64,000 nucleotides of DNA, taken from the NCBI GenBank assembly GCA_021463195.1, contig JAJTXZ010000014.1, positions 1 through 64,000 on the forward strand, written 5' to 3'. Made by a program: the position numbers and the translations under genes. The notes under the pieces were generated by a model that saw only the letters and a list, made by a program, of their open reading frames with translations, searched no databases and had not been told where the DNA came from. Every line of letters starts with the position of its first letter. Positions within the stretch are counted from its first letter, which is position 1. Positions 1 to 64,000 of this stretch are shown piece by piece. Source of the stretch: Anaerolineae bacterium (GTDB lineage Bacteria; Chloroflexota; Anaerolineae; UBA4142; SHND01).

Positions 1-183
1 GCCGCGCGCGCGTTCTTCGGGCGCATTGTCAATTTGACCATAATCCCGAAACGAGACGTTCGGATTTTTCATCGCCAAGACTTTGGTAATCGCGGCGGTG
101 AGCGTGGTCTTGCCGTGATCCACATGTCCAATCGTGCCGACGTTCACATGCGGTTTGTTGCGTTCAAATTTTCCTTTTGCCAT
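1..183 (-). CDS. tuf: Elongation factor Tu, N-terminal fragment (gene runs off the window)
   Basis: EF-Tu delivers aminoacyl-tRNA to the ribosome as a GTPase. Reading the minus strand from 183 gives [20 protein letters not shown] followed by VDHGKTT, the G1/P-loop of translational GTPases, then a [15 protein letters not shown] stretch typical of the switch I region. Only the first 61 codons are in the window. An AAGGAG Shine-Dalgarno lies just upstream. Three tRNA genes precede it on the same strand, matching the tRNA-tufB arrangement known from other bacteria. Identification is certain; whether another tuf copy exists cannot be told. Confidence 0.97.
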
Positions 184-211
184 CCGAGATAACTCCTTGA
201 TTGAAATGGTG

Positions 212-284
212 AGCCCTCTTCGGGACTTGGACCCGAGACCTCGTTCTTACCAAGAACGCGCTCTACCAACTGAGCTAAGAGGGC
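212..284 (-). tRNA. tRNA-Thr (anticodon GGT)
   Basis: On the minus strand a 7-bp acceptor stem (GCCCTCT/AGAGGGC), D arm, an anticodon stem CGTTC/GAACG around loop TTGGTAA, and a T arm with GGTCCAAGTCC can be folded. The anticodon is GGT. The discriminator base is T and CCA is not encoded. It lies 28 bases upstream of tuf and is probably co-transcribed with it. Confidence 0.95.
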
Positions 285-350
285 GTGCGCTTATTTTTGA
301 TTTCGGATTTTTGATGTTCGATTTTCAAATCATCCACCAAAAATCAAGAG

Positions 351-434
351 TGGGGAGAGAGGGATTCGAACCCCCTAATCCGTTCGGAACGTGATTTACA
401 GTCACGCGCGGCTCGCCATCTCCGCGGTCTCCCC
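351..434 (-). tRNA. tRNA-Tyr (anticodon GTA)
   Basis: Minus strand: acceptor stem GGGGAGA/TCTCCCC, anticodon loop CTGTAAA (GTA) and a long class II variable arm, as expected for bacterial tRNA-Tyr. T arm GGTTCGAATCC is present. CCA is not encoded. It is the middle member of a three-tRNA cluster ahead of tuf. Confidence 0.96.
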
Positions 435-456
435 ATAAAAGATTATGCTTTTGACA

Positions 457-529
457 AGCCGACGCTCGGAATCGAACCGAGAACCGATAGTTTACAAAAC
501 TATTGCTCTGCCGATTGAGCTACGTCGGC
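457..529 (-). tRNA. tRNA-Thr (anticodon TGT)
   Basis: Minus strand: acceptor GCCGACG/CGTCGGC, anticodon stem ATAGT/ACTAT around loop TTTGTAA (anticodon TGT), and T arm GGTTCGATTCC. The discriminator is T and CCA is not encoded. It is the promoter-proximal gene of the tRNA-tuf transcript. Confidence 0.95.
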
Positions 530-581
530 ATCTGAAACTTGCGCGGCAAGCATAATATCTATCCGCCCACAGCAAGCGGAA

Positions 582-610
582 ATTATATGCGCGATAGACG
601 TTAGCGTCAA
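582..610 (-). promoter_or_regulatory. Sigma-70-type promoter of the tRNA-tuf operon
   Basis: On the minus strand TTGACG is followed after exactly 17 bases by TATAAT, about 50 bases upstream of tRNA-Thr(TGT). This is a near-consensus promoter, as expected for a strongly expressed stable-RNA/tuf unit. Confidence 0.8.
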
Positions 611-635
611 ATTTTTACGCTTATTTGAGGATAGT

Positions 636-1406
636 TCAGTTGCGCGGCGGCGCGCCGATTCCTTTTGCCGCGCGCTGCTGGCGCGCGTGATACAACACAA
701 TCGAACCCGCCACCGACACATTCAGCGACGGCGTTTTGCCCCACATGGGTAATTGCGCCAAATAATCGCATTTTTCGCGCGTCAACCGCCGCAGCCCATC
801 CACTTCGCTGCCCACGACGAACGCGATAGGAATCGTGTAATCGCCTTGCGCGTACGACAGCGCGTTGGGCGCCTCTTCGATGCCGACGACCCAGATATTT
901 TGTTTTTTCAATTCCTCAATCGTCTGCGCCAGATTTGTCACTTGGGCGATTTTCAAAAAATCCACCGCGCCCGCCGACGCTTTACGCACCTCTGCGGTCA
1001 CGCCCGCTTGCCGATGTTCGGGAATGAGGACGCCGTGCGCGCCGACGATTTCGGCGGTACGCAGCAGCGCGCCAAAATTTTTCACGTACTGCACATTATC
1101 GAGCAGCAATAAAAAGGGCGGTTCGTCCGCCGCGCGCGCCAATTCTAAAATTTCGTCGAGCGTCGCATATTCGAATTCGCCCGTCTCGGCGACGATGCCT
1201 TGATGCAGCGCGCCGCGTTTCAGTAAACGGTCGAGCGCGTCGCGTTCCACCTCGACAACAGGAATGTCATTATGGCGCGCCGCGCGCAACGCTTCACCCA
1301 ACATGCCATCGCGTTTCGTCCCGCGCGCGAGCAGGACGCGGTGCACCTCTGTGCCTGCGCGCAACGCTTGCAAAACCGCATTGCGTCCAAAAATGTACTC
1401 GCTCAT
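636..1406 (-). CDS. rlmB: 23S rRNA (guanosine-2'-O-)-methyltransferase, RlmB/TrmH family
   Basis: A SpoU/TrmH-type 2'-O-methyltransferase of 256 aa, the usual length. The N-terminal substrate-binding part begins MSEYIFGRNAVLQALRAG. The SPOUT motifs follow: LLLDNVQYVKNFGALLRTAE (motif 1, with the conserved N and R), PIAFVVGSEVDGLRRL (motif 2) and LPMWGKTPSLNVSVAGSIVL (motif 3). The family methylates G2251 of 23S rRNA. It lies 33 bases downstream of cysS on the same strand; a cysS-rlmB neighbourhood is common in bacteria, so the two are probably co-transcribed. The C-terminus carries a short basic tail. Confidence 0.95.
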   Translation of the reverse strand: MSEYIFGRNAVLQALRAGTEVHRVLLARGTKRDGMLGEALRAARHNDIPVVEVERDALDRLLKRGALHQGIVAETGEFEYATLDEILELARAADEPPFLLLLDNVQYVKNFGALLRTAEIVGAHGVLIPEHRQAGVTAEVRKASAGAVDFLKIAQVTNLAQTIEELKKQNIWVVGIEEAPNALSYAQGDYTIPIAFVVGSEVDGLRRLTREKCDYLAQLPMWGKTPSLNVSVAGSIVLYHARQQRAAKGIGAPPRN

Positions 1407-1439
1407 GGCAGAAAGCCAGCGCGCTGCTTCATCAGCGCG

Positions 1440-2843
1440 CTATCGCGTTTTTTTCCACGTCGTCCCTTGCGGCGAATCCGCGATTTCGACGCCCATTTCG
1501 GACAGTTGCGCGCGCACTTGGTCGGCGTCCGCGTATTTTTTCGCGGCGCGCAGCGCGTCGCGTTCGGCGACGAGCGCGTTGATACTTGCCGCGTCCGCGG
1601 CGCTAACCGCGCGCTCGGGTTCCTTTAACGTCAAACCCAATACGCCAGTCAATTCCACAAGCGTCGCCTGCGCGGGCGCGAGGTCTTGGGCTGACGCGCC
1701 TTGACCGCGCGCGCGGTTAATCTCGCGCGCCAAATCGTACAAGACGCCGAGCGCGCCAGCGGTATTCAAATCGTCGTCCATCAGCGTGATAAATTTCTGG
1801 CGCGTCTCCCAAGCCGCTTGCGTCAACGCGGTGGGCGTGGCGTCAGTCAACGCAGGCGCAACCGCGTCTTGCCTCGCCGCGCGCAATCGTTCCAAGCCGC
1901 GTTCGGCGGCAGTCACGCCTTCGTCGGTCCAAGAGAGCGGCGAACGGTAATGCGTGCCGAGAATGAATGCGCGAATCGCGTCGCTGCTATAGCGCGCCAA
2001 CGCGTCGGGAATATACACCAAGCCGCCGAGATGCCGCGTCATTTTTTCTTCGCCGGGCAAATGCAAGAGCGCATTGTGCATCCAATAGCGCGAAAATTCT
2101 TTGCCGGTGTACGATTCCGATTGCGCGATTTCGTTTTCGTGATGCGGAAACATGACATCGAAACCGCCGCCGTGCAAATCAATCTGTTCGCCGTGCTGTT
2201 CCAAATTCATTGCCGAACATTCAATGTGCCAGCCCGGTCGCCCCGGACCCCATGGCGAAGCCCACGCAGGTTCGCCCGCTTTGGACGCTTTCCACAACGC
2301 AAAATCCATCGGATCGTGTTTGCGTTCGTCCACCGCAATGCGCGCGCCCGCTTCCATTTCGTCGAGCGAACGATGCGTCAATTTGCCGTAATCGGCGTCG
2401 GCGCGCACGCGAAAATAGACGTCGCCCTCTATTTCGTACGCGGCGCCTTTTTCAATCAAACCTTGCGTCATTTGAATAATCGTCGAGATGGCTTCCGTCG
2501 CGCGCGGATATACGTCGGCGCGTTGAATATTCAACGCGTCCATTTCGTTCAAAAAGCGCGCGATATATTTTTCCGCCAACGCCTCGATCGTGGTGTTTTG
2601 TTCGCGCGCGGTGGCAATGATGCGGTCTTCGATGTCGGTGAAATTTTGGACGTGCTTGACATCATAACCGCGAAATTTCAGATAGCGTTTGAGCGTATCG
2701 AAAATAATGTACGAGAGCGCGTGACCGATGTGCGCGGGCCCATACAAATTTGGACCGCAGACATACATTGCCACATGCGGCGGATGGCGCGGCGTGAATG
2801 CTTGTTTTTGGCGGGACAGAGTATTGTACAGATACAAGGGCAT
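1440..2843 (-). CDS. cysS: Cysteinyl-tRNA synthetase
   Basis: Class I synthetase charging tRNA-Cys, 467 aa, the normal size. The zinc ligands of the family can be seen: Cys in MYVCGPNLYGPAHIGHA, Cys in GWHIECSAM, and HHENE. HIGH is intact within the first motif. The KMSKS loop reads KMTRHLGG instead of KMSKSLGN, a notable departure. The C-terminal helical segment ends AKKYADADQVRAQLSEMGV then a GTTWKK-like end, as in true CysRS. Gene order PIN-TRAM, cysS, rlmB on one strand suggests an operon. The assignment is secure, but the altered KMSKS could mean a divergent enzyme. Confidence 0.93.
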   Translation of the reverse strand: MPLYLYNTLSRQKQAFTPRHPPHVAMYVCGPNLYGPAHIGHALSYIIFDTLKRYLKFRGYDVKHVQNFTDIEDRIIATAREQNTTIEALAEKYIARFLNEMDALNIQRADVYPRATEAISTIIQMTQGLIEKGAAYEIEGDVYFRVRADADYGKLTHRSLDEMEAGARIAVDERKHDPMDFALWKASKAGEPAWASPWGPGRPGWHIECSAMNLEQHGEQIDLHGGGFDVMFPHHENEIAQSESYTGKEFSRYWMHNALLHLPGEEKMTRHLGGLVYIPDALARYSSDAIRAFILGTHYRSPLSWTDEGVTAAERGLERLRAARQDAVAPALTDATPTALTQAAWETRQKFITLMDDDLNTAGALGVLYDLAREINRARGQGASAQDLAPAQATLVELTGVLGLTLKEPERAVSAADAASINALVAERDALRAAKKYADADQVRAQLSEMGVEIADSPQGTTWKKTR

Positions 2844-2892
2844 GGCATCAGACCTGCGGCTCGCCGCGCTGGACGCGGCAAGCGATTATTTT

Positions 2893-3954
2893 TTATTTGC
2901 CGTTCGTCGGCGTCGCGAAAATCATTCTGCCTTGATTGGTTTGCAGCATCCGCGTGACGGTCACGTCAATGCTACTGCCGATAAATTTTTTGCCGTTTTC
3001 GACGACCACCATTGTGCCATCATCCAAATACGCGACGCCTTGCCCCAGCTCTTTGCCTTCTTGCACCAAGCGCACGTGCATATTTTCGCCGGGCAGGACG
3101 ATGGCGCGCAGCGCGTTCGCCAACTCATTCACGTTCAAGACGCGCACGCCTTGCAATTCCGCGACTTTGTTCAAATTGAAATCGTTAGTCAGCACGGGCG
3201 CGCGCAGCTGTTTGGCGAGGCGCACTAATTTGTCGTCCACTTCGCGCACATCTTCGATATCCATATCGGTGATGCGAATCGGCACGACGGACTCTTTTTG
3301 CAATTTATTGAGCATCTCCAAACCGCGCCGACCTCGATTGCGGCGCAGCGCGTCGGATGAATCGGCGATATGCTGCAATTCATTCAACACAAAACGCGGG
3401 ATAGTCAAAGCGCCATCCAAAAAACCGGTGCGCGATACATCCGCGATGCGTCCGTCAATAATGACGCTGGTATCCAACAAGATGACGCGTTCCGAAGGCG
3501 CGTCCGGCGCGGCGGTTTTGCCGCGCGCGCCTTCGCGCGCCAAGCGTCCGCCAAAGAGATTAAAAATATCGCGTTCGCGCATAATCATGACCCAGGCGCC
3601 GATATAACTAAAGAGAATCATGGACACGAACGGCAAGATGCTGTTAAAGGGCGGCGGCAGCTGCGAGAGCGGAAACGCGGTGAGGGTGGCGATAATCAAG
3701 CCGACGATGAGACCCACTGTGGCGGCAAGCAGCTGCTGCGCGGGGACGCGGCGTATCTGTCGCCGGAACCAGCGATAGGGGCGGATCGTCAACCACGGCG
3801 TAATGAGCAAGCCGAGCGCGGCGCCGGCAAGGAGCAAAACAAGAATAAAGCGAATGTCACGGTCGGGCTGCGTGGACAGCGCTTCGCCAATGCGCCAACC
3901 GATGGCAGCAAACACAACCATGCCAATCAAACGCAGCACAAATTCGATTGACAT
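2893..3954 (-). CDS. PIN-domain and TRAM-domain membrane protein (YacL-like)
   Basis: 353 aa with three parts. There are about four hydrophobic segments in the first 130 residues. A PIN-like nuclease domain follows at roughly 155-265, with VILLDTSVIIDGRIAD carrying the leading Asp and a later LTNDFNLNKVAELQG segment with further acidic residues. A TRAM RNA-binding domain (HVRLVQEGKELGQGVAYLDD) lies near residue 300. This architecture matches the YacL family of membrane-anchored putative RNases; the substrate is unknown. It lies upstream of cysS, similar to the yacL-cysS-rlmB neighbourhood of Firmicutes without the isoprenoid genes in between. Confidence 0.88.
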   Translation of the reverse strand: MSIEFVLRLIGMVVFAAIGWRIGEALSTQPDRDIRFILVLLLAGAALGLLITPWLTIRPYRWFRRQIRRVPAQQLLAATVGLIVGLIIATLTAFPLSQLPPPFNSILPFVSMILFSYIGAWVMIMRERDIFNLFGGRLAREGARGKTAAPDAPSERVILLDTSVIIDGRIADVSRTGFLDGALTIPRFVLNELQHIADSSDALRRNRGRRGLEMLNKLQKESVVPIRITDMDIEDVREVDDKLVRLAKQLRAPVLTNDFNLNKVAELQGVRVLNVNELANALRAIVLPGENMHVRLVQEGKELGQGVAYLDDGTMVVVENGKKFIGSSIDVTVTRMLQTNQGRMIFATPTNGK

Positions 3955-4348
3955 ACAACCTCCCGGGATTCGCGTGATGCGCGGCGCGAGTTACAGCACG
4001 ATAACCGTACTGCGAATAATGGGCGCCTCCTCGCACAGGCATAAAGCCGCCACAAGCGCGAAATCTACGGAAACTGACGGATAATTGATGCGCGAACGCA
4101 GGTTCGCGAGAAAAAAAAAGTGTACCACAGCGGCACACTTGGTAATCGGGAGTGTCTCTGGAACGGCGCGGGAGCGAAAAACCGCGCCAAGCCAGACCAA
4201 CCCAATCAGGTAGAAACGGAGCATCCGGTTCAAGGTGAGTTCAAGCTGCGGAACCGGTGAACAGTGTGCGAAACTCTATAGTTGAACCGACAAATACAAA
4301 TCATAACGGGCACGCTCGAAAAATAATTCGCGCGAAAAATACGGAATC

Positions 4349-4377
4349 ATCTTAACATAACCACATGGCATTGTCAA
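4349..4377 (-). promoter_or_regulatory. Predicted promoter for the PIN-TRAM/cysS/rlmB unit
   Basis: Minus strand TTGACA, 17 bases, TAAGAT. It points at the PIN-TRAM gene, leaving a long untranslated leader of almost 390 bases, which is unusual and could hold a regulatory RNA or a second promoter. Confidence 0.6.
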
Positions 4378-4441
4378 AGATTTTTGCGCTGTAGAATGCG
4401 CGTCACGATTTTGAGCATCACCTCAAGCGTTTGGAAAGCGC

Positions 4442-4537
4442 GGCAACAAGGGCGTCAAGTCTGCCTCGCAGACTAGCTTTCCAACCTGCGAGGCAGGCTT
4501 TGCGTTTTCGTTGGCGCGAATTCGATTCGCCCAAAAA
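4442..4537 (+). repeat. Dispersed multi-hairpin repeat, copy 1
   Basis: About 96 bases made of consecutive palindromes: an AGTCTGCC/GCAGACT stem, a second stem with a CCTGC/GCAGG-type pairing, and the palindrome GCGAATTCGATTCGC near the right end. The reverse complement of 34163-34257 aligns with it along its whole length, with the same order of stems and the same CGCGAATTCGATTCGCCC end. Confidence 0.75.
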
Positions 4538-4674
4538 TGCGACGTGATTTGGCGTCCGCGCCAAGTTCGGTTAGAATTTTCAAGCCAGTTCTGCTTACAA
4601 TGGGGTAAGTACGTTTCGCGAATTTTCAATCTGACGCATTTCGCTGGAAATGCAAAAACTCAAGGAGCAGAACC

Positions 4675-4971
4675 ATGAACAAGAGCTATCTCAAGACAAA
4701 AAAAGGGACAGTCAAGGTCACGTTTGAATTTACGCCCGAACTTGACACTCATCAAGCGGCGCTCGTCGGCGAATTCAATAATTGGAATCCGTCGGCGAAT
4801 CCGATGAAACGTAAAAAAGACGGCAGTTTCAGCGTCGCGTTGAATCTCGAAAGCGGCAAGCAATATCGTTACAAGTATTATTTGGATGACAAACGCTGGA
4901 CAACCGACCCGCACGCCGATGCGGTGGCGCCAAATATTTTCGGGACGCAAGATTCGGTCGTAGCCGTTTGA
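4675..4971 (+). CDS. Stand-alone glycogen-binding (CBM48/AMPK-type) domain protein
   Basis: 98 aa made of a single carbohydrate-binding module. The pattern VTFEFTPELD, ALVGEFNNWNPSANPMKRK, DGSFSVALNLESGKQYRYKY, DPHADAVAPNIFG is that of CBM48 / isoamylase N-terminal domains, including the two Trp (NNW and RW) that stack on glucan. No enzyme domain is attached, so it may target a partner to glycogen or have another binding role. A GGAG Shine-Dalgarno lies 7 bases before the ATG, and a strong terminator follows. It is a single-gene unit. Confidence 0.88.
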   Translation: MNKSYLKTKKGTVKVTFEFTPELDTHQAALVGEFNNWNPSANPMKRKKDGSFSVALNLESGKQYRYKYYLDDKRWTTDPHADAVAPNIFGTQDSVVAV

Positions 4972-4991
4972 GCGACACAGCCGATTTTGGA

Positions 4992-5027
4992 AACGCGCGC
5001 GGCGAACTGGCAGCGCGCGTTTTTTTT
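4992..5027 (+). terminator. Rho-independent terminator after the CBM48 gene
   Basis: AACGCGCGC pairs with GCGCGCGTT around a short loop, followed by a run of T. It starts about 20 bases after the stop codon. Confidence 0.85.
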
Positions 5028-5114
5028 ACGCATAAAATACGCGGCGCTCGACAGCGCGTCAAATCGCCTTGCGCGAATATGTCGCGCATAAAAAATACGC
5101 GTGTCGCAAAATTT

Positions 5115-5143
5115 TTGACACGCGATATTGATAGCGCTATATT
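5115..5143 (+). promoter_or_regulatory. Predicted promoter of the lysW operon
   Basis: TTGACA, 17 bases, TATATT. It lies about 185 bases upstream of the lysW start. The -35 box sits in a GTGTC/GACAC inverted repeat (5101-5121), which could be an operator. Confidence 0.7.
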
Positions 5144-5209
5144 ATGCGACAATTCACGCGCGCTGTCATAACACAAAATTGTGAAAATTCCGCGCGCGTG
5201 AGCGCCGAG

Positions 5210-5281
5210 ATGTCAGCTGATTTATCCGACGCTGCCGCGCGCAGCTCATGTATCGTCCACTCTTTCAGCCCTCACCAATGA
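5210..5281 (+). CDS. Possible 23-codon leader ORF ahead of lysW
   Basis: ATG at 5210 opens a 23-residue frame (MSADLSDAAARSS, then CIVHSFSPHQ) that stops inside the first arm of the terminator hairpin at 5266-5298. The placement is like a leader peptide, but it has no Lys codons and only one Arg, and its start lacks a clear ribosome site. It may be chance. Confidence 0.2.
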   Translation: MSADLSDAAARSSCIVHSFSPHQ

Positions 5282-5305
5282 CGGTTTGGCGGGGGCTGAT
5301 TTTTT
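5266..5305 (+). terminator. Terminator-like hairpin in the lysW leader (attenuator candidate)
   Basis: CAGCCC (5266-5271) pairs with GGGCTG (5293-5298), extended by an ACC/GGT pairing inside, and is followed by TTTTTT from 5300. It ends only a few bases before the strong GGAGGAGG ribosome site of lysW. Its position between promoter and first gene suggests transcription attenuation of the lysine operon. No lysine riboswitch (L-box) consensus was recognised. Confidence 0.6.
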
Positions 5306-5326
5306 GTTATCCGGAGGAGGTATCTC

Positions 5327-5497
5327 ATGAATACAGCCGAATGTCCCGAATGCGGCGGCGCGATTTCATTCCAGAGCGCGCCAATACGCGGTGAAATTAT
5401 TTCTTGTCCGGATTGCGGCGCGGAACTCGAAGTCGTGAACGAAAACCCGCTGGAACTCGACCTCGCGCCGCAAGAAGAAGAAGATTGGGGAGAGTGA
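5327..5497 (+). CDS. lysW: LysW, amino-group carrier protein
   Basis: 56 aa, below the usual ORF cutoffs. It starts MNTAECPECGGAIS, has a second CPDCGAELEV knuckle, and ends in the acidic EDWGE tail. The CxxC pairs bind zinc and the C-terminal Glu is the residue to which alpha-aminoadipate (or glutamate) is attached by LysX; the EDWGE ending is diagnostic for the family. A near-perfect GGAGGAGG ribosome site lies 8 bases before the ATG. It is the first gene of the lysW-X-Y-kinase-Z block, with lysX 73 bases downstream. Confidence 0.95.
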   Translation: MNTAECPECGGAISFQSAPIRGEIISCPDCGAELEVVNENPLELDLAPQEEEDWGE

Positions 5498-5570
5498 AAG
5501 AGACTGAAAACTAGAGGCGAGAGACTCTTTTTCATTCTCCAGTCTCTAGTCCCCAGTCTCTACCTAAAAA
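5498..5570 (+). repeat. Degenerate GAGACT-type tandem tract between lysW and lysX
   Basis: Imperfect copies of AGAGACT and its complement AGTCTCT fill the gap (for example CCAGTCTCTAGTCCCCAGTC). The same unit recurs at 7487-7535, 8066-8096, 56128-56156 and 57714-57780. The tract leaves lysX without a Shine-Dalgarno sequence. Confidence 0.65.
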
Positions 5571-6440
5571 ATGAAACTTGCCGTTCTCTACTCTCGCGCG
5601 CGCGTCGAAGAAAAAATTCTCTTTGAAACGCTCGACGCGCGCGGCATTGATTATGACCGCATTGACGACCGCGACATTGCGTTCGATTTGGGCAATCCTG
5701 ACGCGTGGCGCAAATACGATGTCGTCCTCGAACGCTGTATCAATCATTCGCGCGCGTTATACGCATTACGCATCTTGAACGATTGGGGCGTCCCGACGGT
5801 CAACACCGCGCATACCGCCGATGTGTGCGGCAATAAATTGGTCACATCGTCGGCGTTATTTCGCGCGGGCGTGCCATCGCCGCAAGTGGTCGTCGCGTTC
5901 ACGCCCGAAGCCGCGCTCAAAACGATTGAAGAAATGGGTTATCCCGTCATTCTCAAGCCCGCGATTGGCTCATGGGGGCGACTGCTTTCCAAAATCAATG
6001 ACCGCGACGCCGCCGAAGCGATTCTCGAACACAAAGAAATTCTCGGCTCGTACCACCATTCCATTTTTTACATTCAGGAATACATTCGCAAACCCAAACG
6101 CGACATTCGCGCGTTCGTCGTCGGGAATGAAACCATCGCCGCGATTTATCGCTCCGCCGAACATTGGATTACCAATACGGCGCGCGGCGGCGAAGCGTCG
6201 AATTGTCCCGTCACGCCCGAACTGAATGAAATTTGTGTCGCGGCATCCAACGCGGTGGGCGGCGGCATCACCGGCGTAGATGTTTTAGAAGACGCTGAGC
6301 GCGGCTTTCTCATCAACGAAGTCAATTACACGATTGAATTTCGCAACAGCATCGCGACAACGGGCGTGGATATTCCGAACAAAATTATTGACTATGTGTT
6401 GGCGGTGGGAAAAGGCGAAATCATAAATCAAAAATCATAA
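5571..6440 (+). CDS. lysX: LysX, LysW-aminoadipate ligase (ATP-grasp)
   Basis: 289 aa ATP-grasp enzyme that links the alpha-amino group of aminoadipate to the C-terminal Glu of LysW. Visible features are VINH-like binding of the N-domain ([16 protein letters not shown]), the ATP-grasp core [20 protein letters not shown] and [29 protein letters not shown], and the metal-binding/substrate end [20 protein letters not shown]. The last motif is typical of the LysX/ArgX group. Length and neighbours (lysW upstream, lysY downstream) fix the assignment. No ribosome site is seen before the ATG because the upstream gap is a simple repeat. Confidence 0.95.
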
Positions 6441-6454
6441 ATCATAAATCCAAA

Positions 6455-7486
6455 ATGACTACCATCTCTATCGTTGGCGCGTCCGGCTACACAGGCGGCG
6501 AACTCTTGCGTCTCCTGCTGCGCCACCCTCAAATCGAAATTTCCCAAGTCACATCGGAATCGCGCGTGGGCGAGTACGTGTATCAAACACATCCGAACCT
6601 GCGCGCGCAAACGACTTTGCAATACACCGCGCGTTCGGAATTGCAACCGTGCGATTTATTATTTCTCGCGCTGCCGCATGGCGAAGCGCAAAAAAATATC
6701 GCGCATTACGCGTCGCTCGCGCCGAAAATTATTGACCTCAGCGCGGATTTTCGTTTGCGCGACGCGGCGAAATATCACGAATGGTACGGCGCACACGCGG
6801 ACGCGGCGTGGCTCGAAAAATTCGTGTACGGTTTGCCCGAACTGCATCGCGCGGAAATGAAAACCGCGTCGCACATCAGCGGCGTCGGCTGCAACGCAAC
6901 GTGCAGCAATCTCGCGCTGCTGCCGCTCGTCAAAGCGGGATTGATTGACGAAACGAAACCCATCATCATTGATGTCAAAGTCGGTTCGAGCGAAGGCGGC
7001 AATTCGCCCAACGCGGGTTCGCATCATCCCGAACGTTCCTCCGTCATTCGCACCTACGCGCCCACGCGCCACCGTCACACCGCCGAAGTGGAACAAGAAT
7101 TGAAATTAACCAATGTTCACATGACGATTACGTCGGTGGATTTGGTGCGCGGCGCGCTCGCGGCGGCGCACGTTTTCGTCAACAAGCCGATTACGGAAAA
7201 AGATTTGTGGAAGGCGTATCGCAGCGCGTTTCGCGACGAGCCGTTCATTCGCATCGTCAAGGATAAAACGGGCGTCTATCGCGTTCCCGAACCCAAAATT
7301 TTGGCTGGCTCGAATTACGCGGACGTGGGTTTTGAACTCGATGAAAAAACGGGCCGCGTCGTTTCCATCTGCGCGATTGATAATTTGATGAAGGGCGCGG
7401 CGGGCAGCGCGGTGCAAAGTATGAATGTGATGTGCGGGTTCGACGAAAAAACCGCGTTGGATTTTCCCGGATTGCATCCGATTTAG
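6455..7486 (+). CDS. lysY: LysY, LysW-aminoadipyl-phosphate reductase (ArgC family)
   Basis: 343 aa NADPH-dependent reductase that turns LysW-bound aminoadipyl phosphate into the semialdehyde. The N-terminal nucleotide-binding motif is ISIVGASGYTGGELLRLLL; the catalytic Cys lies in SGVGCNATCSNLALLP; SSEGGNSPNAGSHHPERS follows. It belongs to the ArgC/LysY family; the LysW context favours LysY, with possible dual use in arginine synthesis. The 14-base gap to lysX is an AAATCAT repeat, so no Shine-Dalgarno is present. Confidence 0.94.
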   Translation: MTTISIVGASGYTGGELLRLLLRHPQIEISQVTSESRVGEYVYQTHPNLRAQTTLQYTARSELQPCDLLFLALPHGEAQKNIAHYASLAPKIIDLSADFRLRDAAKYHEWYGAHADAAWLEKFVYGLPELHRAEMKTASHISGVGCNATCSNLALLPLVKAGLIDETKPIIIDVKVGSSEGGNSPNAGSHHPERSSVIRTYAPTRHRHTAEVEQELKLTNVHMTITSVDLVRGALAAAHVFVNKPITEKDLWKAYRSAFRDEPFIRIVKDKTGVYRVPEPKILAGSNYADVGFELDEKTGRVVSICAIDNLMKGAAGSAVQSMNVMCGFDEKTALDFPGLHPI

Positions 7487-7535
7487 CGATTGGAGATTGG
7501 AGACGAGAGACTGGAGACTGGAGATTGGAGACTCC
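7487..7535 (+). repeat. GGAGATT/GGAGACT tandem tract
   Basis: Roughly seven imperfect heptamers of the type GGAGATT or GGAGACT. It separates lysY from the kinase gene and probably supplies the kinase's first codons. The same unit recurs in complementary orientation at the end of the kinase gene (8066-8096) and inside cas6 (56128-56156). Confidence 0.8.
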
Positions 7536-8091
7536 CGCACTTGTTATTGTTACCGGTCATCCCGCATCGGGCAAAACAACTCTGGCGCGACGATTGGCGT
7601 TTGATTTGAATTTGCCATGTCTTGTGCGCGACGACATCAAAGAAAAACTGTTTGACACGTTGGGCTGGAGCGACCGCGCGTGGTCCAAAAAACTGGGCGG
7701 CGCGACGTACGAACTGATTTATCTCTTTGCCGAAATTCAACTGCGCGCGGGAAATTCGTTTCTGCTCGAATTTAATTTTGACAGCAAAATCGTCACGCCG
7801 CGTTTTTTAGAAATAAAACAGAAATACGATTTTTATCCAATCCAAATTGTGTTGGAAGCGGATGACGAAATTTTATTGACGCGTTTCAATCAACGCGCGG
7901 AATCGGGGGAACGGCATCCCGGGAACGTAGACACAACAATTTACGCTGAATATCGCGCGCGACTGGCGCAAGGTTCTTATCAGCCGCTTGATATTGGCGG
8001 AAGCATTATTCGCGTCAACACAAATGATTTTGAAAATGTGAATTACGGCGAATTATTCCGAGAAATTCAATCTCTAATCTCCAGTCTCTAA
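7525..8091 (+). CDS. P-loop kinase/NTPase of unknown substrate in the lysine operon
   Basis: About 188 aa. Walker A is GHPASGKTTLARRL close to the N-terminus, followed by a DDIKEKLFD segment and FLLEFNFDS, as in small AAA_33/zeta-toxin-like kinases that phosphorylate small molecules. The start is uncertain: no ATG lies close to the domain, and TTG at 7525, inside the simple repeat, is the nearest candidate; an upstream ATG (7432) would overlap lysY by 55 bases. The final codons (SLISSL) are also encoded by the repeat. Its substrate and any role in lysine synthesis are unknown. Confidence 0.7.
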   Translation: METPALVIVTGHPASGKTTLARRLAFDLNLPCLVRDDIKEKLFDTLGWSDRAWSKKLGGATYELIYLFAEIQLRAGNSFLLEFNFDSKIVTPRFLEIKQKYDFYPIQIVLEADDEILLTRFNQRAESGERHPGNVDTTIYAEYRARLAQGSYQPLDIGGSIIRVNTNDFENVNYGELFREIQSLISSL

Positions 8092-8100
8092 TCCTCAACT

Positions 8101-8904
8101 ATGATAACCATCAAAATCGGCGGCTCGCGCGGCATCAATATGGATTATGTGTGCGACGACGCGGCGGAATTGCACAAGGCGGGACAAAAAATCATCCTCG
8201 TTCACGGCGCGGGGAACGAAGCGAACGAACTCGGCGAAAAGGTGGGGTATCCCGCGAAACATGTCACGTCGCCGCAGGGCTTTTCGTGGCGTTACACGGA
8301 CCGCCAAACGCTCGAAATTTACACAATGGCGGCGGTGGGAAAAATCAACACGTTCCTCGTCGAAGCATTGCAAAAGCGCGGCGTGAACGCGCTCGGCTTG
8401 AGCGGCGTGAGCGGGCGCGTGATGGAAGGGACGCGCAAAGACGCGGTGCGAATCATCGAGGGCGGCAAGCAAAGAATTTTGCGCGACGATTACACGGGGC
8501 GCGTGGAAAAGGTGAACGCGGAGTTGTTGCGCGCGTTATTGGACATGAATTATTTGCCCGTCATCGCGCCACTCGCGATTTCGTATCAAGGCGACGCGAT
8601 GAATGTGGATGGCGACCGCGCGGCGGCGATAATTGCGGGCGCGGTGGGCGCGGAAAAATTGATTATTCTCACGAACGTTGTCGGGCTGATGAAAAATTTT
8701 CCCGACGAGTCGTCGCTCATCACGCACATTGACAAGAGGCAAGTGGAAGCGTCCATTGATTTCGCGGAAGGGCGTATGAAGAAAAAAGTGTTGGGCGCGA
8801 GCGAAGCATTAAAGTTGGGCGTGCCGCAAGTTGTCTTTGCAGATGGACGCGTCGAGCATCCGATTCAAAACGCGTTAGCCGCAAAAGGGACCGTTATCGA
8901 GTAA
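8101..8904 (+). CDS. lysZ: LysZ, LysW-aminoadipate kinase (ArgB family)
   Basis: 267 aa amino-acid kinase that phosphorylates the side-chain carboxylate of LysW-bound aminoadipate. Motifs of the family are MITIKIGGSRG (phosphate-binding Lys and GG), ILVHGAGNEANELGEKVG, SGVSGRVMEG, AMNVDGDRAAAIIAGAVGAE and a C-terminal GRMKKKVLGASEALK. The insertion of a kinase between lysY and lysZ is unusual. The end is 9 bases before the EamA gene, so it is likely co-transcribed. Confidence 0.95.
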   Translation: MITIKIGGSRGINMDYVCDDAAELHKAGQKIILVHGAGNEANELGEKVGYPAKHVTSPQGFSWRYTDRQTLEIYTMAAVGKINTFLVEALQKRGVNALGLSGVSGRVMEGTRKDAVRIIEGGKQRILRDDYTGRVEKVNAELLRALLDMNYLPVIAPLAISYQGDAMNVDGDRAAAIIAGAVGAEKLIILTNVVGLMKNFPDESSLITHIDKRQVEASIDFAEGRMKKKVLGASEALKLGVPQVVFADGRVEHPIQNALAAKGTVIE

Positions 8905-8912
8905 AGGAGCGT

Positions 8913-9347
8913 ATGAAATTGTCAGCGACGACGATTTTCTTTTTTCTTGCGGGGATGCTGGTCTTGGGTTTCGCGGATTTTTCCATCAAGCAAACGTCCG
9001 GAAAAATTAGCCCCGCGCTCGGCACGTTGATTTATGCCATCGTCGCGATTTTGCCGCCGCTCGTTTGGACGATTTGGACGCGCGCGCATGAACCGCTCTT
9101 GGTTACGCAGGATGGAGTAACATGGTCAGCCATTACCGGCATCGCGTTTGGCATTTTCACCGGAATCGTATTTTTGCTTTTTTCGCAAGGCGTCAATCTT
9201 TCGATTGGCACGCCGGTGGTGCGAATGGGCGGCATCGCCGTCGCGGCATTGTTCGGCATTCTCGTTTTCCGCGAAGGATGGAATTGGCAGTACATCATCG
9301 GTTTCGCGCTCGCGGCAGTTGGCATCTTTTTGATTGCGACGCGTTGA
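8913..9347 (+). CDS. Half-size EamA/DMT membrane protein
   Basis: 144 aa with four to five hydrophobic segments (FFFLAGMLVLGFADFSI, ALGTLIYAIVAILPPLVWT, SAITGIAFGIFTGIVFLLF, VVRMGGIAVAALFGILVF, WQYIIGFALAAVGIFLIA). This is one repeat of the drug/metabolite transporter fold; such proteins work as dimers. An AAGGAG ribosome site precedes the ATG, and it follows lysZ by 8 bases. Export of lysine or an intermediate is a guess from position only. Confidence 0.75.
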   Translation: MKLSATTIFFFLAGMLVLGFADFSIKQTSGKISPALGTLIYAIVAILPPLVWTIWTRAHEPLLVTQDGVTWSAITGIAFGIFTGIVFLLFSQGVNLSIGTPVVRMGGIAVAALFGILVFREGWNWQYIIGFALAAVGIFLIATR

Positions 9348-9373
9348 GTCGCGCTGCATTTTTTTAATCACAC

Positions 9374-10024
9374 ATGAGCAAACGCGCGCCGACGGTTTAT
9401 GCGTTTATGGATGAGAGTGGGGACCCGGGGCGAGACGTTCGTCGCGGAGCGTCTCTGCATTTTGTTTTGGTTCTTGTGGAGACGACCGAACCAGATACGC
9501 TGCGCGATGAATTGCAGCGTTTGCGCGTTGCACTGAGTCTCCATGAACAGTTCGAGTTTCATTATCACAGCACGCGTTCTGTCGAGCGGCGCGCGGCGTT
9601 CTTTGTTTTGCTGCGCGCCTTGAACCTCAAGATTCGTGCCGCCATAATTGACAAGAGTCATCTACCGAAAAGTTTCTCGGCGTTCGACACAGAATTATAC
9701 GCGTTTGCGTTGGGCGAGCTTGTTGTACGAGCATTGCCGAATGATTTGGCGGAAGCAGTCCTCGTTGTGGATGGAGAGCGCGGTGAAACAACGGAAAAAA
9801 CGTTGGCAGGAATTCGGAAACATTTGTCACGCTTGTATGAATCTCGCTCGCGGGTTCGCGCGTTCAAGAAATTGATTGCGCGCAATTCTGAAACGGAAGC
9901 GGGATTACAATTTGCGGATATGGTTGCAGGAGCGTTAGCTGAACGAGTCGTTCATGGGGAATCCTCTTACGACGACTATGTAGATTCAAAACTTGTGGAT
10001 TTGTGGTGGTATCCAGAGAAATAA
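9374..10024 (+). CDS. DUF3800 domain protein
   Basis: 216 aa. It opens with the family hallmark YAFMDESGDPGRD and closes with GLQFADMVAGALAERV; both blocks carry conserved acidic residues of an RNase H-like fold, so nuclease activity is plausible but not shown. DUF3800 genes often ride in accessory DNA. Here the gene sits between the EamA gene and lysJ and is followed directly by a structured-RNA candidate and a hairpin with T-rich tail. Its codon use is less CGCG-rich than the lys genes, in line with later insertion. Confidence 0.82.
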   Translation: MSKRAPTVYAFMDESGDPGRDVRRGASLHFVLVLVETTEPDTLRDELQRLRVALSLHEQFEFHYHSTRSVERRAAFFVLLRALNLKIRAAIIDKSHLPKSFSAFDTELYAFALGELVVRALPNDLAEAVLVVDGERGETTEKTLAGIRKHLSRLYESRSRVRAFKKLIARNSETEAGLQFADMVAGALAERVVHGESSYDDYVDSKLVDLWWYPEK

Positions 10025-10028
10025 AACA

Positions 10029-10093
10029 CCCCCACCTATCCTACGCTCCTGCATGTAGGAAAGCCGCCCAGAGGGCGACCGTGTCGGTGGGGG
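10029..10093 (+). ncRNA. Candidate structured RNA (three-way junction)
   Basis: CCCCCACC (10029-10036) pairs perfectly with GGTGGGGG (10086-10093). Inside are two further stems: TCCTAC/GTAGGA (10039-10044 with 10055-10060) and GCCC/GGGC (10066-10069 with 10073-10076). No named riboswitch or ribozyme was recognised. It starts four bases after the DUF3800 stop codon. Confidence 0.45.
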
Positions 10094-10098
10094 CGGGT

Positions 10099-10120
10099 AA
10101 AACGGTTTGACCGTTTTATT
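10099..10120 (+). terminator. Hairpin AAAACGG/CCGTTTT after the structured RNA
   Basis: A 7-bp stem with a 5-base loop ending in TTTTATTT. It could end the DUF3800 transcript and its 3' structured segment. Confidence 0.55.
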
Positions 10121-10196
10121 TCTGGATGCCCTTTCGAGCTTCCGTCTTAATCTATTGTATCACACCCGCGCAACTCGCGGCGCGGAATCGTACACG

Positions 10197-10268
10197 AGTA
10201 GCCAAGTAGTCAGGTGGACATGCTCACACCTGTTTCCTTGTTTCCTTGTCTACCAATCTACCTTTCAC
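10197..10268 (+). repeat. Simple-repeat gap before lysJ
   Basis: AGTAGCCAAGTAGTCAGGTG and following TTTCCTTG units resemble the tract at 11450-11545 after lysJ. It takes the place of a ribosome binding site. Confidence 0.5.
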
Positions 10269-11462
10269 ATGAACACACAACAAATTATCGAAACCGAATC
10301 GAAATACACCAGCGGCGTGTACACCAAACGCCCGGTCGCGATTGTGCGCGGGCATGGCGCGCGCTTGTGGGACAGCGACGGCAAAGAATACATTGATTGC
10401 GTCGGCGGACAGGGCAGCGCGAATATCGGACACACGCATCCAAAAGTGGTGAGCGCAATCGCGGAACAAGCCGCGCGTTTGGGAGTTGCCACCGAAGTTT
10501 TTTACAATGACCAGCGCGCTATGCTCGAAGAAAAACTTGTTCAGATTTCGCCCCCGCTTGCGAAAATCAATCGCGTCTTTCTCGCCAATTCGGGGACCGA
10601 AGCGAATGAAGGGGCGTTGAAATTCGCTCGCTATCACACGGGACGCACCGAAATTGTTTCCATGATGCGCGGGTTTCACGGACGCTCGTTCGGTTCGCTC
10701 AGCGCGACGTGGGAGCCAAAATACCGCGAGCCGTTCGCGCCGCTCGTGCCCGGTTTCAAATTTATACCCTATGACAATTTAGAAAAAGCCGCGCAGACGA
10801 TTGACGAAAATACAGCGGCGGTGATTTTGGAAATTGTGCAGGGCGAGGGGGGGGTGAGACCCGGCTCGCGCGAATTTATTCAAGGCATTGCCAAGCTCGC
10901 GCACGAACGCGGCGCGGTGGTGATTCTCGACGAAATTCAAACGGGCTTTGGGCGCACCGGCAAAATGTTCGCGGCAGAACATTACGACATCGAACCCGAT
11001 TTAATCAGCGTGGCAAAATCCATCGCGGGCGGTTTGCCGATGGGCGCGGTTCTCATTTCCGAACGCATTCGCAAACTCGAACCGCAAATTCATGGCAACA
11101 CGTTTGGCGGCAATCCCTTGATTTGCGCGTCCGCGAACGCGACGCTTGAGGTGATTCAAGAAGAAAATTTGCCGCAGCGCGCGGCGGAACTTGGTGAGTA
11201 CGCGCTCGGACGATTGAAACGCATCGAGTCGCCGCTGATACGCGAGGCGCGCGGGTTGGGTTTGATGCTCGGCGTCGAACTCAAAGTCAAAGTCACGCCG
11301 ATTCTGCAAGCGTTGCTGGAACGCGGCGTATTCGCGTTGCCCGCCGGTCCGAACGTTTTGCGAATGCTGCCGCCATTGGTGATTGAAAAAAGCGAATTGG
11401 ATGCGGCGATTGAGGCGGTGGAGCAAGTTTTGGCGGAACAGGAAAGGCAAGTAGACAAGTAG
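10269..11462 (+). CDS. lysJ: LysJ, LysW-aminoadipate semialdehyde aminotransferase (class III, ArgD-like)
   Basis: PLP enzyme that aminates LysW-bound aminoadipate semialdehyde to LysW-lysine. 397 aa from the ATG at 10269 (MNTQQIIETESKYTSGVYTK), the usual ArgD/LysJ length; the frame is open further upstream, but the extra residues do not look like this family. Motifs seen: FLANSGTEANEGALKFAR, GFHGRSFGSLSAT, VILDEIQTGFGRTGKMFA and the PLP lysine in ISVAKSIAGGLPMGAV. There is no clear ribosome site. The last codons run into a GTAGACAAG repeat tract. Confidence 0.93.
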   Translation: MNTQQIIETESKYTSGVYTKRPVAIVRGHGARLWDSDGKEYIDCVGGQGSANIGHTHPKVVSAIAEQAARLGVATEVFYNDQRAMLEEKLVQISPPLAKINRVFLANSGTEANEGALKFARYHTGRTEIVSMMRGFHGRSFGSLSATWEPKYREPFAPLVPGFKFIPYDNLEKAAQTIDENTAAVILEIVQGEGGVRPGSREFIQGIAKLAHERGAVVILDEIQTGFGRTGKMFAAEHYDIEPDLISVAKSIAGGLPMGAVLISERIRKLEPQIHGNTFGGNPLICASANATLEVIQEENLPQRAAELGEYALGRLKRIESPLIREARGLGLMLGVELKVKVTPILQALLERGVFALPAGPNVLRMLPPLVIEKSELDAAIEAVEQVLAEQERQVDK

Positions 11463-11545
11463 ATAAGGAGACAGGTAGATAGGTAGACAAGTAGACAGGT
11501 AGACAAGCAAATACCTGTTTCCCTATTTCCCTGTTTCCTCTTTTA
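11450..11545 (+). repeat. GTAGACAAG/GTAGATAGG tandem tract
   Basis: About nine imperfect copies of an 8-10-base unit (GTAGACAAG, GTAGATAAG, GTAGACAGG) followed by TTTCCCTATTTCCCTGTTTC. It fills the gap between lysJ and the homocitrate synthase gene and leaves the latter without a Shine-Dalgarno. Confidence 0.8.
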
Positions 11546-11555
11546 CCTAAAACCC

Positions 11556-12806
11556 ATGTCCCTCGAAAAATTCAACATTATCGAATCCACCTTGCGCGAA
11601 GGCGAACAATTTGTCGGCGCGAATTTTACGATAGACGACAAGGTGAGAATCGCCGACGCGTTGGATGAATTTGGCGTCGAGTATTTAGAGCTCACGTCGC
11701 CGCTCGCGTCGCCCGCCAGTCGCGACGATTGCGAGCTCATCGCGCGCCGCGGCTTGAAAGCGAAAATTCTCACGCATATCCGCTGTCATCAAGACGACGC
11801 GAAAATCGCGCTCGATACCGGCGTCGGCGGTCTCGATGTCGTCATCGGCACCTCTTCGATGCTGCGCGAATTTTCGCACGGCAAAAGCATTGACGAAATC
11901 ATTCAACTCGCGAGCGAGGTGTTGACGTGGATTCGCGCGCAAGCCCCCGAGATTGAATTGCGTTTCAGCACCGAAGATTCGTTTCGCAGCGAAGAAAAAG
12001 ATTTGATGCGCGTCTATCTCGCGGTGGACAAATTGGGCGTCGTCAATCGTTTGGGCATTGCCGATACCGTTGGCGTTGCGACGCCGCGCCGCGTGTATGA
12101 ATTGATCAGTTCGCTGCGCCGTCTCACGCATGCCGACATTGAATTTCACGGCCACAACGACACGGGCTGCGCGATTGCCAATTCGTTCAGCGCGCTCGAC
12201 GCGGGCGCGACGCACATTGATACGAGCGTGTTGGGCATCGGCGAACGCAACGGCATCACGCCGCTCGGCGGATTCGTCGCGCGCATGTACGCGCACAATA
12301 AAGCCGCGACGAAAAAGAAATACAAATTAAAAAAATTGCGCAAAGTGGACCAACTCGTCGCCGAAATGGTTGGCGTCGCCGTGCCGTTCAACAATTACAT
12401 CACGGGCGTCACCGCGTTCACGCACAAGGCGGGGATTCACTCGAAAGCGATTTTGAACAAACCCGAAACGTACGAAATTCTCGACCCGCAAGATTTCGGT
12501 CTCACGCGTTACATTTCCATCGCGCACAAACTCACCGGTTGGAACGCCATTAAAGACCGCGCCGAACAACTCGGGCTCGAACTCTCGGACGCGCAAATCA
12601 AACTCGTTACCGCTGAAGTCAAAGCGCTCGCGGACATCAAGCAAATTGATTTGGAAGATGTGGACGAATTGCTGCATCGCTGGGCGGAGGAACAGACGAC
12701 GGGCGACGGACAGCCGACGGCAGATGACGAATTGGAAATTGAAAATCGCGTGTCGCCAAAAGCAAGCGCGAGCAATGGCAAGCAGTTGGCGAAACAATCG
12801 CTATAA
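11556..12806 (+). CDS. Homocitrate synthase
   Basis: First committed step of the alpha-aminoadipate lysine route: acetyl-CoA + 2-oxoglutarate. 416 aa. The TIM barrel opens with [13 protein letters not shown], which is the homocitrate-synthase version of the DRE motif, followed by [44 protein letters not shown] (metal-binding HxH) and [13 protein letters not shown]. The last ~40 residues (from [19 protein letters not shown]) look like translated simple repeat rather than a conserved domain. A clear terminator follows, closing the lysine block. Confidence 0.92.
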
Positions 12807-12810
12807 AAGA

Positions 12811-12847
12811 CAAAAAACGACTTGCGCTGGCAAGTCGTTTTTTGTTT
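12811..12847 (+). terminator. Rho-independent terminator of the lysine block
   Basis: AAAAAACGACTTGC pairs with GCAAGTCGTTTTTT around a 4-base loop, right after the homocitrate synthase stop. The symmetric A/T ends make it usable in both directions. Confidence 0.95.
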
Positions 12848-12851
12848 CAGA

Positions 12852-12880
12852 TTGCCTCCCCTCTAACTCTATGCTACAAT
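12852..12880 (+). promoter_or_regulatory. Predicted promoter of the GH99-like gene
   Basis: TTGCCT, 17 bases, TACAAT, ending 14 bases before the ATG at 12894, so the leader would be very short. Confidence 0.6.
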
Positions 12881-12893
12881 CCCGCCCGTTCTC

Positions 12894-14258
12894 ATGGTTC
12901 GACAAAAACTATGGCGTTTGCTTGCGGTTCCATTCCTCTTTGCTCTCCTGCTCGTCACATCACCTTCCTTGCACGCCGATAATCCGCCGCGCGTATTCGC
13001 GTTTTATTACGCGTGGTTCGACGAACAAACTTGGTCGCCCAATCTCGTTTCCGATTTACCTGCGGAGCAATACGTGTCGCGCGATCCGGGCGCGATTGCG
13101 CGGCACATTGACCAAGCGCAAAGCGCGGGCATTGATTCGTTTGTCGTTTCGTGGCTTGGGCCCGGCAATCCCACCGACGAACGTTTCAAAATGATGTTGG
13201 ACATTGCGAGCGGCAAAAATTTTTCCGCGACGATTGATTTCGAAGCCAATAAATACGGTTCGCGCGACGCGCTCGTCAACGCGCTGACGTACGTGCGCGA
13301 CCAGTTGATGCCGCATGGCGCATTCGCGCGCGTGAATGGCAAGCCCATCATCTTTTTTTGGCGCGAACAAGTTCGCAGCGTGGACGAATGGGCGGAAATT
13401 CGCGCGCAAGTAGACCCCAATCACGACCAGCTTTGGATTGCCGAAGGCGTCAACGTCGCGTATCAGCGCGTCTTTGACGGCCACCATTTATATTCGATTG
13501 CATGGTCGCCCGACGTCAATTACACTCTGAACGATTGGTCGAAACGCGTGCGGCGCGCGGGCGCGGATAAATTATGGGTGGCGACGGTGATGCCCGGTTA
13601 CGACGACACGCGCACGACACGCGCGGATAAATTCGCGCGCAGTCGCGACGACGGAAATTTTTATCGCGCGACGTGGAACGCGGCGCTCTTGACGCGCCCC
13701 GATTTGGTCGTGATTACAAGTTTCAATGAATGGGTCGAAGGTTCCCAAATCGAGCCGAGTGTGACGTATGGCAATTTGTATCTCGATTTGACGCGTGAAT
13801 ACGCGGCGCAATTCAAAGCGTCGCCTCCCCCCTCCGCCGAAGAAAAAGCCGCCGCCGCCGCGCCCAACACGCCGCGCCCAACGCGCGCGCCGACACAAGC
13901 GCCAACCGCCAAACCGACGCGCGGCGCTTCGCCGACGCCAACACCTACCTCCATCGCGTTCGCCGCGTATCGCACCACCGAAATCTTGCGCGTGCGCGCT
14001 GGCCCCGCGACCACCTATGAAACTTTGGGCAAACTCCCACGCGATTTTGTGTTGGATATTTTGGGGCGCAGCGCCGACAAACAATGGCTCGCGATTGCGT
14101 ATCCCGACTTTGGTTCGCTCGGTTGGGTCAGCGCGGAATTTGTGACGCCGCGCGACGGACTGGAACAATTTCCGGTGGAACTCGCGCCCGACGTCACACC
14201 CGCGCCGAGCGCGTCTCCGCAGCCGTTTGATTCCGATGTCCTGCCGGATTGGTATTGA
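12894..14258 (+). CDS. Secreted GH99-like glycosidase with C-terminal SH3b domain
   Basis: 454 aa. A signal peptide (RLLAVPFLFALLLVTSPSLHA) is followed by a barrel with VFAFYYAWFDEQTW, HIDQAQSAGIDSFVVSWLGP, GKPIIFFWREQV, SIAWSPDVNYTL and VVITSFNEWVEGSQIEPS; this order matches the endo-mannosidase-like GH99/GH71 group, in which the FNEW-E segment carries the catalytic acids. A Pro/Thr/Ala linker (about 310-350) leads to a bacterial SH3 domain (ILRVRAGPATTYETLGKLP to GWVSAEFV). It is probably an extracytoplasmic enzyme; the substrate is not predictable. It is followed by a lipoprotein with a similar linker. Confidence 0.8.
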   Translation: MVRQKLWRLLAVPFLFALLLVTSPSLHADNPPRVFAFYYAWFDEQTWSPNLVSDLPAEQYVSRDPGAIARHIDQAQSAGIDSFVVSWLGPGNPTDERFKMMLDIASGKNFSATIDFEANKYGSRDALVNALTYVRDQLMPHGAFARVNGKPIIFFWREQVRSVDEWAEIRAQVDPNHDQLWIAEGVNVAYQRVFDGHHLYSIAWSPDVNYTLNDWSKRVRRAGADKLWVATVMPGYDDTRTTRADKFARSRDDGNFYRATWNAALLTRPDLVVITSFNEWVEGSQIEPSVTYGNLYLDLTREYAAQFKASPPPSAEEKAAAAAPNTPRPTRAPTQAPTAKPTRGASPTPTPTSIAFAAYRTTEILRVRAGPATTYETLGKLPRDFVLDILGRSADKQWLAIAYPDFGSLGWVSAEFVTPRDGLEQFPVELAPDVTPAPSASPQPFDSDVLPDWY

Positions 14259-14275
14259 CGCGCGCGTCGCGTCTG

Positions 14276-14305
14276 TTTGGCATTGTTCACCACTTGCATT
14301 AGAAT
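14276..14305 (+). promoter_or_regulatory. Predicted promoter of the lipoprotein gene
   Basis: TTGGCA, 18 bases, TAGAAT, located 34 bases upstream of the TTG start. Confidence 0.45.
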
Positions 14306-14338
14306 CGTAGCGCATTCCGACTCTCCGCACCGAGAACG

Positions 14339-15409
14339 TTGATTTTGCAATCGAAATTTTTCCGCGCATCCCGCTGGTATCTCCTCGCTTTTGGCGTCGC
14401 CGTTTTTATGCTCGCCGCGTGCGCGCCTACCGCAACCGAATCGAGACCCACGCGCGCGCCGACCCGCACCCCGCGCAGCGCCAAAGTCGCGCGCATTGCG
14501 CCGACCGAAACGCCGCGTCCAACACGCACGCCGCGTCCGACGCGCACGCGCATTCCCACCATTCCACACACCCCGACGCGTGTCAACACTCCGGTCAAAA
14601 AGAAAACGCGCGCGCCAACCCAAGTCGCCAATTCCACCGGCGCGGATACCACTGCGCCCGCGACGGCGGAGCCAACGCTTGCGCCCACTGAAAATAGCGC
14701 GGCGACAGAAACGCCAACCAACGCTCCCGAAATGAACACGACGCTGGCGCTCAATGCCGCGTGCGACACGACCGGAGGAGGAGATTACGGTATCTTGGGC
14801 GCAGGCGGTTGGGAAGGTCGCTCGCCTGAATCGCATCCCGATTTGAACTTGGCGATGCGCGGCTATCGCGTCGTCAATGAATTTCGCGGACTGGTGGACT
14901 ATGACGGGCAGACTGACGGCGATGCGCCGCAGTTATGGGGCTTGTTCGCGGATCGCCGCACACCTGAAATCGCGCACACCTATCAGGTGTATGATTGGGA
15001 CTGGGGTTCAAATTCGCGCGGCGATTTAATTGAAGATTATGCTGTCACCATGACCGGCTTTCAGGTGTCCGAAGGCGAAACAATTTTCACGCCCGATTTT
15101 GGTCATGAAATCGGCGACGGTTATGTCGCATTGGTTTTGTACGCGGACGCGCATCGCGTCACGCTCAAATACACCGGCGAAGACAATGTGATTGAAGGAT
15201 ACACGCTGCACCTCGAGGGCGTCTGCGTGTACGCCAGTTTATTGAATCTGTACAATGCGCGTCAAGCGGCCGGACGCGGTGCGCTGCCGGCGCTGCGTCC
15301 GGGCCAACCGATTGGCTATGCGCCTAGCGGCGAAGTGGCGGTGGCAATACGCGACCGCGGCGCGTTCCTCGATCCGCGCTCGCGCAAAGATTGGTGGCAG
15401 GGCCGCTAA
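14339..15409 (+). CDS. Lipoprotein with Thr/Pro linker and unknown C-terminal domain
   Basis: 356 aa from a TTG start. The N-terminus ends its hydrophobic stretch in FMLAAC, a lipobox with the lipidated Cys near residue 26. Residues ~30-130 are a low-complexity Thr/Pro/Arg linker. Residues ~135-355 form a soluble domain rich in Gly/Tyr/Asp (DWDWGSNSRGDLIEDY, FGHEIGDGYVALVLYADA) of a family I do not recognise. It ends in SRKDWWQGR. Probably it is anchored on the outer face of the cytoplasmic membrane. A strong terminator follows. Confidence 0.7.
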   Translation: MILQSKFFRASRWYLLAFGVAVFMLAACAPTATESRPTRAPTRTPRSAKVARIAPTETPRPTRTPRPTRTRIPTIPHTPTRVNTPVKKKTRAPTQVANSTGADTTAPATAEPTLAPTENSAATETPTNAPEMNTTLALNAACDTTGGGDYGILGAGGWEGRSPESHPDLNLAMRGYRVVNEFRGLVDYDGQTDGDAPQLWGLFADRRTPEIAHTYQVYDWDWGSNSRGDLIEDYAVTMTGFQVSEGETIFTPDFGHEIGDGYVALVLYADAHRVTLKYTGEDNVIEGYTLHLEGVCVYASLLNLYNARQAAGRGALPALRPGQPIGYAPSGEVAVAIRDRGAFLDPRSRKDWWQGR

Positions 15410-15442
15410 AAAAACGCGCGCGGCGCCGCGCGCGTTTTTTTT
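15408..15442. terminator. Symmetric terminator after the lipoprotein gene
   Basis: AAAAAACGCGCGCGGC pairs with GCCGCGCGCGTTTTTT with almost no loop, overlapping the stop codon region. Confidence 0.9.
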
Positions 15443-15461
15443 GCGCCGTCTGTATATCCAC

Positions 15462-15490
15462 TTGCTGAATATTCATATATTGAATATAAT
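15462..15490 (+). promoter_or_regulatory. padR promoter with overlapping palindromic operator
   Basis: TTGCTG, 17 bases, TATAAT. The spacer holds a perfect inverted repeat ATATTCA-TATAT-TGAATAT (15469-15487) that overlaps the -10 box. A PadR-type protein bound here would block its own promoter, so autorepression of padR-mod is likely. Confidence 0.72.
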
Positions 15491-15531
15491 GCGGCGCGTA
15501 TCCTTGATTCCATTCGCCGCTTTCCAATCGC

Positions 15532-16068
15532 ATGAAAACAACCATCTCTCCCGAACCCGCGCTGCTTGGTTTTCTCCAAGCCGGCCCGCTGCACGGTTAC
15601 GATTTGCACAAACAACTCACCCAACAGCTGGGTCCGGCATGGCGACTGGGCTTGAGCCAAATGTACGCGATTTTAAAAGAATACGAGACGCGCGGTTGGA
15701 TTAAAACGATTGCGGTCACGCAAAACAACCGCCCCGCGCGCAAAATGTTAAAGCTGACGCCCGCCGGGCAACACGCGTTCGACGCGTGGATGCGGCAATC
15801 GGCGCGCGGTCTGCGCGAATTTCGCGTGGACTTTTTCGCGCGGCTCTATTTCGCGCGCGCGGCGGGGCGGCGCGCGCTGCGCCAATTTCTCATGCAGCAA
15901 ATTCGCGCCACACAACGCGAACGCGCGGCGCTCCAAGCCGTCCCGGCTGCCGCGGAATTTGGCGAAATCGTGCGCAGCTTTCGTCTCACGCAATTAGATA
16001 CGATTTTAGAATGGCTCGAATCCTACCGCGCCGAACAACTCGCGGCGCCTTTGAACAAAGCGCGGTGA
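15532..16068 (+). CDS. PadR-family transcriptional regulator
   Basis: 178 aa. The N-terminal winged helix is typical of PadR: PALLGFLQAGPLHGYDLHKQ, then LGLSQMYAILKEYETRGWIK and MLKLTPAGQHAFDAWM. The rest is a helical dimerisation region. It overlaps the next gene by one base (TGATG), which couples its translation to the ModA-like lipoprotein, so it probably regulates the metal-oxyanion transporter. The ligand is unknown. Confidence 0.88.
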   Translation: MKTTISPEPALLGFLQAGPLHGYDLHKQLTQQLGPAWRLGLSQMYAILKEYETRGWIKTIAVTQNNRPARKMLKLTPAGQHAFDAWMRQSARGLREFRVDFFARLYFARAAGRRALRQFLMQQIRATQRERAALQAVPAAAEFGEIVRSFRLTQLDTILEWLESYRAEQLAAPLNKAR

Positions 16069-16874
16069 TGCCGCGCGCGTTTTTCTGGATACTGGCGTTC
16101 GCAGGCTTGTCGGCGTGCGCGGCGGCGCCATTTGCGCCGACAGTCACGCGCGCGCCAACTTTTGGCGCGCCGCTCGTCATTTACGCCGACGCGACGGCGG
16201 CGAACGCGCTGCGCGATATGGGAGCGGCGTTCCAGCAAGCGCATCCCGACGCGCAGCTGATGTGGACATTTGCGCAACCGGACGCGCTGCGCGCTAAATT
16301 GCGCGCGGGACAACCAGCGGATCTGGTGATTTCGGCGGACCCCGCTTTGCTCAACGCGGCAAAACAAGCGTACGCGGATTCCACCGCCGAGCCAATCGGA
16401 CGCGACCCCTTGGTCATCGTTTTCACCAACGCGAATCCCGCAGCGTTTGAGCGGATAGAAGACCTCAATCGCGCCGACATCCGCATCGCGATTGCACGCG
16501 CAAATACGTCGCTCGGAACCGCCACGCGCGCCTTGCTCGAAAATTTTCGCCACGATGCCACATTCGGGCCGGATTTTCCAGCGCAGTTTAATGACATGGT
16601 ACGCGTGCAAGCAGACGACGAACGCGGCATCTTGAACGCGCTGTACGACCAACGCGCCGAGATTGGAATTGTGTACGCGAGTCAAGCCAATCCAGATCGC
16701 CAGCGTTTGCAGCTGGTAAAACCGGACGATGGTTTGAATATTTTCGCGAATTATTATGCGCTTGCGTCGCCTTTCACTCGCAACGCGACGCAAGCCGCGC
16801 GTTTTATCGAGACGTTGCACTCGTCGCAAGCGCAAACTCTCTGGCGCGATTATGGCTTTGAGCCAATACCGTAA
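16068..16874 (+). CDS. ModA-like substrate-binding lipoprotein (divergent paralogue)
   Basis: 268 aa from the ATG that overlaps the padR stop. The signal ends in FAGLSAC (lipobox). The periplasmic-binding fold of the molybdate group can be followed: LVIYADATAANALRDMGAAF, ADLVISADPALLNAAKQ, DPLVIVFTNANP, IGIVYASQANPDRQ and SSQAQTLWRDYGFEPI. It is less conserved than the second ModA 60 bases downstream, for example in the N-terminal ligand segment (ADATAANA instead of AAASLTSA), so its ligand may differ. Confidence 0.82.
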   Translation: MPRAFFWILAFAGLSACAAAPFAPTVTRAPTFGAPLVIYADATAANALRDMGAAFQQAHPDAQLMWTFAQPDALRAKLRAGQPADLVISADPALLNAAKQAYADSTAEPIGRDPLVIVFTNANPAAFERIEDLNRADIRIAIARANTSLGTATRALLENFRHDATFGPDFPAQFNDMVRVQADDERGILNALYDQRAEIGIVYASQANPDRQRLQLVKPDDGLNIFANYYALASPFTRNATQAARFIETLHSSQAQTLWRDYGFEPIP

Positions 16875-16934
16875 GCATTCTACGCCGCGCAAAAAACAGC
16901 TTGACTTGCGCGAAAACCAAAAGGAGCGTGTTTT

Positions 16935-17771
16935 ATGAAACGTATGCACTTGTTTGCGATTGCGCTTGGCGTCATGTTGACAATAAGCGCGTGCGCGACG
17001 CCAACGCCAAACCCAACCGCAGCGCCGATTGTCGCGCCCGCCACCGCCGCCAATGCCAACGGCGCATTGACAGTGTACGCCGCCGCGTCATTGACGAGCG
17101 CGTTCAAAGAAATCGCCGCGGCATTTGAACAGACGAATCCGGGCAGTCATGTTGAATTCAACTTTGCGGGTTCACAGGACTTGGTTACGCAAATCAGCAA
17201 CGGCGCCCGCGCAGATGTGTTCGCGAGCGCCGATTTAAAAAATATGGACGCTTTGCAAAAACAAGCATTGATTCACGGCGCGCCCCAAGTTTTTGCGCGC
17301 AACAAACTCGTGGTCATTGTGCCGCAAACCAATCCCGCCGATCTCAAAGCATTGCAAGATTTAGCCAAGCCGGGCATCAAACTCATCGTCGCGGACAAGA
17401 CGGTGCCGGTAGGAAACTATACGCTCCAAATGCTCGATAAACTTTCGACGGACGCCGCATTCGGCGCGGGGTTCAAAGACGCGACGCTAAAAAATGTCGT
17501 ATCGCAAGAAAATAATGTCAAAGCCGTATTGAGCAAAATCAGTTTGGGCGAAGGCGATGCGGGCGTGGTGTACACCACCGACGCGCAAACGGCGGCAAAA
17601 CAAGTGACGATGATAGATGTGCCGGACCAATTCAACGTCATTGCGCTGTATCCGCTTGCGACCGTAAAGGACGCGCCGAACGCGGCATTGGCGGCGAAAT
17701 GGGTCGAGTTTATTTTGTCGCCGCAGGGGCAAACTATCCTGCTCAAGTATGGTTTTATTCCGCCCAGTTAA
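16935..17771 (+). CDS. modA: Molybdate-type ABC transporter substrate-binding lipoprotein
   Basis: 278 aa. Lipobox LTISAC; then LTVYAAASLTSAFKEIAAAF, which is the classic ModA start with the ligand Ser residues, FNFAGSQDLVTQISNGARAD, VFASADLKNMDALQKQ, VVYTTDAQTAAKQV and a SPQGQTILLKYGFIPP end. It captures molybdate or tungstate outside the membrane. A ribosome site AAGGAG is present. A terminator-like hairpin lies between it and modB. Confidence 0.93.
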   Translation: MKRMHLFAIALGVMLTISACATPTPNPTAAPIVAPATAANANGALTVYAAASLTSAFKEIAAAFEQTNPGSHVEFNFAGSQDLVTQISNGARADVFASADLKNMDALQKQALIHGAPQVFARNKLVVIVPQTNPADLKALQDLAKPGIKLIVADKTVPVGNYTLQMLDKLSTDAAFGAGFKDATLKNVVSQENNVKAVLSKISLGEGDAGVVYTTDAQTAAKQVTMIDVPDQFNVIALYPLATVKDAPNAALAAKWVEFILSPQGQTILLKYGFIPPS

Positions 17772-17788
17772 ATTTTTGTTTGACCGCT

Positions 17789-17829
17789 GCGCGGTATGCG
17801 CGCCAAAACGCATACCGCGCGTTTTTTTT
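17789..17829 (+). terminator. Intra-operon terminator hairpin between modA and modB
   Basis: GCGCGGTATGCG pairs with CGCATACCGCGC, followed by eight T. The modB ATG begins five bases later. Partial termination here would give more binding protein than permease. Confidence 0.85.
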
Positions 17830-17833
17830 CATC

Positions 17834-18658
17834 ATGGCGATTTTTAAAGCTAACTTGGCGCGGGCGCGCGCGCGTTTCAACAGCGGACGCATTGCGCTGC
17901 TCGGTCTCGCCAGCTTGCTCACGCTTTTTCTTACGCTACCACTCCTTGCCTTGACGCTCCGCGCCATTCCGCTCGGTATTGACGCCTGGTTGAGCGCGGC
18001 GACGCTTGCCGCGCTACAACTAAGTTTAATTACGGCAACGCTTGCGACGCTCATCGCGCTCGCCATCGGCACGCCAGTCGCGTATATTTTGGCGCGCGAA
18101 CAATTTCGCGGCAAACCGCTGGTGGACACGTTGATTGATGTGCCGATGGTGCTGCCGCCGGCGGTCGCGGGCATTGCGCTGCTCATGGCATTCGGACGAC
18201 GCGGGCTGCTGGGACCGGCGCTTTCAGTATGGGGAATCGAATTGCCGTTCACCACTGCCGCCGTCGTCATCGCGGAAACCTTTGTCGCCGCGCCGTTTTA
18301 TGTGCGTTCCGCGAAAGCGGGTTTTGGCGCGGTAGACCGCAAACTGGAACGCATGTCGGCGTCGCTCGGCATTTCCAATTTCAAAACATTTTTTCGGATT
18401 ACGCTGCCGCTCGCCGCGCCGTCGCTCATCAGCGGCTTGTTAATGACATGGGCGCGCGCGCTCGGCGAATTTGGCGCAACCATTATGTTCGCTGGAAATT
18501 TTCCGGGTCGCACGCAGACAATGCCGCTCGCCATTTACAGCGGCTTGGAATCGAACCTCGACAGCGCGCTCGCGCTTGCGATGATTCTCGTCGTCGTTTC
18601 CTTTGTGATTTTGTTCGCGGCGCGCGCGCAGAGTCCAAAGGGTTTGACGCTAGGATAA
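17834..18658 (+). CDS. modB: Molybdate ABC transporter permease
   Basis: 274 aa from the ATG at 17834; upstream in-frame codons belong to the terminator. Five to six membrane segments are visible, with the permease EAA loop near LERMSASLGISNFKTFFRIT and ARALGEFGATIMFAGNFPGR, the ModB-specific end of the channel. It pairs with ModC, whose gene starts ten bases after its stop. Because it starts right at the end of a terminator and lacks a clear Shine-Dalgarno, its expression is probably low. Confidence 0.92.
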   Translation: MAIFKANLARARARFNSGRIALLGLASLLTLFLTLPLLALTLRAIPLGIDAWLSAATLAALQLSLITATLATLIALAIGTPVAYILAREQFRGKPLVDTLIDVPMVLPPAVAGIALLMAFGRRGLLGPALSVWGIELPFTTAAVVIAETFVAAPFYVRSAKAGFGAVDRKLERMSASLGISNFKTFFRITLPLAAPSLISGLLMTWARALGEFGATIMFAGNFPGRTQTMPLAIYSGLESNLDSALALAMILVVVSFVILFAARAQSPKGLTLG

Positions 18659-18667
18659 AAAAATCCC

Positions 18668-19753
18668 ATGCTCTCGATACAGATTCACAAACAATTCGAC
18701 GCCTTTGCGCTCGCTTTGGAATTGAACGCGCCGCAAGAAAAAATTATTGTTTTGTTTGGCGCGAGCGGCGCGGGAAAATCGTTGACGCTGGCGGCTATCG
18801 CCGGCTTTGTTACGCCTGACGCCGGACGCATTGCCATTGGCGAACGCGTCTTGTTTGACGCGGCTTGCGGCGTCAATTTGTCGCCGCAAGCGCGCCGTCT
18901 TGGGATGATGCGTCAAGACCTCGCGCTATTTCCGCACCTGAGCGTCGCCGACAATATCGCGTATGGCTTGCAAAATAAAACGCGCGCGGCGCGCGCCGCG
19001 CGCGTGCGTGAATTATTGGCTTTGACGCAGTTGGAAAATTTTGGTGCGCGCAACATCGCCGAACTTTCCGGCGGACAGCAGCAGCGCGTCGCGTTGGCGC
19101 GCGCGCTGGCGATTGAACCCGCGCTATTGTTGTTAGACGAACCGTTTTCGGCGTTGGACGCGCAAACGCGCGTAGATTTGCGCCGTCAGGTGAAAACATT
19201 GCAGCAGCGTTTGCGCGCCAATATTTTTTTTGTCACGCATGGTTTGGGCGAAGCGGTTTGGCTGGCGGACGAAATGGCGGTGCTGGACGCGGGGCGTATT
19301 TTGCAAATGGCGACGCCGCGCGAAATTTTGCGCGCGCCCAAGACGGCGCGCGTCGCCGAAATTATTGGCGTGAAAAATATTTTGCCCGCGCAAATTGTCA
19401 ATGCCACCACGCTGCGCGTCGGCGAAATGGAATTGCGCGTCGAGCCGCACGCTTTGGCGCCGCACGCGCGCGGCATGTTGTGCGTGCGACCCGAACGCGT
19501 TATGTTGGTGCGCCCCGATAGTCCCAATGCAGAACGCGGCAATACGCTGACGGGTATTTTGCTGGACGAGGAAAGCGACGGCGATACTGTGGCGCTGCGC
19601 TTTCGGTCCGACGGCGCGCGGTTGCAGCCCACGCGCGCGTTTGATTTGCAAATTGATGTGCCGGTGTATGTGTACGAACGGCTGAATCTCGCGCGCGAAC
19701 GCCATTGGCGCGTGGCGTTGAAACCGCAAGCGCTGCATCTCGTAACCCTATAG
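18668..19753 (+). CDS. modC: Molybdate ABC transporter ATP-binding protein
   Basis: 361 aa. Walker A GASGAGKSLTLAAIAG, Q-loop region MMRQDLALFPHLSVADNIAYG, signature LSGGQQQRVALARALA, Walker B LLLLDEPFSALDAQTR and the H-loop FFVTHGLGEA. The C-terminal ~110 residues form a TOBE/MOP-type regulatory domain (RPERVMLVRP). It powers uptake together with ModB. Confidence 0.94.
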   Translation: MLSIQIHKQFDAFALALELNAPQEKIIVLFGASGAGKSLTLAAIAGFVTPDAGRIAIGERVLFDAACGVNLSPQARRLGMMRQDLALFPHLSVADNIAYGLQNKTRAARAARVRELLALTQLENFGARNIAELSGGQQQRVALARALAIEPALLLLDEPFSALDAQTRVDLRRQVKTLQQRLRANIFFVTHGLGEAVWLADEMAVLDAGRILQMATPREILRAPKTARVAEIIGVKNILPAQIVNATTLRVGEMELRVEPHALAPHARGMLCVRPERVMLVRPDSPNAERGNTLTGILLDEESDGDTVALRFRSDGARLQPTRAFDLQIDVPVYVYERLNLARERHWRVALKPQALHLVTL

Positions 19754-19793
19754 TCGAATTCGGCGCAAAAGTTTGCAAGCAACAGTTTCTGGC

Positions 19794-19879
19794 GATTATC
19801 TATCTCTTAAACGTAGCGAATTTCCAGACCCCAAGGGTTTTCGAAAACCCTTGGGGTCTGGAAATTCGGGTAATCATCA
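19794..19879. repeat. Dispersed palindromic element, copy A
   Basis: The centre (19817-19868) is a perfect 52-base palindrome with a GGGTTTTC/GAAAACCC middle. Flanks GATTATC and GTAATCATC, plus ACGTAGCG, are shared with 22597-22683. It lies between modC and rqcH and could also act as a terminator. Confidence 0.85.
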
Positions 19880-19969
19880 GAACAGTTTAGCCAACGCGCC
19901 ACGGCGCGAAATCTTCGAGCCGATCGGCGGCGCGCGCCGCCAACGCGATTTCAGATATAATGCGGGGCG

Positions 19970-21655
19970 ATGATAGATGCCCTCGTCGTGCGCGCGCTCG
20001 GCGCCGAATTTAATGAAACGATTGCGGGCGGGCGCGTGCAAAATATTTTTTTCCTCGCGCCGCGCGTCGTCGGTCTGGAAATATACGCCCAACGCGAGCG
20101 GCGCTATCTGCTGGCTTCGGCTGAAACGCAAAATCCGCGGCTCTTGTTGGTCACGGAAAAATTACGCAGCGCGGCTGTGCCGCTCACGCCGTTTTTGCTG
20201 CTGTTGAAAAAATACGCGCAAGGCGCGTTTATCAATCGGGTTCTCGTCGCGCCGCGCGAGCGCAGTTTGCGTTTTGAATTTGATTCGCGCGAACAAGGGG
20301 TTGCGACGCTTGTCGCGGAATTGATGAGTCAGCGCACGAATTTTATTTTGCTCGACGCGGGCGGCATCATTCTCGACGCGCTTTACCGCGTGCCGGCAAC
20401 GCTCCAACGCGCGCGTGTGTTAGAACCGCGCGCGCGCTATGTTCCGCCGCCGCCGCAAGGCAAAGCAGACCCGCTGACATTGGACGCGCCAGAATTGGAA
20501 ACATTATTGGAACGCGCGTCCGGCGCGACGTTGGCGGAACGCCTGACGCAAACTGTCGCAGGCACCAGTCCGCTGCTGGCGCGCGAGCTCGCGTTTCGCG
20601 TGAGCGGCGACCAGCACGCGCGATTCAATCCGATCCAGTGCGCGCCCTTGACAGCGGAACTGCGACGCTTGTGGCGCGAACCGGCGGCGCCTTCGCTCGC
20701 GTGGCACGCGTCGCAAGCTATCGCCGTCGCTGCGTTCGCGTTGACGCATTTGCCGAATGTTGAAAAGGTGTCGTCCATGAGCGCGGCGTTGGAACAATTC
20801 TTTGGCGCGGAAGAATCGTACGAAGCGGTCAAAGTTCCGCTGCGCGCGCAAGTTGACGCGGCGCGCGCGCGCTTGCGGCGCAAGGTAGCGAGTTTGCGGC
20901 GCGAAATCATGCCGTTGGATGAAATCGAGAAATTGAAATTGCGCGGCGAGATGATTCTCGGTTATCAATACGCGCTGACGCCGGGACAAACCCGTTTGCG
21001 CGCCGAGGTCAACGAAACCTTGACGCTGGAGATTGCGCTTGATCCCGCGCTAACGCCCGTCGAAAACGCCAAGCGCTATTTTGACCAATACAAACGCGCG
21101 CGCGACGCGCAAGCGCGCGTGCCTGAATATCTCGCGGCGGCGGAGAACGAACTCGCTTTTGCGGACCAAACGCTCAACGACCTTGACGCGGCGGAATCGC
21201 GCGCCGACATTGATCAAGTCGCGGAACAAGCGCGCGACGCGGGGCTGCTGCCTGAAATAAAATCGCGCGGCGGCGGACGCGCGCCGCGTTCCGAACCGCG
21301 CGCGTTTACCGCGCGCGATGGGACGGCGATTTTGGTCGGGCGCAACGCGCGACAAAACGACGCGTTGACCTTTGAACGCGCGAAAGCGGATGATGTGTGG
21401 CTGCACGCGCGCGGCTATGCGGGTTCGCACGTGGTGATTTTATCGAACGGCGCGGACATTTCGCAAGCGACATTGGAATATGCCGCGTCGCTCGCCGCGT
21501 ATTTTTCGCAAGCGCGCGCCGAAGGCGCGGTGGATGTGATTTATACTGCGCGCCGCAATGTGCATCGCGTGCGCGGCGCGGGCGCGCATCCAGGGTTGGT
21601 GACGACGCGCGAGGAACAGGTGATACGCGTGCGCCCCGCGCCACCGACGGACTAG
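19970..21655 (+). CDS. rqcH: RqcH, NFACT-family ribosome quality control protein
   Basis: 561 aa, full length for the family. NFACT-N covers about 1-200 (MIDALVVRALGAEFNETIAG, GGRVQNIFF), helix-hairpin-helix and coiled-coil parts follow (QVDAARARLRRKVASLRREI; ENAKRYFDQYKRARDAQ), and the NFACT-R domain is at 450-555 (DVWLHARGYAGSHVVILS to VHRVRGAGAHPGLV). RqcH binds stalled 50S subunits and recruits Ala-tRNA to add poly-Ala tails. Where B. subtilis has the Asp-Arg pair, this protein reads RER at 96-98, so Asp may be replaced by Glu. A TATAAT box lies 9 bases before the start. Confidence 0.9.
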   Translation: MIDALVVRALGAEFNETIAGGRVQNIFFLAPRVVGLEIYAQRERRYLLASAETQNPRLLLVTEKLRSAAVPLTPFLLLLKKYAQGAFINRVLVAPRERSLRFEFDSREQGVATLVAELMSQRTNFILLDAGGIILDALYRVPATLQRARVLEPRARYVPPPPQGKADPLTLDAPELETLLERASGATLAERLTQTVAGTSPLLARELAFRVSGDQHARFNPIQCAPLTAELRRLWREPAAPSLAWHASQAIAVAAFALTHLPNVEKVSSMSAALEQFFGAEESYEAVKVPLRAQVDAARARLRRKVASLRREIMPLDEIEKLKLRGEMILGYQYALTPGQTRLRAEVNETLTLEIALDPALTPVENAKRYFDQYKRARDAQARVPEYLAAAENELAFADQTLNDLDAAESRADIDQVAEQARDAGLLPEIKSRGGGRAPRSEPRAFTARDGTAILVGRNARQNDALTFERAKADDVWLHARGYAGSHVVILSNGADISQATLEYAASLAAYFSQARAEGAVDVIYTARRNVHRVRGAGAHPGLVTTREEQVIRVRPAPPTD

Positions 21656-21669
21656 ACACACAGAGAGCT

Positions 21670-22539
21670 ATGCGCAGCGAACAAGAAATATACGAACTCA
21701 TCCTGAACACCGCGCGAGACGATGCGCGCATCCGCGCGGTCATCTTGGTCGGTTCGCGCGCCAATTCCGCTGCGCCGCGCGATATTTTTCAGGATTATGA
21801 TATTGTCTATATCGTCACAGAGATTGCGTCATTCAAACGCGAGCCCGCCTGGATTGACCGCTTTGGGGAGCGAATGATTTTGCAGCTGCCGAATGAGATG
21901 GCAGACGCGCCGCCAAACGATAATGATTCTTTTGTTTATCTCATGCAGTTTGCGGACGGCAATCGCATTGACCTTACTTTGCTCACAGCCGTCAAATTTC
22001 AAGCCTTGGGGCGCGCAAGCCCGAGCATCTTGCTTTTGGACAAAGACGCAAGGGGCGAGCCGTTCGCGCTTTTGCGCGCGGACGACAATTTGCCTGCGCC
22101 GCCCAGCGCCAAAGCGTTCGCGGATTGCTGCAACGAGTTTTGGTGGGTTTGTCCGTACGTCGCCAAGGGGTTGTGGCGGCGCGAAATTATTTACGCCAAA
22201 TACATGCTTGACCAAATCGCGCGCGCGCAGCTCATGAAAATGCTGGTTTGGCACATTGGCGTTCGGACGCGGTTCTCGCAAAATCCGGGCAAATTCGGCA
22301 AATATTTTCAGCGTTATCTAGAGCCGCCATTGTGGCAAACGCTTGAAAAAACTTTTGCGGATGCCGCTTACGATAATAATTGGGATGCGCTGGAGGCGTC
22401 GTGCGAACTTTTTCGCGCCGCCGCCGTTCGCGTCGCCGAACATTTCGGTTTCGAATATCCGTATGGCGACGATGAACGGGTGAGCGCGCATTTAAAACGC
22501 GTGCGCCAGCTGCCCGCAGAGGCAAAGGAATTGGAATGA
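21670..22539 (+). CDS. Aminoglycoside 6-adenylyltransferase-like nucleotidyltransferase
   Basis: 289 aa from the ATG at 21670. The nucleotidyltransferase core is AVILVGSRANSAA followed by DIFQDYDIVYIV, giving the GS and DxD motifs; RIDLTLL adds the third Asp. Further matches to ANT(6)/AadE are FVYLMQFADGN and CCNEFWWVCPYVAKGLWR. The family adenylylates streptomycin-like drugs at position 6. Environmental homologues are common, so resistance should not be assumed. It starts 14 bases after rqcH. Confidence 0.85.
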   Translation: MRSEQEIYELILNTARDDARIRAVILVGSRANSAAPRDIFQDYDIVYIVTEIASFKREPAWIDRFGERMILQLPNEMADAPPNDNDSFVYLMQFADGNRIDLTLLTAVKFQALGRASPSILLLDKDARGEPFALLRADDNLPAPPSAKAFADCCNEFWWVCPYVAKGLWRREIIYAKYMLDQIARAQLMKMLVWHIGVRTRFSQNPGKFGKYFQRYLEPPLWQTLEKTFADAAYDNNWDALEASCELFRAAAVRVAEHFGFEYPYGDDERVSAHLKRVRQLPAEAKELE

Positions 22540-22596
22540 CCGCGCAAGGAGATCGGCGGCGCCATTGTCCAAAATGTCGAGAACTTGTTTTTTGGT

Positions 22597-22683
22597 GATT
22601 ATCCGCATCTCGAAAACGTAGCGGGCTTCCGGACCCCAAGGGTTTTCGAAAAGCCTTGGGGTCCGGGAATCCGGATAATCATC
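22597..22683. repeat. Dispersed palindromic element, copy B
   Basis: Same architecture as copy A: GATTATC at the left, GGATAATCATC at the right, ACGTAGCG inside, and a near-perfect central palindrome with GGACCCCAAGGGTTTTC. It has a few mismatches (AAAAGCC instead of AAAACCC). It separates two convergent genes. Confidence 0.85.
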
Positions 22684-22686
22684 CGC

Positions 22687-23451
22687 TTATTTTATGCCCA
22701 ACGCAATCAGCGAAGTCCCCAACGGCAAATTTATTCTACGCAGTAACCCATTCTCCGCGTGGCCAACGCCGCGCAGCAATGTATTCAATGCGGGCGCGAC
22801 CGGTTCCATATCCACTTGATACGCTTCGTCGTCAAAATGATGCGATTTTAGTTCCGCGTTTTTCCCCGTCATATTTTTTAGCGCGATCATGCCCGCCGCG
22901 AGCGGAAAGACGAGAAAGAAATTGTACGAGAGGCGCTCGAGTTTAAAATCAGCGCGTTCCATTTTGACGCGCAGCTCGCCGGCGGTGTAACGGCGTTTGT
23001 GCGCGTTCAAGGTGTCGTTGTGGCTCCACAGCCATTGAAACGCGGGCGTCGTAATCAACAGCGCGCCGTTCGGACGCAGCACACGAAACGCTTCGCGCAA
23101 AATATTTTCATCCGCGTCCACATGTTCAATCACATCGAGCGCAGTGACCACATCGAATGACGCGTCGGGAAACGGGATGGTTTGCGTCGCGTCGCCAAGC
23201 CGCACGTCATAGCCGCGCTGCTGCGCGATTTTGACGGGTCGCGCGTCCACTTCGATCCCGCGCACGCGCCCATAACGCGCGAGATGATGAATCATGTTGC
23301 CCGCGCCGCAGCCGACGTCCAACACATCGAAATTTTGTTTTTGCGGCAAGCGGTCCAGAAATGTTTCAATCGCCCACGCGCGCGTGGCGAACCACCAATG
23401 ATTGTCTTCGGGAATGCTTTGAGGATAGGAAATGCTTGAGGTGTGTTCCAT
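22687..23451 (-). CDS. SAM-dependent methyltransferase (class I)
   Basis: 254 aa from the ATG at 23451 (MEHTSSISYPQSIPEDNHWW). Motif I is VLDVGCGAGNMIHHLARYG, the acidic loop RGIEVDARPVKIA follows, and ALDVIEHVDADENILREAF plus LLITTPAFQWLWSHNDT are typical of Methyltransf_11/23 enzymes that act on lipids, glycans or quinones. The C-terminal part (NFFLVFPLAAGMIALKN) is hydrophobic. The substrate is unknown. The comEC gene lies 45 bases upstream on the same strand. Confidence 0.85.
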   Translation of the reverse strand: MEHTSSISYPQSIPEDNHWWFATRAWAIETFLDRLPQKQNFDVLDVGCGAGNMIHHLARYGRVRGIEVDARPVKIAQQRGYDVRLGDATQTIPFPDASFDVVTALDVIEHVDADENILREAFRVLRPNGALLITTPAFQWLWSHNDTLNAHKRRYTAGELRVKMERADFKLERLSYNFFLVFPLAAGMIALKNMTGKNAELKSHHFDDEAYQVDMEPVAPALNTLLRGVGHAENGLLRRINLPLGTSLIALGIK

Positions 23452-23496
23452 CGCGTTATATTGTATTGCACTCGCGCGAACGCGCAAGCAGAACGC

Positions 23497-25908
23497 TCAT
23501 TTATCCGACGCAACGGTGAGCTTGGCGCCGTCCAAAAAATAGCGAATCGTGCCACGCTCATCTGTGCGCAGCAGCGGCGCGCGCGCCAAAAGGTTCAACA
23601 CCGCGTCCGATGGTTTCGCGCGCGCGTTTTTGCCGACGAACAAAATAATCGCGGCGGGTCGCAGTTCCGCCAAAAATTCCGCTTCAAGTTCATTGGGCAG
23701 GACCGCGATCTCTGGAGCTGCCACGTTTGAAATTTCAAGCAAGGCGTCGCGGTCTGTTTTACGCAGCGCCGGCGCGAACAAAAACGAATGACCGTTCGCG
23801 AACATTCGCAGCGCGACGTACGACGCATCCAAATCCGCGGACGGATACACGATTTCAAAGGTCGCTTCGCCCGCGCGCAGTCGCGTGCCTTGCCGCGCCA
23901 GAATGCTTTCGCTTGGCTCGGCTTGAATCAAGGCGCGCCATTTCGGATAACTCACTCCCGACCGCGCGGGCTGCGTCGGTTCGACGACTTGGGCGACATT
24001 GTAGCGTTCCAAGACCGCGTTGAGCGACGCGAGATTTTCATCGTCCAAATGCGTCGCGATGACTACATCGAGACGCCGATCCCACGGCGGCAATTCCGCG
24101 CCGAGAAAACTGAGCAGCACGCTCGGTTCATTCGTGCCGTTGATGAGAATGCGTTGGTCGTTCGCGGTGCGGATAAAAGTGGCGTCGCCCGCGCTGGCGG
24201 CGATAAATGCGATGCGCGTGCGCGGGTCATCGGACGCGCGCGCGGTTGTCCACGCGAATATCGTAATCAACGCGAGCAGCGCAATCGCAAGCCATACGCG
24301 CGTTAAAAATAACTCTGCCACGCGTTTCACGCCCAACCATGTGCCAATAAATAGCGCGGCGTAAAAAACAAGCGCCAAGGGCATGCCCAGACGCGTCACC
24401 TCAAACGAGCCGAACGGAATGGCGGCGGTGGCTTGCACAACCAAAATGGTGTATTGCAAACAAACGTACGCGCCCCACGCCAGCGCTTGCGCGAGCGCGC
24501 CGACGACGATGCTGAGAAACGGAATGCTTGCCAGCGCATGCGCCGTTAGCTGCAACAGCGTCGCGGCGCCGCCGAGAATCATAACGGCGGGTTGGATGGG
24601 CAAAATCAAAAAATTGGTTAAAAAACCGATGAGCGAAAGACGCTGAAAATAAACAATGATGAGCGGCGCGGTCACAATAAACGCGGCGAATGTGACGATA
24701 AAAGCATCCTTGAAAAATTCAACCAGTTGACGCGCGCGCGAATCAGTCATCCGCTGTTTGAGCCATCCTTCAAGACGCGTTTGCATCCGCGGCGCGTAAA
24801 GCAAAAGACCCAGCGTCGCCAAAAACGAAAGTTGAAAGCCGACATCCCATAAAACGTACGGATTGAGCAAGGTCATCGCAAACGCCGCAAGCGCCAACGA
24901 ATTGAACGCCCAACTCGCGCGTCCTACGTCCAAGGCAATCACGACGAGCGCGCCCATGATGCACGCGCGCACGACGGACGCGGACGCGCCGACGAGCAGC
25001 GTATACAAAATCAAAAACGCGATGATAAGAATTGTGTTGAGATGTCCGGTCAACAGCGTAAACGCGCGCGTCATCCGGCTGTCTGTCGGCGCGCTCGCCG
25101 CGCGCATTTGCAGCGCGTACGAAGGGCGGCGCAAGACAAATGCCAGCACGCCAATCAACACCGCGATATTAAAACCTGAAATCGCGATGATATGCGCGGT
25201 GTTGGTGTCGGCAAACGCTTGTTTCAAATCGGGCGGAATGCCGTTGTCGTTGCCCAATAAAATACCGGTGAGAAGCGCCGCGCTCGGCTCTGGCACAAGT
25301 TCCGCAATCGCCGCTTCCGCCGCGTTTTTAAATTCGTACAAACGCGCCCAGAATGCGTCGCCTCTGCCGGAAGCAATCGTGTACACGCGCGCGCCGCGCA
25401 GCAGCGTAAAGACATGTTCGCGCGCGAGATATTCGCGGTACGAAAAATCCGCCTCATCCGGCGGCGTTTCGGGCGCGCCGTCCACTTGCACTTGATCGCC
25501 ATACTTTACCGGCGTATCGCGCGGCGTCGAAACCAACGCCAAGCCGCGCGTATCGCGCCACTCGCCGCGCGTTTGAATTTTGGAAACAGCCACGCGCGCC
25601 AACGTTTGCGTCGCGCGCACATCCGGCTCGGACACGACGACGCCAATCAACGACGCGCTGCCTTGTTCGTTAAATTGTTTTAATTGCTGCGCGATTTCAT
25701 CGGGCAGCGCCATTTGATAACGCAGCGCGCCGAGGATAAAAAAAATCAGAACAAGATGCCATTTACGCAGCGCGAGATTGCGCCAAAAGAGCGCGAGATA
25801 ACCGAGCGGCAGCAACGCGAGGACAAGCCAAACCGGCGTAGGCAGACGCGCCAAGAAGGCGGCAAGGATGCCGACAACCCAACCGATGGTCAGATAGATG
25901 AGAATCAT
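23497..25908 (-). CDS. comEC: ComEC/Rec2 DNA-uptake channel protein
   Basis: 803 aa, full length. N-terminal membrane segments and a DUF4131/OB region are followed by the Competence domain with LLTGILLGNDNGIPPDLKQA, HIIAISGFNIAVLIGVLA, ASASVVRACIMGALV and NPYVLWDVGFQLSFLATLGL, then a C-terminal metallo-beta-lactamase-like domain. The family moves single-stranded DNA across the membrane in transformation. In this copy the metal site reads THLDDENLASL where active members have a HxDxDHxGG-type motif, so the nuclease-like domain is probably inactive. Confidence 0.9.
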   Translation of the reverse strand: MILIYLTIGWVVGILAAFLARLPTPVWLVLALLPLGYLALFWRNLALRKWHLVLIFFILGALRYQMALPDEIAQQLKQFNEQGSASLIGVVVSEPDVRATQTLARVAVSKIQTRGEWRDTRGLALVSTPRDTPVKYGDQVQVDGAPETPPDEADFSYREYLAREHVFTLLRGARVYTIASGRGDAFWARLYEFKNAAEAAIAELVPEPSAALLTGILLGNDNGIPPDLKQAFADTNTAHIIAISGFNIAVLIGVLAFVLRRPSYALQMRAASAPTDSRMTRAFTLLTGHLNTILIIAFLILYTLLVGASASVVRACIMGALVVIALDVGRASWAFNSLALAAFAMTLLNPYVLWDVGFQLSFLATLGLLLYAPRMQTRLEGWLKQRMTDSRARQLVEFFKDAFIVTFAAFIVTAPLIIVYFQRLSLIGFLTNFLILPIQPAVMILGGAATLLQLTAHALASIPFLSIVVGALAQALAWGAYVCLQYTILVVQATAAIPFGSFEVTRLGMPLALVFYAALFIGTWLGVKRVAELFLTRVWLAIALLALITIFAWTTARASDDPRTRIAFIAASAGDATFIRTANDQRILINGTNEPSVLLSFLGAELPPWDRRLDVVIATHLDDENLASLNAVLERYNVAQVVEPTQPARSGVSYPKWRALIQAEPSESILARQGTRLRAGEATFEIVYPSADLDASYVALRMFANGHSFLFAPALRKTDRDALLEISNVAAPEIAVLPNELEAEFLAELRPAAIILFVGKNARAKPSDAVLNLLARAPLLRTDERGTIRYFLDGAKLTVASDK

Positions 25909-25998
25909 GTTTCAATTTCTCTGGCTCGAGACGCGTTGAAATTGATTTTACTCGCGGTGATTGATTTTTAACAGAGGGGGCGCCGCGCGCCTTTACGT

Positions 25999-26850
25999 TT
26001 ATGCCAATGGGCGCGTCGTATCCACGCCGCTCATTTGGTCGTGCAAGGCAAGAATCGATTGAATATCGGGGTGGATTTGAACAGAACCAAAGTGTTTGAC
26101 GAACGCGCAGACCGCGTACGCGGAACTGGCGCGTTCGTAACGCCGCGTCCATTCGTCAAAGCGCAATTCTTGTTTAATGTCGTCAAAAGGATATTGCGCG
26201 GGCGGCATTTTTATATTGCAGCGCCACGGTTTGGGCGTGAGGCGCGCGCGAAAACAATCTTGGGCGCGGCACAACCGCATATACAATGGATCGCTTTCTA
26301 ATTCGCGCAAAATATCGAACGCTTGATTTTGCGCGGGCGAAAATTGTTCGTTGGTGATGAGACCGCGCAAACCCGCCGCCGTGCGGTATACGCGCAATCC
26401 GAGGTCAGGATGACGACGGCTCCAAGCGGCGATGCGTTCCAGCGCGACATCGGCGGGATTGGCGCGCTTGCCCAATAGACGTTGAACGGCTCCGGACAGC
26501 GAGATGGGCGCATTATTTTCAGCGAAATCCATGTCAATGAACAAGGCGTTCGCCGTATTCAACACCAACGCGCCGTAGCGATTGCGCGACACGACGGCGT
26601 TTTCGCGTCCCGCCGCGTCGCGGACATCTTGGACGATTTGTTCGCGCAAAGGCCGTTCGCCATATTCATAACTTGAGAGCGTCGCGCCCGACATTACTTT
26701 GTTGACCAGCTCGCGCAGCCGCGCGTCCGCTTGCGCTTGCGCGTCCTGAATGCTTTCGTCGGACCATTTCCAACTGACGAGCGCGTACGCGTCGCCGGAT
26801 GAGTGTTTAACCACTTGGGCGCGCTTGGCCCAGTATTTTGGAATTTTCAT
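25999..26850 (-). CDS. Conserved-looking protein of unknown function (possible primase-fold)
   Basis: 283 aa, start MKIPKYWAKRAQVVKHSSG. The N-terminal third is charged. The middle holds NTANALFIDMDFAENN, a DxD-like acidic pair on a strand, and later HPDLGLRVYRTAAGLRGLIT, CRAQDCFRARLTPKPWR, and an alpha-helical end. A DxD followed by a basic strand recalls archaeo-eukaryotic primase-like folds, but this is a weak impression. No signal peptide or membrane segment is seen. It is separated from comEC by 90 bases and from the homoaconitase gene by 46 bases. Confidence 0.55.
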   Translation of the reverse strand: MKIPKYWAKRAQVVKHSSGDAYALVSWKWSDESIQDAQAQADARLRELVNKVMSGATLSSYEYGERPLREQIVQDVRDAAGRENAVVSRNRYGALVLNTANALFIDMDFAENNAPISLSGAVQRLLGKRANPADVALERIAAWSRRHPDLGLRVYRTAAGLRGLITNEQFSPAQNQAFDILRELESDPLYMRLCRAQDCFRARLTPKPWRCNIKMPPAQYPFDDIKQELRFDEWTRRYERASSAYAVCAFVKHFGSVQIHPDIQSILALHDQMSGVDTTRPLA

Positions 26851-26896
26851 TCGTCCCCTCGCACTTGGACTGGGGATAACTCAAGCGCCGCGCGGA

Positions 26897-28237
26897 TCAA
26901 TAATTCTTGCCAAGGTCGCGCGGGTCCGCAATCACGCCCGCGAGCGCGCTCGCGGCGACCACTGCCGGACTTGCCAAATAAATTTCCGCGTCGCGCGTGC
27001 CCATCCGTCCGCGAAAATTGCGATTCGCGGTCGAGATGGTCACCTCGTTCGGCGCGGGAATGCCCATGTGATTGCCCATGCAGGGCCCGCAGCCCGGCAC
27101 TCCGATCACCGCGCCCGCGTCGGCGAGCGTTTCGATATAGCCATGACGCAGCGCGTCATGCAAAACTTGTGACGATGCGGGAATCACCAACAGCCGCGTC
27201 CCTTTCGCCACTTTTCTGCCACGCACAATTTCCGCTGCCACTGCGAGGTCTTCCAAGCGCCCATTGGTGCATGTGCCAAGAAACGCTTGTTGAATTTTTG
27301 TGCCGCGCACTTGCGACAACGGTTTCACATTGTCAACGGTATGCGGACACGCAATCATCGGTTCTAGCGTTGACGCGTCAAACGTGTATTGCGCGGCATA
27401 AGTCGCGTCGGGGTCGGGGAACAGTGCATCATTTTCGATTTTCGATTTTTGATTTTCGATTTCGGATTCTGTTGTAGGTCGTCGTCCGTCGTCCGTCGTC
27501 CGTCGTCGCGCCAGATAATCAAACACCGCGTCATCCGGCATCAGATACGCATTCTTTGCCCCAAACTCTGCCATCATGTTCGGAATCACCATGCGCGATT
27601 CAAGCGACATTTGCGAAATTGCGTTGCCGTGAAACTCGACGGAATAGTACAACCCGCCGTCCGCGCCCAAGTCGCCGATAATTTTCAAACACAAATCTTT
27701 GCTCGTGACCCAATCATCCAATTTCCCATTCACCGTAATTTTGATGGATTCAGGAACGCGCAGCCACAATTCGCCCGTCGCCCACAACGCGGCAACTTCG
27801 CTTCTGCCAATGCCCGCGCCGAACGCGCCGAGCCAGCCGTAATGCGGCGTGTGCGAATCGGCGCCGAGAATCGTCTGTCCGGGCAAGATAAGCGCTTCTT
27901 CGCTCAACACTTGATGACAGATGCCGCGTCCGACTTCAAAAAAATTCGTAATGCCCATCGCGTCAACAAATTCGCGGACGTCGGCGTGATTTTGCGCGTG
28001 TGCCGTCGTCGGCGCAGGCACCGCGTGGTCGAGGGTGATGGCGAGGCGTTCGGGATTTTTTACGCGTGCGACGCCGAGCGCGCGAAAAATTTTCCAAATC
28101 GCGGCGGTATTGTCGTGCGACAAAATCACATCGGGCCGCGCGTCCACAATTTGACCCGCGACGACGGACGAATTTCCAGACGCGCGCGCGAGCGCTTTTT
28201 CGGCAAAAGTTTTGTCGTTGGCGAATGTTTTACTCAT
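26897..28237 (-). CDS. Homoaconitase / 3-isopropylmalate dehydratase large subunit (LysT-like)
   Basis: 446 aa from [20 protein letters not shown]. Aconitase-family motifs: [49 protein letters not shown] and [13 protein letters not shown], giving the three 4Fe-4S cysteines. LeuC and LysT cannot be separated by eye; the homocitrate synthase and LysW genes make a homoaconitase role likely. The small subunit is not in the window. A 28-residue low-complexity insertion ([20 protein letters not shown] and onwards) is encoded by an in-frame simple repeat at 27424-27505, unusual in such a conserved enzyme. Confidence 0.85.
27424..27505 (-). repeat. Two simple-repeat tracts in frame inside the homoaconitase gene
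   Basis: Plus strand 27430-27471 is a run of GATTTTCGATTTTT-like units; 27478-27505 is about four copies of GTCGTCC. Both are intergenic-type repeats of this genome but are translated here without a frameshift. Confidence 0.85.
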
Positions 28238-28278
28238 GTTTTCATCACTGCGCTTTATTGCGTTCAAAAGAAATCCGG

Positions 28279-28989
28279 CTAGATTTTGAGCGTAAAGTCT
28301 AAAAAGTCAACAGCTATTTCTTGACCGGCGGTATAGCCCTCAATCGCCAAACCGGTCAAGCCGGCGCTAAACGTGTCGTCGCGAGTCTCGCCAACGATTT
28401 GTTTGTTGATTGAAAACGTCATATAGGATTCTTCGGCAATGACCTCAAGTTCATTGACGCCGTGCGGATTGATGGTGTCGGTCTTGGTCCAATCCACGAG
28501 CGGTTTCCATTTGCCATTCTTTACCGCCGAAATCGTAAAATACCGATTGCTCGTCATACGGAACCAATAAAAATTTTCGTTATCCTGAATTCGGAAAAGC
28601 GGGCCGCAGCTACTGCCGCCAAACGCTTTGCTGCGGTGTTGACAGCGCGCAGTTAATTGAAAATCGGAAGCGGGATAACCGAGCAGCCAAGCGCTTGCAA
28701 AACTGTTAGCTTGGCGCACGGTGGCTTGCCAACGATAACGCCCGTCAGCCATCTCACGCGCGAGCCGGCTAAAATATTCGCTTGGAAGTTGTCCCAACAA
28801 CCAATTGTTGTCATTGGAATCAAAATTGTCAGACACAAGCGTTGTCCACTCGGCTGCGCCGATTGCCTGCCTGATTTGCTGCGGCACGACTGAATCCGCG
28901 CCGCAATAGGCGCAGCGAATGGTGAACGCGCGCCGCCTGAATACCAATGGCGCGCTGCACGATGGGCAGTTAAAGGAATGCGCATTCAT
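28279..28989 (-). CDS. Zinc-ribbon plus concanavalin-like domain protein
   Basis: 236 aa. The N-terminus has a CPSC ... CAYC zinc ribbon ([28 protein letters not shown]). The rest (about 50-236) is beta-rich with [51 protein letters not shown] and [10 protein letters not shown], the pattern of LamG/DUF1080-type jelly rolls that usually bind sugars. No signal peptide is present, so it is cytoplasmic. Function unknown; it probably forms its own unit. Confidence 0.7.
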
Positions 28990-29018
28990 TTCAGTTTAGC
29001 TTGTCCTTGTATGTCAAG

Positions 29019-29057
29019 AAAAATCCTGCGTCGTATTTTAACACGAGGCAGGATTTT
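29019..29057 (-). terminator. Terminator between two minus-strand genes
   Basis: AAAATCCTGC pairs with GCAGGATTTT around an inner TCGT/ACGA stem, with T runs on both strands. It ends the MDR reductase transcript. Confidence 0.85.
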
Positions 29058-29090
29058 TTATAGCGTAGCGAATTGACGTCGCGTCTTGTT

Positions 29091-30065
29091 TTAGCTTGGC
29101 GCGAATGTGATAATGACTTTACCGCGCGCGTGGCCTTGCCCAAGATAGCGCATCGCGTCGGCGGTTTGATTCAAGGGATAACAGCGGTCAATGACCGGCA
29201 TGATTTTGCGCGCCTCGATTTGCGTTTTCAAAAATTCCAAATCGGATTGGCTCACATGCGCCGAGACGCCGCTCATTTTCTTGCCATCGCGCGAATGCCA
29301 TTTGCCCAAAAGCATTGCCTCGAAAATTTGACGCATGGTGCCGCCCGCCATGACATAGCTGCCGTTTGACGTCAGCGCGCGTTTGTAATCCGCGAGCGAG
29401 TGATAGCCGTTCGCCGCGAAAATCAAATCGTATTGTTGCCCCGCGCGCGTAAAGTCGCTTTTGGTGTAATCAATCACCGCGTCCGCGCCGAGCGTGCGCG
29501 CTTGTTCAAGATTGCGCGCGCTGCAAACGGCGGTGACATGCGCGCCAAACAGTTTTGCGATTTGCACCGCGAACGTTCCGACGCCACCCGCCGCGCCTTG
29601 AATCAATACGTTTTGCCCCGCTTGAATTTTTCCTTCATCGCGCAGTCCTTGCAGCGCGGTAACAGCAGCCATTGGCACGGCGGCAGCTTGCTCGAAAGAA
29701 AGATTCGTCGGTTTGTGCGCCAACAATTTTTCCGGCGCGCACACGTATTCGGCGCAGCCGCCGCCCACCGCCGCAATGTCGCCAAAGACCGCATCGCCGA
29801 CGCGAAACTGCGTGACGTTTTTGCCTACTGCTTGAATCACCCCGGCAATGTCCGCGCCCGGCGCGCCGCGTTTGGGCTTGAGCAATCCACCGCCCATCAA
29901 GCGCACGAGAAAAATGTCGGCGGTCAAGAGATGCCAATCGTATTGATTCAACGATGCCGCGTGAATTTTTACGAGAACCTCATCGTCCTTGGGCGTCGGC
30001 GTTTCGATTTCGCGCAGTTCAAGCACGCCGGGCTGTCCGTATTTTTCGTACACAATCGCTTTCAT
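29091..30065 (-). CDS. Zinc-independent MDR oxidoreductase (quinone-reductase/alcohol-dehydrogenase-like)
   Basis: 324 aa medium-chain reductase. It has the N-terminal GroES-like fold (MKAIVYEKYGQPGVLELREI, HAASLNQYDWHLL, PGADIAGVIQAVGKNV, FRVGDAVFGDIA) and the cofactor domain AAAVPMAAVTALQGL, VLIQGAAGGVGTFAVQIAKL, SARNLEQARTLGADAVIDYT. The end GHARGKVIITF is usual. Catalytic zinc ligands are missing, as in quinone reductases of this family. It uses NADPH; the substrate is open. Confidence 0.88.
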   Translation of the reverse strand: MKAIVYEKYGQPGVLELREIETPTPKDDEVLVKIHAASLNQYDWHLLTADIFLVRLMGGGLLKPKRGAPGADIAGVIQAVGKNVTQFRVGDAVFGDIAAVGGGCAEYVCAPEKLLAHKPTNLSFEQAAAVPMAAVTALQGLRDEGKIQAGQNVLIQGAAGGVGTFAVQIAKLFGAHVTAVCSARNLEQARTLGADAVIDYTKSDFTRAGQQYDLIFAANGYHSLADYKRALTSNGSYVMAGGTMRQIFEAMLLGKWHSRDGKKMSGVSAHVSQSDLEFLKTQIEARKIMPVIDRCYPLNQTADAMRYLGQGHARGKVIITFAPS

Positions 30066-30169
30066 ATTTTCTTTGATTCTCCTGTTTCAGGCGCGCATAC
30101 TTGGTTGATAGGGACGCCGAGGGATAAAAAGATATGCTGGACCAGGTTCCGATTTGATTTAGGGGACAG

Positions 30170-30199
30170 ACCCTTTGGGTTTTCGAAAACCCAAAGGGT
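30170..30199. repeat. Perfect 30-base palindrome with TTTTCGAAAA centre
   Basis: ACCCTTTGGGTTTTC followed by its exact reverse complement, then GTTTTTTCC. It lies between two genes that are both on the minus strand, so the T run is on the wrong strand to serve them as a terminator; it belongs with the other dispersed palindromes. Confidence 0.8.
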
Positions 30200-30229
30200 G
30201 TTTTTTCCTGAGCCAAACAGGAATTCGCT

Positions 30230-30964
30230 CTAACCTTGCGGCGCGAATTGGTAGCGCGTTATATCTGTTTGGGCTGACTCTGAAGGGATTGCTGCTGTAT
30301 TGAATCCCTTGACGATAAGCCACACCGCCATCACCATCTCTTGAATCAGCATCGGAAAGAACATGAGACTAGAGATTGCCGATTCAGAATTGGTGAGACC
30401 CAACACATCCACGAAGGCCGCCACGAGATATGGGATGACGGCTACGAGTCCCCAGCCCGAAATCCAGCGCGGAATCAATCTCGATTGAAACATCACGGAA
30501 TAAAGCATCAGTGCGCCCAGCGAAAAAACTATTTCCCCGAGCGGTACACTTGTCGTCCCGATAGACAAGAGCAACGCGCTCGATGCCTGGAACGCAGAAA
30601 CATCCGTGGCTCCGGTTTGGACGTACGCTTGACTGAGACTCACCAACGCAAGCCAACTGATGGCGAGAACAAGGGGCATGACTGTCTCGAGCGCTCCCCG
30701 AAAGACAACATATCCCATTGCCAGAACTTGATTGTGTTTTTTCAACACGGGATACATCAAGACCGGAACCATTGCCAGTGTCAAACCCATTGTCAAAACG
30801 AGCAGCGCGCCGAGAATGAGTTGATTGGCGTTGGCAGAAATTTCCGCCGGGGAGTTCGACGCATCCAGAATATTTCCTGTCGCTACGACACTCAGGATGC
30901 CGGCGACGGTTCCGATGATGTACAAAACTCCCACCACAATTGCGGTGATTCGATACGTTTTCAT
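30230..30964 (-). CDS. DUF4386-like membrane protein
   Basis: 244 aa with about six hydrophobic segments (ITAIVVGVLYIIGTVAGILS, LILGALLVLTMGLTLAMVPV, ALETVMPLVLAISWLALVSL, ASSALLLSIGTTSVPLGEIV, GWGLVAVIPYLVAAFVDVLG, LIQEMVMAVWLIVKGF). The RITAIVVGVLYIIGT start and the PEISANANQLILGAL loop fit the DUF4386 family. Function is unknown. A ribosome site GGAGG lies before the start. It is one of several minus-strand genes behind the LuxR regulator. Confidence 0.72.
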   Translation of the reverse strand: MKTYRITAIVVGVLYIIGTVAGILSVVATGNILDASNSPAEISANANQLILGALLVLTMGLTLAMVPVLMYPVLKKHNQVLAMGYVVFRGALETVMPLVLAISWLALVSLSQAYVQTGATDVSAFQASSALLLSIGTTSVPLGEIVFSLGALMLYSVMFQSRLIPRWISGWGLVAVIPYLVAAFVDVLGLTNSESAISSLMFFPMLIQEMVMAVWLIVKGFNTAAIPSESAQTDITRYQFAPQG

Positions 30965-30998
30965 TTTTTTTGCCTCCTTTGCGCAAAAATGATTGATT

Positions 30999-31313
30999 CT
31001 ACTTGTTGATTTTGGACGTATCCGGCTCGCAAGAGCTTGCGCGATTCACCGACACTAACGTCATTCCCAAATCGCGCACTTGTTTTAACAATCCAAACAA
31101 CGCGGCTTGGTCAATCACCGCGCCGCTCAGGAGCGTCTCGCCGTTGTCCTGCGGCGCAACCGTCATGCCGCCGAACCATTCGCCCCATTCCGAACCCAAC
31201 TGCCCCTCGACACAAATTTGATAGATTACCGGTTGGCTTGAAGCTCGTTCTAGAGCGGGATGATTTGACACTATCATGCGCTCATGCTGTTTGGACATAG
31301 CCGTCTGTGTCAT
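30999..31313 (-). CDS. Small hypothetical protein
   Basis: 104 aa. A conserved-looking core reads YQICVEGQLGSEWGEWFGGM, TVAPQDNGETLLSGAVIDQA and ALFGLLKQVRDLGMTLVSVN. Such proteins frequently lie beside MalT-type LuxR regulators, as here, but no function is known to me. It starts about 120 bases downstream of the regulator gene and has no signal peptide. Confidence 0.65.
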   Translation of the reverse strand: MTQTAMSKQHERMIVSNHPALERASSQPVIYQICVEGQLGSEWGEWFGGMTVAPQDNGETLLSGAVIDQAALFGLLKQVRDLGMTLVSVNRASSCEPDTSKINK

Positions 31314-31430
31314 TTACGATACGCAAACAATATAGCCGCAATCGAGTATCGTTGGGGAGATACTAAAGTATTGTTTGTTGGCGCGGAGGAGTATTGTTTT
31401 GTGAGACGTGGAAAGCGAATTGTGGGGGAA

Positions 31431-34115
31431 TTACAATAGACCCAGCGCGCGGGCGCGCGCGACGGCTTCGGTGCGGCTCTTGACTTGGAGTTTGTCAAAG
31501 ATAATACGATTGTGTCCTTTGACCGTACTTAACGCGAGAAAAAGCCGTTCGCAAATTTCTTGATTCGAATATCCTTGCGCAAGCAGTCGCAGAATTTCCA
31601 ATTCGCGCTCGCTCAATGGCTCAAGCATTTCCGAATTTCGATTTTCGATTTTCGATTGTGGTTGTTTTGGAAACGCGGTCAAAAGTTTTTCCGCATAGGC
31701 GCGGTGCGCATGGTCTTGATTGCGCGAACGAAAATCTGAAATCAACAAGCGCATCGCCTCGCCTTCGTCCACAAAGAGACGAATGAAACCGCCCGGGCCT
31801 GCCAATGCCAACGCGTCGCCCAACAGCGCGATGCTCGAGTCGCGTTCTTGATTTAGAGCGAGCGCGACGATTTGCAAAACCATCACCTTGAGCCGTTCGT
31901 CCGCCCAATTCTTGGCGGTGACAAATTCGCGCAATGGTTCCAGCACAGCTAGCGCGGCGTTCGCATCCCCTTTGGCAAGGAGAACGCGCGCTTGGCTCAT
32001 AGGCAAATTGTACGTCTGCGCCAGCTGCGCGGCTGCCGCGACATCGCCTTGCGCGAGCAAAATCGGCACGCGCCCCGCCGCAAGCTCTGGCATCCGCAGC
32101 GCAAAGTTTTTCGCGCGCGCGTCTTGTTCCGACCGCGTCAAAATAGCGGACGCGCCCGCGACATCGCCTTGCGCCAGTTTCAAGCGCGCGAGAAACATTT
32201 CAGACAGCAAGTAACGGTCAATGACGCGGTCATATTGGCGCGCGAGTTCGAGACTCTTGGCGCCGTGGAATTCCGCCGCCTCCAAATCGTTCCATTCGTA
32301 CTGAATGCGCGCGAGACCCAAGTGCGCGTCGGAAGCGAATGAGAGCGCGGGTTCTCCGGCAAGCGCCAGCGCGCGCTCGTACGTTTCGACTGCCGCGCCA
32401 AGCTCGTTTTCGACTTCTTGCAGGGTGCCGGTTGTGGTTGTCGCCAAGAGCAGCGAAAAATTTCTGCCCGACGCTTTCGCCAGCGCTAACGCATGGTTCA
32501 CCGCGTCGCGGGCGGCAGCGCGCTCGCCCTGCAAGAAATGCGCGACGCTCCGCGTCCAGTACGCTGACGTGCGGTCCGACAAATTGTTCTCATCCAGATA
32601 TTCCAATGCGCGCTGCGATTGCGCCAGAATCGTGGGCAAGTCGTAACGCGTCAGCGCCAAGGTCGCGCGCGCTGTAGCGATTCGTCCGATGAGATTGCGC
32701 GTTTTATCTGTCAGCGGCGCGTCTTGCAGTCCAACTTGAGCAGCGTCAATCTTTTCTTGGACGCCGGAGGTGATTCCAAGAATCAACGACAATGCGGCAG
32801 AGTACCACCATAACGCGGGTCGCGCATCCAGCGCTGGTTTGGGCAAAGAATTGAGCCAAGCCAAAAGGACGTTCAAGGTACCGGGAAAGTGAAAGAGAAT
32901 TCGTCCACTCTCTAACAAGCGTTCAGCGCGGTCAATGTCATTCGCAGCCGTCGCGTGATGAAACGCTTCGATGAGCATGTTATTCTTTTCGTGCCATTCG
33001 CTCGCGCGTTGATGCAATTCCGCAAGATTTGTTTCGGTTGGCGCGTCGGAAAATCGCTGATACAAGCGTTGGCGCAACAACTCGACAAAGAGATGATGAT
33101 AGCGATACCAGTGCCGTTCGTTATCCAACGGAAAGAGAAAAAGATTGGCGTGTTCGAGGTGCGCCAGAGTTTCTTGACCCGTCCCGTCGCGAACATTCAA
33201 TACCGCGTCGCACAAGGGACCGCAGAGGCGTTCGAGGATGGAGGTGCGCAACAAAAAATTTTGAATAGCTTGTGGCTGCTGCCGCAAAACTTGTTCCATC
33301 AAATAGTCCAACACGAAACGATGACTGCCCGTAAAGGATTGAATGAAATTCTCGGTATCGCTTTGTCCGCGCATAGAGAGCGCCGCGAGCTGCAAGCCGA
33401 CAACCCAACCTTCGGTGCGCGTTTCCAATTGCTCAATCTCTTGCGCGGATAGATTTAGCCCCATGACGCGGTTCAGAAATTCGGATGCTTCGGAAAACGT
33501 AAAGCGCAAGTCGGCGGCGCGCAGTTCCGTCAATTCGTCGCGCGCGCGTAATTGAGACAGAGGCAGTTGCGGGTCTTGACGCGTGGCAATAATCAGATGC
33601 ATTTGCGGCGGCAGATGCTCGACCAAAAAAGCGAGCGCCGCGTCAATCTCTGGCGCGTCAATCAAATGATAGTCGTCCAACACCAAAATAAAATCGTCGG
33701 GGATGGCGGCGATTTCATTGAGCAAGACGGTCAGAACCGCTTCAGGGGGCGGCGGCTGCGGCGATTGAAGCGCGACCAATATTCCGCTGCCAAGCTGCGG
33801 AGCAATCGTTTGCAACGCCGCGACGAGATACGCCAAAAAGCGCGGCGGAGAACTATCGCCTTCGTCCAGCGAGAGCCAGGCAACATTGGAAGGATGAATG
33901 GTTCGCGCTTGCTTGTTCTTTATCTCCTCGCCTTTATAGTTTTGATGCACCCATTGGCTGACCAAGGTCGTTTTGCCAAAACCAGCGGGGGCTGAAACCA
34001 ACGTCAATTTTCGATCCAGTGTCTCGTCGAGGCGCGCGCGCAAACGCGGGCGCACGACAACCTGCGCGCGCGGCGGAGGGATGTAGAGTTTGGTTGCCAA
34101 AAGCGGCGCGGACAT
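31431..34115 (-). CDS. MalT-like LuxR-family ATP-dependent transcriptional regulator
   Basis: 894 aa. An N-terminal STAND-type ATPase has Walker A in LTLVSAPAGFGKTTLVSQWV and Walker B in FILVLDDYHLIDAPEIDAAL, with a downstream TRQDPQLPLSQLRARDELTE. A long TPR-like helical array fills about 350-800. The C-terminal LuxR helix-turn-helix is LSERELEILRLLAQGYSNQE followed by STVKGHNRIIFDKLQVKSRT. The family senses small ligands and activates nearby genes. The segment before the HTH contains PQSKIENRNSE, encoded by a GATTTTCGATTTTC simple repeat (plus strand 31627-31657). Confidence 0.9.
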   Translation of the reverse strand: MSAPLLATKLYIPPPRAQVVVRPRLRARLDETLDRKLTLVSAPAGFGKTTLVSQWVHQNYKGEEIKNKQARTIHPSNVAWLSLDEGDSSPPRFLAYLVAALQTIAPQLGSGILVALQSPQPPPPEAVLTVLLNEIAAIPDDFILVLDDYHLIDAPEIDAALAFLVEHLPPQMHLIIATRQDPQLPLSQLRARDELTELRAADLRFTFSEASEFLNRVMGLNLSAQEIEQLETRTEGWVVGLQLAALSMRGQSDTENFIQSFTGSHRFVLDYLMEQVLRQQPQAIQNFLLRTSILERLCGPLCDAVLNVRDGTGQETLAHLEHANLFLFPLDNERHWYRYHHLFVELLRQRLYQRFSDAPTETNLAELHQRASEWHEKNNMLIEAFHHATAANDIDRAERLLESGRILFHFPGTLNVLLAWLNSLPKPALDARPALWWYSAALSLILGITSGVQEKIDAAQVGLQDAPLTDKTRNLIGRIATARATLALTRYDLPTILAQSQRALEYLDENNLSDRTSAYWTRSVAHFLQGERAAARDAVNHALALAKASGRNFSLLLATTTTGTLQEVENELGAAVETYERALALAGEPALSFASDAHLGLARIQYEWNDLEAAEFHGAKSLELARQYDRVIDRYLLSEMFLARLKLAQGDVAGASAILTRSEQDARAKNFALRMPELAAGRVPILLAQGDVAAAAQLAQTYNLPMSQARVLLAKGDANAALAVLEPLREFVTAKNWADERLKVMVLQIVALALNQERDSSIALLGDALALAGPGGFIRLFVDEGEAMRLLISDFRSRNQDHAHRAYAEKLLTAFPKQPQSKIENRNSEMLEPLSERELEILRLLAQGYSNQEICERLFLALSTVKGHNRIIFDKLQVKSRTEAVARARALGLL

Positions 34116-34162
34116 GCGGGGATTATAAAGCAGGCGTTAGTGGATGTAAATGCGCGTGTCCG

Positions 34163-34257
34163 TTTTCGGGCGAATCGAATTCGCGGCAACAAAAACACGA
34201 AACGTCCCTGCGGACGTTCCGACAAGTCTGCGACGGCAGACTTGCATTCCTGTTACC
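34163..34257 (-). repeat. Dispersed multi-hairpin repeat, copy 2
   Basis: Reverse complement of this stretch aligns along its length to 4442-4537: AAGTCTGCC stem, second stem (here ACGTCC/GGACGT, with different bases but the same position) and the CGCGAATTCGATTCGCCC end. The loop and second stem differ while pairing is kept, as expected for a selected structure. Confidence 0.75.
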
Positions 34258-34396
34258 GCGAGTTCTAATCGCTTGATTGGACAATTATATTTTCGCGAAC
34301 CTATCGCATTATCCCTGGAACGGCTTGCCCGGTCAGCGGGCTGAGCCGTTTTGCGTTTTCGGCAAAGCTCAAACGAGTTGAAAATTTGTTTGGCTT

Positions 34397-34413
34397 GTTG
34401 CCGCAGCGGCAAC
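34397..34413. promoter_or_regulatory. Operator candidate GTTGC-N7-GCAAC (site 1)
   Basis: GTTGCCGC-A-GCGGCAAC, a near-perfect palindrome 44 bases upstream of the small HTH gene. Site 2 with the same outer half-sites and the same 7-base spacing lies upstream of the WYL gene (34698-34714). Confidence 0.55.
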
Positions 34414-34415
34414 GA

Positions 34416-34450
34416 CCTCCCTTTATGCTGCGATTAAATCCATAGGGAGG
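34416..34450 (+). promoter_or_regulatory. Stem covering the ribosome binding site of the small HTH gene
   Basis: CCTCCCTTTATG (34416-34427) can pair with CATAGGGAGG (34441-34450), with two unpaired T. The second arm includes the Shine-Dalgarno GGGAGG that lies 7 bases before the ATG at 34458. It could hide the ribosome site in RNA or be a protein-binding dyad in DNA. Confidence 0.5.
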
Positions 34451-34457
34451 AAACGAC

Positions 34458-34661
34458 ATGTTTGGCGACAAGCAAGCCAAGCGCGAACGCTTGGCAAAAT
34501 TGGTTGATTTAGTTCAGCAGCGCCCCGGCATTTCGCAGGCGGAATTGGCGCGGAAATTGAATGTGAATCGTTCGACGATTTTCAAAGATTTGGTCACGCT
34601 CTCGGAGCTAGGAGTTCGGCTATCGCAGGACGACAATGGCGGGTTGTATATTCTGGATTAA
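34458..34661 (+). CDS. Small stand-alone HTH protein, first gene of the type III block
   Basis: 67 aa, almost all of it a winged-helix DNA-binding domain: KRERLAKLVDLVQQRPGISQ, AELARKLNVNRSTIFKDLVT, LSELGVRLSQDDNGGLYILD. It resembles the N-terminal HTH of DeoR/WYL regulators but has no ligand domain. The following gene (90 bases on) is a full WYL regulator; the two may act together. The same pair of genes occurs again ahead of the type I block (47638 and 47925). Confidence 0.75.
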   Translation: MFGDKQAKRERLAKLVDLVQQRPGISQAELARKLNVNRSTIFKDLVTLSELGVRLSQDDNGGLYILD

Positions 34662-34697
34662 TTTCGGGCGAAATATAGTCCATATCTCCTACCGAGT

Positions 34698-34714
34698 GTT
34701 GCCATTTTTGCAAC
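34698..34714. promoter_or_regulatory. Operator candidate GTTGC-N7-GCAAC (site 2)
   Basis: GTTGC-CATTTTT-GCAAC lies 37 bases upstream of the WYL gene start, between the small HTH stop and the WYL ribosome site (AAGGAG). Half-sites and spacing equal those of site 1. Confidence 0.6.
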
Positions 34715-34750
34715 GAGTTTGTGCTATCTTAAATACGTAAAGGAGATGCC

Positions 34751-35746
34751 ATGTCACGAGCGGATGAAGAACGGATTCGGCAAGAGTTATTGCATTCGCG
34801 CGAATTTATCGCGCAAGCGGAATTGGCGCGGCGGTGTGAACTGAAACATCGTTCCACGATCAAACGGATGCTGGAACGATTGCACTCGGGCGGCTTTGCG
34901 CTGGAATGGGATGAACGGAAATGGGTGCGTTTGGACCGCAGCAAATATTTGCTGGATTTAAAGTTGAACGAAGACGAGGCGCTCGCGGTTTTTATTGCGT
35001 GCCGCTTGTTGGCGCGTCACAGCGACCGCCCGAATCCGCACGCGGTCAATGCGCTCGCGAAATTGGGTACGGCGATGCGCGGCGGCGCGCGTGTGATTGG
35101 GGAACATGTGCTTGCAACGTCGGAACAGCTCAAGCGCAAACAGAGTCAAGCGGCGCGCGAATATGTGCAAAATCTGGAAACCCTCACGCGCGCGTGGGCA
35201 GACCGCGCGAGCGTGTATTTGTACACGCGCAAGGAACCGCACCGCGCGCGCAAGTTTGACCCGTACATGATCGAACCATCGCTGTACACGAACTATGTCA
35301 TCGGCTATGACCACACGCGCCAAGATTTCCGCACTTTTAAGATTCAATGGCTCAAGCGAGTCTCGTCAACGGCGGAGCATTTCGAGGTTCGCGGGAATTT
35401 TGATGTTCAGCAATATTTGGGCAATGCGTGGGGCATCAACTGGGGCAAGGGAGAATTGGAAACGGTGCGCTTGCGTTTTACGGGGAACGCGGCGGAACGG
35501 GTGCAAGATAATGTGTGGCACGATTCGCAAAAATTGAAACAACTGGATAACGGCGCGTGGGAAATGACGGTGCAAGTGGGCGACACGCTAGAGATGATTC
35601 CATTCGTCCGTCAATGGGGTCACGAATGTGAGGTGCGCGAACCCGAACACTTGCGCAAGACGATTGGGGAACATGCGCGCAAGATGGCGGAGTTGTACGA
35701 TAATGTAAAGCAAAAAGATTTTTTGGACGCGGATAAACGCGGATGA
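34751..35746 (+). CDS. WYL-domain transcriptional regulator of the type III block
   Basis: 331 aa. N-terminal HTH (about 1-60: EERIRQELLHSREFIAQAEL, HRSTIKRMLERLHSGGFALE), a helical middle with LNEDEALAVFIACRLLARHS, a WYL beta-barrel (about 150-240: RASVYLYTRKEPHRARKFDP, YMIEPSLYTNYVIGYDHTRQ, FRTFKIQWLKRVSSTA), and the WCX C-terminal extension (VRLRFTGNAAERV). WYL proteins sense ligands, often nucleic acids or nucleotides, and control many phage-defence islands. An AAGGAG ribosome site is present. Confidence 0.9.
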   Translation: MSRADEERIRQELLHSREFIAQAELARRCELKHRSTIKRMLERLHSGGFALEWDERKWVRLDRSKYLLDLKLNEDEALAVFIACRLLARHSDRPNPHAVNALAKLGTAMRGGARVIGEHVLATSEQLKRKQSQAAREYVQNLETLTRAWADRASVYLYTRKEPHRARKFDPYMIEPSLYTNYVIGYDHTRQDFRTFKIQWLKRVSSTAEHFEVRGNFDVQQYLGNAWGINWGKGELETVRLRFTGNAAERVQDNVWHDSQKLKQLDNGAWEMTVQVGDTLEMIPFVRQWGHECEVREPEHLRKTIGEHARKMAELYDNVKQKDFLDADKRG

Positions 35747-35763
35747 ACGCGGAAAGAACAAAT
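35728..35763 (+). repeat. CGCGGATAAA/CGCGGATGAA short tandem tract
   Basis: GACGCGGATAAACGCGGATG and a third partial unit cross the stop codon of the WYL gene. Related CGGAT(G)AA tracts occur at 46098-46130 and 47462-47560, only in this island within the window. Confidence 0.6.
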
Positions 35764-36642
35764 ATGAAACCGTCAAGACGCAACGCGCAAACATTGATTG
35801 CGACATTGGGCAGTGAGCCGCAAGTGGTGACGCTGGCGCTGGACCAGTTGTTGGCGCGCGGTTACGCGATTGACCAAGTGGTGGTCGTCTATACCGCCGA
35901 TGACGCGGTATTGAAAGCGATGGCGCGCGTGGCGAGCGAATTTGACGGCGCGGTGTATCCGCGCGTGACGCTGCGAACGACGCCCGTGATGGATGCGCGC
36001 GGCGCGGTGCAAGATTTTCGCGTGGATGCCGATATGCGCGCGCTGCAACAAACTTTGTATCGCGAGGTGCGCGAGGCGAAACGCAATCAGCGCGCCGTGC
36101 ATCTGTGCGTTTCGGGCGGACGCAAAGTGATGGGCGTGATGGCGATGGTGGTCGCGCAGTTGCTGTTCGATGCGAATGATTGCGTATGGCATTTGATGAG
36201 CGAGGGCTGGCAGCCGGGCAGTGAAAAGCGAATGCACGCACGCGCGCAAGACCAAATCTGGCTCGTGCCGGTTCCCGTTTTGCGCTGGACGGATTCGGCG
36301 GGGCTTTTGGCAGTATTCGGCGAACTGGACGACCCGGCAGATGCGCTGCGACGGCGCGAGGAATTGGCGCGGGCGGATGATTTGCGGCGGACGCGCGAGT
36401 TTGTCGAGCGCGTGTTGACGCGCGCGGAACGCGCGGTGGTTGAATTGACCTGTTACGGTTTGGACAATGCGGCGATTGCGCGACGCTTGCACAAAAGCGA
36501 GGCGACGGTGGCGAATCAACTAACGAGCGCGTACAGCAAGTTGAATGAATTTTTAGGTTTCCCCGAACGCGCGCCGGACCGCGCGGTGTTGATTGCGACA
36601 GTGGGTTTGTATTTCGCGCTGCTGGGAAAGGGGGGGGAATGA
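35764..36642 (+). CDS. CARF-like (Cas_NE0113-type) domain fused to a LuxR-type HTH
   Basis: 292 aa from the ATG at 35764, which has a GGAAAG ribosome site; an upstream ATG (35743) overlaps the WYL stop. Residues ~8-175 form a Rossmann-type sensor: TLIATLGSEPQVVTLALDQL at the N-terminus, VHLCVSGGRKVMGVMAMVVA (SGGRK at 117-121), and DANDCVWHLMSEGWQPG, which match the Cas_NE0113 group of CARF proteins. Residues ~218-262 are a LuxR-type HTH (LTRAERAVVELTCYGLDNAA to SEATVANQLTSAYSKLNEF). No nuclease domain is seen. Its place next to Cas10 suggests a transcription factor, or ring nuclease with regulation, that reads cyclic oligoadenylate. Confidence 0.7.
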   Translation: MKPSRRNAQTLIATLGSEPQVVTLALDQLLARGYAIDQVVVVYTADDAVLKAMARVASEFDGAVYPRVTLRTTPVMDARGAVQDFRVDADMRALQQTLYREVREAKRNQRAVHLCVSGGRKVMGVMAMVVAQLLFDANDCVWHLMSEGWQPGSEKRMHARAQDQIWLVPVPVLRWTDSAGLLAVFGELDDPADALRRREELARADDLRRTREFVERVLTRAERAVVELTCYGLDNAAIARRLHKSEATVANQLTSAYSKLNEFLGFPERAPDRAVLIATVGLYFALLGKGGE

Positions 36643-36806
36643 GGATGGGGAAAAATTAGGAATGGGTGTGGATGTTTTTTGCGCGTGGATGCGGTAGAAT
36701 TGTTGGCGCGCAAGCGTCCGTAGTTTGAAAACTGCGGGCAAGGGAAGAGGGGAAAGTGGTGTGTTTTGGACGAAGGGGGAACGAAAAGATCTTTTGAGAG
36801 GATTGA

Positions 36807-38024
36807 ATGATGAGCGAAGCAAACGAAAAACTCAAGCCGTACCAAACAGACAATCTGATTTTGCTCGTCGGCACGAATCCGCTGCCGAACTATGTGGCGG
36901 CGCGGCTACTGCTCAAGCCCAATGGCAAGATTCATTTGGTTTGTTCGAACGACACGCAATCTATCGCAAGGCAATTAGAACAACAATTTGCGCGTGATGA
37001 GTTGCAATCTGAGCGGCGTCCCGTGATAGACGAGAGCAAGCCGAGCGGTATTTACAATGCCATTTATCAGATTGCGGCGAATATGCAAGGAAGCATAGGG
37101 TTGCACTACACGGGCGGCACGAAGGCAATGTCAGTTCACGCTCACCGCGCAGTCAAAGATGCGTGTGCGAATGCTGTGTGCTCGTATCTTGACGCGCACG
37201 AGTTAAAGATGGTAATTGATGATGGAATGGGAGATGGGCGAGATGATGAAATACCTGTCAACGAAGCTGTGACGCCCAAGCTAAAAGAGGTGATTGAATT
37301 ACACGAGATAACATTGAAAAAGGATCCAGAGCAGAAACCGATTCTGCTTGAAGCAGCGAAGGCAATTAAAGCAACAATTGAATCGGAACAGGAATTGCCT
37401 TGGCGCAAGTGGCTACAGACTCGACGCGCAGAAACGGAAGGTTTCTCCAAGAAAAAAGGCGCCGAGATAAAAAAGACCGCTGCGCCCACGCTAACGGACT
37501 TTCCGATTATACAGCAGGTATTCGCGCGATTGGGCGCATCGCCCGAAGCAACACTTGAAGAATGGGCAAAAGTTGCCGAGTTCAAGACAAGCGATGATGC
37601 AATTCCCAAATTTGCCAAATGGCTCGAAGGTGAGTGGCTTGACAGTTTTGTTCTCGACTGTTTGAGGCAGATTGCAGTTGAATGTCGCTTGCACGATTAC
37701 GGGATGGATTTTGCGTCGAACGCGGGCAAATTTCAGTTCGATGTCGCGGCGATGCGCGGCTACCAGTTGTTTGCCATTTCTTGCACGACATCCCAAGACA
37801 AGGATTTGTGCAAGAGCAAGCTCTTTGAAGCATACGTGCGCGCCAAGCAGATGGGCGGCGATGAAGCGCGGGTGGCGTTAGTGAGTTATCATCCAGACCC
37901 GCAAACTTTACTGACCAATTTTTTGAATGAATGGAAATACTCGAAAGCATCCGTCCGCGTGTTTGGCAAAGATGCTTTAACAGATTTGCCCATGCATCTG
38001 CGCGACTGGATTCAATCCAACTAA
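36807..38024 (+). CDS. CARF-domain nuclease-like effector (Card1/Can-type, DUF1887-related), first copy
   Basis: 405 aa. N-terminal CARF (about 15-150) with LILLVGTNPLPNYVAARLLL, IHLVCSNDTQSIARQLEQQF and LHYTGGTKAMSVHAHRAV (ligand-binding GGTK at 103-106). A helical middle follows. The C-terminal part (about 275-400) has WLDSFVLDCLRQIAVECRLH, KFQFDVAAMRGYQLFAISCT and CKSKLFEAYVRAKQMGGDEA, the outline of a PD-(D/E)xK domain in which the Asp (FDVA) is kept but the ExK position reads SCT. It probably acts when cyclic oligoadenylate made by Cas10 binds. Cas10 starts 13 bases downstream. Confidence 0.8.
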   Translation: MMSEANEKLKPYQTDNLILLVGTNPLPNYVAARLLLKPNGKIHLVCSNDTQSIARQLEQQFARDELQSERRPVIDESKPSGIYNAIYQIAANMQGSIGLHYTGGTKAMSVHAHRAVKDACANAVCSYLDAHELKMVIDDGMGDGRDDEIPVNEAVTPKLKEVIELHEITLKKDPEQKPILLEAAKAIKATIESEQELPWRKWLQTRRAETEGFSKKKGAEIKKTAAPTLTDFPIIQQVFARLGASPEATLEEWAKVAEFKTSDDAIPKFAKWLEGEWLDSFVLDCLRQIAVECRLHDYGMDFASNAGKFQFDVAAMRGYQLFAISCTTSQDKDLCKSKLFEAYVRAKQMGGDEARVALVSYHPDPQTLLTNFLNEWKYSKASVRVFGKDALTDLPMHLRDWIQSN

Positions 38025-38037
38025 CACGGAGGCAACC

Positions 38038-39597
38038 ATGACCTATACACTCACCATTCTGGATGTGAGCGGCGTCCAAAAGTATTTGTTTGACAGCAAC
38101 CGCTTGCCGCACAATCTCGGCGCGTCGTATTTGGTGGAACAGGCAATCGAGGAGTGGGTTGAGATTGCGGTGAAGGATTGGAAAGCGGGAAACATTGAAA
38201 GCGGCGCAAATTACGAAATTGTGTACAGCGGCGGCGGAAACGCGGTGTTATTGTTTGATTCGCATGAGCGCGCCATCGAATTTACGCGGCACTACACCAA
38301 ACATCTGCTTGCCAATGCGCCGGGTTTGCGGGTGGTTATCCAGCGCACTCCGTTCGAGTGGGATCAATCGCTCGCCGATGTGTACACACATGCCTTGTGT
38401 ACTCTTGCCGAAAAGAAAGCAGAGCAATCGCCTGTGATGCCCATACTCGGTTTAAGCGTTACGGCGGCGTGCCAGTACACGGGACTGCCCGCCATCAAGC
38501 TAGATTCCGACGACGATAACAAACGCATCTCCGCTGAGGTTGCCGCCAAAGTTCACGCGCACCAAGACGCTCGCTCACGATTGAAAAAAGACTTTGTGGA
38601 CGAGCTGGGTGAGTATGAATTCGCTTACGATTTCAACTTGTTCGGTGAACGGGACAAAGCGAGTTATAGCGCAGTCGTCCACGCGGACGGAAACGGCATG
38701 GGCAAGCGAAAAGAAGCGATTTGTCAAGCCCCTGAAAATCAAAAAGACAATCGCAAGTTCATTCAAACGCTGCACCAGTTTTCGGAGGAGGTGAAACAGG
38801 CAGGCACCCGAGCGATGCAAAAAACGTTTGAGCGCTTGATGAATTGGATTGGCGCAGATGAGCAACGCTTTAAAGATTTCACGGCTTGGGATGAGGAGAA
38901 AAAAGTTCGGCGCGTCAAATTTGTGCCACTCGTGTTTGGCGGCGACGATGTGACGTTCGTTTGCGATGGGCGCTTGGGGTTGTCGCTTGCCGCAATTTTT
39001 TTGCAAGAGTTCAACAAACAGCGGTTGGCTGTAGATGGCAAGCCCTTGTACGCCTGCGCAGGCGCAGCAATCGTCAAGAACCGCTTTCCGTTCGCGCGCG
39101 CGTACGATATAGCGGAAGCGTTGTGCCAAAGCGCCAAGCGCGCGGTCAAGGAATGGCAAGTCAACGAGGACGAGGATGCGCTCGCGCTCGATTGGCATTT
39201 TGCGGTCAGCGGCGCGGTGTTGTCTCTGGGTGAGGTTCGGAAACGTGAATACACGGTGAAAGATGGCAAGCTCTATGTGCGCCCTTACTTGATCAATGCT
39301 CCCCGCGAGCCGCTGAAAAGTTGGCGCGCGTTTCAAAATATCGTCGGGGAGTTCAAGGCAGGCGATGATTGGAAGAGCCGTCGCAACAAGGTCAAAGAGT
39401 TACGCGAGACCTTGCGACAAGGTAAAAGCGCCACTGACCAATTCCGATTAACGTATCTGACTGATCCCAAAGTGGAATTTCCGCGCATTGATGGAATCTT
39501 GGACTGCTACGAAAACGGATGGCATGGCTCAACCTGCGCTTATTTTGACGCTATCGAAGCAATGGATCTGTTCGTGGACATGAAGGAGAACGCATAA
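38038..39597 (+). CDS. cas10: Cas10, type III-D-like, without HD domain
   Basis: 519 aa, short for Cas10. It starts directly with the first palm-like part (MTYTLTILDVSGVQKYLFDS; YSGGGNAVLLF), so the N-terminal HD DNase is absent. The second palm keeps the cyclase site: VVHADGNGMGK (216-222) and PLVFGGDDVTFVC with GGDD at 301-304. It should therefore make cyclic oligoadenylate on target RNA binding but not cut DNA through HD. Absence of HD together with Csx10 and Csx19 neighbours is the mark of subtype III-D. The stop overlaps the start of the next gene. Confidence 0.92.
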   Translation: MTYTLTILDVSGVQKYLFDSNRLPHNLGASYLVEQAIEEWVEIAVKDWKAGNIESGANYEIVYSGGGNAVLLFDSHERAIEFTRHYTKHLLANAPGLRVVIQRTPFEWDQSLADVYTHALCTLAEKKAEQSPVMPILGLSVTAACQYTGLPAIKLDSDDDNKRISAEVAAKVHAHQDARSRLKKDFVDELGEYEFAYDFNLFGERDKASYSAVVHADGNGMGKRKEAICQAPENQKDNRKFIQTLHQFSEEVKQAGTRAMQKTFERLMNWIGADEQRFKDFTAWDEEKKVRRVKFVPLVFGGDDVTFVCDGRLGLSLAAIFLQEFNKQRLAVDGKPLYACAGAAIVKNRFPFARAYDIAEALCQSAKRAVKEWQVNEDEDALALDWHFAVSGAVLSLGEVRKREYTVKDGKLYVRPYLINAPREPLKSWRAFQNIVGEFKAGDDWKSRRNKVKELRETLRQGKSATDQFRLTYLTDPKVEFPRIDGILDCYENGWHGSTCAYFDAIEAMDLFVDMKENA

Positions 39598-40259
39598 TGG
39601 CAACCTACATTCTCAAACTCACATTGCAGAGTGAAGCGACGTTCGGGCGCGGCGATGGGGTCGCAGGTTTGGTGGACACGGAAATCGAACATGACGAACG
39701 CGGATTGCCTTATTTGCACGGGCGCGGCGTCAAGGGCTTGTTCACCGCGCAGTGTGCGGACCTTCTCGGCGCGTTGGAGCAATCTTTCGCTCATTCCAAA
39801 TTCAAGAACGCGGCGACGCGTTTGTTTGGCGACGGCGGCAGCGATTTAGAAGCGAATGGCGCGGTGTCATTCAGTCACGCGCGCTTGCCTCAAGGTTTGC
39901 GCGAGGCGGTCAATGCGGTCAAGCCAGAGCAGTTGAGCCGCATGGATGTTGTGGAAGCGTTGACGACGATTCGCCGTCAAACCAGCATTGACCACAACTC
40001 GGGCGCGGCAAAAGAAGACACGCTGCGCGCGATTCGCGTGTTGATGCGCGGCTTGGAATTTCACGCGCGAATTACGGTTGACCGCAACCTTGATGCTATC
40101 GAGCAAGCATTGTTGGGCGCGTGCGTCAAGGCGATTCGACGCGTTGGTTCGCAACGCGCGCGGGGCTTGGGACGCGTGAGAACAGAGTTGGTGGACGAGA
40201 ATGGTAATTCTCTCACGGAACCATGGATGACTTTATTCGCGCAGGAGGTGCAGGCATGA
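39597..40259 (+). CDS. Csm3-like Cas7-group RAMP
   Basis: 220 aa backbone subunit of the type III-D complex. Opens MATYILKLTLQSEATFGRGD, GVAGLVDTEIEHDERGLPYL, HGRGVKGLF, which is the Csm3/Cas7 pattern with the target-RNA-cleaving Asp expected at D27. A glycine-rich end (RVGSQRARGLGRVRTEL) follows. Its start overlaps the cas10 stop by one base and its stop overlaps the csx10 start, showing translational coupling. Confidence 0.88.
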   Translation: MATYILKLTLQSEATFGRGDGVAGLVDTEIEHDERGLPYLHGRGVKGLFTAQCADLLGALEQSFAHSKFKNAATRLFGDGGSDLEANGAVSFSHARLPQGLREAVNAVKPEQLSRMDVVEALTTIRRQTSIDHNSGAAKEDTLRAIRVLMRGLEFHARITVDRNLDAIEQALLGACVKAIRRVGSQRARGLGRVRTELVDENGNSLTEPWMTLFAQEVQA

Positions 40260-41809
40260 ACGCGCTCACGTTCAAGATTGAATTGTTGGAGCCGCTATTG
40301 GTCGCACAGTTGGGCAGCGGCGACGAGAACAGCGCGCAGAGTTTGGATTACATCCCCGGCAGTGTGCTGCGGAACGCGCTTGCGGCGCGCTACATTACCG
40401 AGCGCAATTTGGAAGCGGATGCCGCGAATGACCCCACTTGCCGCGCGCTGTTCTTTGACGACAAAGTGCGCGTGCTAAACAGCTATCGCGCGGACCACTT
40501 GGGCGAGCGCAGTTTGCCAACGCCGCTTTCGTGGATTGCGGAAAAAGAGGCGTTGGGCAATTGGAGACCCGATGACAAGCCGGGAGACCGCTTGACTTTC
40601 TACAATGCCGCAGTGGATGAGACCGTGGTACAGGAAATGCGCGATATCAAGACGCTTGAAAAAGCGGCAAGATTCTGCCGTTTGGGTGAAGACGAGGTCG
40701 AGTTGGTTGGTTCGGCGCGCCAAGTCAATGTTCATATTCAGCGCCAACACAAACGTGAATTGAAAACAAAAGGCGAATCTCAAGTATTCGTCTATGACGC
40801 GTTGGCGGCGGGAGAAATTTTTTGCGGCGCAATTTTAGCGCAAGACGATGCCGCGCTTGAAACCTTCAGGCAAATGTTGATGAACGCGCCCGAATTCAAT
40901 ATCGGTGGTTCGCGGAGCGCGGGGTATGGGCGGATTAGAATTTCCGATGTTACGCACAATACAGATTGGCGCGAAACACACGAAAATGAAAATGGCAAAG
41001 GTGAAATCGTTATCGTTTTGTTGAGTGATGCGATTGTGCGCGATAAGTGGGGACAATTTTCGGATGACATTGGCGCATTGCTTGGCGCGTCGGCGTTGCG
41101 CTGTTATCGCAAGCTCAAACCGGCGGGCGGCTTTAATCGCAAATGGGGCTTGCCTTTGCCGCAAGCGCACGCGATTCAGGCGGGTAGTGTGTTTGTCTAT
41201 GCCGCAGGCGCGGTGGAACAAGCGCGCCTTGAATCCTTTGTCGCAGAGGGCATTGGCGAACATAGGCAAGATGGTTTCGGGCGCATTGCGGTCAATTGGA
41301 ATACGCGACGCGAATTGAGCGCGCAGCAAATTGCACTTGCGCCCAAGCTGACGACAGTTTCGTTGGCGAATGATGCAGTTTCGCAGCGACTTGCCCAACG
41401 CATCGTGGAACATCAGTTACGCAAGGAGCTTGACCAGGCATTGCAGCGCGAGGTTCTCGTTTTGAGAATCAAGGGCGGCTCCAAGTCTGCGCTCGCGCGT
41501 GTGCGCCTTGCCGCGCGGCGGTCGGTTTTCAAAGGAGATTTGAGCCCCGTGGAGGATTTGCTCAAGCATATAAAAAAGACGGGGATTGACAATCTTAACA
41601 AGACACGCATCGGGTCAGGCACGTTATTTGACTGGCTGAAGCAGAGAACAGAAAAACGCGATGCGGAACAGCAACTCAACCTGTCGCTCGATAAACTACC
41701 ACAAGTAGGCGGCGTTCGCGCCGAACTGACGGACGCGTTGCGTAACGAATATACCGCGCGCTGGATTGAAGCCGTCGTGAAACGCGCGCAAAAGGAGGCG
41801 CAATCATGA
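40256..41809 (+). CDS. csx10: Csx10, type III-D RAMP (Cas5-group)
   Basis: 517 aa from the ATG at 40256 (MNALTFKIELLEPLLVAQLG), with a GGAGG ribosome site. Features of Csx10: SLDYIPGSVLRNALAARYI near the N-terminus, NVHIQRQHKRELKTKGESQV, FVYDALAAGEIFCGAI and the G-rich FNIGGSRSAGYGRIRI. It is thought to bind the crRNA 5' handle like Csm4/Cmr3. It forms part of an unbroken chain of overlapping genes (ATGA at both junctions). Confidence 0.88.
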   Translation: MNALTFKIELLEPLLVAQLGSGDENSAQSLDYIPGSVLRNALAARYITERNLEADAANDPTCRALFFDDKVRVLNSYRADHLGERSLPTPLSWIAEKEALGNWRPDDKPGDRLTFYNAAVDETVVQEMRDIKTLEKAARFCRLGEDEVELVGSARQVNVHIQRQHKRELKTKGESQVFVYDALAAGEIFCGAILAQDDAALETFRQMLMNAPEFNIGGSRSAGYGRIRISDVTHNTDWRETHENENGKGEIVIVLLSDAIVRDKWGQFSDDIGALLGASALRCYRKLKPAGGFNRKWGLPLPQAHAIQAGSVFVYAAGAVEQARLESFVAEGIGEHRQDGFGRIAVNWNTRRELSAQQIALAPKLTTVSLANDAVSQRLAQRIVEHQLRKELDQALQREVLVLRIKGGSKSALARVRLAARRSVFKGDLSPVEDLLKHIKKTGIDNLNKTRIGSGTLFDWLKQRTEKRDAEQQLNLSLDKLPQVGGVRAELTDALRNEYTARWIEAVVKRAQKEAQS

Positions 41810-43173
41810 GCAAATCACGCTGGGATACGCATCGAAACATTCAGGAACGGTGGATCATCAAAGGGGCGCTGGTATTGGAATCGCCCGCGCATTTTGGCAA
41901 TGGCGACGTGAGCGCGTGGACGGATATGCCACTGGCGCGCGACAAGGAAACGGACAAGCCGCTGCTCACAGGCGCATCCATCGCGGGCGCGCTGCGAAAT
42001 TATTTGCGCGCAAGCAGCGAGTCTCAAGCGAACGACCTTTTCGGAGAAATACGCGGCAATACGGCGATTGAAAGCGCGCTCATCGTGAACGACGCGCTGG
42101 CATCAAACGCCGACGATTTGGAAATGCGCGATGGCGTTGCAATCAAGCCTAAAACGCGAACGGCGGACGACAAAAAGAAATTTGACATTGAGCTGCTCCC
42201 TGCTGGCGCACAATTCGATTTGTGTTTCGAGTTGAATGTTTCACAAAGCGAACGCGATGTGTTAGTGCGCGCGTTGGCGATTGCGCTGTACGGTTTGGAG
42301 AGCGGCGCGATTGGTTTGGGCAAACGCAAAACGCGCGGCTTTGGACACTGCCGCGTCGTAGGATGGCGCGTGCGGCGTTATCGCGTGACGGAACCACGCG
42401 AGTTGATTGCGTGGTTGAACCGAGACGGCGCAAATGAAAAAGGTGACAACATTGCGCCATTGTTGGGAGTGGAAGTATCGAATATTGAAAAGGAAAAATT
42501 CACGCTCGACGCGACGTTTGAACTCGATGGTTCGCTCTTGATACGCGATTATGCCGCGAGCAACACATCCGCCGATGCCGCGCATCTCCATTCCAAACGC
42601 AACGGCAAACTTGAGCCAATCGTGAGCGGCACGAGTTTGGCGGGCGCGTTACGCGCGCGGGCGTTGCGAATTGCAAATACGATGGCGAACGATGCAAGCC
42701 GCGCGGACAAGTTGGTGGATGAAATGTTTGGACCGCGCAAAGGAGAATTGCGCATAAGCCGTGTGCGGGTGCGCGAAAGCGTGATTCAGAACGGGATGAG
42801 CGAGATGGTGCAGAACCGCGTCAAGATTGACCGCTTTACGGGCGGCGCGTCGAACACGGCGCTGTTTAGCGAACAACCGCTATTTGGCTTGCCCGAAACG
42901 CGCATTCATATCGCGCTCGAATTGGTCAAGCCCAAAAAGCAAGAAGTTGGTTTGCTGCTCCTCTTGCTCAAAGATTTGTGGACGGGCGATTTGGCGCTCG
43001 GAGGCGAAAGCAGTGTGGGACGCGGGCGGCTGCGCGGTTTGGCTGCGAATTTGCAACTCGGCGGGGACGAGTGGGAACTCTTAGAACAAGACGGCAAATT
43101 AGCCATCATCGGAAATCAAGAGGTTCTGGAAGAATGCGTCCAAGAATTTGTAAAGGAGATGCAAAATGCGTGA
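41806..43173 (+). CDS. Double Cas7 (Csm3-like) fusion, Cas7-2x type
   Basis: 455 aa carrying two RAMP units. Unit 1 (about 10-200): KGALVLESPAHFGNGDVSAW, TDMPLARDKETDKPLLTGAS, IAGALRNYL and GAIGLGKRKTRGFGHCRVVG. Unit 2 (about 225-440): FTLDATFELDGSLLIRDYAA, GKLEPIVSGTSLAGALRARA and LALGGESSVGRGRLRGLAAN. Each unit has an Asp in the loop where Csm3 cleaves RNA (WTDMP; IRDYA). Tandem Cas7 fusions are known from the III-D2 and III-E lines. It overlaps csx10 and the csx19-like gene. Confidence 0.85.
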   Translation: MSKSRWDTHRNIQERWIIKGALVLESPAHFGNGDVSAWTDMPLARDKETDKPLLTGASIAGALRNYLRASSESQANDLFGEIRGNTAIESALIVNDALASNADDLEMRDGVAIKPKTRTADDKKKFDIELLPAGAQFDLCFELNVSQSERDVLVRALAIALYGLESGAIGLGKRKTRGFGHCRVVGWRVRRYRVTEPRELIAWLNRDGANEKGDNIAPLLGVEVSNIEKEKFTLDATFELDGSLLIRDYAASNTSADAAHLHSKRNGKLEPIVSGTSLAGALRARALRIANTMANDASRADKLVDEMFGPRKGELRISRVRVRESVIQNGMSEMVQNRVKIDRFTGGASNTALFSEQPLFGLPETRIHIALELVKPKKQEVGLLLLLLKDLWTGDLALGGESSVGRGRLRGLAANLQLGGDEWELLEQDGKLAIIGNQEVLEECVQEFVKEMQNA

Positions 43174-43720
43174 CATCAAACCTACGCAATGCCAAATTTC
43201 CGCAATTCCCGATTTGCCAGGCGAAAGCAATTTTGCAGGATGGCTGAATCAGCAAGCGGCGCAATATGCGTTGACTTTTGCGCTCGCGTTTGCGGATGAC
43301 GGCGTCATTTGGGGACGCTTTGACGGCGCGTGGAAATGGTCGGACGAGAGTTTCGCTGTCTCGCCGCCGCTGCGCTGGAACACCTTGCAACAGATTCGCT
43401 TGTTTGGCGCGAACGCCGAAGTGTTTCTGTGGCGCGCAAATGGCGCATGGGCAGGACGCGTGATTGCAGATGGCGCGGGCGAGCCGCGCGAATACTTTGA
43501 TGAGGCACAATTGCTGTGGGGCGCGAAAGATGGTGATGCACAAAACGGTTTCTTGCTGATGCGCGACGGCGGACAAGGCCTGCGCCACACGCCGCCGGTC
43601 AATATTGCGAATGAGGGCAAATTGTGCACGCGCAATTATCTGGACTATGACCAAGATGGGAGTATGAAAATTATTGCCAGCCGCTTGGTGGACGCCAAGT
43701 CGGAGGAGATGACGAAATGA
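43166..43720 (+). CDS. csx19: Csx19-like protein
   Basis: 184 aa. Conserved-looking parts are LTFALAFADDGVIWGRFDGA, WNTLQQIRLFGANAEVFLWR and ANGAWAGRVIADG, near the middle of the protein, which match the Csx19 family of subtype III-D loci. Its biochemical role is not known; it may be a small subunit of the complex. An AAAGGAG ribosome site lies before the ATG, and both ends overlap neighbours. Confidence 0.82.
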   Translation: MRDIKPTQCQISAIPDLPGESNFAGWLNQQAAQYALTFALAFADDGVIWGRFDGAWKWSDESFAVSPPLRWNTLQQIRLFGANAEVFLWRANGAWAGRVIADGAGEPREYFDEAQLLWGAKDGDAQNGFLLMRDGGQGLRHTPPVNIANEGKLCTRNYLDYDQDGSMKIIASRLVDAKSEEMTK

Positions 43721-46080
43721 GTCAAAAACACACGAGTCTAAATTTTCCACGTGAAAAGAATGGCGAACAATTCTATGCGCGCGCGCCGTACAACTTTGTG
43801 CCGCTGCCTGAAAAGGTGGTGACGGTGGGAGAGCCGCCCGACCACGACCATTATGAAGGCAACACGGGCTATCTCGAATGTGAGTTGGAAACGAAATCGC
43901 CGCTGTATGTGCGCGGGATGATGACGCAATCAAGTTTTGAAGAGCTCGGCGAAAAATCGTTTCACGAGTTGACGCCTAAACAGCAGCAAGAGCGCGCAAA
44001 ATTTTTCATCCTTCGTGCCAATGAGCCGGTGATTCCGGGGAGCAGTCTACGCGGGATGATTCGCGCGTTGGTGGAGATTGTGGGGTATGGGAAGGTGCAG
44101 CCGGTTACTGATAAACAGATGCTTTATCGAGCAGTTGGCGACCCGGCAAGCCTTGGACAATATTATCGCGCTCAAATGCTTGGAACCAGCAAGGTTCCAT
44201 CTCCCAACACACAGCTCGACTATCCATTGTCGCAATTGCGCGGCGGCTATTTACGCGTGCGCGATGGCAGCCGATCCATACAACCAGCGATGCAACATCA
44301 TGGTGAAAGCTTTATTCACGTTGAATATGCTGATGCAAGGGCAATCAACATACAACAAAACACGCAAACTGTGCATCAAGTACTGGTTACTCCGGCACCG
44401 CGAAGTCCGTCCAATCGCGGCAGAAGAAATCAGGGGAATTTGACTCTTGATCTTGCGATTGCTCCAAGTGGCGGTATTGCAGTTAGGCATCGCGGGCAAA
44501 CACCCAATCCTGGAATGGTCGAGGCAACCCTGGTCGTATCAGGACACATGGGCGGTCAACATCCAAAACATTGGCACTGCGCGATTTATGCGCCTGACCC
44601 CGCTGCGCCGTCAATTCGTATTTCCGACGAAAAATGGAAATCCTATGAAGAAGACCGAGACATGACACGCGGATTTCCAACAAGAAAATTGCAGCAGGAG
44701 GGCGACCCATTGTTTTATCTTGTGGATGCTAACGGGCAGCTGCAATTCTTTGGTCCGACGATGATGTTCCGCCTCCCCTATTTGAGAACTGCAAACGATT
44801 TTGTACCAGAGCAACTGCGGCGCGAATCTGACCTTGACCTCGCCGAAGCAATGTTCGGCTGCACCAAGCAAAAGGGCGAAGGGAAAGCGCGTGCGTATGC
44901 CAGCCGCGTGTTCGTGAGTGACGCGAAACTTGAGGCGGGGCAAGGTGATGTTTGGCTCATGCCCGATGAGGAGATTCTCACGCCCAGAATTTTGAGTTCG
45001 CCAAAACCGACGACGTTTCAACATTATCTCACGCAGGGCGATGACGCGGCGCGCGAAAAGAAGAATCTAAAGCACTATGCCAGCGACCTCAACAAGACGG
45101 AGATTCGCGGACACAAGTTGTATTGGCACAAGGGCGAAGTGTCGCGCCAAGATATCGAATTGGAACCGGACAAAGATAAGCAGCAACTCGCCAAGCAACT
45201 GACAGGCATCAAACCCGTCCGCGCGGGCGTCACGTTCAAATTTCGTGTGAACTTTGAGAATTTGAATGATGCGGAACTGGGCGCGCTGTTGTGGGTGTTG
45301 GGGTTGCCCGATGGGTATTGCCAAGCATTGGGGATGGGCAAGCCGCTTGGGATGGGCGCGGTGAAAATTACGCCGACGCTCTATTTGAGCAATCGCAACC
45401 AGCGTTATGCGCGCTTGTTCGAAAACGACAAGTGGGCAGACAGTGTTCAGCAAGAAATGGAGCGCGAACAATTCACGCGCGCGTTTGAAAATTTTGTGTT
45501 GGAGGGAATGGATGCGGCTGAACGCGCGGGCAAAGAGAAATTGGAGCAAATGCAAAGAATCCAAATGCTGCTCAAGATGTTGGAATTTCCGGGACCTGAC
45601 CGCGATTGGACATGTTATATGACGATTGAGCCGAATGAGTTCAAGGAGCGTCCGGTGTTGGCTGACCCGTTGCACATCGTGCCATCTTCTTTGACGCGCG
45701 GTGAATCAAAACCCGCGCCCAAACCCAAGCCAGCCGCGTCGCCACAGGGGCGCGCGGAAAAGATAGCGCCAGCGCCTGCGGAGAAAAGACAAGCCGCGCC
45801 GCCGCAGATGCCGCAATCCGCCGCGCCTGTGAGTCCGTACAAGGTTGGCGATACATTCAATGGCAAGGTGAACAACATTTGGGGTGATGGAACATTCATC
45901 ATTGAAACGCCCAAGCTGAAAATGCAACAAGGATATGCGCGCGTAGCCAAAGCAGACGCGGCAGGTAAGGGCTGGCAAATGGGCGATAACGCGAGCTGCG
46001 AGGTGGTAAGTATCTCGACAGACGCAAAAGGTAGAGTGGTTCTTGTCTGTAAGGCGCCCACCAAGAAACCCAAAAAGTGA
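43717..46080 (+). CDS. Large type III-D RAMP (TIGR03986-like) with C-terminal OB-fold
   Basis: 787 aa. RAMP features: YLECELETKSPLYVRGMMTQ and EPVIPGSSLRGMIRALVEIV at the N-terminus, a long insertion (about 150-330), LTGIKPVRAGVTFKFRVNFE and LGMGKPLGMGAVKITPTLYL further on. After a Pro/Ala/Lys linker (about 655-705), the last 75 residues (YKVGDTFNGKVNNIWGDGTF to GDNASCEVVSISTDAKGRVV) resemble an S1/cold-shock OB-fold that binds RNA. It probably is the Cas7-like subunit with insertion of III-D complexes; the OB tail may hold target or crRNA. Confidence 0.82.
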   Translation: MSQKHTSLNFPREKNGEQFYARAPYNFVPLPEKVVTVGEPPDHDHYEGNTGYLECELETKSPLYVRGMMTQSSFEELGEKSFHELTPKQQQERAKFFILRANEPVIPGSSLRGMIRALVEIVGYGKVQPVTDKQMLYRAVGDPASLGQYYRAQMLGTSKVPSPNTQLDYPLSQLRGGYLRVRDGSRSIQPAMQHHGESFIHVEYADARAINIQQNTQTVHQVLVTPAPRSPSNRGRRNQGNLTLDLAIAPSGGIAVRHRGQTPNPGMVEATLVVSGHMGGQHPKHWHCAIYAPDPAAPSIRISDEKWKSYEEDRDMTRGFPTRKLQQEGDPLFYLVDANGQLQFFGPTMMFRLPYLRTANDFVPEQLRRESDLDLAEAMFGCTKQKGEGKARAYASRVFVSDAKLEAGQGDVWLMPDEEILTPRILSSPKPTTFQHYLTQGDDAAREKKNLKHYASDLNKTEIRGHKLYWHKGEVSRQDIELEPDKDKQQLAKQLTGIKPVRAGVTFKFRVNFENLNDAELGALLWVLGLPDGYCQALGMGKPLGMGAVKITPTLYLSNRNQRYARLFENDKWADSVQQEMEREQFTRAFENFVLEGMDAAERAGKEKLEQMQRIQMLLKMLEFPGPDRDWTCYMTIEPNEFKERPVLADPLHIVPSSLTRGESKPAPKPKPAASPQGRAEKIAPAPAEKRQAAPPQMPQSAAPVSPYKVGDTFNGKVNNIWGDGTFIIETPKLKMQQGYARVAKADAAGKGWQMGDNASCEVVSISTDAKGRVVLVCKAPTKKPKK

Positions 46081-46196
46081 TTGGCGCACGGGCCGGGTTG
46101 TCAACGGATTTTAAAAACGGATGAACGGATGAGGCGCGCGCTGTTCGCGAATCCGCTGGCAATCCGCAAAATGATTTGTTCTGGAAAAGGAGTGCG

Positions 46197-47084
46197 ATGA
46201 CAACGTTAATTTCCTTGGTGGGCGATCAACCTGCGCCAAACGTTATCCCAGTGCGCCATTTTGCGCCAAAACAGGTTGCGCTTATTCATACAAAACTAAC
46301 GCAAAGACGCGCTGAATATATTGCCGATGTGCTTGGCAAAAGCGTCGTGCATCCTTTTTGCCAGACGGAAGCGTATCGTGTGGATTCTATCAAAGCGTCG
46401 TTGAGTGAATATATCGAACGGCATGGCTGGAATTCCGATGCACTGATTTTCAATCTCACGGGCGGCACCAAGACAATGGCGATTGCGGCGCTTGAATTGG
46501 CGCAGCAAATGGGGGCGGCGGCGTTTTATTATCAGACCGAAGAGAACCAGAGTCTGCTCCATGTCTATCATTTTGACGGAGCGCAGTTGATTTGCCAAGA
46601 GCCGATACCAATTAGGGCGACTCTGACGATAGATGAGTTCTTGCGTCTTTATATCGGACGGTACGAGAAGGGCGAGTTCAAAAATGATTTTGAACGAAAC
46701 GTCGCTGCGGCGCTCGAGCAGTTGGGCGCTGACTATGAATCTTGTCCGAATCTCAGACTAACCGGTGTCGGTCCGAATGTGGAAATAGATGGGGTCGTGC
46801 GTTTTCATAACACGATTGGTGTGATTGAGGTTTGTGTCCATGCGACTAAAAAGGACGGGATAGACCAGTTGGCAGGCGTAACTGACCAAAAGACATTGGG
46901 GACATACACAAAAAAGTTCCTCGTTTCAGTAGACGAGTTGCACGCAAACGACCAAGCGCTTGCTACAGCATATCGAATCATTCCCATCGTGCTGCCAAGT
47001 GGCCGCGGACAGACACTGGCGCAAGCGGATAAACAAAAATTGATTGAAACTTTGAGAGCCGAGATGGAGCCGAGAAAAGAATGA
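46197..47084 (+). CDS. CARF-domain nuclease-like effector, second copy (Card1/Can2-type, DUF1887)
   Basis: 295 aa from the ATG at 46197 (AAAAGGAG ribosome site). The CARF part covers 1-140 with LISLVGDQPAPNVIPVRHFA and LIFNLTGGTKTMAIAALELA (GGTK at 89-92). The nuclease part has FKNDFERNVAAALEQLGADY, VGPNVEIDGVVRFHNTIGVI and EVCVHATKKDGIDQLAGVTD: the Asp (D198) and Glu (E211) of PD-(D/E)xK are kept but the Lys two places on is Cys213; K218/K219 may substitute. It is likely a cyclic-oligoadenylate-activated nuclease. It is smaller than the copy at 36807. Confidence 0.83.
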   Translation: MTTLISLVGDQPAPNVIPVRHFAPKQVALIHTKLTQRRAEYIADVLGKSVVHPFCQTEAYRVDSIKASLSEYIERHGWNSDALIFNLTGGTKTMAIAALELAQQMGAAAFYYQTEENQSLLHVYHFDGAQLICQEPIPIRATLTIDEFLRLYIGRYEKGEFKNDFERNVAAALEQLGADYESCPNLRLTGVGPNVEIDGVVRFHNTIGVIEVCVHATKKDGIDQLAGVTDQKTLGTYTKKFLVSVDELHANDQALATAYRIIPIVLPSGRGQTLAQADKQKLIETLRAEMEPRKE

Positions 47085-47461
47085 TCCTCCTCAACTACTC
47101 CCACCCCCTCACCCCCGCGCAGCTCGCGCAAGTCGAGGCGTTGGCAGGGAAAAAAATCGAGCGCGTGGTCGAGGTTCACAGCCAGATTGACGCGCAGGCG
47201 CCGCTCACGCCGCAAGTGGTGGCGATGGCGGACAAGGCGGGGCTTGAACCAATCGAATGGCAGTCCGCGCCGCTCATCGTGAATCCGCCATCGTTGAATT
47301 TTGTCGCGACAGTGTTGTTGGCGGAATTGCATGGGCGCTGCGGTTATTTTCCGGCGATGCTGCGGATGCGCCCGGCGCCGAATAGTTTGCCGCCGCAGTT
47401 TGAAGCGGCAGAGATTATCAATTTGCAGGCGACGCGCGATGCGGCGCGCCTCGTGCGGTGA
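47081..47461 (+). CDS. csx15: Csx15-like CRISPR-associated protein (putative ring nuclease)
   Basis: 126 aa. The sequence MILLNYSHPLTPAQLAQVEA, PLTPQVVAMADKAGLEPIEW, SAPLIVNPPSLNFVATVLLA, ELHGRCGYFPAMLRMRP and EIINLQATRDAARLVR matches the Csx15 family, which is grouped with CARF-related proteins that may degrade cyclic oligoadenylate and switch off the response. It overlaps the CARF nuclease stop (ATGA), so effector and off-switch would be made together. Activity is inferred, not shown. Confidence 0.78.
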   Translation: MILLNYSHPLTPAQLAQVEALAGKKIERVVEVHSQIDAQAPLTPQVVAMADKAGLEPIEWQSAPLIVNPPSLNFVATVLLAELHGRCGYFPAMLRMRPAPNSLPPQFEAAEIINLQATRDAARLVR

Positions 47462-47560
47462 GGGAGCGCGGTCAACGGATCGGCGGTCAACGGATAGGGA
47501 AAACGGATGAACGGATGCGCGCGGTCAACGGATTTGAAACGGATAATCGAATGAACGCGC
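47462..47560 (+). repeat. GGTCAACGGAT / ACGGATGAACGGATG tandem tract
   Basis: Repeated imperfect units such as CGGTCAACGGAT (three copies) and ACGGATGAACGGATGCGCG fill the boundary between the type III and type I blocks. A related shorter tract is at 46098-46130. Confidence 0.75.
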
Positions 47561-47599
47561 GCGCATCTGGAACAATACTTTCCAACCGCCGGCTATTCT

Positions 47600-47626
47600 G
47601 TGAATGGAGATTTTTATTTCATTCAC
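47600..47626. promoter_or_regulatory. GTGAATG-N13-CATTCAC dyad next to the ribosome site
   Basis: The right arm ends one base before the GGAGG ribosome site of the small HTH gene at 47638. It parallels the stem at 34416-34450 in front of the first small HTH gene, though the bases differ. Confidence 0.5.
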
Positions 47627-47637
47627 GGAGGCAGCCG

Positions 47638-47847
47638 ATGGCACGCTTATTCTGGGGCGAAAAGAAATGCAAGCGCGGAGACGTGGTGCGCCTTTTGAAA
47701 CGTTTTGAGCAAGGATTGACAGAGAGCGAGGTCGCGGAAATTTTGGCGTGGGACCGCCGCACGGTCAATAATTATTTGCGCGAGCTCGAAGTGGAATTGC
47801 GCGTCTACAAGGAAGGACGGCTCTGGTTCGCCGATGAAGGCGTTTGA
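47638..47847 (+). CDS. Small stand-alone HTH protein, first gene of the type I block
   Basis: 69 aa from the ATG at 47638 (GGAGG ribosome site); the frame is open upstream only through the simple repeat. The HTH is KKCKRGDVVRLLKRFEQGLT, ESEVAEILAWDRRTVNNYLR, ELEVELRVYKEGRLWFADEG. It resembles the HTH of the WYL protein encoded next (RTLNNYLRALEDEGKVYKDS), so it may have split off from such a regulator. It has no ligand domain. Confidence 0.72.
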   Translation: MARLFWGEKKCKRGDVVRLLKRFEQGLTESEVAEILAWDRRTVNNYLRELEVELRVYKEGRLWFADEGV

Positions 47848-47924
47848 AAAAAATTTTGCCCGCGTTGGCACGCGCGGCGCGCTAATTTTCCAACTGCTCG
47901 CTATACTGACAAGTAGGAGGCAGT

Positions 47925-48968
47925 ATGGCTAAAGTGGATGCCGATACGATTGAACGCAGCCGCGAGCGCGTTTTTTTGACGCTGCGCCAATATCCAAATG
48001 GACTGGCGGAAGCGGAATTGGAACAGCTGACGCAGATTCAACGGCGCACGTTGAACAATTATCTGCGCGCGCTGGAGGACGAAGGCAAGGTATACAAAGA
48101 CAGCATCTATTGGTTCGCGCTGCCGTACGATGAGTTGCGACTGCGGCATTTTGAATTGTCGCCGGAAGAGGCGATGACGCTGTATCTGGCGACGCGGCTT
48201 TTGGCAAAAAATCACGACAAGCGCAATGAACCGGCGGAAACGGCGTTGATGAAACTCGCTGCCGCGCTGACGACGAAATCTATCGCGGGCAGAGAAATTC
48301 ACCAAGCCGCGCAGGAATTGGCGGAACGCCCCAAGCAAGCAGAGTACGACCAAATTTTTCGCGCGGTGATGCAAGCGTACATTTATCGCCACGTTCTGCA
48401 CATCACCTACGAACCGCTCAAAGGCAAAGCGTTCGAGACCGATTTTGCGCCGTATCTCATTGAGCCGTCGGCGATTGGGATGACGACGTACATCATTGGA
48501 CAAAGCAGCATCGTCAACGCGATTCGGACCTATAAATTGGAACGCATCCGCGCCGCCGCGTTGACGCGTCAGGAATACACGGTTCCGCGCGAATTTCGCG
48601 GACTCGATTTGTTGAAAAGCGCGTGGTCGGTGATTTATGGCGCGGAGTTGGTGACGGTGATTTTGCGATTCGGTCCTCAAGTGCGGAAACGCGTTTTGGA
48701 AACGCGCTGGCATTTTTCGGAACAAAAGGATGATGATCCCGATAACCCCGATTACTTGCTGTGGCAAGCGCAAGTGGCGGATACAACGGACATGCTGCCA
48801 TGGATTCGCGGGTGGGGAAGTGATGTGGAGGTGGTGGAGCCGCGCGTCTTGCGCGAGACGATGATGGGTGAGGCGAAGGCGCTGGCGGAAAAATACGCGT
48901 GGCATGTGTCTTTTAAACCATCGGGCAAAATGAACTCGACGCTCGACGATTTTTTTGGAAACAACTAA
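47925..48968 (+). CDS. WYL-domain transcriptional regulator of the type I block
   Basis: 347 aa. HTH (SRERVFLTLRQYPNGLAEAE, IQRRTLNNYLRALEDEGKVY), a helical middle (LSPEEAMTLYLATRLLAKNH), WYL barrel (YRHVLHITYEPLKGKAFETD, FAPYLIEPSAIGMTTYIIGQ, IRTYKLERIRAAALT) and a WCX end (VTVILRFGPQVRKRV). The same layout as the WYL protein at 34751, with divergent sequence. A TATACT box (47902-47907) and GGAGG site precede it. cas3 begins 3 bases after its stop, so it is co-transcribed with the type I genes and probably controls them. Confidence 0.9.
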   Translation: MAKVDADTIERSRERVFLTLRQYPNGLAEAELEQLTQIQRRTLNNYLRALEDEGKVYKDSIYWFALPYDELRLRHFELSPEEAMTLYLATRLLAKNHDKRNEPAETALMKLAAALTTKSIAGREIHQAAQELAERPKQAEYDQIFRAVMQAYIYRHVLHITYEPLKGKAFETDFAPYLIEPSAIGMTTYIIGQSSIVNAIRTYKLERIRAAALTRQEYTVPREFRGLDLLKSAWSVIYGAELVTVILRFGPQVRKRVLETRWHFSEQKDDDPDNPDYLLWQAQVADTTDMLPWIRGWGSDVEVVEPRVLRETMMGEAKALAEKYAWHVSFKPSGKMNSTLDDFFGNN

Positions 48969-48970
48969 CC

Positions 48971-51379
48971 ATGAGCTTGTATCCATTTCAAACGCGCGTC
49001 AAAGAATTGATTCAACGCGGCGCATCGGTGATTTTGCAAGCGCCGACGGGCGCGGGCAAAACGCGCGCCGCGCTCGCGCCGTTTATTGAAAATTTTTTCG
49101 ATTTCCCCACCGCGCCCTTGCCGCGCAAATGTTTGTACGTCGTGCCGATGCGCGTGCTGGCAAATCAATTTGTAGAGGAATACAAAGGATACGCTGATTC
49201 GTACAAACGGATTCATCGCCGCGAGCTCAAGGTTTCAATTCAGACGGGCGAACAGCCGCTCGACCGCCGTTTTGAAAATGATTTGACGTTCTGCACGGTG
49301 GACCAATTCTTGAGCAGCTATTTGACGATGCCGTACAGCTTGCCGCACCGTCTCGCCAATCTCAACGCGGGCGCGCTGATTGGCACGTTTTTGATTTTTG
49401 ACGAATTTCATCTGCTCGACCCGACGACGACACTGCCGACGGTGTTACACGCCTTGAAAGAATTTCGCGGACTCGCGCCGATGCTGTTGATGACGGCAAC
49501 GTTCAGCCGCGAAATGTTGGACGCGTTGGCGAATGAGTTGGGCGCGCAGGTCGAGCATGTTTCGCAAGACGAATGGCGGACAATTCAAACGCGCGATGAC
49601 AAGACGCCGCGCGAACGAACGTGGCGCGTGGAAGAAGCGGAATTGTCGGCGGAACAGGTGATTGCTTCACATCAAACGCGCAGCATTGCGATTTGCAATA
49701 CAGTGCGGCGCGCGCAAAATTTGTTTCGGGATTTGAAACGCGCCCAGCGCGAAGGCAAACTCGACGCGGAACTGTTGTTATTGCACAGCCGCTTTTTGCA
49801 AACGGACCGTCAGACGCGCGAAAAAGAACTGAAAGAATGGTTCGGCAAAGACGCGGCGCGCGCGGGAAGCAAAATTCTTGTCGCGACGCAGGCGATTGAA
49901 GTGGGCGTGGATATTACGTCGGAGGTTTTACATACCGAACTCGCGCCCGCGAGTTCGATGATTCAACGCGCGGGGCGCTGCGCGCGTTATGCGGGCGAAA
50001 CGGGAACGGTGCGCGTGTATCCCGTTTCCGATTACGCGCCCTATGGCAAGGAAAAGGATGATCCGGGCGATGAAGCGCCGTGGGTGGCGGAAATGCGCGC
50101 GGCGTTGGAGTGGCTGCGCGCGCATGACGGCGAGATTTTGGATTTTCATGCCGAGCAGGAATTGATCAATGCGGTTGCCGCGCCGCGCGACAAATTGATT
50201 TTGCAAGCGTTGTCCGCGAATCGGCACACGCACGCGGAACACATTCAACGCGTGTGGGTGAATGACCGTCAAGCGAGCGATGGACGTTTGCTCATTCGTG
50301 ACGCGGATAGCCGGCTCGTGTTGATTCATCCGAATCCCGATGAGTTGCTGCGAAATCCATTGGGCGCGACGGGATTCAGCGTGCCGACGCGCACGCTGTA
50401 CGGGATGGTTAAAGATTGGACGAGCCGCGCGACGGACGCGGATTGGCGCGTGAAATTGCTGCTTGAAGACAAGGCGATTGAAAAGAGCGACGAGGTGCGA
50501 AGCGAGTACGGGTGGAAAACGCTGCATGACGCCTCGCTGTTGTGGACGACGCGCGCGTTGGTGGTGAATCCCGAGCTTGCAAGTTATTTGAACGACGAAG
50601 GTTTTGTCTCGGAACAAGGCGGCGGCGAGTTTCAATCCGCGATTCCGGAAAAAGCCGCCGCGCAAACGTGGGACGATATTTCGTACAAGCTAGAAAGTTA
50701 TGAGCAGCATATTCGTTTGGTGTTGCAAGCGTTCGTGGAATTGGCGCTGCCGGAATTGGAATATCCGGCGCGCGCATTGGAGCAAAAAGCGAATTGGGAA
50801 AAAGGGAGCGTCGTGCGCGCGGCGTGGCTCTGCTGCTTGTTGCACGATGTCGGCAAGTTGAGCGAAGGGTGGCAGCGATGGGTGCGCGCGTATCAAAAAG
50901 AAATTGGTTCGCCGGTTGATAAAAATTACGCGGCGGCGCACACCGATTGGAATTCAAAGAATCCCGCGCACCGCGACGCGGACAAACGCGTTCGCAAACA
51001 TTCCCCCAAACCGCCGCACGCGACGCAAAGCGTTTTTGCGACGGACAAAATGTTGGTGCAAGCGTTCGGCGTTGAAAAGGAATTGTTGATACGCGCGATG
51101 TGGACGGCGATTGCGCGGCATCACGCGCCGTTCACGCAGGAATGTGAAGCGTTCACGCTCGAAGCGCAAGCGGCGGAACATCTGCGCGCGACGTTTGATT
51201 TTGTGCCGAGTGAGATGCGAAAAAATTTGGAATTGAAAATACTCAAGTACAAGTTGACGAGCAAGCAGGATGTGATGTTGGTGCGCCCGGATGAACCGGA
51301 TGGTTGGCTCGCGTATTGGCTGCTCGTGCGCGCGCTGCGGCGGGCGGACCAGCGCGGGACGGAGATGGGAAGTAGATAG
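48971..51379 (+). CDS. cas3: Cas3 with helicase first and HD nuclease at the C-terminus
   Basis: 802 aa. The helicase (about 1-420) has Walker A QAPTGAGKTRAALAPF, DEFH in FLIFDEFHLLDP, LLMTATFSREMLDAL, VATQAIEVGVDITSEVL and SSMIQRAGRCARYAGETGTV. The HD part (about 610-790) has WLCCLLHDVGKLSEGWQRWV, AAHTDWNSKNPAHRDADKRV and IRAMWTAIARHHAPF. In most type I systems HD comes first; here the order is reversed. It unwinds and shreds DNA marked by Cascade. Confidence 0.92.
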   Translation: MSLYPFQTRVKELIQRGASVILQAPTGAGKTRAALAPFIENFFDFPTAPLPRKCLYVVPMRVLANQFVEEYKGYADSYKRIHRRELKVSIQTGEQPLDRRFENDLTFCTVDQFLSSYLTMPYSLPHRLANLNAGALIGTFLIFDEFHLLDPTTTLPTVLHALKEFRGLAPMLLMTATFSREMLDALANELGAQVEHVSQDEWRTIQTRDDKTPRERTWRVEEAELSAEQVIASHQTRSIAICNTVRRAQNLFRDLKRAQREGKLDAELLLLHSRFLQTDRQTREKELKEWFGKDAARAGSKILVATQAIEVGVDITSEVLHTELAPASSMIQRAGRCARYAGETGTVRVYPVSDYAPYGKEKDDPGDEAPWVAEMRAALEWLRAHDGEILDFHAEQELINAVAAPRDKLILQALSANRHTHAEHIQRVWVNDRQASDGRLLIRDADSRLVLIHPNPDELLRNPLGATGFSVPTRTLYGMVKDWTSRATDADWRVKLLLEDKAIEKSDEVRSEYGWKTLHDASLLWTTRALVVNPELASYLNDEGFVSEQGGGEFQSAIPEKAAAQTWDDISYKLESYEQHIRLVLQAFVELALPELEYPARALEQKANWEKGSVVRAAWLCCLLHDVGKLSEGWQRWVRAYQKEIGSPVDKNYAAAHTDWNSKNPAHRDADKRVRKHSPKPPHATQSVFATDKMLVQAFGVEKELLIRAMWTAIARHHAPFTQECEAFTLEAQAAEHLRATFDFVPSEMRKNLELKILKYKLTSKQDVMLVRPDEPDGWLAYWLLVRALRRADQRGTEMGSR

Positions 51380-51474
51380 GTCTGTACTGGGAATCCACAT
51401 CGGATCGAGGCACAGACCAACAACTAGAGGAGCATATTACAGTTTCCACTTACGGAACGAGTTGATGCGAACCC

Positions 51475-51503
51475 TTGACAATAGTTACAAACAAGAGTAG
51501 AAT
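51475..51503 (+). promoter_or_regulatory. Promoter inside the type I locus
   Basis: TTGACA, 17 bases, TAGAAT, in a stretch that is poorer in CGCG than its surroundings. It would drive the small ORF and the cas8-cas7-cas5 genes apart from cas3. Confidence 0.72.
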
Positions 51504-51557
51504 ACAAAATGTAAATCTCATGCTACTCTAGTTGTCTGCAGATGTCAAGGAGGAAAA

Positions 51558-51806
51558 ATGTTCGGTTTCGCGCGAATCATAGTTCAATCAAACGCAATTG
51601 GCGTAAGATTTGAACAGGTCGGTCATCGTCAAAAGTTCAATGCAGTTATGGTACGCTTTAATCGCTCCTTTCCACTCAAGGAATGGGATTACAGCAAACG
51701 TCTATGGCTGCTACCTGCTGGTGACTTGAACGCCGTGATTTCATTCTGCTCTCAAACATTCGGCGTTGCTGGCTATCAAATCGAACGGGAGCTTATCACA
51801 GCATAA
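51558..51806 (+). CDS. 82-aa protein of unknown function between cas3 and cas8
   Basis: Starts MFGFARIIVQSNAIGVRFEQ, continues FNAVMVRFNRSFPLKEWDYS, KRLWLLPAGDLNAVISFCSQ and TFGVAGYQIERELITA. The pattern of a hydrophobic strand, a basic/aromatic WD-KRLW-P turn and a helix recalls the short HARP-like modules of SNF2 helicases, only as an impression. A strong AAGGAGG ribosome site and a good promoter support real expression. Composition differs from the cas genes around it, so it may have been inserted. It could be a small Cascade subunit, an anti-CRISPR or an unrelated gene. Confidence 0.6.
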   Translation: MFGFARIIVQSNAIGVRFEQVGHRQKFNAVMVRFNRSFPLKEWDYSKRLWLLPAGDLNAVISFCSQTFGVAGYQIERELITA

Positions 51807-51849
51807 GTTCTCTGTCAATCAAGAACTAATTTTCATCGAAAGGAGGGCT

Positions 51850-53691
51850 ATGTACCAAGCCGAGTATTTTATTGACAAATCGTCCAACACGTTTGCGGAT
51901 AATCTCGCGGCGTTCGGTTTGGCGTTTGTGTTGAATGGCATCGCCGATGGGCGCGCGAAAATTTTTGTTGAGGACAATGGCGCGGCGTTCGTCGTGCGCG
52001 TCACGCCCGCGCTGCGCGAGGAATGGGTCGCGCAATGCAAATTTTTCGCGGGCGCGCAATTTCTGGTGACGCTGGACCGCAAGAGTGAAACCAAGATGGT
52101 GAAAGGGACAAAACTCAAACCCGCGTTGGCGTTGGGCGCGATTGATTATGAAAACGAAAAGGGCAATAATCGCCAATTTTTTGATTGGATGAAAGCGCTG
52201 CCGCCGGAGCAGAAAAAACTTGCGGCGCGCGGCGAACTCGACCCGCCCGCGCGCCCGCACGAATTTTGGGATGTGTTTCGCGCGATTAATCCGGGCGCGC
52301 TGCAAGGATACAACGGACTGCTGGCGGAATGGCAGCAAGGGCGCGACGCGTTTCCCGAACTGTTACGCGTGGTTTTGCAAATGACGGCGCAAACGCCAAA
52401 TGATGTCGAGGGCGCGGAAAATGAATGGGAGAAAATTTGCAAGGCGCGCGGTTTGGAAAAACCGAAAGCGCCAAAAGCGCTGCAGCTGTGGAATCCCGCG
52501 CAAGGCAAAGGCGTGAACAGCCGCATCGCGCGTTGGAGCAATCCGAACAATGTGCCCGCGTCGTGGCTCTTGGAATGGCTCAAGGTGGTGGGTTTTTATC
52601 AAGCGGCGATTACGCGCATTGTCGCGAATCCGAGCGACCCGCGCAACGCCAAAGACCGCAAGACCTACGTGCTGCATCCGCAATTCTTGGAATGGGGCGC
52701 GCATCAGACGGTGATGAAAGATTTTCGGCAAGCGATGGTGGGCAGCGCGACGGCGATTAAACTCGATGTGCTTGCGACGCTGCGCTACACGCGCGCGTTC
52801 CTCAAACATTTTGAAGAGGCAAAAGGCGACGCTCAAGCGTTTTTGTTTGGCAAGCGTCCGAGCGATTTGGTGAGCGGCATGGAAACGGCGTTCTACAAAA
52901 GTTTGGGGCAATCGCCGGCGGTGATGAACATTGCGAGCATCAATTTGCCGCGCTGGGTAAATCCGCAAGCGGCGGAATTGGCGCTGCTGGATGCGGCGTT
53001 GGACGAGCATACGGCGATTGTGCGCGGGTTGGACGAAACGCGCGGCGAGCAGTTTGGTTTGTTGGGACACTATCGCGATTTTCTTTCGGGAAATGATTTG
53101 AATCCGTTTTTTGAATTTACGACGGCGTACAGCGGATTCATTATTAGCCAACGCGAACGGAAAAAATATGTGCGTCAGTTTACGACAAATAATTTGGAGG
53201 TGATGATTGTGAACAGTGATACACCGCAGAAAACGTATGCGACGATTCTGCAAGATGAGGGTTTCAAAAATGTGGCGTACGCGATTCGACACAGTACCGT
53301 CATTCCGCAAGGGCGCAAAGCGAAGGGCAAGAAACCGGTGGTGGATATTCGCTACGGGCTGGGGCAGCAGTTGGCGCGCAAGGCGAATTATCCCGACGAA
53401 TTTCTGGCGGAGATCGCCGCGTTTTTGCAAGCGTACAACGCGGAAAATTCGCAGCTGCGCGAGAACAAGCGCGAGCCGTTTCGCAAGAATGTGACGACGC
53501 AGGACATTGAAGCGCTTGCGGCGTTGATTGATGAATACGGCGCCAAGACGGTTTGCAATCTGCTCATCGCGTACGGCTATGCCAAGACGCCCTACGAAAA
53601 GGGGGATGAGGAAAAGGACGCGGATGATTTGGAAATGGCGGATACGTCCGATGGGGCGGAGAGTGAAGCGGAAGGCGCAGAGGAAGAATAG
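51850..53691 (+). CDS. cas8: Cas8-like large subunit of the type I complex (subtype unassigned)
   Basis: 613 aa from the ATG at 51850, chosen for its AGGAGGG ribosome site; the open frame extends upstream without family character. It starts MYQAEYFIDKSSNTFADNLA, and is helix-rich with few motifs I recognise; identification rests on size and the cas3-X-cas7-cas5-cas6 order. Segments such as NPGALQGYNGLLAEWQQGRD and QQLARKANYPDEFLAEIAAF may be diagnostic on search. An acidic tail (last ~25 residues) is unusual. It should recognise the PAM. The order Cas8-Cas7-Cas5 is like the devTRS/Myxan arrangement. Confidence 0.72.
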   Translation: MYQAEYFIDKSSNTFADNLAAFGLAFVLNGIADGRAKIFVEDNGAAFVVRVTPALREEWVAQCKFFAGAQFLVTLDRKSETKMVKGTKLKPALALGAIDYENEKGNNRQFFDWMKALPPEQKKLAARGELDPPARPHEFWDVFRAINPGALQGYNGLLAEWQQGRDAFPELLRVVLQMTAQTPNDVEGAENEWEKICKARGLEKPKAPKALQLWNPAQGKGVNSRIARWSNPNNVPASWLLEWLKVVGFYQAAITRIVANPSDPRNAKDRKTYVLHPQFLEWGAHQTVMKDFRQAMVGSATAIKLDVLATLRYTRAFLKHFEEAKGDAQAFLFGKRPSDLVSGMETAFYKSLGQSPAVMNIASINLPRWVNPQAAELALLDAALDEHTAIVRGLDETRGEQFGLLGHYRDFLSGNDLNPFFEFTTAYSGFIISQRERKKYVRQFTTNNLEVMIVNSDTPQKTYATILQDEGFKNVAYAIRHSTVIPQGRKAKGKKPVVDIRYGLGQQLARKANYPDEFLAEIAAFLQAYNAENSQLRENKREPFRKNVTTQDIEALAALIDEYGAKTVCNLLIAYGYAKTPYEKGDEEKDADDLEMADTSDGAESEAEGAEEE

Positions 53692-53745
53692 ACGACTAAA
53701 GTCGTCACTATGAAACATTTTCAAGGAGCAAACAAAATGGCAAAC

Positions 53746-54741
53746 ACAAATTCAATCTATTCGCTTTCGATTTCGGCGCGCGCGATTTTTGATATGCACT
53801 CGCTGAACAATGAGGGCGGCGAAGGCAATCAGATTCAAACGCGGATGGTGAATATCATTGGCGCGGACAATCAAATGCACAATGTGAACGCGATTTCGGG
53901 CGATATGTTCAAACACATTCAAGCGGAACATTTGCATCGGCTCGCGGTGGAGGCGGGATTGCCGCTGTCGGAAGGGGCGCGGCAATTTAATGCGAACCGC
54001 GTGAATTATGATATTCAGGCAAAGAATGAATTGCTCAAGGCGCTCGACGACGCGAACGGTGACGCGGCAGAGTTGGATGTGATTTTGCAGCGCTGCGCGG
54101 TGACGGATATGGAAGGGATTTTGGTGACGGCGGGCAATCGTTCTTTGCCGCGCAAGAGCGTGGTGGAGTTTGGCTGGGTGGTCGGCGTGCCGGGCAGCGT
54201 AGAGACGGACAGTTATTTTCATGTCAAGTACGCGTCGGACCGCAGCGAAAAGGCGCGCACGCAAGCCGAGTCGGAAGAATCGCGCGGCGCGAATGTGGGG
54301 CAGGCGATTTTTCATCGTCCCGCGTCGTCGGGGATTTACGCGATTGTGTTGAATGTAGAAGCGGCGCGCATCGGGTTTAATGATTTGGCGCAGCGGTACG
54401 CGATTGATGAAGCGGCGCGCGCGGCGCGGTTAAAAGTTTTGCTGGAAAGTGTTTTGCATACGTTCATCGAACCGGCGGGCGCGATGCGGAGTACGCAGAA
54501 TCCCCATGTGGTGGATGTGCGCGGGGTGATTACGGTGAGTCGCGCGGTGGCGCCTGCGCCGTGCATTTCGCCACTCAAGCCGGAGTTTGTGGGCGAGATT
54601 CAACAAATTGCGAGCGCGTTGAATTCACTGCGTCCGAACGCTATCGAGGTGATTCCATTTGATTCGGCGGGTGAGTTGGCAGAAAAGATGGCGGCGTTGA
54701 TTTCAAGCGCGACGCCGTTGACGTTGGCGTTCCACGCGTAA
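53746..54741 (+). CDS. cas7: Cas7, DevR/Csa2-type backbone subunit
   Basis: 331 aa from the ATG at 53746, which has an AAGGAG site; an ATG 36 bases upstream is less likely. SIYSLSISARAIFDMHSLNN, EGNQIQTRMVNIIGADNQMH, NVNAISGDMFKHIQAEHLHR are the typical N-terminus of DevR-type Cas7 (type I-A/I-B group). GANVGQAIFHRPASSGIYAI and RFNDLAQ-like segments continue. Several copies form the crRNA backbone of Cascade. Confidence 0.88.
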   Translation, partial: TNSIYSLSISARAIFDMHSLNNEGGEGNQIQTRMVNIIGADNQMHNVNAISGDMFKHIQAEHLHRLAVEAGLPLSEGARQFNANRVNYDIQAKNELLKALDDANGDAAELDVILQRCAVTDMEGILVTAGNRSLPRKSVVEFGWVVGVPGSVETDSYFHVKYASDRSEKARTQAESEESRGANVGQAIFHRPASSGIYAIVLNVEAARIGFNDLAQRYAIDEAARAARLKVLLESVLHTFIEPAGAMRSTQNPHVVDVRGVITVSRAVAPAPCISPLKPEFVGEIQQIASALNSLRPNAIEVIPFDSAGELAEKMAALISSATPLTLAFHA

Positions 54742-54751
54742 GGGGTGCGCT

Positions 54752-55456
54752 ATGTGGTTGATAACCGAATTTGAAGCGGCGAGTTTGTTTTCGCTGAAAA
54801 TGAGCTCTGCCACATCGTCGGGCGGAAAAACGCTGTTGGTGCCGACGCCGTTCGCAGTCAAGATGGCGCTGCTGGATGCGGCGTTTCGCGCGCGAGGCGC
54901 GGACGAGGCGGAACGTTTGTGGGAAAAGATTTGTGCGCTGCAAATCGCGCTGCGTCCGAGCGCGCGCGTGGTGGTGACGAATCTGTTTCAAAAAGTGCTG
55001 CGCCCGCGCGGCAAGCAAGCGGCGCTCGAAGGGACGGATGCGGGACCCTTTCAAAAAACGATTGGGTACCGCGAATACGCGCAGTGGGTGGGCGCGCTGG
55101 GCATTGGGTTTCAAACGGAAGATGAACGCGCGAGTGAATGGCTCATCGAACTGCTGTTGAATGTGAATTATTTGGGCAAGCGCGGCGGCTTTGTGCAATG
55201 GCTGCCGCCGGGGCGTTGGGAAGAGTCGCTGCCGTCCGATTTTGTGGAGGCGACGCAAGAGCAGCAAGAGTTTTCGTTAAATGGGACGCTGCAGGTGTTG
55301 GATGACAGCGCGGCGGGTTTGGATTTTGAACGGGTGAATATCTATGACGCGAGTCCGCTGCGCAAGCAAGACCGCGTGCTGCGGCAAATTGTGTTGGCGA
55401 ATTTTCGGATGACGCGTTCGAGCAAATCATTCAGTTTGTACGAACGCGTGGAATAG
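54752..55456 (+). CDS. cas5: Cas5-like subunit of the type I complex
   Basis: 234 aa. It starts MWLITEFEAASLFSLKMSSA and continues GKTLLVPTPFAVKMALLDAA, KTIGYREYAQWVGALGIGFQ and LLNVNYLGKRGGFVQWLPPG. Position after cas7, size and the LVPTPFAVK segment seen in Cas5/DevS-like proteins support the call. It would hold the crRNA 5' handle. The start follows cas7 by 10 bases, so the two are coupled. After the stop comes a palindromic repeat. Confidence 0.8.
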   Translation: MWLITEFEAASLFSLKMSSATSSGGKTLLVPTPFAVKMALLDAAFRARGADEAERLWEKICALQIALRPSARVVVTNLFQKVLRPRGKQAALEGTDAGPFQKTIGYREYAQWVGALGIGFQTEDERASEWLIELLLNVNYLGKRGGFVQWLPPGRWEESLPSDFVEATQEQQEFSLNGTLQVLDDSAAGLDFERVNIYDASPLRKQDRVLRQIVLANFRMTRSSKSFSLYERVE

Positions 55457-55457
55457 A

Positions 55458-55522
55458 GACCTGACGGGTTTTCGAACGCTGCCGGTTACATTGGGCATCG
55501 CGGCGCAAAAACCCGTCAGGTC
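55458..55522. repeat. Palindromic repeat between cas5 and cas6
   Basis: GACCTGACGGGTTTT (55458-55472) pairs with AAAACCCGTCAGGTC (55507-55521) around a 34-base loop. The GGGTTTTCGAA start of the loop matches the centre of the other dispersed palindromes in the window. Confidence 0.75.
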
Positions 55523-55536
55523 TTGCGACAACAAAA

Positions 55537-56577
55537 ATGTTTTCACTTGCTACCACCCATCTGCGTTTTGTGTGCGAGGCGACGACGCCTTTGCGATTGG
55601 AGGCGGATATTTTTCGCGCGGGAAGTAATTTGCGCGGGGCGTTGGGACAGGTGATGCTGCGTTCGTATTGCGCGCATCCGCATCAAGACCCCAAAGGTTC
55701 TTTGGCGCGCGCGGCAGGACAAGACGAACGCGGTGAAAACCTTTGGGGTCTTTGCCCCGTCCATTGGCTGCTGGCGGCGAATGAAAAGCCGGGCGAAGAA
55801 CGACGCGGCTATGCGCTGGTGCCGCCTTTGCCGAATGATGGCGCAGAGTGTTTGAATCGCGGGGACGCGTTCGAGTTTGGGATTACGTTGTTTGGCAGCG
55901 CGCGGAAATTTTTGCCGTACTTTATTCTGGCGGCGCCGGAGATGGGGCGCGCGGGGATTGGCCCGGGGCGCGGGAAATTTGAATTGAAACGGGTGTGGGC
56001 GTTGAATCCGCTGACGGGGGAGAGTGAGATTTTATTTGGTGATTCAGGAAATTTGGTGCGGGCGCCGACGGTGGGGGTGAATCATGAAATGGTGATGCGG
56101 AATGCGGAATGCAGAATGCGGAATCGGGAGACTGGAGATTGGAGACTGGAGATTGATTTTCTGACGCCGACGCGGTTGATCGAAGCGGACAGGTTAGCGC
56201 AGGCGCCTGAATTCGCTGTGCTGTTTGCGCGCTTGCTCAAGCGGTTGGACGATTTGAATGGGCAGTTTGGCGATGGTTCGAGACGCGGTGGCGAAGCGGC
56301 AATGGCGCTGCAGCGTGTGGCGGAGCAAGTCAGGTTGGTGGAATCGCACACGCGTTGGGTGGAGGTATGGAGTGGTTCGACGCGCCGCGGGCAGTCGTCG
56401 CCGTTGAGTGGGATTGTAGGATTTGGACGATATGAAGCTGCCGTTGGGGTGTGGCGCGAACTTTTGCCGTGGCTGTTGTGGGGGGAATTGGCGCAGGTGG
56501 GGAAGGCGGCGGTAAAGGGGAATGGGGTGATGCGAATCAAGGATGAAGAGGTGATTGGTGATTGGGTGATTGGGTGA
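55537..56577 (+). CDS. cas6: Cas6 pre-crRNA endoribonuclease carrying repeat insertions
   Basis: 346 aa. N-terminal ferredoxin-like part: LRLEADIFRAGSNLRGALGQ and VMLRSYCAHP. C-terminal part: SPLSGIVGFGRYEAAVGVWR, LLPWLLWGELAQVGKAAVKG with the glycine-rich loop NGVMRI, as in Cas6. It would cut each 37-nt repeat to leave an 8-nt ACTGAAAG handle. Two internal regions look like inserted repeats: 55685-55752 (an inverted repeat, coding for QDPKGSLARAAGQDERGENL) and 56096-56156 (simple repeats, coding for RNAECRMRNRETGDWRLE). The C-terminal end also runs into a GTGATTGG tract. No ribosome site is visible. Confidence 0.82.
   Translation: MFSLATTHLRFVCEATTPLRLEADIFRAGSNLRGALGQVMLRSYCAHPHQDPKGSLARAAGQDERGENLWGLCPVHWLLAANEKPGEERRGYALVPPLPNDGAECLNRGDAFEFGITLFGSARKFLPYFILAAPEMGRAGIGPGRGKFELKRVWALNPLTGESEILFGDSGNLVRAPTVGVNHEMVMRNAECRMRNRETGDWRLEIDFLTPTRLIEADRLAQAPEFAVLFARLLKRLDDLNGQFGDGSRRGGEAAMALQRVAEQVRLVESHTRWVEVWSGSTRRGQSSPLSGIVGFGRYEAAVGVWRELLPWLLWGELAQVGKAAVKGNGVMRIKDEEVIGDWVIG
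55685..55752. repeat. Inverted repeat inside the cas6 coding sequence
   Basis: AAGACCCCAAAGGTT (55685-55699) pairs with AACCTTTGGGGTCTT (55738-55752). The arms resemble those of the palindromes at 19817-19868 and 22630-22665 (GACCCCAAGGGTT). The reading frame is kept through it. Confidence 0.8.
56096..56156 (+). repeat. Simple-repeat tract in frame inside cas6
   Basis: Copies of GCGGAAT/GCAGAAT (56098-56123), then GGAGACTGGAGATT units (56128-56156), the same unit as the intergenic tracts at 7487 and 57714. Confidence 0.85.
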
Positions 56578-56600
56578 TTGGGTGATTGCGATTTGCGATT
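56553..56600 (+). repeat. GGTGATTGGGTGATT tract at the cas6-cas1 junction
   Basis: Four near-copies of GTGATTGG encode the last Cas6 residues (EEVIGDWVIG) and continue past its stop. Confidence 0.8.
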
Positions 56601-56641
56601 CGTTATCTGCTATCAGCCATCTGCTATCAGCGAGGTGTAAC

Positions 56642-57712
56642 ATGCCTATCATACAAAATTTAATCGTGGAAGAGTTCGGGGCGTTTGTGAGCAAGCACAG
56701 CGAGCGTTTGATTGTGAGCAAGGGGGATGAGAAATTGATTCAGGCGCCGCTGCTGCATTTGGAGACGGTGCTGATTGCGAGTAGGGGAGTCGCGATTAGT
56801 TCGGACGCGGTGCGGGAGTGCGCGGAGCGGGGGATTCCGATTCATTTTGTGAGTGGTTCGGGGAACGCGTATGCGAGCATGTACAGTTCGGGCTTGACGG
56901 GAACGGTGTTGACGCGGCGCGCGCAGTTGGCGGCGTTTCATACATTGCGCGGGCTGTTTTTGCCGATTGCGTTCGCGCAGGGGAAATTGTCGAATCAGGC
57001 GAACTTTTTGAAGTATATGTCGAAATATCGCAAGGAGAGCGCGCCGGAGATTTTTGAAATTTTGCGCGCGGCGGCGGAAAAAATTTTGGAAACGGTGAAT
57101 GATTTAGAGACGCTGAAAACGCTGCCAGAGGTGTTGTCGGGGGAACGGGCGACGATTGATGATTGGCGTTTTGAGTTGTTGGGGATGGAGGGGCGCGCGG
57201 CGCAGACGTATTGGGAGGCGTTGAAACGCGCGCTGCCGCAAGAATTGGAATGGCAGGGGCGCGAGGGACGCGGCGCGCGTGACCCGATCAATGCGGCGTT
57301 GAATTATTGTTATGGGATTTTGTACGGGCAGATTGAACGCGCGCTGGTGTTGGCGGGTTTGGATCCGTATGCGGGGTTCGCGCATGTGGATCGTCCGGGG
57401 AAACCGAGTTTGACGTTTGATGCGATTGAGGAATTTCGCGCGCCGATTGTGGACCGAACGATTTTTGGTTTGGCGAACAAGGGGGTAAAGTTTGAACAGG
57501 ACGAGCGCGGGTATTTGACGGAGGGGACGCGCAAGATGCTGGCGGAGAAATTTTTTGAACGGATGGAAGCGACGGAATCATATGCAGTAGGGGACACTGC
57601 TGCAAAGAAAAGTTTTCCGCTGCGATTGATTGCGCAGATGCAGGCGCGGCATGTGGCGACGTTTTTGCGCGGGGAACGGGAAGAGTACGCGCCGTTTGTG
57701 ATGGGGTGGTGA
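56642..57712 (+). CDS. cas1: Cas1 integrase
   Basis: 356 aa from MPIIQNLIVEEFGAFVSKHS, preceded by GAGGTG. The catalytic set of the family is present: Glu in LLGMEGRAAQTYWEAL, His in YAGFAHVDRPGKPSL and acidic residues in FDAIEEFRAPIVDRTIFG. The N-terminal beta part (VLIASRGVAISSDAVRECAE, GIPIHFVSGSGNAYASMYSS) is standard. With Cas2 it integrates spacers at the leader end of the array. Confidence 0.96.
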   Translation: MPIIQNLIVEEFGAFVSKHSERLIVSKGDEKLIQAPLLHLETVLIASRGVAISSDAVRECAERGIPIHFVSGSGNAYASMYSSGLTGTVLTRRAQLAAFHTLRGLFLPIAFAQGKLSNQANFLKYMSKYRKESAPEIFEILRAAAEKILETVNDLETLKTLPEVLSGERATIDDWRFELLGMEGRAAQTYWEALKRALPQELEWQGREGRGARDPINAALNYCYGILYGQIERALVLAGLDPYAGFAHVDRPGKPSLTFDAIEEFRAPIVDRTIFGLANKGVKFEQDERGYLTEGTRKMLAEKFFERMEATESYAVGDTAAKKSFPLRLIAQMQARHVATFLRGEREEYAPFVMGW

Positions 57713-57713
57713 G

Positions 57714-57786
57714 GGAGAGAGATTGGAAATTGGAGACGAGAGATTGGATGATTAGGTGATTGGATGATTGAGTGAGTGGGTGATTT
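57714..57786 (+). repeat. Simple-repeat gap between cas1 and cas2
   Basis: GAGATTGGAAATTGGAGACG units pass into GATTAGGTGATTGGATGATT-type units. It leaves cas2 without a ribosome site. Confidence 0.8.
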
Positions 57787-58062
57787 ATGCAGTGCGTGTT
57801 GGTGTACGATATTCCTGATGATGGGAAACGGGGCAAGGTGGCGGATGCGTGTTTGGATTATGGGATGGACCGCATTCAATATTCGGCGTTCTTGGGAAAT
57901 TTGGCGGTGACGCATCAGGAAGAATTGATGTTACGCATCAAACGAGTGTTGGGCAAGCACGCGGGGAATGTGCAGTTGTTTCCGATTTGTGAAAGGGATT
58001 GGGCGGCGCGGCAGTGTTTGGTGATAGAAGCAGCGAAAGAGGTGAAAGAGGATGTTGGATGA
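57787..58062 (+). CDS. cas2: Cas2
   Basis: 91 aa, the usual size. MQCVLVYDIPDDGKRGKVAD has the conserved Asp of the ferredoxin-like fold at the end of strand 1; YGMDRIQYSAFLGNLAVTHQ and NVQLFPICERDWAARQCLVI follow. It bridges two Cas1 dimers. Its end overlaps cas4 by 11 bases. Confidence 0.95.
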   Translation: MQCVLVYDIPDDGKRGKVADACLDYGMDRIQYSAFLGNLAVTHQEELMLRIKRVLGKHAGNVQLFPICERDWAARQCLVIEAAKEVKEDVG

Positions 58063-58648
58063 TGACATGGATTATCCGGTGCGGGTGACGGATTTGAAAC
58101 AATTTGTGTATTGTCCGCGCGTGTATTTTTATCAGGTGTGTTTGCCGAAAATTCGTCCGGTGACATTCAAGATGGAGGAAGGCGCGCGCGCGGGACAAAG
58201 CGAGGTGGGACGCGAGGAACGGCGTTCGCTGCGCGCGTATGGAATTAAAGAAGGGGCGCGCGAATTTGATGTGCCAGTCCGTTCGAAACGATTGGGGGTG
58301 CGCGGGGAAATTGATATGGTAGTTACGGTGGCGGAGACGGGCGAGGTGATTCCGGTAGATTACAAGATGTCGAAAATCGCGGGGATTCATTTTCAGATGC
58401 AGGTGACGGTGTATGGGATGATGCTGGAAGAGATGCGCGGGGTAAAGGTGACGCGCGGTTTTTTGTATGAGATTCCGCTGAAACGGGCGGAGGAGGTGGA
58501 GATTGATATGCGGATGCGGTTGCGGGCGGAAAAGGCGTTTCGGGAGATGCGGGAGATTTTGGAGCAGGAGCGAATGCCGCCGCCGGCGCGGAACGTGGCG
58601 AAATGTGTGACGTGCGAGTTTCGGCGATTTTGTAATGATGTGGTGTAG
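58052..58648 (+). CDS. cas4: Cas4 RecB-like nuclease with Fe-S cluster
   Basis: 198 aa. Cluster cysteines: one in LKQFVYCPRVYFY and three in VAKCVTCEFRRFCNDVV. The RecB nuclease motifs are RGEIDMVVTV and VIPVDYKMSK. Cas4 trims prespacers and selects those with a PAM. Its overlap with cas2 suggests the three adaptation proteins are made together. Confidence 0.95.
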   Translation: MLDDDMDYPVRVTDLKQFVYCPRVYFYQVCLPKIRPVTFKMEEGARAGQSEVGREERRSLRAYGIKEGAREFDVPVRSKRLGVRGEIDMVVTVAETGEVIPVDYKMSKIAGIHFQMQVTVYGMMLEEMRGVKVTRGFLYEIPLKRAEEVEIDMRMRLRAEKAFREMREILEQERMPPPARNVAKCVTCEFRRFCNDVV

Positions 58649-58887
58649 TGCAGCAGTGCGCTGGCGCAATGGTGCGGTAGTGGGGGCAGGGGTCAGGAGT
58701 CAGGGGTTGGCGGTCAGGGAGCCGGGATTTTCGCAAATGAGGGGCGATTTGGAGCAAAAATAGAGTTGCGAGTGAGTGTGCGCGAGAGTGGGGAGGAATA
58801 ACATGAATAAGATGAATATAACCGCAAAAATGGCGCGAAATGATTCAGAATTGCGTCATTTTGGGCATTTTTGGTGAAGCGCGATGC
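58649..58887 (+). promoter_or_regulatory. CRISPR leader
   Basis: About 240 bases between cas4 and the first repeat with no gene. The last 90 bases (from 58795) become A/T-rich. It lies on the side at which duplicated spacers share their fixed end, which fits the leader being here. No convincing -35/-10 pair was found by eye; AATATAACC near 58812 is a weak -10 candidate. Confidence 0.6.
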
Positions 58888-61800
58888 GTTGCAGTTCGTT
58901 CGTTCCGATAGAGGAAACTGAAAGTGTGGTTTCGCAAACTGCTTGTCAAAAAAGTTTTTATTGTTGCAGTTCGTTCGTTCCGATAGAGGAAACTGAAAGC
59001 CGAACGTTTCATTGCCGATGCCTGTTTCGGAGTTTGCGTTGCAGTTCGTTCGTTCCGATAGAGGAAACTGAAAGTGATATACTAACTTTGCTACCGAATA
59101 CGATGCGTGAGTTGCAGTTCGTTCGTTCCGATAGAGGAAACTGAAAGGTTTATTGTTCGCGGCGGTGGGCGGTGGTCTTGCGGCAGTTGCAGTTCGTTCG
59201 TTCCGATAGAGGAAACTGAAAGGCGCCTCCGGCGGACACATATTCGTTCGGGTCCGGTTGTTGCAGTTCGTTCGTTCCGATAGAGGAAACTGAAAGTTGC
59301 AGTTTGGTTTTGGCGTTTTTGCTCGGTTGTAGTTGCAGTTCGTTCGTTCCGATAGAGGAAACTGAAAGTCAAAACATTCTCGACCAGAAATCGGCACGCT
59401 TCAATGTTGCAGTTCGTTCGTTCCGATAGAGGAAACTGAAAGTGGGTGAAATCGTTTGCGTTGACGTTGGCGTTGCCGTGTTGCAGTTCGTTCGTTCCGA
59501 TAGAGGAAACTGAAAGAATGCTTTGGCTTGCTCGCGTTCGCAGCAGATTGTCCGGTTGCAGTTCGTTCGTTCCGATAGAGGAAACTGAAAGCAGCGAATG
59601 CGCGCCGCGCCCGATGCAAGCGCACGGCAGTTGCAGTTCGTTCGTTCCGATAGAGGAAACTGAAAGAGATTGAATTTCATGCGTCGCTTGACCGGGTGAG
59701 CCGTTGCAGTTCGTTCGTTCCGATAGAGGAAACTGAAAGACGCGCTCGCGCAAAGGACATGCGCCGCGAACTGTTGGTTGCAGTTCGTTCGTTCCGATAG
59801 AGGAAACTGAAAGATTCAATCACGCGCGGCGTTTGCGCGATGCGCGCAAAGTTGCAGTTCGTTCGTTCCGATAGAGGAAACTGAAAGCGAAAGGTGGGAA
59901 AAATGAACAGTGCGGTCAAAACGGTTGCAGTTCGTTCGTTCCGATAGAGGAAACTGAAAGCGTTTTCAGAACGCGCAGAATGTTTTTTCGTCAACGTAGT
60001 TGCAGTTCGTTCGTTCCGATAGAGGAAACTGAAAGACAATACGCGCGTTGCGCCCGAACGAAACGAATACTGGTTGCAGTTCGTTCGTTCCGATAGAGGA
60101 AACTGAAAGCGCGTTTCGGCTATTCCTTTACACTCACCTTTACGCGTTGCAGTTCGTTCGTTCCGATAGAGGAAACTGAAAGATCAATCGCACGCAGCCG
60201 AAACCGCGCGGGCGCTCGAGTTGCAGTTCGTTCGTTCCGATAGAGGAAACTGAAAGGCAAATCGGTTTCAAGACGCGCGACGTCTTGCGAAGTTGCAGTT
60301 CGTTCGTTCCGATAGAGGAAACTGAAAGGTTCGCCGCCCACGTCGCGCTGTTCGTACTCGAAATGCGTTGCAGTTCGTTCGTTCCGATAGAGGAAACTGA
60401 AAGACGGCGAGGTAATTCGTCTGGAATGGTCGCAGGTGGTTGCAGTTCGTTCGTTCCGATAGAGGAAACTGAAAGGCGATACAGCGAATGTACGAACTCG
60501 CAAAAATCATGGTGTTGCAGTTCGTTCGTTCCGATAGAGGAAACTGAAAGTTTCACGACGCAAGAATTTTTGCTCAAGGTCGAGCAGCGTTGCAGTTCGT
60601 TCGTTCCGATAGAGGAAACTGAAAGGCTTTGATGAAATTCTCTAGCATCCAAATTACATCTTGTTGCAGTTCGTTCGTTCCGATAGAGGAAACTGAAAGC
60701 GTTTTCAGAACGCGCAGAATGTTTTTTCGTCAACGTATGTTGCAGTTCGTTCGTTCCGATAGAGGAAACTGAAAGTCTGGTTTGGAGTAAACACGCGGCG
60801 GCGTCCATTGCGTTGCAGTTCGTTCGTTCCGATAGAGGAAACTGAAAGCGTTTCGGTTCTCTAAGGCGGTTTCCTCTATTTCACGTTGCAGTTCGTTCGT
60901 TCCGATAGAGGAAACTGAAAGGCCGCGTCGCGTCATAAATCTGGACGTACTGATAAATGTTGCAGTTCGTTCGTTCCGATAGAGGAAACTGAAAGTGCAA
61001 GAGCAATAGACCGCGCGGCGCGCGCGCGCCGAGTTGCAGTTCGTTCGTTCCGATAGAGGAAACTGAAAGCGCGCTCGCGAAAGTCAAATTCGATACGCGC
61101 TTCGGGTTGCAGTTCGTTCGTTCCGATAGAGGAAACTGAAAGTCAAAAATTCGCAAACGGCGATTATTGCAATTACAGTTGCAGTTCGTTCGTTCCGATA
61201 GAGGAAACTGAAAGGCTTTGATGAAATTCTCTAGCATCCAAATTACATCTTCGTTGCAGTTCGTTCGTTCCGATAGAGGAAACTGAAAGACGACGCGGAC
61301 ACATGCGCGCCGGTTGGCGCGGTCAAGTTGCAGTTCGTTCGTTCCGATAGAGGAAACTGAAAGACGCGCGCGGGCATCGGCGCACCTGCTACATAATTTG
61401 TTGCAGTTCGTTCGTTCCGATAGAGGAAACTGAAAGCGTTTTCAGAACGCGCAGAATGTTTTTTCGTCAACGTGTTGCAGTTCGTTCGTTCCGATAGAGG
61501 AAACTGAAAGGTATCAGCAATACCCGGCGACGGACACCGAAGCGTTGTTGCAGTTCGTTCGTTCCGATAGAGGAAACTGAAAGGCGCGAACGTCACGCGC
61601 ACGAGCGCGCGGCGGACGTGTTGCAGTTCGTTCGTTCCGATAGAGGAAACTGAAAGATTTGTTTCAAAATGGCTTGCTCATCCTGCTTGACGTTGCAGTT
61701 CGTTCGTTCCGATAGAGGAAACTGAAAGGTTGCTTTTGCGTGTCGCGCTTTTTGTCGGCGAGCATAGTTGCAGTTCGTTCGTTCCGATAGAGGAAACTGA

Positions 61801-64000
61801 AAGCGATTTTGTGTCAAAATCTTTCGGCAGTTGCGACAGGTTGCAGTTCGTTCGTTCCGATAGAGGAAACTGAAAGATCCAAATATGCCCGCCAGCCCGC
61901 GCCATCGTCCGCGCGTTGCAGTTCGTTCGTTCCGATAGAGGAAACTGAAAGCCGGTCCGCGCTCGCAGCCATCCCCGAAACTTTTGCGTTGCAGTTCGTT
62001 CGTTCCGATAGAGGAAACTGAAAGGCACGGTAATCGGCGAGCGCGCGCGCAGTTTCCCTGGTTGCAGTTCGTTCGTTCCGATAGAGGAAACTGAAAGTTT
62101 CATCGCGACTTTGCGCGACTTTGCGCGACTTTGCGTTGCAGTTCGTTCGTTCCGATAGAGGAAACTGAAAGCGTGCTTGATTGCGGCGCGCTGGTCGGGT
62201 GTGATGGGGTTGCAGTTCGTTCGTTCCGATAGAGGAAACTGAAAGCGCATCGTTGTGCTGAATTCATTCCAAAATTCGGGGTTGCAGTTCGTTCGTTCCG
62301 ATAGAGGAAACTGAAAGTTGAAAAAAATTGCGCTGCGGGTCTGCGTGTTGCAGCGTTGCAGTTCGTTCGTTCCGATAGAGGAAACTGAAAGTTCAACGCG
62401 TCAGTAATGAGCATGGACTCGGCATGCGTTGCAGTTCGTTCGTTCCGATAGAGGAAACTGAAAGGAGGTGTACATCATCGGTGCTGTCATGACGAAACGG
62501 GTTGCAGTTCGTTCGTTCCGATAGAGGAAACTGAAAGCGCGTCGGTGGGGGAACGCGCCACGGCACGCCAGAGAGTTGCAGTTCGTTCGTTCCGATAGAG
62601 GAAACTGAAAGCGCAGGCGTGGGATGCGCTCGTGGAATTCTTTCTCGGTTGCAGTTCGTTCGTTCCGATAGAGGAAACTGAAAGTAAAAGCCGCGCCAAA
62701 TCACACGACTTGAAAAGATGTTGCAGTTCGTTCGTTCCGATAGAGGAAACTGAAAGTTGCGCGTTCTATTTAGCGTCGAAACGCGCAAGCGAGTTGCAGT
62801 TCGTTCGTTCCGATAGAGGAAACTGAAAGACTTGACAAAAATCGAGATAGTTGCTATACTGTATTGTTGCAGTTCGTTCGTTCCGATAGAGGAAACTGAA
62901 AGGCGGCGAAGTGACAATCGGGGTCGTGCGCCCGTTGTGTTGCAGTTCGTTCGTTCCGATAGAGGAAACTGAAAGACCTAAGCGGAACGCGCGGCAGGTA
63001 CGAGGTGGCGGGGTTGCAGTTCGTTCGTTCCGATAGAGGAAACTGAAAGACGCGCGCCTTATGTAACCGCGTCGCGCTCACGTTTCGTTGCAGTTCGTTC
63101 GTTCCGATAGAGGAAACTGAAAGCGCTCGCCGAGTCTGCGCTCGCGCACGGCGCGGAACTCGTTGCAGTTCGTTCGTTCCGATAGAGGAAACTGAAAGTT
63201 CTGCGCGTAGGTGATCGCTTGCGCTTGGGCAAGCGTTGCAGTTCGTTCGTTCCGATAGAGGAAACTGAAAGAGTTGGCGCGCTTTCAATATCACGAGCAG
63301 CGAATTGGGTTGCAGTTCGTTCGTTCCGATAGAGGAAACTGAAAGTTTGGTTTGACCGCTTTCAACGTTACATGCTTCTTGGCGTTGCAGTTCGTTCGTT
63401 CCGATAGAGGAAACTGAAAGTCAAATCCGAGTCGCCTGCCGCGCAGCGCGCGGGGGCGTTGCAGTTCGTTCGTTCCGATAGAGGAAACTGAAAGTCATCA
63501 TGCGCGTCAATGCGCGATTTTCCTGATTTGGTGTTGCAGTTCGTTCGTTCCGATAGAGGAAACTGAAAGATGGTGATTCTTTCATCGTAGCGGATTCCGC
63601 GACCAAGTTGCAGTTCGTTCGTTCCGATAGAGGAAACTGAAAGTTAACGCGGTTTTGGCATATCTTAATTGTATCATGGTTGCAGTTCGTTCGTTCCGAT
63701 AGAGGAAACTGAAAGATGTCGCTTGTCGGCGGTTCATTAAGATAAACCGCAGTTGCAGTTCGTTCGTTCCGATAGAGGAAACTGAAAGTTGGCGCGGACA
63801 AAGCGGACGCGGGCGCGAGCGGCTGTTGCAGTTCGTTCGTTCCGATAGAGGAAACTGAAAGATGGCTTGTCTGCGGACAAGCGCGGGGAATAGAACAGTT
63901 GCAGTTCGTTCGTTCCGATAGAGGAAACTGAAAGAGCAAATCTATATTCGACGCAAAGGTGAAAGCGATTAGTTGCAGTTCGTTCGTTCCGATAGAGGAA
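58888..64000 (+). CRISPR. CRISPR array: 69 complete repeats and one partial, continuing beyond the window
   Basis: The 37-nt repeat starts GTTGCAGTTCGTTCGTTCCG and ends GATAGAGGAAACTGAAAG. Repeats start at 58888, 58963, 59038, 59111 and so on to 63898; the 70th (63972) is cut by the window edge. Period is 72-76, so spacers are 35-39 nt. Repeats look identical to the eye along the array with no decayed copy. The last 8 bases (ACTGAAAG) resemble the ATTGAAAG-type 5' handle, so transcription is to the right. Spacers at 59961, 60700 and 61437 are the same sequence, as are those at 60626 and 61215. Confidence 0.99.
62832..62860 (+). promoter_or_regulatory. Near-consensus promoter contained in a spacer
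   Basis: The spacer after repeat 55 (62866 is the next repeat) contains TTGACA, 17 bases, TATACT, in the same direction as the array. It matches 11 of 12 consensus bases with ideal spacing. Confidence 0.65.

Follow-up and report, generated by a model that had tools for sequence, protein, structure and literature searches.

A CARF-LuxR protein of the Csx14/NE0113 family as a probable cyclic oligoadenylate-gated regulator of type III CRISPR operons

The DNA analysed here, which we call the window, is a stretch of 64,000 nucleotides from an Anaerolineae bacterium. It carries a type III-D CRISPR locus read on the plus strand. A 67-aa HTH_11 protein, recognised by its domain match, is encoded at 34458-34661 and a WYL regulator at 34751-35746 (WCX E=1e-16, WYL E=5e-8). 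The end of the WYL gene overlaps the start of the gene that concerns us (35743-36642), whose product joins a CARF domain to a LuxR-type helix-turn-helix (HTH) and belongs to the Csx14/NE0113 family. We call it CARF-LuxR. Behind it lie a Card1/Can2-like CARF-PD(D/E)xK effector (36807-38024; Card1_endonuc E=1e-7, PADLOC CARF4-PDDEXK E=3e-116), a Cas10 of subtype III-D (38038-39597), the type III-D effector genes for Cas7-like proteins, Csx10 and Csx19 (39597-46080), a second CARF-PD(D/E)xK effector (46176-47084; CARF_Card1 E=5e-15, PADLOC E=5e-77) and Csx15 (47081-47461; PADLOC Csx15 E=1.5e-38), which ends the operon. Both CARF nucleases are of the Card1/Can2 type. Cas10 has GGDD at residues 301-304, and an HD dipeptide was looked for in the same protein and not found. 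Because the GGDD motif is intact, this Cas10 is predicted to be cyclase-competent. An earlier note, made from the letters of the DNA alone, had called the locus type III-D, and the presence of Csx10, Csx19 and Cas10 bears this out.

The first ATG of the CARF-LuxR reading frame is at 35743, in an ATGA that includes the WYL stop codon, and gives 299 aa. A start at 35764 gives 292 aa. Judging from the sequence, 35764 is the better candidate, since the ribosome-site-like GGAAAG stands in front of it and most relatives begin near the equivalent position. Our residue numbers follow the 299-aa frame; subtracting 7 gives the 292-aa numbers of the earlier note. The Rossmann-like CARF domain occupies residues 15-202 (35785-36348, plus strand), with the Pfam model Cas_NE0113 (PF09623) matching residues 25-202 at E=9.2e-45 (153 bits, cut-off 23). 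The LuxR/GerE-type HTH occupies residues 224-268 (36412-36546, plus strand), where GerE (PF00196) matches at E=4e-7 (30.0 bits, cut-off 23.5). The NCBIfam model for Csx14, TIGR03642, scores the protein at 97 bits against a cut-off of 90.35, and the PADLOC cluster PDLC01851 (CARF3--CARF) spans residues 15-292 at E=4e-109. Behind the CARF domain no HEPN, PD-(D/E)xK or other effector domain of Pfam matches, only HTH models of the GerE/sigma-70-r4 type. The two-domain make-up of the protein is confirmed, far beyond chance. The earlier note had read an N-terminal CARF domain of NE0113 type, an SGGRK motif at 117-121 (124-128 here), a LuxR-type HTH at about 218-262 (GerE lies at 217-261 in that numbering) and no nuclease domain, and each of these readings holds.

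The note had also proposed a structural comparison of the two halves, and the comparison agrees with the domain matches. A family profile made from 20 relatives was searched against the sequences of solved structures. Its first half finds the Crn1 ring nucleases (E=3.5e-11) and its second half finds LuxR, NarL, FixJ, VpsT and GerE-type proteins (E about 1e-9). An AlphaFold model built from three sequences (mean pLDDT 75, about 90 in the HTH region) aligns to the Crn1 enzyme Sis0455 over 148 residues with Z 18.2 and rmsd 2.8, and to Sso2081 with Z 17.3, followed by Cad1 and other CARF domains. Aligned at full length to Csa3, the model gives a lower quality match (Z 12.5, rmsd 8.2), so the two proteins, as modelled, share the order of their domains and differ in how these are arranged.

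The closeness to Crn1 makes it important to ask which of the functional residues of those enzymes are present. Binding of cA4 by Sso2081 requires Arg105, with a strong contribution from Asp75; Lys106 serves to stabilise the intermediate, and the scissile phosphate is positioned by Ser11 (PMC10018336). The same paper is our source for the roles of Ser11 and Thr10 in Crn1, and reports that Ser11Ala costs Sso2081 about 80% of its activity whereas Sis0455 does not depend critically on its motif-I serine (PMC10018336). Aligned to Sso2081, the CARF-LuxR protein has Asp91 (36013-36015) for Asp75, and in its motif II SGGRK (36112-36126) Arg127 and Lys128 for Arg105 and Lys106. Of the 84 members of the family alignment, 76 retain Arg127 and 76 retain Asp91. 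Since these equivalents of the Sso2081 residues are conserved, cA4 binding by the CARF domain is likely to have been kept. The catalytic residues look different. At motif I (35812-35817) Ser24-Glu25 takes the place of Thr10-Ser11, giving G-S-E where Crn1 has G-T-S and replacing the catalytic serine; the Ser11-equivalent position is Gln, Glu or Lys in 82/84 members. Motif II agrees with the G-R-K of Crn1 (G126-R127-K128) in the window's protein, and across the family 18 of the 84 members have Lys at the Lys106-equivalent position and the other 66 have Arg. The Crn1 equivalog model of NCBIfam, NF040581, scores the protein at 25.8 bits, far under its cut-off of 125.

The earlier note regarded this fusion as undescribed. 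That claim has to be given up, since the fusion is the usual architecture of a large family, and PADLOC PDLC01851 and PDLC01855 cover it end to end. Family matches occur in 56 of 400 genomes of the window's phylum and in 71 of 199 sampled genomes of its own class. In the phylum to which a clostridial relative belongs, about 20 of 398 genomes have a full-length match. Relatives are also found on Rhodothermus marinus plasmids, directly before csm1, where RefSeq names the product a CRISPR-associated ring nuclease. None were found on viral contigs or in phages. We collected 104 full-length members with their flanks, and residue counts and the tree come from a set of 84. GerE is recognised in 18 of 20 scanned members, the other two failing the model, and the HTH is kept among members down to about 25-35% identity, so on this conservation we regard it as being under selection. 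Of the 72 loci for which more than 5 kb of downstream sequence was available, 60 have cas10 no more than 7 kb behind the gene and in the same orientation. The note had suggested looking for the same fusion elsewhere and for its link to cas10, and these counts supply both. The family accompanies III-A as well as III-D systems. The note's idea that the protein may control the two WYL-headed operons nearby gains no backing from the family. No locus of the 84-member set besides the window has a WYL gene recognised by the window's WYL profile, and the WYL neighbourhood is thus not a family trait; among the loci tested it is peculiar to the window. The CARF-LuxR architecture is not unique, and the window's protein belongs to a widespread family whose role had already been predicted.

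We believe the circuit around the protein is the interesting part, not the protein itself. The tree of 84 members has two clades. Among the loci whose upstream DNA is long enough to judge, 61, all of one clade, have a divergent AAA-Csx3 gene adjoining the CARF-LuxR gene, which is a classic regulator arrangement. AAA-Csx3 consists of a P-loop ATPase at the N-terminus and a Csx3 domain at the C-terminus; the two proteins that were tested match PF09620 at E=9e-34 and 2e-21. These divergent, Crn3-like genes are found in most of the loci that we number L041-L073 and L105-L144. In the window's own genome a search for Csx3 gave no hit, and neither did its control. Csx15 is usually present in the other clade, the window included. 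In nearly all clostridial relatives it is the next gene after CARF-LuxR, ahead of cas10 (L174-L187, L189, L191 and L192), and PADLOC confirmed three further relatives of Csx15. Csx15 binds cyclic nucleotides, and for one type III-associated member experiments show slow ring-nuclease activity specific to cA4 (PMC13148439). Loci were counted as complete if they had at least 3 kb of upstream and 8 kb of downstream DNA; there are 41 of these, and 37 encode Csx3 or Csx15. Because of this, signal destruction would usually be assigned to a protein other than CARF-LuxR. Two ring nucleases occur together in only about 4% of ring-nuclease loci (PMC12409355). In published surveys of about 1000 type III loci no more than 18 contained Csx15, and Crn1 was often its companion (PMC12409355, PMC13148439); some of the companions counted as 'Crn1' may belong to the CARF-LuxR family.

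It is tempting to read more into the ring-nuclease genes by setting them against Lys128. There are 34 members with Lys and no Csx3, 61 with Arg and Csx3, 3 with Arg and no Csx3, and none with Lys and Csx3. On the tree, Csx3 needs one change and the K/R difference two. We rejected this exclusion as independent evidence that cleavage has been outsourced, because a single Csx3 change on the tree makes it about one event.

The pairing nevertheless gives a concrete, testable circuit. Our tentative proposal, which we hold to be nearly as probable as its negation, is a widespread bacterial module in which gene order ties a cA4-gated LuxR-type regulator to a ring nuclease of its own (divergent AAA-Csx3 in one clade, Csx15 in the other), making signal-dependent transcription of the type III operon and removal of the signal a single circuit; the regulator of the Csx3 clade, having lost the motif-II lysine, would be a pure sensor. 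A literature search of limited coverage found no description of such a pairing of regulator and ring nuclease.

If the protein binds DNA, its operators may be visible upstream of the gene. One candidate comes from the clostridial relatives. Among 20 clostridial loci, 10 have the inverted repeat TAGTA-N6-TACTA, at 9 or 10 of its 10 positions, upstream of the gene. From shuffled sequence 0.22 would be expected, and none of 101 coding controls matches; the shuffles keep no account of relatedness, and the independent lineages that have the repeat are few (about four). Its carriers are 61-89% identical, and the block stands out in a seven-locus alignment of otherwise poorly conserved DNA. We consider it a candidate self-regulatory operator of these relatives. 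In L176, L177, L180, L181, L183, L185, L191 and L192 it lies about 70-90 nt upstream (about 210 in L192), and in several loci GGTA(A/G)CCAGG follows it. A clear copy in the window was not upheld. The best site there agrees at only 8 of 10 positions (34676-34691, 59 nt before the WYL start); it is one of the two best matches in the 64 kb, the resemblance is weak and was noticed post hoc, and as a copy of the element it is suggestive at most.

A second candidate operator in the window, GTTGC-N7-GCAAC, occurs at 34397-34413, 44 nt before the HTH_11 start, and again at 34698-34714, 36 nt before the WYL start. The copies are 301 bp apart and only 4 such sites exist in the 4.7-Mb genome, for a pattern that was chosen after the sites had been seen. 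The loci of relatives show no pattern of GTTGC-N7-GCAAC sites, so it cannot be assigned to CARF-LuxR, and we rejected that assignment; WYL or HTH_11 would be equally good owners. In 52 divergent CARF-LuxR/AAA-Csx3 promoter regions no common dyad exceeds shuffled sequence, and no operator common to all of the window's wider clade was found. In one locus, L141, a perfect 24-bp palindrome, GTATGGCTCGAATTCGAGCCATAC, lies about 64 nt upstream of the CARF-LuxR gene.

The computations give us a protein with two domains, the cA4-binding residues and no nuclease, a Cas10 with GGDD, a place before cas10, a ring-nuclease gene and a clostridial repeat. We think CARF-LuxR is probably a transcription regulator of type III operons, of the Csx14/NE0113 family, gated by cyclic oligoadenylate, with cA4 the most likely ligand. 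Its ligand, dimerisation, DNA binding, sign of regulation and targets are what we infer in the following scheme. Having detected target RNA, Cas10 would make cyclic oligoadenylate, probably cA4, which a pair of CARF domains would bind as a dimer. The resulting change in the dimer would alter DNA binding by the two LuxR-type HTHs. The HTH pair would sit at type III promoters, those of its own operon and, in one clade, that of the divergent ring-nuclease gene as well. In this way CARF-LuxR would set how much of the effector module is made, leaving removal of the signal to separate ring nucleases, Csx15 in the window and AAA-Csx3 in other loci. The earlier note had left the choice between a transcription factor and a ring nuclease. 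We favour its first option, a regulator responsive to cyclic oligoadenylate; the second is less supported, because the Ser11 equivalent is Glu25 and most loci, the window with its Csx15 among them, encode a separate ring nuclease, though Lys128 is kept.

The window's clade retains Lys128, so the CARF domain could still cleave rings slowly, and the protein might do both things: as a gated regulator it would gradually degrade the ligand bound by its own CARF domain, making a self-timed transcriptional response, in the Lys128 clade only. It fits this idea that every member with a divergent Csx3 has lost the lysine and that members without Csx3 have it, apart from one small subclade. As explained above, the few changes on the tree mean that this correlation is not independent support. 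Most complete loci of the window's clade also have Csx15, a cA4-specific ring nuclease in one tested case, and motif I departs from that of Crn1. We think a dual role unlikely.

That CARF-LuxR is mainly a Crn1-type ring nuclease, with an HTH-like domain that only helps dimerisation or substrate binding, we consider quite unlikely. Crn1 enzymes are the closest solved structures, the window's clade retains motif II with its Lys128, a published grouping puts Csx14 together with Crn1 (PMC12409355), RefSeq annotates the R. marinus product as a ring nuclease, and Sis0455 gets by without a critical motif-I serine (PMC10018336). Against this, Glu25 in place of that serine, with Gln, Glu or Lys in nearly all relatives, is joined by Arg for the motif-II lysine in 66/84. 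Most complete loci would then have two ring nucleases, an arrangement found in only about 4% of ring-nuclease loci (PMC12409355), and the HTH keeps the full LuxR pattern. HTH-like domains of CARF proteins can be structural rather than DNA-binding, as in Csx1, where they separate CARF from HEPN and are not stand-alone regulators (PMC9704534), but a structural remnant in a protein acting as a sponge for cyclic oligoadenylate or as a binding partner of other CARF proteins is very improbable here, given recognition-helix positions conserved across phyla, a conserved promoter-side position and the inverted repeat upstream.

A regulator of this kind has several known counterparts. Csa3 is a cA4-binding transcription factor and the main tested case of a CARF protein acting directly as one, studied in archaea. 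CARF-LuxR is like it in having an N-terminal CARF domain, a C-terminal HTH, no enzyme domain and the same proposed mechanism. The note had held that Csa3 uses a different HTH, and rightly: Csa3 has a winged HTH and occurs mostly with type I-A, whereas CARF-LuxR has a LuxR/GerE HTH and occurs in type III operons. The Csa3 model TIGR01884 gives the protein 15.1 bits against a cut-off of 60.2, while the C-terminal half matches GerE and sigma-70 region 4. The CARF half is also closer to Crn1 than to Csa3. With Crn1 (Sso2081, Sis0455) it shares the CARF fold (Z 17-18), the GRK of motif II and the cA4-binding Arg and Asp positions; it differs in the Glu for the motif-I serine, the extra HTH and the other ring nucleases in most loci. 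NarL/FixJ/LuxR response regulators and one-component LuxR proteins have the same HTH family and likewise place it under an N-terminal signal domain, which is a receiver or acyl-homoserine-lactone domain in their case and CARF in this one. In bacteria the CalpL-CalpT-CalpS system likewise answers cA4 with a change in transcription (PMC11229360), but does so by proteolysis and sigma-factor release, with no CARF-HTH fusion.

The closest comparison is with Csx14/Cas_NE0113 itself (PF09623, TIGR03642; PDLC01851, PDLC01855), which our protein matches over its full length and above the TIGR03642 cut-off. Makarova et al. 2014 predicted that Csa3 and the NE0113 proteins, without effector domains, act directly as transcription regulators (PMC4012209). 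The family models name only the CARF part, and the sources we read do not state the LuxR identity of the C-terminal half; a literature search of limited coverage found no paper naming the HTH of NE0113 proteins LuxR-type. One recent survey set transcription factors aside (PMC11229360) and another excluded ring-nuclease candidates over 250 aa (PMC12409355), so this family would escape both. If our reading is true, type III CRISPR alarms also re-programme transcription through a common bacterial family. Some 'ring nuclease' annotations in these loci would then be regulators, and both the counts and the interpretation of type III loci would change.

The surroundings of the operon contain further features. 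Upstream, on the minus strand, a MalT-like ATPase with TPR and LuxR HTH (31431-34115) adjoins the HTH_11 and WYL genes. Directly after Csx15 a 129-aa HTH protein (47458-47847) has an HTH that weakly matches the HTH part of PDLC01851 (E=5e-4), and a 32-nt direct repeat, 88% alike at 46100-46131 and 47486-47517, flanks the second CARF nuclease and Csx15. A type I-A set follows (Cas3, Cas8a, Cas7, Cas5a, Cas6 and Cas1; 47925-57712) with a second WYL gene, at 47925, at its head. Rfam matches a DUF3800-IX RNA at 10022-10096 (54.7 bits against a gathering threshold of 36.8). At the other end, from 58881 to 64000, a CRISPR array in which a repeat containing GTTGCAGTTCGTTCGTTCCGATAGAGGAA occurs at least 70 times reaches the end of the window.

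What the first reader, a model, noticed from the sequence alone, without database searches (positions are those of the whole stretch)
59961..61473. Same targets sampled repeatedly: two spacers present three and two times with different lengths
The spacer starting CGTTTTCAGAACGCGCAGAA occurs at 59961 (38 nt), 60700 (39) and 61437 (37); GCTTTGATGAAATTCTCTAG occurs at 60626 (37) and 61215 (38). In each set the end after the repeat handle is fixed and the far end differs by one or two bases that fit one continuing protospacer. Neighbouring spacers differ, so block duplication is unlikely. The best explanation is independent capture from the same site, with the PAM side fixed and the other end trimmed loosely.
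Basis: seen in the sequence. Interest (0 to 1): 0.7.

Follow-up and report, generated by a model that had tools for sequence, protein, structure and literature searches.

The report
Same phage sites captured repeatedly by CRISPR
A bacterium's CRISPR memory holds several spacers taken more than once from the same sites, each copy starting at the same base and ending one to three bases apart; this is the known behaviour of this kind of spacer capture, recorded here in an unusually long array.

Summary
The array runs past the window: 369 spacers in three contigs of an Anaerolineales MAG (DTUCFX3). Among these I find seven same-strand families of re-captured sites (9 pairs with a common start). 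All 9 share the handle-side end exactly; none has equal lengths. Neighbours never repeat. In 5 of 7 families the newer copy holds bases absent from the older copy plus repeat, excluding capture from the array. A targeted phage was found (IMGVR_UViG_3300024349_000273): 41 spacer matches against 0 in the reversed control, one exact, CCN before 28 of 41. So the fixed end is the PAM end. The cas genes are type I-A-like with Cas1, Cas2, Cas4. The exact protospacers of the two flagged spacers were not found.

The parts
58888..64000 (+). CRISPR array, 37-nt repeat, spacers 34-40 nt; runs off the window to the contig end (C46:73291) and most likely continues in contig C8 and ends in C3
59961..59998 (+). 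spacer A15, family 1, 38 nt
60700..60738 (+). spacer A25, family 1, 39 nt
61437..61473 (+). spacer A35, family 1, 37 nt (oldest copy)
60626..60662 (+). spacer A24, family 2, 37 nt
61215..61252 (+). spacer A32, family 2, 38 nt
62392..62427 (+). spacer A48 (36 nt); partner A147 (39 nt, 2 substitutions) lies beyond the window
62757..62792 (+). spacer A53 (36 nt); partners B19 (38 nt) and B169 (shifted by 2, 1 mismatch) lie in contig C8
61070..61105 (+). spacer A30; 34/36 match to phage G396 at 31369
60922..60958 (+). spacer A28; exact 37/37 match to phage G396 at 32500, preceded by CCC
58649..58887 (+). leader region between cas4 and the first repeat; new spacers enter here
   Evidence: the far end carries the only variant repeats; leader role inferred
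58052..58648 (+). cas4 (198 aa)
   Evidence: TIGR00372 2e-34, PF01930
57787..58062 (+). cas2 (91 aa)
   Evidence: PF09827 6.7e-15
56570..57712 (+). cas1 (380 aa)
   Evidence: TIGR00287 6.5e-74, PF01867
55537..56577 (+). cas6 (346 aa)
   Evidence: PDLC01477 9.5e-58, PF10040
54752..55456 (+). cas5a (234 aa)
   Evidence: PDLC01390 6.8e-58
53710..54741 (+). cas7 / Csa2, DevR family (343 aa)
   Evidence: PF01905 1.3e-69, TIGR02583 1.1e-27, below its cut-off
51766..53691 (+). cas8a (641 aa)
   Evidence: PDLC01417 Cas8a 6.8e-64; no Pfam or NCBIfam match
48971..51379 (+). cas3, helicase then HD domain (802 aa)
   Evidence: TIGR01587 1.5e-51, TIGR01596 3.9e-14

Best explanation
These are independent captures of the same protospacers by a Cas1-Cas2-Cas4 adaptation module of a type I-A-like system. 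Cas1-Cas2 with Cas4 picks a fragment next to a CCN PAM; the PAM end is cut at a fixed place and becomes the spacer's first base after the repeat handle. The far (non-PAM) end is trimmed loosely, so repeated captures of one site start alike and end 1-3 bases apart. Copies of a site entered the array at separate times, with other spacers between them. Shown here: fixed 5' ends, variable 3' ends, no block duplication, CCN on the fixed side, cas1-cas2-cas4 present. Inferred from the literature: that Cas4 makes the exact cut and that host nucleases or Cas1 trim the other end.
For: All five copies verified. In 369 spacers, 7 same-strand families; all 9 pairs with a common start differ in length (37/38/39; 37/38; 36/38; 36/37; 34/37; 37/38; 36/39). 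If looseness were shared equally by both ends, identical starts in 8 independent comparisons would have a chance of about 2e-4 (rough model). Newer copies carry tails (AT and A; CAA; A) that do not occur in older copy plus repeat, or substitutions, in 5 of 7 families. 41 matches on phage G396 against 0 on the reversed sequence; CCN before 28 of 41, expected about 2.3 (p about 1e-25), and no motif on the other side. Cas1, Cas2, Cas4, Cas8a, Cas5a, Cas7, Cas6, Cas3. Same behaviour published for Sulfolobus type I-A (PMC3468723).
Against: The protospacers of the two flagged spacers were not found, so the continuation of the protospacer is inferred from nested copies. Family 2 and family 4 alone do not exclude capture from the array. 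Two placements of family members on diverged phage contigs (A82/A92; B5/B47) are near the noise level. B169 starts 2 bases off with one mismatch, an exception to the fixed start. A MAG assembly could have collapsed exact duplicates, which would bias the sample towards unequal lengths.
Confidence: 0.92

Rival explanations
1. Duplication or slippage within the array (recombination between repeats, or block copying) followed by small indels at the spacer-repeat border.
For: Repeats are nearly identical, so recombination is possible in principle. Family members are sometimes near each other.
Against: 0 of 9 pairs are of equal length and no neighbouring spacers repeat; the length changes are nested extensions of one sequence, and repeats at those borders are unchanged.
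Confidence: 0.03
2. The array itself was the source: an older spacer in the array DNA was re-captured.
For: Newer copy fits inside older copy plus next repeat for A32->A24, A92->A82, B19->A53 and A25->A15.
Against: A35->A25, A35->A15, B97->A126, B47->B5, B169->B19/A53 and A147->A48 do not fit. Inside the array the bases before a spacer are AAG, not CCN.
Confidence: 0.03
3. Assembly artefact: mis-joined or strain-mixed array reads in the MAG.
For: MAG in 143 contigs; the array is broken over C46, C8 and C3.
Against: Nested 1-2 base differences followed by intact repeats are not a typical assembly error; the pattern recurs in seven families and on two contigs.
Confidence: 0.03

Closest known systems
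Sulfolobus solfataricus P2 type I-A spacer uptake (Erdmann and Garrett 2012, PMC3468723; passages read)
   Same: CCN PAM; PAM-side ends homogeneous, far ends heterogeneous; lengths vary (36-43 there, 34-40 here); rare inverted spacers; an imprecise ruler measured from the PAM was proposed.
   Different: There seen across clones of an infected culture; here several captures of one site are stacked in one natural array of a bacterium.
SMV1-induced uptake from pMGB1 (PMC3839810; section 7 read)
   Same: Type I-A; 63 of 472 spacers were duplicates and single sites were strongly over-represented (hot sites).
   Different: Hot sites were shared between experiments; here recurrence is within one array.
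Clostridioides difficile type I-B adaptation (PMC8406132; passages read)
   Same: CCN PAM; new spacers 34-40 bp, average 36-37.
   Different: Different subtype; overexpressed Cas1-Cas2-Cas4.
Cas4-Cas1-Cas2 prespacer processing (PMC6519985, PMC10504553, PMC5815122; passages read)
   Same: Precise cut at the PAM by Cas4, non-PAM end trimmed separately and integrated at the leader side, which is the variable side here.
   Different: Biochemistry of types I-C, I-G and I-A; no enzyme was tested here.

Membership tests
Type I-A CRISPR-Cas | Cas8a large subunit | tested here: met
   PDLC01417 Cas8a 6.8e-64; no Pfam or NCBIfam hit
Type I-A CRISPR-Cas | Cas5a and Cas7/Csa2 | tested here: met
   PDLC01390 Cas5a 6.8e-58; DevR/Csa2 PF01905 1.3e-69; TIGR02583 matched below its curated cut-off
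Type I-A CRISPR-Cas | separate small subunit Csa5/Cas11a | tested here: inconclusive
   only a weak Cas11a match (7.6e-4) inside the Cas8a protein; not every ORF was scanned
Type I-A CRISPR-Cas | CCN PAM | tested here: met
   CCN before 28 of 41 phage matches; CCN also serves type I-B (PMC8406132)
Cas4-assisted adaptation with PAM end fixed and far end loose | cas1, cas2, cas4 next to the array | tested here: met
Cas4-assisted adaptation with PAM end fixed and far end loose | same-site captures share the PAM-side end and vary at the other | tested here: met
   9 of 9 pairs with a common start in 7 families; B169 is a 2-base exception
Cas4-assisted adaptation with PAM end fixed and far end loose | Cas4 itself makes the PAM-end cut | not testable with these tools
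   needs biochemistry or a cas4 knockout

The most novel reading that the evidence does not exclude
Having a perfect spacer against a site makes re-capture of that very site more likely for a while: interference by the existing crRNA cuts the target there and feeds the same PAM-anchored fragment back into adaptation, so memory is rewritten over itself within about ten acquisitions. The array would then record self-reinforcing hot sites, not uniform sampling.
Probability: 0.12. Interest if true: 0.6.

Novelty: new member of a known kind. Interest (0 to 1): 0.33.

Why it matters
Here seven families of same-site captures and a located phage give PAM, polarity and end-looseness for an uncultured Chloroflexota I-A-like system without an experiment, tie an IMG/VR phage to its host lineage, and suggest uneven, time-clustered sampling of sites.

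Tried and rejected
Exact cores of five families in IMG/VR: none. Whole array by megablast against phage and plasmid records: none. Flagged spacers with up to 3 mismatches in 396 genomes of the class: only the array itself. Placing the duplicate families on the phage contigs by DNA at 72% identity: none; by translation: B5/B47 on G005:C388 (score 45, best control 44) and A82/A92 on G005:C416 (scores 45 and 41, best control 46), kept only as weak leads. Relatives of the C388 protein (L069, L070, L083-L085) gave one spacer match (A189) in about 59 kb. Lesser similarities between spacers (B14/B74 16 bp, B99/B126 15 bp, all pairs of 11-14 bp) were dropped from the family counts as low complexity or chance. 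The idea that all repeats come from uniform sampling of one phage was tested: 100 spacers on 6007 CC sites give 0.8 repeat captures on average, 4 or more in 0.9% of runs, a triple in 0.4%; the test assumes one source, which is not known. A paper search for the isolate name found nothing.

Full report
Observation. The repeat occurs 369 times in the genome: 195 on contig C46 from 58888 to its end at 73291, 173 on contig C8 (12.8 kb, array throughout) and one on C3. C3 overlaps the end of C8 by 64 identical bases and holds the last, mutated repeat and the flank. C46 and C8 share only 17 bases of repeat at their ends, so that join is likely but not proven. Read as one array, with the repeat split at that join, this gives 370 repeats and 369 spacers. 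The genome is the MAG 'Anaerolineales bacterium isolate DTUCFX3' (by the record title of C8). The leader lies between cas4 and the first repeat, and the two variant repeats lie at the other end, so position 1 is newest (inference).

Families. Comparing all spacers (366; three edge spacers were added and were not in the pairwise comparison) shows seven same-strand families: A15/A25/A35 (38/39/37), A24/A32 (37/38), A53/B19 (36/38, with B169 shifted by two bases and one mismatch), A82/A92 (37/36), A126/B97 (37/34), B5/B47 (38/37), and A48/A147 (36/39 with two substitutions). One more pair, A177/B24, is the same site in opposite orientation with one boundary in common. All nine pairs with a common start share it exactly and none has equal length. 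Two random spacers have equal length in 26% of cases, so no equal pair in seven families has probability 0.06 under independent capture, which is compatible; copying would give equal lengths every time.

Source outside the array. Ordered by age, the newer copy cannot be cut out of the older copy plus the next repeat in family 1 (A35 to A25 and A15), family 3 (B169 to B19 and A53), A126/B97, B5/B47 and A48/A147; it can in A24/A32 and A82/A92, and for B19 to A53 and A25 to A15. No neighbour of a copy is repeated beside another copy.

PAM. Diverged protospacers were first found on contigs of a same-genus genome: C388 and C342 of G005 carry 11 and 9 matches of at least 72% identity against 0 and 1 on the reversed sequences. 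A protein of C342 led to IMG/VR phage IMGVR_UViG_3300024349_000273, 52.7 kb. On it 41 matches (40 spacers) are found against none on the reversed sequence; A28 matches 37 of 37. The three bases before the match are CCN in 28 of 41; the other 13 are not CCN, most of them at diverged sites, but A30 (34/36) also lacks it. The bases after the match show no motif. So the fixed spacer end is the PAM end. Other relatives: G005:C416 and C422 gave 6 and 5 matches, G076:C56 gave 2, G368:C230 gave 1, IMG/VR L103 and G321:C428 none.

Who cuts. PADLOC and other profiles give Cas3, Cas8a, Cas7, Cas5a, Cas6, Cas1, Cas2 and Cas4 in one run directly before the array: a type I-A-like system. Published work agrees in detail: CCN-side ends homogeneous and far ends heterogeneous in Sulfolobus I-A (PMC3468723), duplicates and hot sites (PMC3839810), precise Cas4 cut at the PAM and separate trimming of the non-PAM end (PMC6519985; PMC10504553; PMC5815122), positional inaccuracy of the far cut in type I-F (PMC5059440). 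Only passages or single sections of these papers were read.

What is left open. The two flagged spacers have no known source. Re-captures cluster: pair distances are 10, 20, 10, 8, 162, 10, 167, 42 and 99 array positions; as many pairs within 10 arise in 0.13% of permutations, or 0.8% when one distance per family is used. In the same stretch spacers A23, A28, A30, A36 and A38 match the phage G396, so a burst of uptake from a G396-like phage is a fair reading; the flagged spacers were not placed on it and are poorer in G+C (0.42 and 0.32 against a mean of 0.52), so another element is possible. Hot sites are known in type I-A; whether an existing spacer promotes its own re-capture is not decided by these data.

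Literature scope. Searches for same-site spacers of different length were in the open library only; the direct precedent came. A statement on the longest array (587 spacers, Haliangium ochraceum) is from one passage of PMC10076291.

Noticed in passing
window 58888 to end; L036, L037, L046: Very long array: 369 spacers in 370 nearly invariant repeats if the three contigs join.
   Followed up: yes
L095, L086, L096 (IMGVR_UViG_3300024349_000273): A phage matched by 40 spacers of this array, one exactly: a host assignment for an IMG/VR phage, with matches recurring from A1 to B168.
   Followed up: yes
G000:C62:29736-29774 (L066 7737): Spacer B172, near the old end, matches the own genome at 35/37 with CCG before it: a possible self-target.
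   Followed up: no
L065 (G000:C9) 2148 and 2294: A contig with an integrase-like ORF in the own genome carries diverged matches to spacers B73 (33/38) and B70 (28/35).
   Followed up: partly
window 62830-62865: Spacer A54 contains TTGACA, 17 bases, TATACT: a captured promoter-like sequence inside the array.
   Followed up: no
L036 and L037 (spacers A177 / B24): Same site in opposite orientation; B24's far end falls exactly on A177's handle-side end, as for an inverted insertion.
   Followed up: partly
window 43717-48968: A type III-D Cas7-like protein and a CARF-PDDEXK protein stand upstream of the I-A-like genes, with a WYL protein at 47925-48968.
   Followed up: partly
L041 (G004:C77 28-525): A same-genus genome holds a short array with a related but different repeat.
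   Followed up: no
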